The position numbers were made by a program, and so were the translations under genes. Positions 1-28,192 of a stretch of 28,192 nucleotides of DNA are shown piece after piece (position 1 is the first letter of the stretch; every line of letters begins with the position of its first letter). The DNA is from a virus. The DNA lies in IMG/VR virus record IMGVR_UViG_3300034812_000060, positions 1 through 28,192 of that record; one strand, written 5' to 3'. The notes under the pieces are model-generated. The model saw nothing but the letters and a program-made list of their open reading frames with translations, was not told where the DNA came from and did not search any database.

Positions 1-198
1 TCTCACAAGCTCGTCTTTGTATTGAAACTCTATAGGATTGACAGTATTGCCTTCTAAAGATTCTATGCTTTCAGTATTGCTTGACACACTAGCAGACAAA
101 GTAATATACGTTGTTGCAATAGCTACTGCACCTGTAATTATAATACCAATAGTTTTTAAATCTAAAGTTACATTAGTGTCCTCTCCTATTTTAGCCAT
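1..198 (-). CDS. Membrane-anchored coiled-coil protein, truncated second copy
   Basis: The gene starts at ATG 198-196 and runs off the left edge after 66 codons. It reads the same protein as the complete gene at 27855-28166 apart from two residues after the membrane helix (Ser-Ser here, Thr-Asn there). It holds the short N-terminus, one hydrophobic helix at about residues 16-36 and the start of the polar region. The start overlaps the end of the preceding 59-aa gene. Because it lies in the end repeat, it is most likely the same gene seen in a different strain variant, not a second locus. Confidence 0.8.
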   Translation of the reverse strand, partial: MAKIGEDTNVTLDLKTIGIIITGAVAIATTYITLSASVSSNTESIESLEGNTVNPIEFQYKDELVR

Positions 199-224
199 CT
201 TTCTTTGATTTTTTTTCTTTAGCT
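1..224. repeat. Left copy of imperfect terminal repeat
   Basis: These 224 bases match 27969-28192 with 11 mismatches by manual alignment and no indels. The repeat covers the 5' two thirds of the membrane coiled-coil gene and the 3' end of the 59-aa gene. Only two of the differences change the protein (Ser-Ser to Thr-Asn); the rest are silent. This fits overlap of two strain variants at the ends of a circularly permuted genome better than sequencing error. A true tandem gene duplication is the alternative. Confidence 0.9.
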
Positions 225-370
225 TCGTACTTACTCCAACCCTCTGGTTCATTACCATCCCACTCTATAATTAAAGAGTTTCCGTCTAATATGATTCCGT
301 GAGAATGAGGAGTTGATATACTATTATACATAGCAATCATATCCTCTCTTGTTTTGAATTTATATTTCAT
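191..370 (-). CDS. Hypothetical protein, 59 aa
   Basis: The small hydrophilic protein ends in a Lys/Glu-rich tail and has a central Gly-Asn/Trp-Asp segment; I do not recognise a family. A GTG codon at 400 would add ten residues, but the ATG at 370 is preferred because it follows the end of the 48-aa gene (stop 362-360) in the close overlapping style seen throughout this genome. Its last codons overlap the start of the membrane coiled-coil gene by 8 nt. The same junction recurs at 28159-28192. Function is unknown. Confidence 0.65.
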   Translation of the reverse strand: MKYKFKTREDMIAMYNSISTPHSHGIILDGNSLIIEWDGNEPEGWSKYEAKEKKSKKDG

Positions 371-506
371 CTTCTTGTTCTTCTTTTTCCGCCTGTACAC
401 TTTCGTTTAAGATTTTTACAATCTCTTGTGCTTGTGGTAAAACCCCTATAGGCATATTATTAATAACTTGATTTACTCTTTTAATTTGTTCTTCTGTTAT
501 TTTCAT
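360..506 (-). CDS. Small hypothetical protein, 48 aa
   Basis: Read directly on the minus strand: ATG 506-504, stop TAA 362-360. The product starts MKITEEQIKRVNQV and ends in a run of Glu/Gln/Asp, suggesting two short helices with an acidic tail. The stop overlaps the ATG of the 59-aa gene by 11 nt, which supports translation as part of a polycistron. The leader 5' of the ATG contains an 18-nt A-rich element that recurs near 2458-2475. No family is recognised. Confidence 0.6.
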   Translation of the reverse strand: MKITEEQIKRVNQVINNMPIGVLPQAQEIVKILNESVQAEKEEQEDEI

Positions 507-541
507 TTTATATATTTTTTGGTTTATATAAAATTAAGAAA

Positions 542-787
542 TTAACTTGGTAAATCTTTGTATTCGTCTGCATAATTTTCAGGCAAGTAAGATTCCATAG
601 AAGCTATTTGTTCTGCACTTAACTCATTCTTATAAAAGTCATTAGCTAAAACCCATTTAAAATGCCATTTAATAGCGTCTAAATTTTCATTTGCTGCTGC
701 TTGTGCTAACTGTGCATCAATCTGCTCTACAATTACTGCTTTGTGAGAATCAGGCGTATTTTCTGATGTTATTCCGTTTTTATACAT
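542..787 (-). CDS. Hypothetical protein, 81 aa
   Basis: The soluble protein is predicted mainly helical, rich in Ala, Glu and Asn, with a central helix carrying Trp and His (WHFKWVL). It starts at ATG 787 after an A-rich flavobacterial leader and lies 15 nt after the tail fibre gene. Position just after a fibre gene is where tail-fibre assembly chaperones or small accessory tail proteins often sit, but I see no motif that proves this. Function is unknown. Confidence 0.75.
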   Translation of the reverse strand: MYKNGITSENTPDSHKAVIVEQIDAQLAQAAANENLDAIKWHFKWVLANDFYKNELSAEQIASMESYLPENYADEYKDLPS

Positions 788-802
788 TTTTTTTATTTTT
801 AA

Positions 803-2209
803 TTATTTATTTTCTAATGCTGTAACTTTAGCTGATAAATCTTGTATCGCCTTAACAAGCACAGGTATTAACCTTCCGTAACTTGCTTCAAGTTTTTCAG
901 GATTGTTGCTGTAAACTAATTGTAAGTTTTCGTCATCTAGCTCTTGTAAATCTTGTGCAATAAAACCTAAATCTTTTTGACCTACTTTAGCACCATCTCG
1001 CATATTCCAATCAAACGTAACAGGCTTCAAAGAGTTTACTAAATCTAACCCATAATCTGAATCTTCAATATTTGTTTTATCTCTTTTATCTGATAAAGAT
1101 GATATTGTTTGAACCTGACATCTTAAAGTCGCAATTGATGAATTACCTAAAGTAATTTCATTTGTAGCATCAACTGCACTTGCAGAAGCGTCATATCCAA
1201 TAACTGTATTGTTACTACCTGTTGTAACAGCATCTCCTGCTTGTGAGCCTATAAATGTATTATTAGCACCTGAAGTTACATTAAACCCAGAACGATAACC
1301 TAAAGCAGCATTATTACCTGCTGTTAATACACCACCTAGACATTGAACTCCAACTGCTGTATTTTTAATTGCACTTGCACCATTTAAAGATGACATAGCT
1401 TCATATCCTAGACCTGTGTTATCTGCACCTGTTCCTTGTCCTGTTCCAAAACTATAATATCCATTACAAGCACGATAACCTATACCTGTATTGTTAGCAC
1501 CAGAGTTATAATTACCTGCTTCATACCCCATATAAGTTCTATTTGCACTTGTTGTGTTTTGATAACCTGCCTTATAACCTACGTTAGTGTTACTTGCACC
1601 TGATGTTTGAGAACGCCCAGCCTGATAACCAACTGATACAGTACCAGAAGTTGAATTACTATAATTTGTTTGATAACCTATAGAAATTGCATTTGCTCCT
1701 GAATTAAATAAAGCTGCTGAACTACCTATTGCTACACAAAAATTAACTCCACTAAATTGTGAGGCAGCATATCCTACAGCTACGTTGTCTGTTGATATTG
1801 AACTTCCATAAGCATCATAACCTATTGCTACTGTTCTATCTCCATTTGAAGCACTAGCGTTAGCTGCTTGTCTCCCAATAACAACCATATTATCAGAATC
1901 TGTTATTAGTTTACCTGCTTCAAATCCAATAAAAGTATTACCAAAGCCTGTAGTTAAAGCAGAACCTGCATCATTTCCAATTACTGTATTATCTACAGGG
2001 TTTCCTGACAATCCACTTGGTACTTCAACTAAATAACTTGATGTGCCATCTATTAAACAATCACTCAAACCATTTAAATCCGAAGCACCACCACTACTTA
2101 AATTACTTGGTGCTATTCTTACATTATCCGACCCATCATATCCTACTACGAAATCTACATTAGCTGAATCGGTTTTTAACGTAAACTCTGAAAACTTTTT
2201 GTTTGCCAT
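803..2209 (-). CDS. Tail fibre with beta-roll repeats and S74 intramolecular chaperone
   Basis: The 468-aa receptor-binding fibre candidate has three parts. Residues 1-40 (MANKKFSEFTL...) are a virion-attachment-type N-terminus. Residues about 75-375 hold roughly 16 short repeats of the form NT-x-IG-Y-x-AG, spaced 15-24 residues, resembling the YadA-head type left-handed beta-roll. The last 90 residues are a peptidase S74 chaperone domain: the SDKRDKTNI motif contains the Ser-Asp used for self-cleavage in this family, followed by the GFIAQDLQE motif and a C-terminal coiled coil. In known S74 proteins the chaperone drives trimerisation and then cuts itself off. The gene starts 2 nt after the stop of the 51-aa gene. 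Confidence 0.9.
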   Translation of the reverse strand: MANKKFSEFTLKTDSANVDFVVGYDGSDNVRIAPSNLSSGGASDLNGLSDCLIDGTSSYLVEVPSGLSGNPVDNTVIGNDAGSALTTGFGNTFIGFEAGKLITDSDNMVVIGRQAANASASNGDRTVAIGYDAYGSSISTDNVAVGYAASQFSGVNFCVAIGSSAALFNSGANAISIGYQTNYSNSTSGTVSVGYQAGRSQTSGASNTNVGYKAGYQNTTSANRTYMGYEAGNYNSGANNTGIGYRACNGYYSFGTGQGTGADNTGLGYEAMSSLNGASAIKNTAVGVQCLGGVLTAGNNAALGYRSGFNVTSGANNTFIGSQAGDAVTTGSNNTVIGYDASASAVDATNEITLGNSSIATLRCQVQTISSLSDKRDKTNIEDSDYGLDLVNSLKPVTFDWNMRDGAKVGQKDLGFIAQDLQELDDENLQLVYSNNPEKLEASYGRLIPVLVKAIQDLSAKVTALENK

Positions 2210-2210
2210 T

Positions 2211-2366
2211 TTATTCTAAAATTATTCTATTATTATCTTCTGTTATTAAGTATAGTCCATCTTCTGATAAAACTTCTAATTCTGTTAAATCGAAGTATAT
2301 ACCACCCCATCCCCCCTCTACAGGAGAACCCCAATAAGTAGTATCATAAATTTTACCAAAAGCCAT
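2211..2366 (-). CDS. Small structural-type protein, 51 aa
   Basis: Read directly on the minus strand: ATG 2366-2364, stop TAA 2213-2211, ending one base before the fibre ATG at 2209. The N-terminus is rich in Gly, Trp and Tyr (TYWGSPVEGGWGG). The C-terminal half is an alternating beta-like sequence with two Glu-Asp-Gly/Asn turns. Comparable short Gly/Trp proteins occur beside fibre genes in flavobacterial phages. I infer a small virion or fibre-attachment protein, without proof. Confidence 0.6.
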   Translation of the reverse strand: MAFGKIYDTTYWGSPVEGGWGGIYFDLTELEVLSEDGLYLITEDNNRIILE

Positions 2367-2368
2367 AA

Positions 2369-2425
2369 CTATCTCTTTTTATATGTTATTTCTAAATTTA
2401 AAGTATTATTTTGTTGCCAATTCAT
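2369..2425 (-). CDS. Possible leader peptide, 18 aa
   Basis: A short reading frame runs from ATG 2425 to TAG 2371-2369 and ends 2 nt before the ATG of the 51-aa gene. Its own leader is A-rich. The spacing suggests translational coupling, but 18 codons in AT-rich DNA is easily chance. It is listed because it fills most of the gap between the connector gene and the 51-aa gene. Confidence 0.25.
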   Translation of the reverse strand: MNWQQNNTLNLEITYKKR

Positions 2426-2457
2426 ATTTAAATATTTCTTTAATTTTACTATATTTT

Positions 2458-2475
2458 TATTTTTTGGTTTGTATA
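2458..2475 (-). promoter_or_regulatory. A-rich element shared with 513-530
   Basis: The plus strand here reads TATTTTTTGGTTTGTATA; at 513-530 it reads the same with one change (TATTTTTTGGTTTATATA). In both places the minus-strand sequence lies in the non-coding leader just after a stop codon and before a small gene. It could be a promoter half-site or a translation enhancer. No -33/-7 pair is obvious next to it. Confidence 0.3.
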
Positions 2476-2976
2476 TCACAGTACCCATCCGTTAAATAAA
2501 CCATCACTATCTGGGTAAACATCCCCTCCTGTGTTTTGATTATACTCTGGAAATAAATTACTATTGTTATCAATGTAATCTAAAAACCTTTGTGTATAAT
2601 ATTCAGCAGTATTTCTCGCTTTATTTACTAAAAAATCTACTTCACTCTTTGAAACACTCTCTGCATTTTCGCTAGTGTGCTTCATAACTCCTCCGTTTTT
2701 TATTTGATATGCAGCATACGGAATATACTCTGCCTGTGCATACCAGATTAACATAGGTTGTATATATGTTTGAACTAATGTTTCATAGTTACCACTTAAA
2801 CCACTTCCTGAAATATCAGCACCTATTTTATCATATAACTTCGTCCCTAGATAATTTCGTATTTCTATTTCTTGTGCAACCTTAATAAATTGTATAAACT
2901 TATCAGTATCTACATTACCATCAATGATACTATTCTTGACTAAATCTGTTCTTGATATAAATAAAACTGTTGCCAT
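2476..2976 (-). CDS. Head-tail connector (adaptor) protein
   Basis: The 166-aa protein is mostly helical, with a central pair of helices rich in Tyr and Ala and a Gly/Asn/Asp-rich C-terminus ending in GWVL. Size, helix content and position directly after the portal gene (ATG 2 nt from the portal stop) match the gp6-like/DUF6712-type connector that joins the portal to the tail in siphoviruses. I see no catalytic motif. The call rests on context and general resemblance to Bacteroidetes phage connectors. Confidence 0.6.
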   Translation of the reverse strand: MATVLFISRTDLVKNSIIDGNVDTDKFIQFIKVAQEIEIRNYLGTKLYDKIGADISGSGLSGNYETLVQTYIQPMLIWYAQAEYIPYAAYQIKNGGVMKHTSENAESVSKSEVDFLVNKARNTAEYYTQRFLDYIDNNSNLFPEYNQNTGGDVYPDSDGLFNGWVL

Positions 2977-2978
2977 AA

Positions 2979-4775
2979 TTATCTACTTATTCCTATTTTC
3001 TTTGCGTATGCTGCTGTATATCCACTATAAGGCATATCCTTTGGCTTGATTGCTACTTTTTGTGCGTTTTTAGGTGCTATAAAACCTCGTCTTTTTGCTT
3101 CAGAATCATATAACTTTTTACCTAAACTCTTATTGCCATCTTTTCTTAAATATGTTCTTCTACTCCAATAATGCTCACATCTCGCACCACCTTTATAAAG
3201 CCATATAGAATAAGTATCAGAGCCACCTTTTCCAAACCCTGCATTTACTGCTATTCTATCCATAGCTTTAATATCTTCTTTACGATAGACTTTTTTAGCT
3301 CTTACCATTTTTTTACAAAATTCTCTTGAGGTATCTTTAACTCTGTTTGGACTATAATAATATCTTACTAAAAATGTATAGCCTAACAATTTACTTGCAG
3401 GTGTTTTACCATCTTGTTCACTTTCTCTATATGGTGTTGCTTTACCTACTCTTGCTAATTTAACTTCATTATTTGTCTGTTCTATAAGCTCATCCATTTC
3501 ATCATCAAACTCATAATCAACTTCTGATTCATCTACAAGGTCGAAGTCTTTTAAAAGTTCTTCTTCATCTTGTCCTAAATCTATAAGGTCTTGCGCTATA
3601 GAATCTCTAAAATCATCTTCTTTACTTAACTTAACTCCTGTTTCTTCTTCTCTTGTTTCTGAATCTACTACATTCTCTAGGTCTGTAAATTCGAGTGGCT
3701 GAAGCGTTTTAAAGTATAAATGCAAGGATATATCATTATAAGCTAGTATTTGGTTAAAACCCTCAATTAAAAGGTTCTGAAAGCCTTTAATTACAAGATT
3801 GTCAAATAGTATAGATGCTGTTTTTAATTCGTCTGCGTTGTTACCTAAACCTGTGTCATCTTTAATACCAAATAACATAGGACTTACTACCCTGTGTGCT
3901 ACCATAATCTTTTTAGAACTTTCGTTGCTTAAAAATTCGTATTGTTGGTGTGCATCACTTAATTGTACAGGCTCAATACTTGCAGCAGTTTCGGCATTAT
4001 CGTTAAATGCTAAAATAAATTTACCTGCATTACTACTCCCTGAAAATTTATCATAGATACGTCTTTCTATCATTTCTCTTTGCTCTGGGTCAGGAGTTCC
4101 ATTATTGAAGTTAATTAACATACTTGGAGCTAGTCCGTTTAGTATGTTGTTTAAATGGAAGTTAGAAATCTCCTCCTCTAATTCTGCGTATTGTGTACCA
4201 CCTTGATAATCTACAGGACTGTAATACTTGAAACCTGCTCTATAAGGTTTTATATAAAGTATTTCCAATCCCTCTTTAGAAGTACCGAATGCAGGTATTC
4301 TTTTTAATTCGTTTCCTCGCTTGTACTTTGTCCAATCACTAAAATAAAAATATGCTTCTATTTCTCCTTTATCGTTACATTTTTCAGCTCGTAATGTTTC
4401 AATAGGTATGTGCTCTAGTTGTACGATTCTGCTTCTGTCCTTTGAATATATAACTTGTATTGCACATTGTCCCATTAACTTCAAATCGTAACATAGTTTT
4501 CTAGTACAATCTTTGTTAAATAAACCCATCATTTGAGCGTACTCGTTAGGCTTTTTATTTGAATCTGTAGCATCTAAACCTTTTCCGTAAATCATCTCAC
4601 TAACACCATTTATAATAGCATTGTTTGTAGGACTTCCGTTATATCGGTCTATTAGATATTGAAAGTAATTGTTATCTTCCCCATACTCGATAAAGTTTTT
4701 ACCTCTAACTTCCTTGACTACAGGAGATGTATAGGTGCTTAAATTAACAATACTTAAATCTGATTTATTTTTCAT
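2979..4775 (-). CDS. Portal protein with extra C-terminal domain
   Basis: The 598-aa protein begins with the portal-type N-terminus of Bacteroidetes phages (EYGEDNNYFQYLIDRYNGSP, then a NAIINGVSEMIYGKGL helix at about 45-65). It continues through the usual portal core to about residue 400. Portals form the dodecameric DNA entry ring of the capsid. An acidic linker (about 395-435, many Asp/Glu) leads to a basic C-terminal domain of about 150 residues with conserved-looking Cys/His/Trp positions (REFCKKM, GGARCEHYWSRRTY). This extra domain is longer than a plain portal needs and may replace a separate minor head protein, which is missing from the genome. ATG overlaps the 121-aa gene stop by 4 nt. 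Confidence 0.8.
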   Translation of the reverse strand: MKNKSDLSIVNLSTYTSPVVKEVRGKNFIEYGEDNNYFQYLIDRYNGSPTNNAIINGVSEMIYGKGLDATDSNKKPNEYAQMMGLFNKDCTRKLCYDLKLMGQCAIQVIYSKDRSRIVQLEHIPIETLRAEKCNDKGEIEAYFYFSDWTKYKRGNELKRIPAFGTSKEGLEILYIKPYRAGFKYYSPVDYQGGTQYAELEEEISNFHLNNILNGLAPSMLINFNNGTPDPEQREMIERRIYDKFSGSSNAGKFILAFNDNAETAASIEPVQLSDAHQQYEFLSNESSKKIMVAHRVVSPMLFGIKDDTGLGNNADELKTASILFDNLVIKGFQNLLIEGFNQILAYNDISLHLYFKTLQPLEFTDLENVVDSETREEETGVKLSKEDDFRDSIAQDLIDLGQDEEELLKDFDLVDESEVDYEFDDEMDELIEQTNNEVKLARVGKATPYRESEQDGKTPASKLLGYTFLVRYYYSPNRVKDTSREFCKKMVRAKKVYRKEDIKAMDRIAVNAGFGKGGSDTYSIWLYKGGARCEHYWSRRTYLRKDGNKSLGKKLYDSEAKRRGFIAPKNAQKVAIKPKDMPYSGYTAAYAKKIGISR

Positions 4776-5137
4776 ATAATTATGTAATCATTGTCGTACT
4801 CGTCATTTCCTGTTGGAATTGTATATTCCCCACTATTAACTGTATAATAACTGTTATTAGCTTGATTAATAGTTTGATTAGTACAAAATATCTTGTCTTT
4901 ATATATTACACTTGTTCCCTCTTTTACTGTCATATCATAAAACCTACCCTCTACTAATACAGGACTTAATGCCTGTGATATAACTAGATAATTCTTGTCT
5001 GTTGAGGTGCTTATACTTCCGTATGTTGTTGAGGTGTTTGTTGAATCATCTCTCAAAATCATACTTACTGTACTAGCATAACTTCTTGGAATTATTTTTA
5101 ATGTTTGTGCAGATGCAGTTGTCGTCAAGTGTATCAT
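4772..5137 (-). CDS. Structural-type protein upstream of portal, 121 aa
   Basis: The 121-aa protein is beta-rich and full of Ser/Thr/Tyr, with a hydrophobic DKIFCTNQ strand and an acidic Tyr/Asp C-terminus. It looks like the small beta-sandwich proteins found next to the portal in flavobacterial phages; a head decoration, adaptor or fibre role is possible. It is the first gene of the portal-fibre unit. The ATG is preceded at fixed distance by the CGTTATA late element, and two terminators lie upstream, so its transcription is independent of the capsid genes. The 3' end overlaps the portal start (ATGA). Confidence 0.6.
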   Translation of the reverse strand: MIHLTTTASAQTLKIIPRSYASTVSMILRDDSTNTSTTYGSISTSTDKNYLVISQALSPVLVEGRFYDMTVKEGTSVIYKDKIFCTNQTINQANNSYYTVNSGEYTIPTGNDEYDNDYIII

Positions 5138-5142
5138 ACTTA

Positions 5143-5150
5143 TATAACGT
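5143..5150 (-). promoter_or_regulatory. Late promoter element (CGTTATA), portal unit
   Basis: On the minus strand the sequence is ACGTTATA, then TAAGT, then the ATG of the 121-aa gene. The same ACGTTATA/GCGTTATA with the same 5-nt gap precedes genes at 7494, 9752 and 16687. If TTATAT acts as a -10 box, transcription would begin at or next to the ATG, giving a leaderless mRNA. The site lies directly downstream of a terminator, as expected of a promoter for a new unit. Confidence 0.6.
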
Positions 5151-5170
5151 ACAAACTTTAAATTTTGTGT

Positions 5171-5203
5171 AAGAAAAAAGGGGTAACACTCCTGCTACCC
5201 CTT
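5171..5203 (-). terminator. Rho-independent terminator T2
   Basis: There is a perfect 8-bp stem (5178-5185 with 5196-5203, AAGGGGTA/TACCCCTT) and a 10-nt loop. On the minus strand it is followed by a T-rich tract (TTTTTTCTT counting the stem end). It stops minus-strand transcription from the capsid/tube unit before the late element at 5143. Confidence 0.85.
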
Positions 5204-5242
5204 ATAAAGAAAATTACTCATCATAAATATACATAAAATATT

Positions 5243-5279
5243 TAAATAAAAAAAAGAGGAGTTAAAAAAACTCCCCTTT
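5243..5279 (-). terminator. Rho-independent terminator T1
   Basis: An 11-bp stem (5253-5263 with 5269-5279) carries one G-T wobble and a 5-nt A/T loop. On the minus strand it is followed by a long T tract. It lies about 65 nt after the tail-tube stop codon and about 50 nt before T2, so the two act in series. Confidence 0.85.
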
Positions 5280-5324
5280 AAAACAAAAACTAATTTAAAA
5301 ATTATGAAAACTTTAAAAGTTTAT

Positions 5325-5337
5325 CTAATATACAAAA
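5325..5337 (-). promoter_or_regulatory. TTTTGTATATTAG motif, possible promoter
   Basis: The minus strand carries TTTTGTATATTAG, identical to 13 nt of the better-supported promoter at 21709-21739. The TATATTAG part differs from the Bacteroidetes -7 box (TAnnTTTG) at one position. No TTTG -33 box is visible at the right distance. If active, it would yield a short RNA of about 75 nt ending at T1, or a relay promoter. Support is weak. Confidence 0.25.
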
Positions 5338-5343
5338 TTAATT

Positions 5344-5868
5344 TTAATTTGGTGTGATTTGAGTACCCTCTGTTGCACCATCTATTACAGATTTCTGTAC
5401 AAATAATGGAGGATTTTGTTCAGATGTCGTAAAGGTTAAAGAATAACCAGACATATCTCCCATAGCTGCTCCACTACTAAACGTACCTGTAGTAAGCTCA
5501 CAACCATTATTTTCTCCTAGTAAAAAGAAATTCCCATTATAATCAGCTACAATGATTTGTGGTCTTGCTACTGCTAACAGCTTTATTTCTTCTGACGTAC
5601 TTTTTTCTTGGAATGTTAAGTTTAAAACTAAACTTGATTCGTAGAAAGTAGTTCCGTTTTCTCTAGATGAGGTAACAGTGGTGTCTAGCGTTGAGTTACC
5701 TTTTATGTCAAACTTCATAAGTGTTGGACTTCCACCAAAACCAGATACTTCTCCACCTGATTGAGTTAAAGCACCAAGACCACCGAAGTCCACAAAGTAA
5801 ACAGCTTTTAAACCACCTACTCCTGATTTACAGGGTAACGCTCTACCTTTTGTTAATATACAAGCCAT
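5344..5868 (-). CDS. Major tail tube protein (probable)
   Basis: The 174-aa protein has an N-terminus with two Cys (MACILTKGRALPCK), then a beta-rich body. The body contains VTSSRENGTTFYESSL, an ARPQIIVADYNGNFFLLGE strand pair and a GAAMGDMSGYSLTFT segment. This pattern is what I know from the tail-tube-like proteins encoded just after the capsid gene in Bacteroidetes siphoviruses. The protein would polymerise into the tail tube around the tape measure. It lies between a hairpin (T0) and two terminators (T1, T2), so its expression relative to the capsid is probably set by read-through of T0. The annotation is by family resemblance and context. Confidence 0.6.
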   Translation of the reverse strand: MACILTKGRALPCKSGVGGLKAVYFVDFGGLGALTQSGGEVSGFGGSPTLMKFDIKGNSTLDTTVTSSRENGTTFYESSLVLNLTFQEKSTSEEIKLLAVARPQIIVADYNGNFFLLGENNGCELTTGTFSSGAAMGDMSGYSLTFTTSEQNPPLFVQKSVIDGATEGTQITPN

Positions 5869-5880
5869 ATTTTCTAAGTA

Positions 5881-5913
5881 TTAAAAAAGGGTAGGCAGAA
5901 TACCACCCACCCT
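5881..5913 (-). terminator. Hairpin/terminator T0 between capsid and tail tube genes
   Basis: The stem is 5888-5895 with 5906-5913 (8 bp with one G-T wobble) and a 10-nt loop. On the minus strand a run of six T follows, ending about 12 nt before the tail-tube ATG at 5868. It looks like a partial terminator that lowers tube transcription below capsid transcription; mRNA 3'-end protection is another possibility. Confidence 0.7.
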
Positions 5914-5938
5914 CTTATATGTTAATTTAATTTATTTA

Positions 5939-6865
5939 TTATACTGCTGGGTCGTAAAGAACACAATCAGCACCGATACCGATTTGTACCCCTGCTGTAT
6001 ATCTCATTACTACTCTTACATTTTGACTTCCATCAATGTCAGACATATCAATAACTTTAACTTCGTTTCTGTCATTTAATAGACCTGTTCCGAAGAATAA
6101 GTTAGAGCTTCTTGCTGCTAATGCACAGTTGTTTGGTAAACCACTTGTTGGGTACATTTTTACTCCGTCAAATGATACTGCGCCACCTTGATACCACATA
6201 TGCGATTGTGCATCTACACCTGAGTTAGTTGCAGCAAAACCACCTAAAGCTCTTACATACGCTTTAAAAATGTTTTGTGATACATAAAGGTATAAGTCAT
6301 CTGCACCATAAACTCCACTAGGAATAGCATCAATAACTTTACCCATTTCAGAAACTACGTTAGCTGAAGTTACAGTAGTACCTGTAATATCACTAACAGT
6401 TGAATCATCTACTGCTAATTTTCTAAAACCATTGAAGTTACCCTCTCCTGCTAAACCTTGCCAGATAGAAGTTTCAGTTGCACTTGCAACCTCTGCTGCT
6501 ACTCTTGCAATAACAAAGTCAGAGAATAATGGAGGTAAATTATCAAAAGCAGAAAAGCCCATTTGAGCAGCTTCCCAATCAGCGTGTAATTCTTTTTTAC
6601 AAATCTGTAGGTTTACCTGTAATTCAGTTGGTGTTAATACTTTTTCAGTAAGTGTAAGAGTTGAAGTCGAAGAATCGAAATCACAATCTGCACTTCTTAC
6701 TAAATTTTCAAATGCTCCTACTTTCATAGCAGCTTTGTACTTAATGTTTGGCATAATAGTTATTGCAGCATCATCTAATGTTTTAGCTGTTAATAAACTC
6801 GCAGCGATATATTTACCTGCAAATTCTCCTGCATAACTACTTGCTGTAATTGTTGGATTTGGCAT
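5939..6865 (-). CDS. Major capsid protein, HK97-fold type
   Basis: The 308-aa protein has no signal peptide. It starts MPNPTITASSYAGEFAGKY, with an early segment rich in Ala and hydrophobic residues, and a central long helix region (LPPLFSDFVIARVAAEVASA, about 120-140). A beta region follows, with a C-terminal strand set (VRVVMRYTAGVQIGIG). Length, layout and the acidic scaffold-like gene directly upstream match the HK97-fold capsid proteins of Bacteroidetes phages. It builds the icosahedral head. The A-rich leader (AAAATTAAGTAAAATG) is a typical flavobacterial start region. A hairpin follows the stop. No N-terminal delta domain is evident, consistent with a separate scaffold. Confidence 0.85.
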   Translation of the reverse strand: MPNPTITASSYAGEFAGKYIAASLLTAKTLDDAAITIMPNIKYKAAMKVGAFENLVRSADCDFDSSTSTLTLTEKVLTPTELQVNLQICKKELHADWEAAQMGFSAFDNLPPLFSDFVIARVAAEVASATETSIWQGLAGEGNFNGFRKLAVDDSTVSDITGTTVTSANVVSEMGKVIDAIPSGVYGADDLYLYVSQNIFKAYVRALGGFAATNSGVDAQSHMWYQGGAVSFDGVKMYPTSGLPNNCALAARSSNLFFGTGLLNDRNEVKVIDMSDIDGSQNVRVVMRYTAGVQIGIGADCVLYDPAV

Positions 6866-6876
6866 TTTACTTAATT

Positions 6877-7494
6877 TTAATTATTGGTTAATTTTTTCAT
6901 TACTCTATCTAAAGCAGTTTCTTTTCTGTTATTTCCGAATCTTACTTTAAATTGTTCTTTAGCTTCAGGGTTGTGAGAGATTGGTTCTACAGCAGGAGTT
7001 TCGCTTAACTCTTGCTTAACTTGCTCCTCTACTTGTGCCATTTCTTCTTTTTCATCCTTTAGCTCTTTAATCATACCTTTGATTTCCTCAACGGCAGATT
7101 CAAATTCCTCTTTGGAAACGTACATTTCTTCTTCTTCAGCTAATTCTTCAGAAGCATCAATAGCATCTTCCTCCTCTACAGTAGGTTCTTCTGCTTCTCC
7201 TGCTTCTTTAATTTCGCCTATAATACCCTCCTCTGAAACAACTAGCATTCTACCATCTTCCATTAGGTATTCCCCTGTTGGTACTGCTACTTTTTCGTCA
7301 TCAGATATAATAAAGATTTCGTTTCCTGCTTCAAAAGCTTCTGCTTCTAAAACTGTTCCGTTTTCAAGTTTAGCTTGTGCTAACTCTACTTTGACTTCTT
7401 CAGAAGTTTCTTCTAATTGAGTTTCTTCAACTTGCTCAATTTTTTCATCTCCTAAAAAAGTTTTGATTTTGTTTAAGATTTCTGTTGATTTCAT
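6877..7494 (-). CDS. Capsid scaffolding protein (probable)
   Basis: The 205-aa protein is extremely acidic. The first third is Glu-rich; residues about 40-95 form a small beta domain (NGTVLEAEAFEAGNEIFIIS, then a GEYLMEDGRMLVV strand). A long coiled coil (about 125-165) and a basic C-terminus (FGNNRKETALDRVMKKL) follow. An acidic coiled-coil protein with a basic C-terminal hook, encoded 11 nt before the major capsid gene, fits a scaffold that binds capsid monomers and is removed by the protease encoded upstream. Its ATG is preceded by the late element, making it the first gene of the capsid unit. Confidence 0.7.
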   Translation of the reverse strand: MKSTEILNKIKTFLGDEKIEQVEETQLEETSEEVKVELAQAKLENGTVLEAEAFEAGNEIFIISDDEKVAVPTGEYLMEDGRMLVVSEEGIIGEIKEAGEAEEPTVEEEDAIDASEELAEEEEMYVSKEEFESAVEEIKGMIKELKDEKEEMAQVEEQVKQELSETPAVEPISHNPEAKEQFKVRFGNNRKETALDRVMKKLTNN

Positions 7495-7499
7495 ATTAC

Positions 7500-7507
7500 T
7501 ATAACGT
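7500..7507 (-). promoter_or_regulatory. Late promoter element (CGTTATA), capsid unit
   Basis: The minus strand reads ACGTTATA, GTAAT, then ATG of the scaffold gene. The 5-nt spacing to the start codon is identical at 5143, 9758 and 16693. It would place scaffold, capsid and tail tube under their own promoter. Confidence 0.6.
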
Positions 7508-7529
7508 ATTTAAATTTATATTTGCATTT

Positions 7530-7955
7530 TTATAATAGTCTTAAATATTGATTTGCATTTTTGTAAGATTCCATTAGCTCTTTACCTTTATCTTTTGCAA
7601 ATTTTTGCACTTCATTAAGATAGCCATAATTGTCTACATTGTCAGGTTTTACTCCTAATGCACTTGCAGCTTCTTTAATTTTTTGTCGCATATCATCGGT
7701 CTCACTTTTAAAACCTTTTAATTCATCTGCAAAGTCTTTTGCTTCTTTTGCAATTTTTTCTAATTCTATTATTTCAGCACGTACTTTAACAACCTGACTG
7801 TCTATTTTTTTAATGTCTTGTGTAGCTTCATCTATAGCTCTTTCTATTTCATCTATCACATCTTGTGATTTATCAACAACATTTAATTGTACTTTTTCTG
7901 TTGATAATTCTTGTTTTGTAACTTGCGCTACATAGTTCATCGCTTTTTTTCTCAT
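7530..7955 (-). CDS. Coiled-coil protein of the head cluster, 141 aa
   Basis: The 141-aa protein is almost entirely helical, with heptad-like Ile/Val/Leu spacing over residues 30-115 and a basic start (MRKKAMNYV). Its early segment STEKVQLNVVDKSQDVIDEIE resembles the matching segment of the 117-aa protein at 8090-8443 in pattern (S-x-E/R-V-x-L, then D, then I-E). Both contain an LG[VI] turn later, so the two may be diverged duplicates. Position between protease and scaffold suggests a role in head assembly. No family is assigned. Confidence 0.7.
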   Translation of the reverse strand: MRKKAMNYVAQVTKQELSTEKVQLNVVDKSQDVIDEIERAIDEATQDIKKIDSQVVKVRAEIIELEKIAKEAKDFADELKGFKSETDDMRQKIKEAASALGVKPDNVDNYGYLNEVQKFAKDKGKELMESYKNANQYLRLL

Positions 7956-7958
7956 AAC

Positions 7959-8090
7959 TTATATTTTACCGATTCCTTGATTTATTATATTACCCTTACA
8001 GCACTTGACTGAATAGGTTTCATCTTTACATAAACAACCTCTACGCCCACCTCTTGGACTTGTCTTACTTGGTGTTTCAAATTTTTTCAT
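7959..8090 (-). CDS. Cysteine-rich small protein, 43 aa
   Basis: Read directly on the minus strand: ATG 8090-8088, stop TAA 7961-7959. The ATG overlaps the previous stop (TAATG), and the stop lies 3 nt before the next ATG. The product has a basic Gly/Arg stretch (SPRGGRRGCLCKDETYSVKC) and four Cys (19, 21, 30, 31) that could bind zinc or form disulfides, then NQGIGKI. Similar Cys-Leu-Cys small proteins are common in flavobacterial phage head clusters. Function is unknown. Confidence 0.75.
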   Translation of the reverse strand: MKKFETPSKTSPRGGRRGCLCKDETYSVKCCKGNIINQGIGKI

Positions 8091-8443
8091 TAATAGATAT
8101 CTGTTAGTTTTCTTGCTATTGTACCTAAAACTGCTACTTGTCCTGAAGCAATTTTTAATTCTTTTTTTGCTTTTTCGATATCTGAGTTTTTGCCAATACC
8201 TAATTCTTTTAATGCTTGTTCTGCTTTATCAATGCCATCTTTTAGAGCAATTATTTTCTGATTTAATGGTTTTGCTGCTGCATCAACTTTACCTCTCAAT
8301 GCTTTTGCACCATCTACAGCAATACTTAATGCATCTTTCCATTCAGATTCTATATCAGAAGAAACTTTTTTAACCTCGTCGATTAAACCTAACTCTACTC
8401 TTTCTTTGCTAAATAGCATTTTACTTATTCTTTTTTTACTCAT
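8090..8443 (-). CDS. Coiled-coil protein of the head cluster, 117 aa
   Basis: The 117-aa helical protein has a basic start (MSKKRISKMLFSKERVELGL) followed by a long heptad-patterned stretch and a GIGKNS turn near residue 85. It resembles the 141-aa protein two genes on, and the pair flanks the Cys-rich small protein. ATGA overlaps the stop of the 39-aa basic protein, and its own stop overlaps the next ATG (TAATG), so translation is tightly coupled. Role is unknown; a scaffold-associated or minor head protein is an inference from position. Confidence 0.7.
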   Translation of the reverse strand: MSKKRISKMLFSKERVELGLIDEVKKVSSDIESEWKDALSIAVDGAKALRGKVDAAAKPLNQKIIALKDGIDKAEQALKELGIGKNSDIEKAKKELKIASGQVAVLGTIARKLTDIY

Positions 8444-8559
8444 CTTCCTTGACCTTTATATTTTTTTTTATATCCTGTTTGTCCTACACTCGCATTTTTG
8501 CTATGAGGGTGTGATTTACGTTTTGGTTTTATATATGTTCTAACAACCTTACGAGCCAT
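8440..8559 (-). CDS. Small very basic protein, 39 aa
   Basis: Read directly on the minus strand: ATG 8559-8557 overlaps the protease stop (TAATG), and TGA 8442-8440 overlaps the next ATG. More than a third of residues are Lys, Arg or His (start MARKVVRTYIKPKRKSHPHS). Such short basic proteins beside XkdF-type proteases are frequent in tailed phages. DNA or scaffold binding is a guess from charge alone. Confidence 0.7.
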   Translation of the reverse strand: MARKVVRTYIKPKRKSHPHSKNASVGQTGYKKKYKGQGR

Positions 8560-9752
8560 TACTTAATAGGAATGCAATTAGGTACTTTTCTACCATTTTT
8601 GATTTTCATTCCGTATTGTCTGTAACCTGCTTGACAAGGTTTTTCTAGTTTGTGTTGTTCACAAGGCATATACCAAGTTTTACCCTCAAACTCGTGTTCG
8701 TGGTATTTATCACAACCTATATCTTTTGCTGCTTGTATTGCTAACTCTTTTGTTGCGTATGCTAGTCTATCATCTATAATAGCTAAATCATTACTTACAA
8801 TCATAGAAGCTAATTCTATCTCTCCTAATTCTTTTAGTTTAGATTCTGACCATCTTAACCCTGCTTTACCACCCCATAAAAGGTAGGAGATAGTACCACA
8901 AGCTTTTGTATCTCCCTCATCGTAGTATTCTTGCGCTCTGCTTAAATAAGAGTACATTCTCTTAATTGTTTCTTTAGAAATTGGTTTACCTTGTGCTAAT
9001 TGACTTGCTCGTATCTTGCCTACTTGTGTAGCGCATTTGTTGTTTACTTTTCCGTTTAATTCTATACCTCTTTTAGCGTTGTTTTTTAACGCATCAGGGT
9101 AATCGCTATATGATTCTAGTTCTCGTCTTTTACCACCCTTTAAACGCTTGTCCTCTTTTATTATAGACCTTATTACAGACAGCATTTCACTTGCTTCTGC
9201 TTCTTCTATGTCTGCAAAGTCGTTTACAGGCTCTTTTGGTCTTTCCATTTTATCTGCAAAGTAACCCTCTATCGAAAAACCTTTAACTTTACCTGTTTTA
9301 ACAAAGTTGTTCCATATTTCTTCGTTGTTTACCTTAACAGCACCCATCCAAGTACCTACAGGCACATTCAAACCATATTTACGAGATTTATCGTGTACCT
9401 CATCTTCTACTAACCAAGATTCTACTAATGTTAGTCCGTTAATTGTGTGTTGGTGTTCTAATGTGGCTTTAGATTGATTACCGTTCATTAAATAAAGCTG
9501 TGATGCTTTTTCTACTGTATCTTTTGAGAAATATATGTAATATTCTTCTTCTCCTTTTTTTCTGTAGATAGGTTTATTAGGAATAAGTAAAGCACCCATT
9601 AAGATACGCTTTTCCTTATCTACCTCTGCAAGTTTAATTTCCTCGCTTTTAAGTGCTATAAAATCTTCTTCTATTGCAGGGTTTTCAACTACTGAAATAG
9701 CTTCGATTCCTGTTAGTTCATCATCTCCCAAAATAAGTTCTACGATTCTCAT
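8559..9752 (-). CDS. XkdF-type prohead protease with C-terminal extension
   Basis: The 397-aa protein's residues 1-165 match the XkdF putative serine protease family. They contain LLIPNKPIYR, then ATLEHQHTINGLTLVESWLV with the likely catalytic His, then GTWMGAVKVNNEEIWNNFVK and GKVKGFSIEGYF. This protease would remove the scaffold during head maturation. Residues about 215-310 form a second helical domain with two Cys (DYPDALKNNAKRGIELN, KACGTISYLLWGGKAG). The C-terminus has a Cys/His-containing module ending EKPCQAGYRQYGMKI. The gene begins with the CGTTATA late element and heads the head cluster. The role of the extension is unknown. Confidence 0.85.
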   Translation of the reverse strand: MRIVELILGDDELTGIEAISVVENPAIEEDFIALKSEEIKLAEVDKEKRILMGALLIPNKPIYRKKGEEEYYIYFSKDTVEKASQLYLMNGNQSKATLEHQHTINGLTLVESWLVEDEVHDKSRKYGLNVPVGTWMGAVKVNNEEIWNNFVKTGKVKGFSIEGYFADKMERPKEPVNDFADIEEAEASEMLSVIRSIIKEDKRLKGGKRRELESYSDYPDALKNNAKRGIELNGKVNNKCATQVGKIRASQLAQGKPISKETIKRMYSYLSRAQEYYDEGDTKACGTISYLLWGGKAGLRWSESKLKELGEIELASMIVSNDLAIIDDRLAYATKELAIQAAKDIGCDKYHEHEFEGKTWYMPCEQHKLEKPCQAGYRQYGMKIKNGRKVPNCIPIK

Positions 9753-9757
9753 ATTAT

Positions 9758-9765
9758 TATAACGT
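9758..9765 (-). promoter_or_regulatory. Late promoter element (CGTTATA), head cluster
   Basis: The minus strand reads ACGTTATA, ATAAT, then ATG of the protease gene. The short gap after the tape-measure gene contains only this element and A/T-rich sequence. Confidence 0.6.
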
Positions 9766-9783
9766 ATTAAATTAATTTTTTGT

Positions 9784-11571
9784 TTATCCTATACTTGCTC
9801 CTTGAATAATATTTCTGTCTAACTCTTGTGCAGTACTTACATCATTAGAAACTACAAACGCTTGTACAGGTTGTTGAGCTTGTTCTCCTAATGCTTCAGC
9901 AAGTTGATTTGTTTCACTTGCACCAACTACGTTAAATGCAGGTGCAGATGGTGTTGATGTAGCAGGTACAGAAATACCACCACCAGAACTACCTCCATTT
10001 GGCGCAGGAGGAGGTTTTGACGCTGCAATTTGTTTTATGTTAGCAATACCTGCTGCAATTACTGCTGCTGCACCAACAAAACCAAACATACCCCCTTGTG
10101 CTAGTGCTTTATTAGCACCTGCATAAGTGTCTTGTAATGCTTGTACTATTGCTATGGCTTTTCCAAACTTTGAATTTTTGCCAACTATTGTAGCTATATT
10201 ACCTAAAGTTTGTTTAAGTTGTCCCTCTTTAGCAACACCTAAATCTTTTTCTATTTTTTCTTGTTGGTTTGCATTAGCTTGTTGGTAATCTAATAATTCA
10301 TTGTTTGCGTCAATATATGCTTGTGTACCCTCTGCATAAGAATCTCTTTTCATTGTAAGCCTTTTTTCTTCAATCTCGCTTTCTATTTCAAGGTTTTCTT
10401 TCATCTTTTCAAGTCGTCTAACTTCGTTTTGTTCCATTTCTGCATTGAAGTTTCGTTGCTCTGATTGTCTTAATGCAGTTGCTTCATCATTAGATAACTC
10501 TAATTCCATTTTTTCTTTTAATAATGCAACTCTGTTAGATTCTTGCTCTGACATAAAGCCCTCTATTTGTGCTTCTATTGCTTTCTTCTCGTTTCTAGCT
10601 TCAAGTAGTGCTAACCTATCTTCTTCTAGACCTGATAACTTAAATTGTAACTCGGCTTGTTGTATCATCAAGTCAGCATTTGCTAACATAGCTTTTTCTT
10701 GTTCTTCAAGTGTAGCTTTTAAATTATCATTAGCAGCTATTCTATCATCAATACTTTTTAAATCATTATCTCTAATTTGTCTTTGTTGTTCTGCTTGTCT
10801 ATCGTATTGTTCAATAAGACCTTGATTAACTATTCTTGCTTCAGCTGCTGCTTTTTTAAGTTGTTCGTTTGCTGCAACATTTTCTGCTATTGCTTTTACA
10901 CTAATATTACTTAAACCCTCTACTACTTGTGAACCTATGTTTCCAACTTCACTAACTGCTTCACTAAAATCATTAACGATTGCTGAACCTGCTTCTGCAA
11001 CTCCTACGGCTGTATCAACAAGGCTTTGTTTTGTTTCGCCTATTTTTTCATTTAATGCTGCAATTTTTTCTGTATCTCCACTACCAAAAAAAGATTGTTC
11101 CCAAGCTAACTGTGCTGAATAAAAAGCTAATGCCAAACCATCAATAAGTAATTTAAATGGTGCTAAAGCTATTTTAAAAACATTACTAACCACCCTGCCT
11201 AAAGCATCAAAGTTTTCTGTAGTAGATGTTAAGTTTGTAACCACACTTACTAAAACATTAGAAACCTCTGTAAATACTTGCCCTATTGTACCGAATACTA
11301 CTGCGAAAGCATCAGCAACTTGTTGATTACTATTTATTGCTGCTTTTAAACCCTGAAATGCTTTTTCTAATAAAAATATAATACCCCCTGCTTTTCCTAT
11401 ATTGCCTAATACTTTACCAAATTTATTAAGCCCTTTTTCTGTTTTTTTAGAATCTTCTTGTAACTTTTGAAACGAATCTTTAACTTCTTCTAGTTCTTTT
11501 TTTAAAGCTTCTATTTCTTTTACAGCCTTTCCTGACATTAATTTTAATTCTGCTTCTACTACTGTTGCCAT
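9784..11571 (-). CDS. Tail tape measure protein
   Basis: The 595-aa protein begins with a coiled coil (residues 5-50), then hydrophobic stretches near 55-80 (GGIIFLLEKAFQGLKAAI) and about 95-165. A very long Gln/Glu/Ala-rich coiled coil spans roughly 250-450. A Gly/Ala hydrophobic segment near 495-520 (FVGAAAVIAAGIANIKQI) and a Pro/Gly/Ser-rich C-terminus follow. This is the standard tape-measure architecture that fixes tail length and helps DNA entry. At 595 residues it predicts a short tail (about 90 nm by the usual 1.5 Å per residue rule). Its ATG lies inside the end of the 46-aa gene. Confidence 0.8.
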   Translation of the reverse strand: MATVVEAELKLMSGKAVKEIEALKKELEEVKDSFQKLQEDSKKTEKGLNKFGKVLGNIGKAGGIIFLLEKAFQGLKAAINSNQQVADAFAVVFGTIGQVFTEVSNVLVSVVTNLTSTTENFDALGRVVSNVFKIALAPFKLLIDGLALAFYSAQLAWEQSFFGSGDTEKIAALNEKIGETKQSLVDTAVGVAEAGSAIVNDFSEAVSEVGNIGSQVVEGLSNISVKAIAENVAANEQLKKAAAEARIVNQGLIEQYDRQAEQQRQIRDNDLKSIDDRIAANDNLKATLEEQEKAMLANADLMIQQAELQFKLSGLEEDRLALLEARNEKKAIEAQIEGFMSEQESNRVALLKEKMELELSNDEATALRQSEQRNFNAEMEQNEVRRLEKMKENLEIESEIEEKRLTMKRDSYAEGTQAYIDANNELLDYQQANANQQEKIEKDLGVAKEGQLKQTLGNIATIVGKNSKFGKAIAIVQALQDTYAGANKALAQGGMFGFVGAAAVIAAGIANIKQIAASKPPPAPNGGSSGGGISVPATSTPSAPAFNVVGASETNQLAEALGEQAQQPVQAFVVSNDVSTAQELDRNIIQGASIG

Positions 11572-11699
11572 ACGTCTTTTTTAAAGTTGTTATACACTTC
11601 TTTTATGCTTTCTGGGTATTTGTATTTACCCTTTGCTATGTCTATAAGTTCTGTGCCACCCTCAACATAGGTAAGCATTTCTAATATGTTTTTTATCAT
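11559..11699 (-). CDS. Small protein before tape measure, 46 aa
   Basis: Read directly on the minus strand: ATG 11699-11697 overlaps the TGA of the 765-aa gene (ATGA), and TAG 11561-11559 lies 13 nt inside the tape-measure gene. The product starts MIKNILEMLTYVEGGTELID and is helical and basic at the C-terminus. The double overlap strongly suggests real coupled translation. It might assist tape-measure folding, but nothing in the sequence proves it. Confidence 0.65.
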   Translation of the reverse strand: MIKNILEMLTYVEGGTELIDIAKGKYKYPESIKEVYNNFKKDVWQQ

Positions 11700-13993
11700 A
11701 ATACGTTTAATAATTCTATTTTTGCTTCGCCTGTTGTAAGGTTTGTTGTTATGTTGTTTATTCTATATTTAAAACCTTTTATTATGAATATATCGTTAAG
11801 CTCATAATTCAATAATATACTTAATGGTAATATTGCTTTTATTTTGGTTAATCTATTTTTTGTGTTGAAAATATTTGTGATATAATTCTTATAATAGTTT
11901 TCAAATAATGTTCCACTAAAACTTACTGCCTGATATTCATTTATCATAGCACCGAAATTGATATTATCCTCGCCTGATGATGTGCTTAAATACCTGCTGT
12001 TAGAGGGTATGTTGTATGTTGTCTCTTCTGTAGGAGTTGATGCACCTTTAAAAGAAACAGCCGTTGTTGATACTTGTCTTAACGGATAAAACAATAGTGG
12101 TTTAGATAAAAATGCGTTTTGGTCTTTGTTAGCACTCCAACCTACTTGAATAGCTGTAGTTGGAAACCTTTCATATTTAAAATGTGCAAAGGGTAATTCT
12201 ATTTTATAAGTGCTACCTGATAATCTGTAAGAGTTTGTATCTTCGTTATAATTTAAAGAACCCCACTCCTCGTTAAACAACTGATTATGATTATCGGCTA
12301 AAAATGTTTCTAAACCTTGATATTTAAATTCAATTTCTTTATATGGTAGAGCTACATCAACTTGTTTAGTTTCTATATCTACATAGTCGGTTATATCATA
12401 TTCAGTTGAATTGTTTGTGTGATAAAAAGATGCAGTATCAGAATTGTCTAATGTTCTTACTTCTATTTTTCCAGAACTATTAACAAACGCCACTAGATTA
12501 AACATCTTAAACAAACCTGAAACAAAGTCAATAACCTTTATATCAGGCATTTGGTCTGCTACGTCAAAAGTAGAAATAGCAGGAGTTTGAAATGCGCCTG
12601 TAGAAGCTGTTGTGCCTGTGTAACTTTCTGTTAAAAAACTTCCGTAAGCATCTTCGTAATTAAAACTACCACTAACAGTAAAAACTACATTTGTGATTTG
12701 AACAACACCATCTGCACTTATCCTAACCCTGTACATACCTGTTTGTGCTGTAGGGTTCAATGTTACTGTTGAGGTTGGTGTACTACTAGAAACAGTTAGT
12801 TCGTCTGAACCATTTCTAATCAATGTTACAGTAAAATTATTTGAGTTTGAGCCATTAGGGGTTATATCTATTTGTAAAGAAGTTATACTACCTGATAAAT
12901 CTATTCCTGTGTCTAATGCCCTAAAACCTGATTCATCTTCAATACCTATTTCTGGTTCACCACCTGTAAAACTTGAAACAAAAAACGAAAACGAATTTGC
13001 GCCTGTTGTTGTAGCAACTTCGCCTGATTTTCTTGATAACCATAAAAACAAATTATGATAATTAGCATTAGACGTACTAAAAAAATCTGTAGTGAAATCT
13101 ATAGCAGTTGGGTAGCTAGGAGTTGTGTAAGTGTTCTCTATTGCTTTGATTACTTCGTGTACTCTTAATGCGAATTTTAAGTCAGTATATTCTAAACCTC
13201 TGTTAGTACCTGCATCATATTTAAGATTTACTATTGTATCGCTTTGTGCTGTACTGTCATCATAAACAGGTCGCCTACCTGCTGTTATTAAAGGAGTAAT
13301 TAAACTGTTTTTTATTGAAGAAGATTGTAGAGGTAACTTTGCAAGTACAGCAGTAGAGTTCCAAAACGGACTTAATAAGATTTGATAATCTTCTGAATTA
13401 CCCATTATATCAGCATCAAGAGTTAGTTCAGTAGCACTATTGATTGTAGTTATTGTTGCGTAAGAGTTGTCTGTTGTATTATAAACTCTGTCTCCTGCTG
13501 ACACACCTGTTATACTATCTAAAAAACCACCTGAACTATCTTTTAATTTATTTGTTGCTGCACCTGATGAGTTTGTTGTTCCTGATTTTTTAACCTCAAC
13601 AAAACTTAAGTCCTTTAGTTTATCTTCTTTAAATATATCTTTTAAATCTACTGTGTTACCAAAAAATGTAACTCTATATGTGTGTGGTAGTTCGCTTTTT
13701 AGTTCTACTCCCTCTAGCTTTATTTTGCCTGTCTTAAATGGTGCTTGATTAATCTCTATTCTTGCATCTCTTTTTATTCTACCATCATAACCATTTATAA
13801 TATCAAAATTGTAGTAGTGTTGAAATAGTTTGTTGTTAGTTTTTGAAGCAGGTAATGTAAATGATTTTGTGAATGTTGTAAATACTTTTGCAATATCTCT
13901 TACATTCTTTATAGAATCTGTCAGGCTTATTGTTTCGTCTTTGAATAAATCAACCCTATTATTTGATATGTATAATTGTACTTCACGCTTCAT
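11696..13993 (-). CDS. Large tail protein (tail tip/baseplate type), 765 aa
   Basis: The 765-aa protein's N-terminal 125 residues are a conserved-looking beta domain (LFKDETISLTDSIKNVRDIA; FTLPASKTNNKLFQHYYNFD). A Ser/Thr-rich beta middle follows, with a Ser/Gly/Thr-rich segment around residues 140-200 resembling inserted Ig- or carbohydrate-binding-like folds. A C-terminal beta domain ends GEAKIELLNVL. I recognise the N-terminal pattern from structural proteins of Bacteroidetes siphoviruses, where it lies beside the tape measure gene. A tail hub or baseplate role is inferred. It overlaps both neighbours (TAATG at 13993, ATGA at 11699). Confidence 0.6.
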   Translation of the reverse strand: MKREVQLYISNNRVDLFKDETISLTDSIKNVRDIAKVFTTFTKSFTLPASKTNNKLFQHYYNFDIINGYDGRIKRDARIEINQAPFKTGKIKLEGVELKSELPHTYRVTFFGNTVDLKDIFKEDKLKDLSFVEVKKSGTTNSSGAATNKLKDSSGGFLDSITGVSAGDRVYNTTDNSYATITTINSATELTLDADIMGNSEDYQILLSPFWNSTAVLAKLPLQSSSIKNSLITPLITAGRRPVYDDSTAQSDTIVNLKYDAGTNRGLEYTDLKFALRVHEVIKAIENTYTTPSYPTAIDFTTDFFSTSNANYHNLFLWLSRKSGEVATTTGANSFSFFVSSFTGGEPEIGIEDESGFRALDTGIDLSGSITSLQIDITPNGSNSNNFTVTLIRNGSDELTVSSSTPTSTVTLNPTAQTGMYRVRISADGVVQITNVVFTVSGSFNYEDAYGSFLTESYTGTTASTGAFQTPAISTFDVADQMPDIKVIDFVSGLFKMFNLVAFVNSSGKIEVRTLDNSDTASFYHTNNSTEYDITDYVDIETKQVDVALPYKEIEFKYQGLETFLADNHNQLFNEEWGSLNYNEDTNSYRLSGSTYKIELPFAHFKYERFPTTAIQVGWSANKDQNAFLSKPLLFYPLRQVSTTAVSFKGASTPTEETTYNIPSNSRYLSTSSGEDNINFGAMINEYQAVSFSGTLFENYYKNYITNIFNTKNRLTKIKAILPLSILLNYELNDIFIIKGFKYRINNITTNLTTGEAKIELLNVL

Positions 13994-14961
13994 TACACTA
14001 TTGTATTGATAACCTCGTTAGCATATTCGACCTCAATCGCATATTGAATTAATCTATCATTCACAGACGTTTTAAATGTTAGTGAGCTAGTAGATATATT
14101 TACAGTTCTCCAAGCACTATCAAAATAGATATAAACAAATTCGCTTAACATTATGTCTTGTATAACCTCATTATAACACTCGTCTATGTAGTGTGTGTTT
14201 AATGTAAGTTTAGTTCTTGCGTTTTTATCAAAAACTTTTGTTTGATGTCTATATATAGAATAATTAGATGTTGCTTCCCTAAATAAATTTCTTTTAAACT
14301 TTTCTTCTTTAGTGGTAAATGATTCTACGCTTTTAAGGAAGAAATAAAACTCCTGCCACATACCATATCTATTTAAGTAAACAGATTTAATACTTGTGTA
14401 TTTTGGGTTACACACCCTTTCAACATTATATGTTCTCATAGGAGTATCTACAGAAGTGTCTGTTGTTCCAATACTAAATACTGCCAAAACAGGCGTTGTG
14501 TCATCAGTCCATCCTATTAATTTTCCTGCTGTGTTATCAGGTAAATAAATTATACCATCTCCTACAGGCACTCTAGTTAATTCGCAATCTCCAACATAGG
14601 TTGGGTCTTGACTTGTAGGTAATTCGTAATTTACACCTTGTCCGAACTTACCATATCCGTTGAAACCTGTGTGAGTTACTGCAGATTGTGCTGTAGCTGT
14701 ACCTCCACCATCTACTGCTGTATAAGTTGTTACAACATAAGATATTGCAAGTGTGTCTGCTATTATTGTAGTGCCAACAAAATTTTCTTCAAAATAATCC
14801 CTAACTAAAGTAGCTATTTCAAATACTGTTCTGTTGCTTATAGCGTTTTTAAGTATTGTATAGCGTAAAGTACCATCTATCGTTAATGCTAGTTGTGCAG
14901 ACAGATGACCTGCTGTAGTAATTGTTACGAAGTACGGACTTCTAAATAGTATATTAGCCAT
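13993..14961 (-). CDS. Tail structural protein (distal-tail type), 322 aa
   Basis: The 322-aa protein begins MANILFRSPYFVTITTAG and is beta-rich throughout. It has a Thr/Ala/Gly-rich middle and a C-terminal half with many aromatic residues (SVYLNRYGMWQEFYFFLKS). Position between the gp10-like completion protein and the 765-aa tail protein, in a tightly overlapping string, fits a component of the tail tip or distal tail. No enzymatic motif is visible. The family is known to me only as an unnamed structural protein in flavobacterial phages. Confidence 0.55.
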   Translation of the reverse strand: MANILFRSPYFVTITTAGHLSAQLALTIDGTLRYTILKNAISNRTVFEIATLVRDYFEENFVGTTIIADTLAISYVVTTYTAVDGGGTATAQSAVTHTGFNGYGKFGQGVNYELPTSQDPTYVGDCELTRVPVGDGIIYLPDNTAGKLIGWTDDTTPVLAVFSIGTTDTSVDTPMRTYNVERVCNPKYTSIKSVYLNRYGMWQEFYFFLKSVESFTTKEEKFKRNLFREATSNYSIYRHQTKVFDKNARTKLTLNTHYIDECYNEVIQDIMLSEFVYIYFDSAWRTVNISTSSLTFKTSVNDRLIQYAIEVEYANEVINTIV

Positions 14962-15490
14962 TAGTGAATATTATTTTTTCTATGTCTTTAACAAAATTCT
15001 CTTGTAGTTCAAGAGGTAATTTCTCATATGCTTGATTAAAAGGTTTCGTAAAAAACATACTTGCTTTTATACCCTTTTGAAATATACTCCTTGCAATTAA
15101 AAATTGTAAAGTTTTGTTTGTTATGAATCTTCCTGTTTTTTTATCTCTACCCTTAATACCCTTTCTTTTTATGTAACCCTCAAATATTGCAGGGTTTGGC
15201 ATACTAGACCTATAAGAAAAAGGAGAGTTTTTATTTTCTACATAATTGGACTTTGTACCTTTAACACCTTTGTCTTGGAACTTACCATAATCTTCCATAT
15301 AAAACTTTACCCCTATCTTATCTCCATCTATAAAAGGTAAATACTCTAAACTGTTGTATAGTTTTCTTGTATCGTTTTTAGAAAATCTTTTACTTCCCTT
15401 TTTAACTCCTTTTGTAAGTCGTGTCCTAGCTTGTTGTATTACAAACTTTGCAAACTTATTTAAGGCTTCTCTGGTTTCTTTTAACTGCAT
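14954..15490 (-). CDS. HK97 gp10-like tail completion protein
   Basis: The 178-aa basic protein has the features of this family in Bacteroidetes phages: a helical N-terminus, a central MEDYGKFQDKGVKGTKS motif, KRKGIKGRDKKTGRFI in the middle and FFTKPFNQAYEKLP near the end. gp10-type proteins sit at the head-tail joint or complete the tail before the terminator protein. The start overlaps the tail-terminator gene by 10 nt and the end overlaps the 322-aa gene by 8 nt. Confidence 0.7.
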   Translation of the reverse strand: MQLKETREALNKFAKFVIQQARTRLTKGVKKGSKRFSKNDTRKLYNSLEYLPFIDGDKIGVKFYMEDYGKFQDKGVKGTKSNYVENKNSPFSYRSSMPNPAIFEGYIKRKGIKGRDKKTGRFITNKTLQFLIARSIFQKGIKASMFFTKPFNQAYEKLPLELQENFVKDIEKIIFTNG

Positions 15491-15954
15491 ACGTTTATAT
15501 CATTTGCGATTAATACATTAAATGTACAAGCTACACCTGCTAGTTGATTTTCAAACCTTTCATAAAAAAACTCACAAGAAGCATCTCCATCTAGTTGATA
15601 TTCGTTTTGGTATAAAGTACCTTTGCTTAATAAGCCTACTAATTTGTTGGCTACTGCTAATTGTGTGTTGAGGATGTCTTGCTCATTATTGTTGCCTACG
15701 AATATGTCTGTTGTTTCGTCTTTGCTTACATCAACTATATCCATACACATAACACTAATGTTAAAGTTGAGGACTGCCTCTTGTATTGTTACAGAGTTTA
15801 CTATAATATGAGCTAAAGGAAATATCGTTTGTTTAGCTAGGTCTATTTCTGTTATATCGCCTGTTGTTACAGTATTGACATTTTCATCTGCTAACAGATT
15901 TGTCTTAATAGTATCTGTAATTTGGTAATAGCCTCTTACTCCTTGATTGCTCAT
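15481..15954 (-). CDS. Tail terminator protein (probable)
   Basis: The 157-aa alpha/beta protein contains FPLAHIIVNSVTIQEAVLNF, CMDIVDVSKDETTDIFVGNN and NEQDILNTQLAVANKL, with a C-terminal FENQLAGVACTFNVLI strand. This matches, in my recollection, the neck/tail-terminator proteins next to gp10-like genes in flavobacterial phages. It would cap the tail tube. Its ATG overlaps the TGA of the frameshifted tail chaperone (ATGA at 15954-15951), which itself supports that the frameshift frame is translated. Confidence 0.65.
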   Translation of the reverse strand: MSNQGVRGYYQITDTIKTNLLADENVNTVTTGDITEIDLAKQTIFPLAHIIVNSVTIQEAVLNFNISVMCMDIVDVSKDETTDIFVGNNNEQDILNTQLAVANKLVGLLSKGTLYQNEYQLDGDASCEFFYERFENQLAGVACTFNVLIANDINVCS

Positions 15955-16687
15955 CTGTTAAATTTGTTTTTTATACTTCTTGATTCTAAATCTGCCTTTT
16001 CTTTCATAAATGTCAAAGCATAAAGACAGGTGTGTATGTTTAGTTTAGTGATATCTTCAAATCGTCTAATATCCCCTTGACATAATCCCCAAAGCGACTG
16101 AAACCATCCATATTTTCTTCCGAAATTTGCTGTTGCACTATGTTGATTTCCTCCTCCTCCAAAGAGTTCAGCATAGCTTTCGATAAGTCCATCCCTAAAT
16201 TGTAAAAAAAAAGTATAGAACTTAATACAGCGTCCATAGGCATATCTTTCATTATATTGGTTTCTTCTCCTTTGTAATCTTCTATAAGATACCTGTCTTT
16301 GTCTTTTACTTTAATTGGTCTATATAGAACTGCCATAGCTTTATGTATATTTTCCATATCGCCTATAAAAGTGTCAAGGTCAATATACTCTCCAAAGGAC
16401 ATATCTTGTAAATTAGGTATAAAACCATAACTCTCTCCACCCATATCAAACTCCTTTACAAGTTGAGGTTTTTCTTCAAACATCTTTGTTAGTACTGTAG
16501 TTATATCTCTAATGCTTTTAGCTTTCATAGCTAATATTGTGTCTCCTCTTAAACCACAAAAAATCTCTATCATTTTCATAGCTAAAAAGTTCTCATCTTC
16601 ATTTAGAGATTGTATCTTTAAATACTTTTGATATTGTCCTAGAGTAATTTCACTTAATGTGTCTGGGATATAAACTTCTAATTTCAT
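15951..16687 (-). CDS. Tail assembly chaperone, -1 frameshift fusion product (245 aa)
   Basis: This is the G-T analogue: the first about 160 residues come from the 16040-16687 frame, then a -1 slip in the T9 run at 16212-16204 leads into a second frame of about 85 residues ending at TGA 15953-15951. The second frame encodes a sensible tail: GLIESYAELFGGGGNQHS, FGRKYGWFQSLWGLCQGDI, RRFEDITKLNIHTCLYAL and a Lys-rich helix. It has no ATG until its last 19 codons and is open from just after a TAG about 34 codons upstream of the T9 run. The stop overlaps the next gene's ATG. Long and short forms at a fixed ratio are typical of siphovirus tail chaperones, which wrap the tape measure. The reading frame is seen; frameshifting itself is inferred. 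Confidence 0.75.
16040..16687 (-). CDS. Tail assembly chaperone, short (unshifted) product (215 aa)
   Basis: This is the G analogue. The 215-aa helical, acidic protein begins MKLEVYIPDTLSEITLGQYQ, a pattern I associate with tail chaperone-like proteins downstream of the terminase in Bacteroidetes phages. The last 55 residues, after the T9 run, are a Glu/Gln-rich helix ending DDLKISLN. The first about 160 residues are shared with the frameshifted form. It is the first gene of the tail unit: the CGTTATA element precedes its ATG. Position away from the tape measure (four large genes later) is unusual, since the chaperone pair normally lies directly before it. Confidence 0.7.
   Translation of the reverse strand: MKLEVYIPDTLSEITLGQYQKYLKIQSLNEDENFLAMKMIEIFCGLRGDTILAMKAKSIRDITTVLTKMFEEKPQLVKEFDMGGESYGFIPNLQDMSFGEYIDLDTFIGDMENIHKAMAVLYRPIKVKDKDRYLIEDYKGEETNIMKDMPMDAVLSSILFFYNLGMDLSKAMLNSLEEEEINIVQQQISEENMDGFSRFGDYVKGILDDLKISLN
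16204..16212 (-). other. Slippery T9 run for -1 frameshifting
   Basis: On the minus strand, zero-frame codons read CTT TTT TTT TAC. The heptamer T TTT TTT is in the correct phase for simultaneous -1 slippage of two tRNAs. It is the only in-phase X XXY YYZ-type site I find in the overlap. No convincing downstream stem-loop was seen. Transcriptional slippage on nine T residues would give the same product. Confidence 0.7.
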
Positions 16688-16692
16688 ATTAG

Positions 16693-16700
16693 TATAACGC
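16693..16700 (-). promoter_or_regulatory. Late promoter element (CGTTATA), tail unit
   Basis: The minus strand reads GCGTTATA, CTAAT, then ATG of the tail chaperone gene, in the short gap after terL. It keeps the same 5-nt spacing as the other copies, with G in place of A at the first position. Confidence 0.6.
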
Positions 16701-16721
16701 AGAAATAAAAAGTTTTAGAAA

Positions 16722-17891
16722 CTAACTTATTGTGTACTTACCTCTATTAGGGTTTGCTAATTGCATCATTAAAGCGTATCGAGCTGCATCAATACAATCA
16801 GGGTGTGTACCTGTAGGTTTTTGTAGATTATTACCCTCTTTGTCTTTATCCCATACATAACCCTGTAATTCTCTTATTAGGTTTTTAGAATTGCTTGTTA
16901 TGTATATTTCGTTTTGGTTGATTAAGTTGATACCATAGACTATTGAATCTCTACCCTTTGTTACAGGAAATACTTTGTGTCCGTAGTTTCTTAATTCTTG
17001 TATTGATTTAGGTTCTGCACTATCTGCGTATATGTGTTCTAGTATGTCGTTTTGTTTTATGAAGTAGCTTAAATCTCTGTTTAACATTCCTTTACGATAT
17101 AATACCTCATCAAAGATATAAGCATCATTCCATTTATAAAGTCTTATGATAGTTGAGGGGTCTACTGAATAACCAAAGTCAAGACCTGCACATAATAATC
17201 TAGCTTCATTAGGTATTTGGTCTATAGGTTTCCAATCAGGAATACATACACCCTCTAAACTACCAATTTGTCCAAGTCCGTACACTTTCCACCAATTCGC
17301 CCAATAGGTTGAGGTCTTTGCCTTTGTCTTTGCTTTCTCTATTTCTTTTACTATTGTTTGTGGTAGGCTGTTATTGTCTTTGTAGGTTAGTGTTATAAAG
17401 TCCGTATCTTGCTGACCTATTAATTCTTTATCTACCCAAAATAAGTTAGCAGGGTTGAAGTCAAGCCATATATTGCCTGATGTTCTAACTGCTAATTGTT
17501 GGTAGGAATCAAAGCCTACATTGTTGCACTCGTTTATAAATAAGTCTGTTCTTCTTGCACCTCTTAATTTGTCTGGTTGGTCTGTACTAAAGAACTCTAT
17601 ATAACTACCATTACTGAATTCGTATTTTAAGGTACTTTTGTTAAACTTTCTATCATCATACCTATTCAGACCTTTAAGTATATTAAGAAAGTCCTTTAAA
17701 GCGCCTCTACGCAAGTGTGGTATTGATTCTGCTACTATGCTAATTTCCTTTCCTTTGTGTCTTATTGCATAGTCGATAAGGATTGCTATAATGCCGATTG
17801 TTTTACCTGCTGAAGAACCTCCTCTAATTATACGAACTCTTTTGTCTAGTTCTCGTAGTTTGTTAAGTGCTAAAGTTTTGGTAAGCTGCAT
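16722..17891 (-). CDS. terL: Terminase large subunit
   Basis: This is the 389-aa DNA-packaging motor. The ATPase domain has Walker A GGSSAGKT at 24-31 and Walker B DLFINE at 116-121 with the catalytic Glu. The nuclease domain shows the expected acidic residues: LDFGYSVDPS (Asp 238), IYADSAEP (Asp 290) and HPDCIDAARYALM (Asp 365/368). It belongs to the PBSX-type terminase family and is slightly short for it. It cuts concatemers and drives DNA into the prohead through the portal. The ATG overlaps the terS stop (TAATG). The missing arginine-rich N-terminal extension seen in some families is normal for this group. Confidence 0.95.
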   Translation of the reverse strand: MQLTKTLALNKLRELDKRVRIIRGGSSAGKTIGIIAILIDYAIRHKGKEISIVAESIPHLRRGALKDFLNILKGLNRYDDRKFNKSTLKYEFSNGSYIEFFSTDQPDKLRGARRTDLFINECNNVGFDSYQQLAVRTSGNIWLDFNPANLFWVDKELIGQQDTDFITLTYKDNNSLPQTIVKEIEKAKTKAKTSTYWANWWKVYGLGQIGSLEGVCIPDWKPIDQIPNEARLLCAGLDFGYSVDPSTIIRLYKWNDAYIFDEVLYRKGMLNRDLSYFIKQNDILEHIYADSAEPKSIQELRNYGHKVFPVTKGRDSIVYGINLINQNEIYITSNSKNLIRELQGYVWDKDKEGNNLQKPTGTHPDCIDAARYALMMQLANPNRGKYTIS

Positions 17892-18139
17892 TAATCAATA
17901 AATAAAGGTACATCTTCGTTTATGTGTATGTCCTTTGTTTCTTTTGGTTTACCTGCTACATAATTGTAGTATAGTTGTACATATTTAAAGTCGCCCTTTT
18001 CTAAACCCTTTTTAAGAGCTTCAAATGCTAATGGCTCAAGTGGTGTAAGTTTCTCTATTAGTTTAACTTCTTCTGTCTTTGGTTTTCTACCTGCAAAGCC
18101 TTTAGTTGAATGTCCTCCGTTATTCTTTCTACCGTCCAT
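17891..18139 (-). CDS. terS: Terminase small subunit (short type)
   Basis: The 82-aa basic protein has a Gly-rich start (NNGGHSTKGFAGRKPKTEEV) and a helical C-terminal half containing a YNYVAGKPKET segment. This is the short version of the small terminase-like protein I know from flavobacterial phages, encoded directly before terL with a one-base stop/start overlap. It would recognise the packaging site and regulate TerL. At 82 residues it lacks a clear full helix-turn-helix plus oligomerisation domain, so the call leans on position and the GRKPK/GKPK motifs. Confidence 0.65.
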   Translation of the reverse strand: MDGRKNNGGHSTKGFAGRKPKTEEVKLIEKLTPLEPLAFEALKKGLEKGDFKYVQLYYNYVAGKPKETKDIHINEDVPLFID

Positions 18140-18142
18140 AAA

Positions 18143-18174
18143 AGATTAATTTAAATTAATTAATTAATTATTTA
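18143..18174. repeat. AATT palindromic tract before terS
   Basis: Nearly all of this stretch is made of TTAA/AATT units, forming overlapping perfect palindromes. It lies between a CGTTATA element and the terS ATG. It could be an easily melted leader, a protein-binding site or part of a packaging signal; nothing distinguishes these by eye. Confidence 0.4.
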
Positions 18175-18182
18175 TATAACGC
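18175..18182 (-). promoter_or_regulatory. Late promoter element (CGTTATA), terminase unit
   Basis: The minus strand reads GCGTTATATAAAT. Unlike the other four copies it lies 35 nt before the ATG (terS at 18139), separated by the AATT tract. It begins within the stop codon of the Mom-like gene. A TTGACA sequence lies 19 nt upstream of TTATAT, resembling a -35 box. It would start the terminase unit. Confidence 0.45.
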
Positions 18183-18889
18183 TAATCTTCTTCTTTTTTG
18201 TCAAGATGTTTGTAGTGTTTTGGGTAAGGTTGTTCTTTTAGTAAACATTTTTTCTTTTGCCTTTTGTCTAAAAATTTAATATATCTAAATTGTCTTAATT
18301 TTACTTGCTCTAAAGAATCTTTATCTTGTACTTGTATTCCTGCCTTATCTCTACTTGCAGTAACCTGTATATTGTGATAAAAATTATCACCATCAGTATA
18401 AAAGATAGATAAATGCTCTCCATAGTAGTTAAACGAACAAGCCTGATATACTATCCCAAAGCCACCACATCTTTCATCAGCAAAACTTTGTACCCATTTA
18501 ATTTTTGGGTATTTCTTTTTTATGTATTTTATTGAATAGCTTATTGCTCTACTTTCAGGGTGTTCTCCTACATTATCAGCAATCCACATTCTATTTAATT
18601 CAATAGCATCTCCTTTTTTTGCTCCATTCACAATATTTTTTATTGAATGGTTATTTAACAAATGCCCATATTGTAAAACACCAATTAAATTTTTAGCATT
18701 GAATATACCTAAATGAATATAACTATTGTTAAAGTATTTTTTGCTATAATGATTTTCAACAATCATTTTGTTTGCTATTTTTCTATCAACTTCTTTTACA
18801 TAAAAATCTTTAGTTCCAAAACCTTTACATTCACTTTCACCCCAAAGGCTGTTTTGTGTTGAGTATATGTAAGATTTACTTCCTTTCAT
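18182..18889 (-). CDS. Mom-like DNA modification enzyme
   Basis: The 235-aa protein counts from the ATG at 18889; a TTG at 18898 would add three residues. It has the Mom/GNAT-like core: ENHYSKKYFNNSYIHLGIF (45-63), an LQYGHLL strand, IELNRMWIADNVGEHPESRA (96-115) and QSFADERCGGFGIVYQAC (134-151), followed by NYYGEH. Phage Mu Mom converts adenine to an N6-modified base that protects DNA from host restriction. By family membership this enzyme should modify phage adenines before packaging; position just before terS fits. The basic C-terminal 40 residues may bind DNA. The exact modification cannot be read from sequence. Confidence 0.8.
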   Translation of the reverse strand: MKGSKSYIYSTQNSLWGESECKGFGTKDFYVKEVDRKIANKMIVENHYSKKYFNNSYIHLGIFNAKNLIGVLQYGHLLNNHSIKNIVNGAKKGDAIELNRMWIADNVGEHPESRAISYSIKYIKKKYPKIKWVQSFADERCGGFGIVYQACSFNYYGEHLSIFYTDGDNFYHNIQVTASRDKAGIQVQDKDSLEQVKLRQFRYIKFLDKRQKKKCLLKEQPYPKHYKHLDKKEED

Positions 18890-18995
18890 TTTTGTCAAGC
18901 TGTTTTTTAATTACCTCAACACTCATATAGATTTGGCTTACTATATTCTCTAATCTTTTTATTCTTTGTATTGTAGTGTATTTCTTTTGTTTCAT
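18876..18995 (-). CDS. Small basic coiled-coil protein, 39 aa
   Basis: Read directly on the minus strand: ATG 18995-18993 overlaps the TGA of the 108-aa gene (ATGA), and TAA 18878-18876 lies inside the start of the Mom-like gene. The protein is a single amphipathic helix rich in Lys (MKQKKYTTIQRIKRLENIVS). The double overlap supports translation; it may couple the Mom-like gene to upstream translation, as Mu's com does for mom, but no zinc finger is present. Confidence 0.55.
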   Translation of the reverse strand: MKQKKYTTIQRIKRLENIVSQIYMSVEVIKKQLDKNERK

Positions 18996-19318
18996 TCTGT
19001 ACCTGATATTATGTGGTCTGTTGGATGGTACTTATCTCCCTCTATTTCTTTTTGTAAGTGTGCTAATGCTCTCCAAGCTATTTTTGCTGAGTGTCTTACT
19101 CCGTCAATATCGTGCATACCATTTTCCATTAGGTGTCGCATAAGTGCATCTAAATCGTCTTTGCTCTTTTCTCTATCCCAATGTATCTCCTCGTCAGGAT
19201 GATGTTGTTTGCTTCCTATGTAGCTTACTCTTGCTACTTCGCATAGTGCATCAGGAAAGTATTTTATTAGTCCACTATACAAGGGTATCTGTTTTCTCTT
19301 TTCTTTGTTCTTTTCCAT
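18992..19318 (-). CDS. dATP/dGTP diphosphohydrolase-type protein (DUF5664)
   Basis: The 108-aa protein matches the family N-terminal domain pattern throughout: IPLYSGLIKYFPDALCEVAR (11-30), HWDREKSKDDLDALMRHL (46-63, the acidic/His metal-binding part), then HSAKIAWRALAHLQKE (76-91). Members are MazG-like all-alpha nucleotide pyrophosphohydrolases thought to hydrolyse dATP/dGTP or recycle modified nucleotides. It lies one small gene before the Mom-like enzyme, so a link to DNA modification or purine dNTP pools is possible. The start overlaps the DnaA-like gene by 44 nt. Confidence 0.75.
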   Translation of the reverse strand: MEKNKEKRKQIPLYSGLIKYFPDALCEVARVSYIGSKQHHPDEEIHWDREKSKDDLDALMRHLMENGMHDIDGVRHSAKIAWRALAHLQKEIEGDKYHPTDHIISGTE

Positions 19319-19709
19319 CTTTTAATTTGTCTACTATTTTTAGTAATCTTTTTAAATCTTTTTCTTTAGTGTGGTCTACTATGTGATTTATTAATGCTTT
19401 TCTTAGTTTTGATTTGTTTCTTACTCTTAGAAGAACTATATTAAAATAATTGTCTAGCTTTGTGTTATATCTTCTGTGTGTCTCAAAAGATTTCAAACTA
19501 TGTAGAGCTGTTGCGTGGTCATAATTCTTTCCTTTAGATTCATAGAAATCTCTAATCTCTGTAAACCTCATATTACAATGATGTCTTAAAATAAATGTAA
19601 GTAAAGACCTCATCTCTATATATTCTCTTTTTCTTGTGTTCTTAAATACATCTATCCCAGATATATCTATAATATGTTTTGATATTTTATTTGCTTCTTT
19701 CATATTCAT
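19275..19709 (-). CDS. Stand-alone DnaA domain IV-like protein
   Basis: The 144-aa protein's residues about 28-80 match the DNA-binding domain of DnaA: EMRSLLTFILRHHCNMRFTEI followed by the signature-like DHATALHSLKSFE (64-76). The AAA+ ATPase part of DnaA is absent. The rest is a basic helical C-terminus rich in Lys/Arg. It may bind DnaA boxes to steer host initiation to the phage origin, or block host initiation. A perfect DnaA box (TTATCCACA) is present at 21538-21546. The ATG overlaps the 185-aa gene by 23 nt; a second ATG two codons on is equally possible. Confidence 0.7.
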   Translation of the reverse strand: MNMKEANKISKHIIDISGIDVFKNTRKREYIEMRSLLTFILRHHCNMRFTEIRDFYESKGKNYDHATALHSLKSFETHRRYNTKLDNYFNIVLLRVRNKSKLRKALINHIVDHTKEKDLKRLLKIVDKLKDGKEQRKEKTDTLV

Positions 19710-20244
19710 CGTGTTCTTTTAAATATTCTAAAGTATTTTTTTCACATACTAAATTCATTTCATTTATATCATAATGCTTAAGAGCTTTTGCGCTTGGTAA
19801 AAAATCTATAAAATCTTCTTGAGCGTGTAAAATGTTATCTATAACGCCATCTATGTGAAGGGTATCACATCTATTATATTCTTTTAATAATTCTTTTACA
19901 AAACTTAAATTATAACAACCATCAGCCCATAAATCTCTAATAGTGTTTTTGTAACAATTATCTAATTCTTTAGGATGTGCATCAAAATAATTACATTCTC
20001 CTATAAAATCGTAATAATGTAAAAAGTTAAATGCAAAATCTTCTTTAGTGTACACTCCCCAAAAACCTGTTTCTCGTGTAAATAAATCAAATGATTCTAA
20101 TAGATTCATATCATTAAGTTTTATAAATTCATTTATTACATTTTCCCTAAAAAGGTTTATACCTCTTTCTATTCCTGTTTTATTTTTCCATAAATGAGGA
20201 GATGATTTTACTTTTTCAAAATAATATTGTCTTAATGTTCCCAT
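19687..20244 (-). CDS. Hypothetical protein, 185 aa
   Basis: The 185-aa soluble, acidic, helical protein is rich in aromatic residues (FLHYYDFIGECNYFDAHP at about 85-102; four Cys overall). There is no recognisable catalytic motif, signal peptide or membrane helix. It lies between the RecE-like nuclease and the DnaA-like gene in the early block, with a 2-nt gap upstream and a 23-nt overlap downstream. A replication or host-takeover role follows only from position. Confidence 0.75.
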   Translation of the reverse strand: MGTLRQYYFEKVKSSPHLWKNKTGIERGINLFRENVINEFIKLNDMNLLESFDLFTRETGFWGVYTKEDFAFNFLHYYDFIGECNYFDAHPKELDNCYKNTIRDLWADGCYNLSFVKELLKEYNRCDTLHIDGVIDNILHAQEDFIDFLPSAKALKHYDINEMNLVCEKNTLEYLKEHDEYERSK

Positions 20245-20246
20245 AA

Positions 20247-21011
20247 TTATAAAGTGCCTTTTATGCAGTAACTATCTATGTCTGCTCCGTTAATAAAAAA
20301 TGTTTCAAATGTCTGTATTGCTCTCGTAACTTTCTCTTTTCCTGAATTGTAAAACTCCTCACTACAATCATAGATGCCAATGTCTAAACTTCCTTTGTCT
20401 ATGGCTATAAACTTAAATTCTTCGTAAGGTTTGTTAAACAATTCACAATATAAATACACTTGCACATCATATCCATACTTATAACTTTGATACTTAAAAC
20501 CTTTAATATCACTACAAGTTTTTAAATCTACAATTCCTTTTCCTAATACATCTGCCTTACCTCTAAAAGGGTAACCGTGTATCATTTTTATTGCAGGTAC
20601 TTCAAACTCACAATTTGTTATTAGTTGTAATGCGTGTTCGTTTCTTAGAAAGGCATCAGCTAATCTTTCAGCATCTCTTTTTTGTTTTATAGTAAACACC
20701 TTTCCGTGTTCTTCTTTAGCTAACTTATAAGCCTTAGAGTTTTTAGATTGTACATCTACATATATTTGTTTTTCAAATACATCTGGCTCTAAGATTGCCG
20801 TATGAAATAACCATCCTGCATCTAAAGCACTTGATTCTTGTGAGCCGTATTGTGTAACGTATTTGTATTTCTTGGGACTGTCTAAGAGTAGTTTGATAGA
20901 TGAGGAGCTTAATGCAGCTTTGCCTAGATACCCATAATAGAACTCATCATCTTTCATAAGTTCTAGTATCTCATCCTCTCTAAAGGTTTCTCCGTTTAAT
21001 AATTGTATCAT
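20247..21011 (-). CDS. PD-(D/E)XK exonuclease, RecE/exoVIII-like
   Basis: The 254-aa protein has the RecB-type nuclease core: an early SSSSIKLLLDSPKKYKY segment, GWLFHTAILEPDVFEK (66-81), Glu 136 in CEFEVPAI, the metal-binding Asp 154 in FRGKADVLG, and D-L-K at 162-164 (IVDLKTC). It ends this core with the family's QxxxY motif at 184-188 (QVYLY). Exonucleases of this type (putative exodeoxyribonuclease VIII, PF12684) resect double-stranded DNA for recombination with an annealing protein. No RecT/Beta gene is seen, so an OB-fold protein or a host protein may serve as partner. Confidence 0.85.
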   Translation of the reverse strand: MIQLLNGETFREDEILELMKDDEFYYGYLGKAALSSSSIKLLLDSPKKYKYVTQYGSQESSALDAGWLFHTAILEPDVFEKQIYVDVQSKNSKAYKLAKEEHGKVFTIKQKRDAERLADAFLRNEHALQLITNCEFEVPAIKMIHGYPFRGKADVLGKGIVDLKTCSDIKGFKYQSYKYGYDVQVYLYCELFNKPYEEFKFIAIDKGSLDIGIYDCSEEFYNSGKEKVTRAIQTFETFFINGADIDSYCIKGTL

Positions 21012-21013
21012 AA

Positions 21014-21262
21014 TTATTCTTTAGTTTCTTTATTGGTGCTTAAATATACTCTTGAGTGTTTTGGTACTCTATCGTATCTTGCTCTTTGAGCTTCTTGTCC
21101 TTGTATTGCTCTTGTTCTTGCTTTGTCAATGTTACCACTATGTATTAGCTGATTTTCTAAATCAATTATTTTATATCGGTGCTTAACAAGTAATCTCATA
21201 GCTTTATGAATTTTATTTACTTCTTCTCTATAGCTGTCAAATATTTCGTTATAAATTGGCAT
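21014..21262 (-). CDS. Hypothetical protein, 82 aa
   Basis: The 82-aa helical, basic protein has an N-terminal coiled-coil-like half (EEVNKIHKAMRLLVKHRYKI) and an Arg-rich middle (KARTRAIQGQEAQRARYD). It overlaps the upstream coiled-coil gene by 14 nt and ends 2 nt before the nuclease ATG. Nucleic-acid binding is conceivable from charge. No family is recognised. Confidence 0.65.
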   Translation of the reverse strand: MPIYNEIFDSYREEVNKIHKAMRLLVKHRYKIIDLENQLIHSGNIDKARTRAIQGQEAQRARYDRVPKHSRVYLSTNKETKE

Positions 21263-21578
21263 ATTGTTTTATTTTAAGTTTAAGTTCTTCGTTTTGTTTC
21301 TCTGCTTTTCTTGCTCTTTCTATTGCTCTGTTTTTAGCAACTCTGTATTCTCCAAGAGCTTTTTTATGTAGACGTATGTTGTTTGAGTATTCTTGAAAGT
21401 AATAAATAACCCTCACAATAGATTCAGACATCTTCTCTAAATTCTTTGTTTTTCTTTTATCTATTCTACTTTTAATTATAGAAGAAAGAAAATTGAGGTC
21501 AGACCAAATCTCTAGGTCTTTAAGATTATTTATTTTTTTATCCACAGTAATTCTTAGTCCAACATTCAAAGGTTTCAT
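21249..21578 (-). CDS. Coiled-coil protein, about 109 aa
   Basis: The basic, almost wholly helical protein has two coiled-coil stretches, one at about 50-70 and a Lys/Glu-rich one at the C-terminus (ERARKAEKQNEELKLKI). The ATG at 21578 is chosen as start; an in-frame TTG at 21608 would add ten residues, but it lies deeper inside the 49-aa frame. The gene overlaps the 49-aa frame by 41 nt, so one of the two may have a different true boundary. No family is recognised. Confidence 0.6.
   Translation of the reverse strand: MKPLNVGLRITVDKKINNLKDLEIWSDLNFLSSIIKSRIDKRKTKNLEKMSESIVRVIYYFQEYSNNIRLHKKALGEYRVAKNRAIERARKAEKQNEELKLKIKQYANL
21538..21546 (+). promoter_or_regulatory. Perfect DnaA box TTATCCACA
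   Basis: The plus strand reads the exact DnaA box consensus. It lies within coding sequence, about 170 nt from the AT-rich gap at 21688-21756. One further looser match (TTTTTCACA) is at 19738-19746. A single perfect box may be chance (expected about 0.2 per window this size), but the phage encodes a DnaA-type binding domain. Confidence 0.4.
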
Positions 21579-21687
21579 TCCATACCATTGGCTTCCAATT
21601 AGGGTCAATCTCTGACCTCCATTTAAAAGTGCCTGTTACAACTAAATCATCTAGGATTTCTAATCTATCTATTAATACTTTTTTCAT
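21538..21687 (-). CDS. Small hypothetical protein, 49 aa
   Basis: Read directly on the minus strand: ATG 21687-21685 with a typical A/T leader, stop TAA 21540-21538. The product is acidic with three Trp (start MKKVLIDRLEILDDLVVTGT) and two Cys near the end. A Bacteroidetes-type promoter lies 22 nt upstream, which supports this as the first gene of a short unit. It overlaps the next gene by 41 nt. No family is recognised. Confidence 0.5.
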   Translation of the reverse strand: MKKVLIDRLEILDDLVVTGTFKWRSEIDPNWKPMVWNETFECWTKNYCG

Positions 21688-21708
21688 AATTATTAGTTTT
21701 ATTTACTG

Positions 21709-21739
21709 CTAATATACAAAAAAATATTATATAAACAAA
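21709..21739 (-). promoter_or_regulatory. Bacteroidetes-type promoter in early block
   Basis: The minus strand shows TTTG (21739-21736), a 19-nt A/T spacer and TATATTAG (21716-21709), one mismatch from the TAnnTTTG -7 box. The predicted start is near 21702, giving a leader of about 15 nt before the 49-aa gene. It lies in the only gap within the early block (21688-21756). Confidence 0.5.
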
Positions 21740-21756
21740 TGTTAATTAGTTTTTTT

Positions 21757-22149
21757 TTAAAACCTACACTTTTCTATATCCCACTTATGCCCTAACTTGT
21801 TTAAATAATCTACAACATTTGTTCTGTCAATTACAGTCCATTTATTTTTGTAGTAGATTTGTGTTACTTCGCATTTGTCTAGTGGTATGTTTAGTTTGTC
21901 GTTGTTGAAAGAATGTTCTATTTTTAGAACTATAGCTTTTTCTCCCCATCTATCTGCAATTCTTTGTAGGAGAAGTTTCTGACCTATTGGTATTTTGTGA
22001 AACTTATATTTAACTTCCATAAGTATAAGAGCTTCATTATTAAACTCTAAAACTGCATCTATGTCTGATGGGTGCATATTTTTGTTTTGTACACCTGTAA
22101 AATCAATTACTTGTTTTACTCTATTTCTATTCTTTATTAATGATTTCAT
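21757..22149 (-). CDS. Small PD-(D/E)XK-type nuclease
   Basis: The 130-aa protein contains the minimal nuclease core: SDIDAVLEF at 28-36 supplies the Asp, and LILMEVKYKF at 41-50 supplies the E-x-K pair on the next strand. A basic region follows. Such compact proteins include Holliday-junction resolvases and VRR-NUC-like nucleases; which one applies cannot be decided here. In the replication block it may resolve branched DNA before packaging. It overlaps the preceding 63-aa gene by 4 nt. Confidence 0.6.
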   Translation of the reverse strand: MKSLIKNRNRVKQVIDFTGVQNKNMHPSDIDAVLEFNNEALILMEVKYKFHKIPIGQKLLLQRIADRWGEKAIVLKIEHSFNNDKLNIPLDKCEVTQIYYKNKWTVIDRTNVVDYLNKLGHKWDIEKCRF

Positions 22150-22337
22150 ACAAGTTTATTAAGGTCTTTTATCCATCTTCTATAGATGCTTCCGTTGCAG
22201 GAGCAAGGTTCTTCGTATTTGTGCTTATAGTATTTAGCGTGTAGTTCTGCAACTAACTGTATTTGTTCTTTATTTAATTCGTGTTGCTTTGGTCGGTTTG
22301 TCAATTCTAACCATCTTTCTAAATCTTCTTCTACCAT
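22146..22337 (-). CDS. Hypothetical protein, 63 aa
   Basis: The 63-aa helical protein has a CSCNG motif (EEPCSCNGSIYRRWIKDL) near the C-terminus. Together with the CGC motif of the next small protein upstream, it forms a pair of neighbouring small Cys proteins. The ATG overlaps the stop of the 51-aa gene by 7 nt. No family is recognised; short CxC proteins of this kind are common in flavobacterial phage early regions. Confidence 0.65.
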   Translation of the reverse strand: MVEEDLERWLELTNRPKQHELNKEQIQLVAELHAKYYKHKYEEPCSCNGSIYRRWIKDLNKLV

Positions 22338-22486
22338 AGCTTTACTTTTTTGTCTAATTTGTTTTTTCTGTCGTTACACCCACAATCATCTTTTCCTAAT
22401 TTTTTTGCTACCCAAGTAGCCATACGTTTACCATAACCTAATGTAACTACGTTTATGATTTTTTCTAATAGTGTTCCTAGTCCCAT
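22331..22486 (-). CDS. Small CGC-motif protein, 51 aa
   Basis: Read directly on the minus strand: ATG 22486-22484, stop TAG 22333-22331. The amphipathic N-terminal helix (MGLGTLLEKIINVVTLGYGK) is followed by DDCGCNDRKNKLDKK. This N-terminal helix plus Cys-Gly-Cys-x-x-R-K module is a pattern I know from many tailed phages without assigned function. It overlaps the sigma-factor gene by 10 nt and the 63-aa gene by 7 nt. Confidence 0.65.
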   Translation of the reverse strand: MGLGTLLEKIINVVTLGYGKRMATWVAKKLGKDDCGCNDRKNKLDKKVKLW

Positions 22487-22974
22487 TCTATATTGTCTTT
22501 TATTATATTTTTAACATTCTTATATGTATTGTATAACGAGTAATAACTTATGTTTGTTTGCTTTGATAATTCTGCTATACTCATACCATCAGAGATGAGG
22601 TTAAATACTTTGGCATCATACCAATACATTTTGTCTAGTAAAGTGTTTAGTTTTCGCATCTTACCCTCTATATCTTTGTATTCTTTTTTATCCTCCTCTT
22701 GTACAAACTTTTCTAAATATTCAACATTTACTTTTTGTATTTTAGATTCTTTACGACATAAGTCAAGAAACAAACTTTTTAAAGTACGATACATATAGAA
22801 ATAATTTATATCGTCCTCATAACTTATATCGAGACCTTTACTATTGATTAGATTGTTGATTTTTAAGTAAGCCTCTTGTACTACATCTTCGCAGAGATAA
22901 CCCTTACAACCAAAGCTCTTGACTGTTCTAACCCATATATGGTGTTTACTAGCTAATTTCTCAAGAGTTGTCAA
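22477..22974 (-). CDS. Phage-encoded RNA polymerase sigma factor
   Basis: The 165-aa sigma-70-type protein has region 2-like EDVVQEAYLKINNL (29-42), a FYMYRTLKSLFLDLCRKES helix, and a C-terminal region 4 helix-turn-helix (MSIAELSKQTNISYYSLYNT, 130-149). Region 3 is short, as in ECF-like sigma factors. The start is TTG 22974, the only plausible start (no ATG until well into region 2), overlapping the helicase stop by 14 nt; a TTG start would keep levels low. It probably redirects host RNA polymerase to late promoters; the repeated CGTTATA element is the obvious candidate target. Confidence 0.75.
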   Translation of the reverse strand: MTTLEKLASKHHIWVRTVKSFGCKGYLCEDVVQEAYLKINNLINSKGLDISYEDDINYFYMYRTLKSLFLDLCRKESKIQKVNVEYLEKFVQEEDKKEYKDIEGKMRKLNTLLDKMYWYDAKVFNLISDGMSIAELSKQTNISYYSLYNTYKNVKNIIKDNIEWD

Positions 22975-23872
22975 TCTTTAATTGTTTTTTAGTTGGATAT
23001 TTAATAGGGTTCTTACCTGATATTTCAAAACCTACATTATTCTTTATACTTCTCCACATTATAGGCTCGTTTATTGAATTTGGACGATAATTTAATTCTT
23101 GGTTTTTTACCTTACTGACATACATTCTTGTATACATCCAATCTCTTTTATCGTATATGTATCTATGTAACGTTACAAAATCACAAGACCTTGATGCGTT
23201 CATCTGACCATTTTCTGCACTAGCATAGTTTGGTACAGCAGGTTGTCCTTCAAAATCGTGTCCTTTTGGATGTACTTTTCTTAATGCTTCAGTATTAGTG
23301 TGTAAGCATACCCAAGTAGCTATGTTATATTTTTTTGAGAAGATACGAATTTCTGTAAGCTGCTCATACCCATACTCGAACGAATTGCTACCTTGCTTTA
23401 TTTCTTTCTTTAAAGAATTTATAGGGTCAATCATAAGACAATCATACTCCCAAGCATTTTTAATATTAGTAGCTAAATCTAACAAACTTGTATAAGTATA
23501 TTGTTTTGAGCAATCAACAAACTTAAAATGTTTATCTACAAACTCTACTCCCTTTTGATAATCAGATTCTTCTATTTTATTTATAGGCAAACCGAATCGC
23601 ATTTCTATCATTTTACGAATTAAACTAACAGGGTCATTTTCGCTAGAAAAAATTAAAAACTTTAACTTATGTTTTATTGCATAAAGCATCATAATATAAA
23701 TAACAAAGTGTGTCTTTCCTATGTTTGGAAATCCTAACCACATTACCAAATTGCTATGCACAAACCTAAAATGTTTGTCAAAATCTTTGATTCCTATAGT
23801 AAGTGATTCCTTTACTTTGCCTTTACGGAAGTTGTTTAGTCGGTCTATATGTTCTGAATAGTTTATAAGCAT
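22961..23872 (-). CDS. DnaB-like replicative helicase (C-terminal ATPase domain)
   Basis: The 303-aa RecA-fold ATPase has Walker A GFPNIGKT at 47-54, FLIFSSEND (72-80, the catalytic Glu strand), Walker B CLMIDP at 145-150, and an ATWVCLHTN strand at about 188-196. The DnaB N-terminal primase-binding domain is absent. It probably unwinds DNA at the phage fork, working with host primase and polymerase. A strong hairpin ends directly at its ATG, so its own expression is probably attenuated or separately promoted. Confidence 0.75.
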   Translation of the reverse strand: MLINYSEHIDRLNNFRKGKVKESLTIGIKDFDKHFRFVHSNLVMWLGFPNIGKTHFVIYIMMLYAIKHKLKFLIFSSENDPVSLIRKMIEMRFGLPINKIEESDYQKGVEFVDKHFKFVDCSKQYTYTSLLDLATNIKNAWEYDCLMIDPINSLKKEIKQGSNSFEYGYEQLTEIRIFSKKYNIATWVCLHTNTEALRKVHPKGHDFEGQPAVPNYASAENGQMNASRSCDFVTLHRYIYDKRDWMYTRMYVSKVKNQELNYRPNSINEPIMWRSIKNNVGFEISGKNPIKYPTKKQLKIDNS

Positions 23873-23897
23873 AAAAAAAGGGGGTACGAAACCCCCT
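23873..23897 (-). terminator. Hairpin with T7 run ending at the helicase ATG
   Basis: The stem is 23879-23885 with 23891-23897 (7 bp, AGGGGGT/ACCCCCT) and a 5-nt loop. On the minus strand it is followed by T residues that run straight into the helicase start codon (hairpin base 7 nt from ATG). It has the form of an intrinsic terminator for the upstream OB-fold genes, yet no promoter fits between it and the helicase. It may act as an attenuator or as a structure that blocks ribosome access. Confidence 0.75.
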
Positions 23898-23913
23898 ATA
23901 TTTTAAAAGTTAA

Positions 23914-24255
23914 TTAGAATGGTAAATCATCTTCTCTGTCTGGTGCTTGGTCGTATGTGGAGACCTCCTCTTTATACTCTCTAACTCTCCATCCTTGTAA
24001 GCTAGTAAAGTAGAGGACTTGATTGTTTGCATTAGTCCACTCTCTACCTCTTACGTTGTAAAACACTTCTACATTGTTTCCTATTTTACAAACAGGGTCG
24101 TCTAAAAGTCCGACATTGTTTTGAGTGAAATCAAGAGCTACTACTTGTGGGTATTTATCCATTGTTTCTAATACTAACTTTCTTACTCTAAAATTACCTT
24201 TTTCTTCTACTTCTGTTATTTTTTTTACTTTTCCTTTTATTGACATTTTATTCAT
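23914..24255 (-). CDS. DUF3127 OB-fold ssDNA-binding-type protein
   Basis: The 113-aa protein contains the DUF3127 pattern: GKVKKITEVEEKGNFRVRKL, then YPQVVALDFTQNNVGLLDD, VEVFYNVRGREWTN and LYFTSLQGWRVREY, ending in an acidic tail (EDDLPF). The acidic DDLPF tip resembles the C-terminal tail of SSB, which recruits replication partners. The family is largely confined to Bacteroidetes and their phages. It probably coats ssDNA during replication or recombination. A hairpin terminator follows it. Two ATG starts (24255 and 24246) are possible. Confidence 0.8.
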   Translation of the reverse strand: MNKMSIKGKVKKITEVEEKGNFRVRKLVLETMDKYPQVVALDFTQNNVGLLDDPVCKIGNNVEVFYNVRGREWTNANNQVLYFTSLQGWRVREYKEEVSTYDQAPDREDDLPF

Positions 24256-24257
24256 TT

Positions 24258-24614
24258 TTATTTGTTTATAAATTCTATTAGTTTTTCTGCATCTTTAATA
24301 ACTGTTACTATGTCGCTTTGTGGTCTTGATGCGTGAAAATCACAAGCTGCTTTTACCATTGATTGTCTAATAATAAGTTGGTCTTTGTTACTACCACTTG
24401 CTAGTGGTTGAGTATAAACTAACTTTGCTGTTCCATATTGTTCATTAGTAACTTCGTATTCTATTAAGTCTCCTATATTCTTTTTAAATTTAGTAGATTT
24501 TCCTAAAAATTGATAGCTTTTACCATCATCAAAAGTAACTTGGAATTTGTTGAATGTGCCTGAACTGTTAGACCATTCTCCTTTTTCTTGAATAAATTTA
24601 ATTTTTCCTTTCAT
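24258..24614 (-). CDS. Probable OB-fold nucleic-acid-binding protein, 118 aa
   Basis: The 118-aa protein's N-terminal 70 residues are a five-strand beta pattern (GKIKFIQEKGEWSNSSGTF, FQVTFDDGKSYQFLG, IGDLIEYEVTN) consistent with an OB fold. The C-terminal 45 residues are helical (IIRQSMVKAACDFHAS, then DAEKLIEFINK). It lies 2 nt before the DUF3127 gene, so two ssDNA-binding-type proteins are made together. The C-terminal helix pattern recurs in Bacteroidetes phage proteins of this type. It could be the annealing partner of the RecE-like nuclease. Confidence 0.6.
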   Translation of the reverse strand: MKGKIKFIQEKGEWSNSSGTFNKFQVTFDDGKSYQFLGKSTKFKKNIGDLIEYEVTNEQYGTAKLVYTQPLASGSNKDQLIIRQSMVKAACDFHASRPQSDIVTVIKDAEKLIEFINK

Positions 24615-24711
24615 AATAATTTAATTGATTTTGTAATTGATTAATTTTTTCAGTCATAGCTTGTACTCTTTGAAAATACAATTCTATTAACTCATCTTTT
24701 GGTGTTTCCAT
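24598..24711 (-). CDS. Small coiled-coil protein, 37 aa
   Basis: Read directly on the minus strand: ATG 24711-24709, stop TAA 24600-24598. The protein is a single amphipathic helix with Gln/Asn-rich heptads (start METPKDELIELYFQRVQAMT). It overlaps the next gene's start by 17 nt and follows a promoter directly, so it is the first gene of the OB-fold unit. Function is unknown. Confidence 0.55.
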   Translation of the reverse strand: METPKDELIELYFQRVQAMTEKINQLQNQLNYYERKN

Positions 24712-24726
24712 AATATTAATTTTTCT

Positions 24727-24756
24727 TAAAGTTATAAAAAATATTTTGAAAACAAA
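24727..24756 (-). promoter_or_regulatory. Bacteroidetes-type early promoter
   Basis: The minus strand shows TTTG (24756-24753), an 18-nt spacer and TAACTTTA (24734-24727), one mismatch from TAnnTTTG. It lies between the NinG terminator and the 37-aa gene, where a promoter is needed. The predicted RNA start near 24720 leaves a leader of about 10 nt. Confidence 0.55.
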
Positions 24757-24767
24757 CTATTGTTAAT

Positions 24768-24800
24768 AAAAAAAAGAGGCTTACCGAAATAAACCCCTCT
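24768..24800 (-). terminator. Terminator after NinG
   Basis: The outer stem is 24775-24779 with 24796-24800 (AGAGG/CCTCT). The inner stem is 24780-24783 with 24790-24793 (one wobble), across a 2-nt bulge. On the minus strand a run of eight T follows. It lies 18 nt after the NinG stop. Confidence 0.75.
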
Positions 24801-24818
24801 AAAAACAAAGGAAAAAAA

Positions 24819-25217
24819 CTATAACAAATTTATTTTTTCTTTATAATGATTTATTAAATTTACTAAATCTTCGTCAGATTGTTTAATTATTTTTTTGCTT
24901 TCTATTAACAATTCCTCTGCAATATTATAACCATATTCTTCGTTTAACTTTACACCAAAAATATACGATTCTCCATATCTCATAACATTACAAGAATAAC
25001 ATTGTGGTCTGCAATTAGATTCTCTCCATCTCAATATTCTTGACTTTCTTGAAATAAAGTGTCCATTTTGCATACCCTCTCCTTTCCAATATGCTTTCTT
25101 ATTACAAGTATAGCATTTTACTATGCCATTTTTGTCTGCATATTTACGTCTAATATATTCGCTAAATACAGCATCTAATTTTTTTACTAAAGTTTTTCGT
25201 GAGGTTTTTCTAGGCAT
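24819..25217 (-). CDS. ninG: NinG/Rap-type recombination endonuclease
   Basis: The 132-aa protein has the NinG pattern: a first zinc pair CYTC (35-38), GMQNGHFISR with the HNH-like His (48-57), then RESNCRPQCYSCN with the second Cys set (69-76). A basic N-terminus precedes and an acidic helical C-terminus follows. Lambda Rap/NinG cuts branched recombination intermediates. It is shorter than lambda NinG (204 aa) but keeps the complete motif set. It is the first gene of the early block, followed by its own terminator, so it appears to be monocistronic. Confidence 0.85.
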   Translation of the reverse strand: MPRKTSRKTLVKKLDAVFSEYIRRKYADKNGIVKCYTCNKKAYWKGEGMQNGHFISRKSRILRWRESNCRPQCYSCNVMRYGESYIFGVKLNEEYGYNIAEELLIESKKIIKQSDEDLVNLINHYKEKINLL

Positions 25218-25325
25218 AGTTTGAAATTACAAAAAAAAAGTATAACTTCGCCTATATATATATAATATATACACTTCCCTTAAACAACTTACCCTGTAAA
25301 TAATATATATGAATTATATATACCC
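25218..25325 (-). promoter_or_regulatory. Non-coding gap before NinG with alternating AT tracts
   Basis: The 108-nt gap contains two alternating (TA)n tracts, at about 25252-25272 and 25302-25322. On the minus strand it also contains TTATAC followed by T9 just before the NinG ATG. It must hold the promoter for NinG, since the lysis gene upstream ends at 25326. A TACTTTTT match to the -7 box is present but no clear TTTG partner. Cruciform-prone AT tracts could also serve as an unwinding element. Confidence 0.35.
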
Positions 25326-25781
25326 CTATTTTTTAAAGAGACTTGTAGCTTTTTCTGTAGTTCTTCCACCAAAGTAAGCTAACACCACAGCCATCATAAC
25401 TTTTTCAAAAGTATCATTCCAAGTGTCGTTTATGTGAAAAGGTACACTTTCTATACTATCTAATATACCTGCTAAAGAAAATATACATATACACCAAACT
25501 AAAACTAAAGGTCTTACGTTTTTACTTAACCAAGAATCTGACATACTATCTGCTTCCCATCTTGAAGTTATAGCTTGTATCTCTTTACTTTGTTGGTCGT
25601 ATATTAATTGTTGAAGTTTTATTTTATCTTCTTGTGGTGCATCTGATTTAGTTATTTCTGCAATAGCTTCTTGTGGACTTGTTACACCTTGTAACACATT
25701 ACCTAATGTAGGATTTACTACACTTGCTGCACCTAATAAAAGTTTGCCAATAGTAGTTTCTTTGAATTTCTTTTTACTCAT
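25326..25781 (-). CDS. Holin-like membrane protein (three helices)
   Basis: The 151-aa protein counts from the ATG at 25781, which is preceded by a rare Shine-Dalgarno-like GGAGA; a TTG at 25814 would add 11 residues. The N-terminal half has a basic start and a short hydrophobic part (TIGKLLLGAASVVNPTLG). A helical EITKSDAPQEDKIKLQQLIY section follows. Then come two strong membrane helices (VRPLVLVWCICIFSLAGI and MMAVVLAYFGGRTTEKA) and a basic end. This matches the 3TM holin family (GTA-holin type). It would form the pores that release the M15 endolysin encoded two genes upstream. Confidence 0.7.
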   Translation of the reverse strand: MSKKKFKETTIGKLLLGAASVVNPTLGNVLQGVTSPQEAIAEITKSDAPQEDKIKLQQLIYDQQSKEIQAITSRWEADSMSDSWLSKNVRPLVLVWCICIFSLAGILDSIESVPFHINDTWNDTFEKVMMAVVLAYFGGRTTEKATSLFKK

Positions 25782-25917
25782 AATAAAATCTCCATTTAAA
25801 TTGTACAAACACAAAATATATATTTAGCTCCTCAAAATTAAATTCTTCGTTAGCAGGAAAATAATTAAAACCTAAATTAACTCCGTTTGGTAATAGAAGT
25901 ATTATAGAAAAGTCCAT
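25774..25917 (-). CDS. Small hydrophobic/aromatic protein, 47 aa
   Basis: Read directly on the minus strand: ATG 25917-25915 overlaps the endolysin stop (TAATG), and TAA 25776-25774 lies just inside the holin start. The product is rich in Phe, Tyr and Ile (MDFSIILLPNGVNLGFNYFP...). Similar short aromatic proteins follow the endolysin in other flavobacterial phages as I recall them. It may help lysis, but nothing proves this. Confidence 0.6.
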   Translation of the reverse strand: MDFSIILLLPNGVNLGFNYFPANEEFNFEELNIYFVFVQFKWRFYYE

Positions 25918-26375
25918 TAATATAATTCGTATCTTGTTTTTCCGTTTTCTCTTATAGCTCGTAAAACTCTGTTACGATTTTCTCTGCTAGATACATATGA
26001 AACGTGTACCCAATCAGGATTGTCATTACTTCCAAACTCGTATATAAGTTGGTCAAAATCTAAATTCTCTCTTATGTAAGTAAACATTTCATAATTTGTT
26101 TTGTGTCCAAATACATCATCAATATCTATAGCTTGTCCTTTACAATGTTGTGATTTAGTAGAACCACCGATAGCAGTATTCAATTCTGGACTTCTAAAAA
26201 AAGAAGTTATTTTTATTGCACCACCTACATACAATCTTAAAGGCTCAAAAATAAATTCTGCTACTTTATACATATTATCTAATTGCTCGTCATTAGGCAC
26301 GTTCTCTATGCCTCTACGCTTGGCTGTTGCGCTGTGTACTGCTTCTTTATAAGAAATATGTTTGCTTATTCTCAT
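25917..26375 (-). CDS. Endolysin, peptidase M15 type
   Basis: The 152-aa Zn-dependent peptidase has SQHCKGQAIDID containing His 77 and Asp 84, and DWVHVSY containing His 124, which together form the zinc site of the M15_3 family. ITSFFRSPELNTAIGG (56-71) precedes it, as in the family. It cleaves peptide crosslinks of the cell wall. There is no signal peptide, so it needs the holin to reach the wall. It lies between the outer-membrane protein and the holin. Confidence 0.9.
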   Translation of the reverse strand: MRISKHISYKEAVHSATAKRRGIENVPNDEQLDNMYKVAEFIFEPLRLYVGGAIKITSFFRSPELNTAIGGSTKSQHCKGQAIDIDDVFGHKTNYEMFTYIRENLDFDQLIYEFGSNDNPDWVHVSYVSSRENRNRVLRAIRENGKTRYELY

Positions 26376-26378
26376 TTA

Positions 26379-27521
26379 TTAGAATTTGATGTTTATACCT
26401 GTTTTAATTTCTTGTATCTCTCTACCCCAATATGATTGATAGTTATATTCTGAAAATAACCCAAACCATTTATTGATTCTAAAACCAAAGATAATTCCAC
26501 TTTGTATATCTACCCATTTATCGTCTCCTATGAAATTATCATAAGAATATCTTTCATCTCCCTCTAAAAGTTTGTGGTAACTTAAAGCATTTGCGAAAGC
26601 GTGAATCCAAACATTCTTTCGGTAGAAATAATAATCTAAACCCAATACACCTGATAAATAAGTAAAGTCGCCTATTTTTGCAAGTTCTTCGTCATTGTAT
26701 CTGTTTACAACTCTACCAAAGTGTAATCGTCTGTAGTCCTCATCTGATGAACTTATTAATTGACCATTTTGGTCATACCACAAATAATCATATCCTAAAG
26801 ATTCTTGTGTAAATGGGTCTATCATTTGATACAGTTGGTCTGTGTGATTAGCGTAATCGTAGCTCAAAGTCCACCAATTTTCGTTTTCCAAATAGGATTG
26901 TATTGGATTGTGTCCGTAAGCAACAGGATTTGTTCGTGCTATTGCACCAAAACTTAAATTAAGTCTTTTACCTATCGGAAGTTTAAATCGTGCATCTAAC
27001 GAGCTGTATTGAATATCTACAATATCGTTTTTTAAGTGTTCTGCTTTTAGTATATAGTGTTTGCCTACGTATCTTACAAAGAATTGCTTATTGGTAAATT
27101 CTCTGCTTTGTTGTCTACCGTTTGATATGTTAAATAAATATTCTAGCCCATCTATGTTACCTACGTTAGAATTTTGAGTTACGCTTCTTGATTCGTTTCC
27201 GTCATACCAATTAACTCTATCTTCATAAGAAAATCTAGCAATCTTTCTAATACCAAAGTTAAATGCAAAGTTATTAGGGTTTCTTACTGTGGTTTCTATT
27301 AGTTCGCTTTCCTGTGTTACATAAAACGTCTGTCTGCCCTGTAAACTATTGTTTTCTGAATAACTTACATAAGGAGTTGAATACTTAAATATATTCTTAA
27401 AGAATGTTTTAAACTTGTATTTCTTTACGATTTTATCTTCTTTCTTGCTTGGCTCTGCTATTACTTGTGAAAACAATGTAGTTGCAAACAATAACATTAT
27501 TATAGTTAGTATTTTTTTCAT
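26379..27521 (-). CDS. Phage-encoded outer-membrane beta-barrel protein
   Basis: The 380-aa protein begins with a clear signal peptide (MKKILTIIMLLFATTLFS, cleavage near Gln 20). The mature part alternates polar and aromatic residues in many beta strands and ends EIKTGINIKF. A C-terminal Phe of this kind is the usual BAM recognition signal for outer-membrane barrels. No TonB box or plug domain is seen. Roles to consider are superinfection exclusion (masking the receptor, as lambda Lom-like proteins may), altering surface properties, or outer-membrane disruption at lysis. It lies between an exported thioredoxin-fold protein and the endolysin. Confidence 0.75.
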   Translation of the reverse strand: MKKILTIIMLLFATTLFSQVIAEPSKKEDKIVKKYKFKTFFKNIFKYSTPYVSYSENNSLQGRQTFYVTQESELIETTVRNPNNFAFNFGIRKIARFSYEDRVNWYDGNESRSVTQNSNVGNIDGLEYLFNISNGRQQSREFTNKQFFVRYVGKHYILKAEHLKNDIVDIQYSSLDARFKLPIGKRLNLSFGAIARTNPVAYGHNPIQSYLENENWWTLSYDYANHTDQLYQMIDPFTQESLGYDYLWYDQNGQLISSSDEDYRRLHFGRVVNRYNDEELAKIGDFTYLSGVLGLDYYFYRKNVWIHAFANALSYHKLLEGDERYSYDNFIGDDKWVDIQSGIIFGFRINKWFGLFSEYNYQSYWGREIQEIKTGINIKF

Positions 27522-27523
27522 AG

Positions 27524-27874
27524 TTAAAATTTATCTTGGAGTAATATTTCGATTTCTTCAGAGAGTGTATCTTGCCAATTTTCAGGCAACTTTAAATCTA
27601 TACCACTTTCTATTTTTAAAACTTCCTCTCCGTTGTTGTATAGAATTATTGTAGGTAAATATTTTACCTTTTCTTTAGCAAACATTTTAGAATGTTCACT
27701 CATAAAGTAGGTTTGTAGGTTGTAATCTTTGTACTGACTTAATGATATTTCCTCAACAAACTTTGCAGTATAATTGATTACTGTAATATCATCTTTGTTT
27801 TGCGAATTAATCGCAACCGTTACAAAAAGGGCAAATACCGTTGCACATATTTTTTTAATTTTTTCGTATTTCAT
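27524..27874 (-). CDS. Exported thioredoxin-fold protein without CXXC
   Basis: The 116-aa protein counts from the second ATG (27874), which yields a standard signal peptide (KKICATVFALFVTVAINS); an ATG at 27886 would add four residues. The mature part ends with a thioredoxin-like half: VKYLPTIILYNNGEEVLKIE, where Leu-Pro-Thr at 73-75 is the cis-Pro loop. The catalytic CXXC is absent, so redox activity is unlikely; a binding or chaperone role in the periplasm is more plausible. It overlaps the upstream membrane protein gene and ends 2 nt before the outer-membrane protein gene. Confidence 0.65.
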   Translation of the reverse strand: MKYEKIKKICATVFALFVTVAINSQNKDDITVINYTAKFVEEISLSQYKDYNLQTYFMSEHSKMFAKEKVKYLPTIILYNNGEEVLKIESGIDLKLPENWQDTLSEEIEILLQDKF

Positions 27875-28166
27875 ATAATCTCTCATCTATTTTTTCTAGA
27901 GATTCTTTTATTTCACTTACGTCTTGTTTCATTGTTTCTTGCTTTTCTTCAATACGTTTGATAGTGCTTCTCACTAACTCATCTTTGTATTGAAACTCAA
28001 TAGGATTGACAGTATTGCCCTCTAAAGATTCTATGCTTTCAGTATTGTTTGTAACACTAGCAGACAAAGTAATATACGTTGTTGCAATAGCTACTGCGCC
28101 TGTAATTATAATACCAATAGTTTTTAAATCTAAAGTTACATTTGTGTCCTCACCTATTTTAGCCAT
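27855..28166 (-). CDS. Membrane-anchored coiled-coil protein, 103 aa
   Basis: The short cytoplasmic-type start (MAKIGEDTNVTLDLKTIG) leads to one membrane helix at about 16-36 (IGIIITGAVAIATTYITLSA). A Lys/Glu-rich coiled coil follows to the C-terminus (ending LYEIRKN). Single-helix coiled-coil proteins of this form are frequent in phage lysis regions and could be an accessory holin, an antiholin or an inner-membrane spanin-like component. It lies at the head of the envelope/lysis block. The partial copy at 1-198 has the same protein sequence except two residues. Confidence 0.75.
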   Translation of the reverse strand: MAKIGEDTNVTLDLKTIGIIITGAVAIATTYITLSASVTNNTESIESLEGNTVNPIEFQYKDELVRSTIKRIEEKQETMKQDVSEIKESLEKIDERLYEIRKN

Positions 28167-28192
28167 CTTTCTTTGATTTTTTTTCTTTAGCT
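27969..28192. repeat. Right copy of imperfect terminal repeat
   Basis: The match to 1-224 has 11 substitutions. This copy contains the 5' part of the complete membrane coiled-coil gene and the last codons of the 59-aa gene. Joining the ends here makes one continuous gene order with no break. Confidence 0.9.
28159..28192 (-). CDS. Partial second copy of the 59-aa gene (3' end)
   Basis: These are the last codons and TAA stop (28161-28159) of the gene whose full copy is at 191-370, cut by the right edge. It overlaps the start of the membrane coiled-coil gene by 8 nt, exactly as on the left. Confidence 0.8.
   Translation of the reverse strand, partial: AKEKKSKKDG

Follow-up and report, generated by a model that had tools for sequence, protein, structure and literature searches.

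A nine-thymine run between two conserved overlapping frames beside terL suggests a programmed -1 extension of a putative phage tail assembly chaperone

The stretch of DNA analyzed here, hereafter the window, is the IMG/VR virus record IMGVR_UViG_3300034812_000060, 28,192 bases in length, in which the minus strand carries nearly all the long open reading frames. Next to the gene for the large terminase subunit (terL) lies a reading frame, named G in what follows, that contains a run of nine T's (T9); at this run a second frame, named T, is open in the -1 register and continues past the stop of G as far as the start of the following gene. The features needed for the discussion are listed below, all of them on the minus strand.

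16722..17891, minus: terminase large subunit, with the Pfam domains Terminase_3 and Terminase_3C, directly upstream of G
16040..16687, minus: G, the 0-frame gene, an open reading frame of 215 aa, conserved in all relatives; residues 1-161 would be common to both products, the remainder belongs to frame 0 only
16204..16212, minus: T9, the putative slip site, read CTT TTT TTT TAC in frame 0 and containing T_TTT_TTT in register
15951..16208, minus: T, the -1 frame extension, 85 codons plus TGA, homologous in all relatives
16040..16203, minus: dual-coded stretch of about 54 codons, with silent-position diversity damped in both frames
15951..15954, minus: ATGA in the sequence, where the stop of T overlaps the start of the next gene
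15481..15954, minus: gene after T, 157 aa, phrog_30964 (function unknown), possibly tail terminator-like
9784..11571, minus: putative tape measure protein, 595 aa, matching phrog_21537 (virion structural protein, E 1e-4), four genes downstream of T
8559-9752, minus: head protease
5939-6865, minus: capsid-like gene
2979-4775, minus: portal

The T9 spans codons 159-162 of G, and the -1 frame is open for its 85 codons from 16208 to the TGA at 15953-15951, which overlaps the ATG of the next gene at 15954-15952. The coordinates that a preliminary description of this DNA had given for the reading frame, the run, the 85-codon extension and the TGA/ATG overlap were all confirmed, as was the distance of four genes that it had counted from the pair to the tape measure gene: between T and the latter lie four genes in the same direction, encoding 157, 178, 322 and 765 aa. 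The tape measure role itself is a reading from the length, the composition and the place of the protein.

The order of the genes in this part of the window (2979-15954, minus strand) is unusual: the terminase, the tail genes and the putative tape measure gene precede the head protease, the capsid-like gene and the portal. Just upstream of the terminase genes, a Mom-like DNA modification protein is encoded at 18182-18898 on the minus strand (Pfam PF25680, E 3e-65; phrog_1384, E 6e-55). A second T9 on the coding strand (25231-25239, minus) is intergenic and lacks overlapping frames. The two ends of the record (1-224 and 27969-28192) form an imperfect direct repeat of 224 bases with 95% identity, which probably reflects either a complete circularly permuted or circular genome with strain variation in the assembly, or a divergent terminal repeat.

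In scans of viral contigs, 171 relatives were confirmed for the -1 tail and 243 for G, and the 80 best on each side were kept; in all the 108 distinct complete regions obtained from these best relatives the run is exactly T9, the phase is -1, G has about 215 aa and the tail 85-88 aa. Wider scans were started from distant centers, one of them using -1-tail peptides only and another using only G peptides encoded upstream of the slip site, and these searches, keyed to peptides away from the site, gave the same outcome as the other scans. Loci were scored with profile models of both parts and were considered scorable when both domains were found. The -1 register accompanied by T9 or T10 was present in 473 of 474 loci in one set and in 142 of 143 in another. 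The preliminary description had proposed a check on relatives, with those that keep a single frame as the contrary case; in 615 of the 617 scorable loci taken together, both frames and the slippery run are kept in the -1 register.

Once collapsed, these loci represent 476 distinct sequences, falling into 33 groups below 60% tail identity, and the run comprises at least nine T's (T9 or T10) in every one of the 476. Where it is T10 the codon register is shifted, and the two frames still differ by -1. T_TTT_TTT stands in register in all representatives, no member uses a different slippery heptamer, and runs of only seven or eight T's do not occur. The two Phe codons are invariably preceded by NTT (V, L, I or F), and the codon after the heptamer encodes Y, W or L. 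The two Phe codons of the site are never TTC, a codon that makes up 29% of the Phe codons upstream in G; from codon usage alone, the chance of keeping T_TTT_TTT would be about 0.14 per lineage, and of the order of 1e-28 over the 33 groups if these are independent. The conserved two-frame arrangement is neither chance nor sequencing error, and the fact that both frames and the T run are conserved together strongly supports the programmed -1 extension, that is, a frameshift-extended protein that would be made at the run. From the persistence of the frames, the run and the -1 register in 476 distinct sequences we infer that a slip occurs; its frequency and the chaperone role proposed below are likewise inferred.

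The family includes two cultured members, the Nonlabens phages P12024S and P12024L (Inhavirus), with the gene pairs gp38/gp39 and gp40/gp41. As in the window, terL is immediately followed by a G homologue (31% identical) that carries the same T9, and the -1 frame is homologous too; unlike the window, only 27 codons of G follow the slip site, and the locus is annotated as two hypothetical genes with no mention of a frameshift. In P12024S (NC_018271; locus L160, 9444-9695), gp39, annotated as a separate hypothetical gene started at an ATG, covers the final 55 codons of the -1 frame, and the annotation contains neither the slip site nor the GT protein. In a tree of 117 representatives the branch of P12024S is separated from the rest by several changes per column, which indicates that the slip site is old.

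More distantly, gp10 of Flavobacterium phage 6H (Duneviridae), a protein of 191 aa, is a homologue of G (hhalign E 6e-5, with the motif 'FGEYVD') and is encoded in the block that precedes the annotated tape measure gene. In contrast to the window, 6H has no T9, and a stop lies between gp10 and a T-like reading frame. In that genome (NC_021867; locus L325, 10044-10927, minus strand), gp10 ends with TGT TTT TTC TAT, a T-like reading frame of 105 aa follows in the -1 register, and a TAG closes the frame at the site.

The two C-termini appear to be constrained to different degrees. For the largest gapless group, which comprised 48 sequences once dereplicated, the diversity at codon positions 1, 2 and 3 of G is 0.19, 0.13 and 0.43 before the slip site and 0.12, 0.18 and 0.18 in the overlap; past the G stop, in the register of T, it is 0.18, 0.12 and 0.37. 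The excess at third positions after the G stop thus indicates that T is under ordinary coding constraint, and since diversity is reduced at the silent positions of either frame in the overlap of this group, the G frame is constrained there too, a signal that was not seen in a smaller group of 7 sequences. In turn, the AlphaFold model of G has a mean pLDDT of 81, with residues after about 181 below 50, and in it the 0-frame C-terminus is predicted to be disordered; across the family, the length of this segment ranges from 19 to 91 codons. T is predicted to adopt a helical fold (mean pLDDT 79), and it shows a conserved sequence and little variation in length. Consequently, of the two long tails that had been pointed out for the window, T stands as a conserved one with a predicted fold, whereas the variable 0-frame C-terminus, predicted to be disordered, is probably not a second designed tail. 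In our reading, based in part on these models, the latter would be partly constrained without being a second domain of fixed design, and it probably owes its length partly to the overlap.

We propose that the locus gives rise to two products by a programmed -1 shift at T9 and that these are most likely a tail chaperone pair, a reading that we consider quite probable. Ordinary decoding would yield the short form, G, of 215 aa, and the programmed shift the long form, GT, of about 245 aa, both having in common their first 160 or so residues, a folded N-terminal domain. G would bind the tape measure protein, and the major tail protein would be recruited by the T domain of GT, the rarer form. Furthermore, the G stop of the window lies about 85 bases ahead of the ATG of the next gene, so that only the translation of GT would reach that gene, and the stop of T overlaps the next start as ATGA in 76 of the 117 representatives. 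By running into the next gene, GT translation alone may couple the expression of both, and this coupling may matter for the expression of the downstream gene. A comparable coupling has been described for spa13 and spa32 in Shigella (PMC5009743).

As for the shift itself, either the RNA polymerase would add one U on T9, giving a U10 mRNA that is translated straight into GT, or the ribosomes would slip by -1 on U_UUU_UUU. Ribosomal -1 sites have the form X_XXY_YYZ, and they are frequently, but not obligatorily, accompanied by a stimulator, either a downstream structure or an upstream Shine-Dalgarno-like sequence. The run fits both the ribosomal heptamer and the threshold for transcriptional slippage on T runs, given as Tn with n above 8 (PMC3711429).

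Programmed transcriptional slippage, in which the host RNA polymerase would add one U in a fraction of the transcripts and GT would be read from these, has in our judgment an even chance of being the mechanism. The run never falls below nine, which is the published threshold (PMC3711429), and both T10 and a shifted register are tolerated as long as at least nine T's remain. Precedents exist in mxiE and spa13 of Shigella and in dnaX of Thermus (PMC5009743, PMC3711429). The only clade with a non-T base after the heptamer (two representatives, L208 and L236) has an extra T before it, and the run is still nine; as this shift has a single origin on the tree, the compensation of run length is only suggestive. 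On the other side, we found no phage tail chaperone described with such a mechanism, and other long T runs are not avoided among the genes of the window, where runs of eight or more T's number 1 observed against 1.04 expected.

The alternative is ribosomal frameshifting only, similar to that of lambda G/GT, in which tandem slippage of tRNA-Phe on U_UUU_UUU would take place on a uniform transcript; we give it slightly less than an even chance. The characterized tail chaperone pairs are described as ribosomal (PMC5009743), every member carries T_TTT_TTT in register, and constraint at the protein level could explain why the two further T's persist, given the V, L, I or F codon before the heptamer and the Y, W or L codon after it. 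Against this reading, no stimulatory RNA structure was found, the mean folding z being near 0 both upstream and downstream of the site, and a Shine-Dalgarno-like motif is present in only 6 of the 117 representatives. Besides, U_UUU_UUU is among the weaker ribosomal sites in E. coli, weaker than A_AAA_AAG (PMC5009743). The minimum of nine T's, together with the lack of any other heptamer among the members and of the stimulators looked for, makes us lean slightly towards the RNA polymerase. The complete proposal, namely that a large and mostly uncultured phage lineage would set its chaperone ratio by polymerase slippage on nine or more T's, GT being made from a minority of mRNAs with an extra U that alone would be translated into the next tail gene, is a tentative one, to which we assign somewhat less than an even chance.

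With regard to the identity of the pair, the preliminary description had considered it a tail assembly chaperone. That reading is sustained by matches to phrog_166 ('tail protein') in 8 of 73 members (best E 3e-5; none of them a direct match to the window, P12024S or 6H), by one BFVD model matching G that is named tail assembly chaperone (E 0.017), and by the place of the pair among tail genes; it is weakened by the faintness of the homology, as only three members match PF10109 (Phage_TAC_7), at E 0.099 or worse, and by the position of the pair beside terL instead of immediately before the tape measure gene. A place immediately before that gene is usual for tail chaperone pairs, although not defining. 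Neither G nor T had a usable match in sequence searches of Pfam, NCBIfam and the PDB, a comparison of profiles showed no match to gpE of P2, and the fold search of G in the PDB returned only noise, with no solved relative. The fold search of G in BFVD also retrieved P12024S gp38, many unnamed phage proteins and the 191-aa protein of phage 6H. BFVD proteins of 226-267 aa (e.g., A0A516L5A8, A0A516L611 and A0A6J5N0W0) match the models of both G and T, a size expected of a natural G-T fusion, although this comparison of models is suggestive only.

The pair could be real and yet correspond to another phage protein with an extended form, such as a packaging or head-completion factor, in keeping with its adjacency to terL in the window as well as in P12024S and with the weakness of its matches to known chaperones. 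Nevertheless, the phrog_166 matches, the BFVD name and the position of the 6H homologue ahead of the tape measure gene argue against it, as does the fact that -1 extension pairs are in general linked to tail chaperones (PMC5009743), and we regard it as unlikely. Taking together the weak homology, the place among tail genes and the model of lambda G/GT, whose role as a frameshifted chaperone pair is established (PMC5009743), by analogy the pair is probably a tail assembly chaperone.

Translation of T alone from an internal start, with no slip, would agree with the ATG near the middle of the -1 frame of P12024S, annotated as the start of gp39. In the window, however, the first ATG of this frame lies 18 codons ahead of its stop, and among 374 sequences an ATG occurs within the first 40 codons of T in only 6 and is missing from the whole of T in 96; even when GTG and TTG are admitted, an early start exists in 112 of the 374. 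Conservation of the tail sets in at the T run itself, where it reads FFLxFR. The view that the -1 frame cannot be made on its own is upheld for most members, and separate translation of T was rejected as highly improbable, given an early ATG in 6 of 374 sequences only. A sequencing or assembly error, or a T9/T10 phase switch at the DNA level of one continuous gene, is hardly credible and was rejected as a general explanation: long homopolymers are certainly error-prone and the runs of two loci do not fit the -1 register (L328, near 1996, with T9 where its closest relatives have T10 and frames out of step, and L548, near 1998, with G broken upstream; both could be assembly errors), but these are 2 of 617, the other 615 keep that register with T9 or T10, the same run and register recur in independent metagenomes and in a cultured phage, and the T10 loci shift their codon register with the -1 difference retained.

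Frameshift-extended tail chaperones of the lambda kind are characterized by two overlapping frames, in the -1 (or -2) register, that a slippery site joins, and by two products made in a set ratio that bind the tape measure and major tail proteins and do not occur in virions. The arrangement would share with the gpG/gpGT system of lambda, and with the HK97-type pairs, a single start, a longer protein obtained by a -1 shift and a second frame that is not made alone. The lambda pair works with the tape measure and major tail proteins, and the pair of the window may play the same role. Unlike the lambda and HK97-type pairs, a T9/T10 homopolymer is the sole site used, no sequence relation is detectable, and the pair lies beside terL; moreover, the slip site precedes the G stop by about 54-85 codons in most members of the family, whereas in the lambda and HK97-type genes it is near the 3' end. 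In P2, E/E+E' (PF10109, Phage_TAC_7) is likewise a -1 extension pair in a tail operon. It directly precedes the tape measure gene, in contrast to the terL-adjacent pair of the window, and the matches of the family to PF10109 are the three faint ones mentioned above. Finally, mxiE and spa13 of Shigella and dnaX of Thermus thermophilus use, as is proposed here, a homopolymer of about nine (T9 or A9) as recoding site, and, like T, the extension of spa13 runs over the start of the gene that follows (PMC5009743, PMC3711429). These are plasmid and cellular genes in which slippage on the transcript was measured, whereas the present case belongs to phages and is read from sequence.

Frameshifted tail chaperones were already known; what would be new is that the site is fixed at nine or more T's, that a long stretch codes in two frames, that the pair lies beside terL and that the polymerase may be involved. 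A literature search, with poor coverage of subscription journals, found no description of the T9 pair for these phages. The proposed explanation would account for a reading frame that is conserved, yet hidden, in a large phage family known mostly from uncultured members, and would correct the annotation of P12024S and P12024L, where gp39 and gp41 would be the ends of the GT protein. In addition, the locus offers a clean case for the control of a tail chaperone ratio by polymerase versus ribosome, and the fixed minimum of nine T's in very distant relatives could be seen as a natural experiment on the needs of the slip machinery.

A scan of a genome collection yielded one contig, from a Winogradskyella metagenome-assembled genome (MAG). 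This MAG carries at least one copy of the locus, and probably two, on short contigs (L242, L323 and L324); these could be a co-binned phage or a prophage, and they point to Flavobacteriaceae as hosts.
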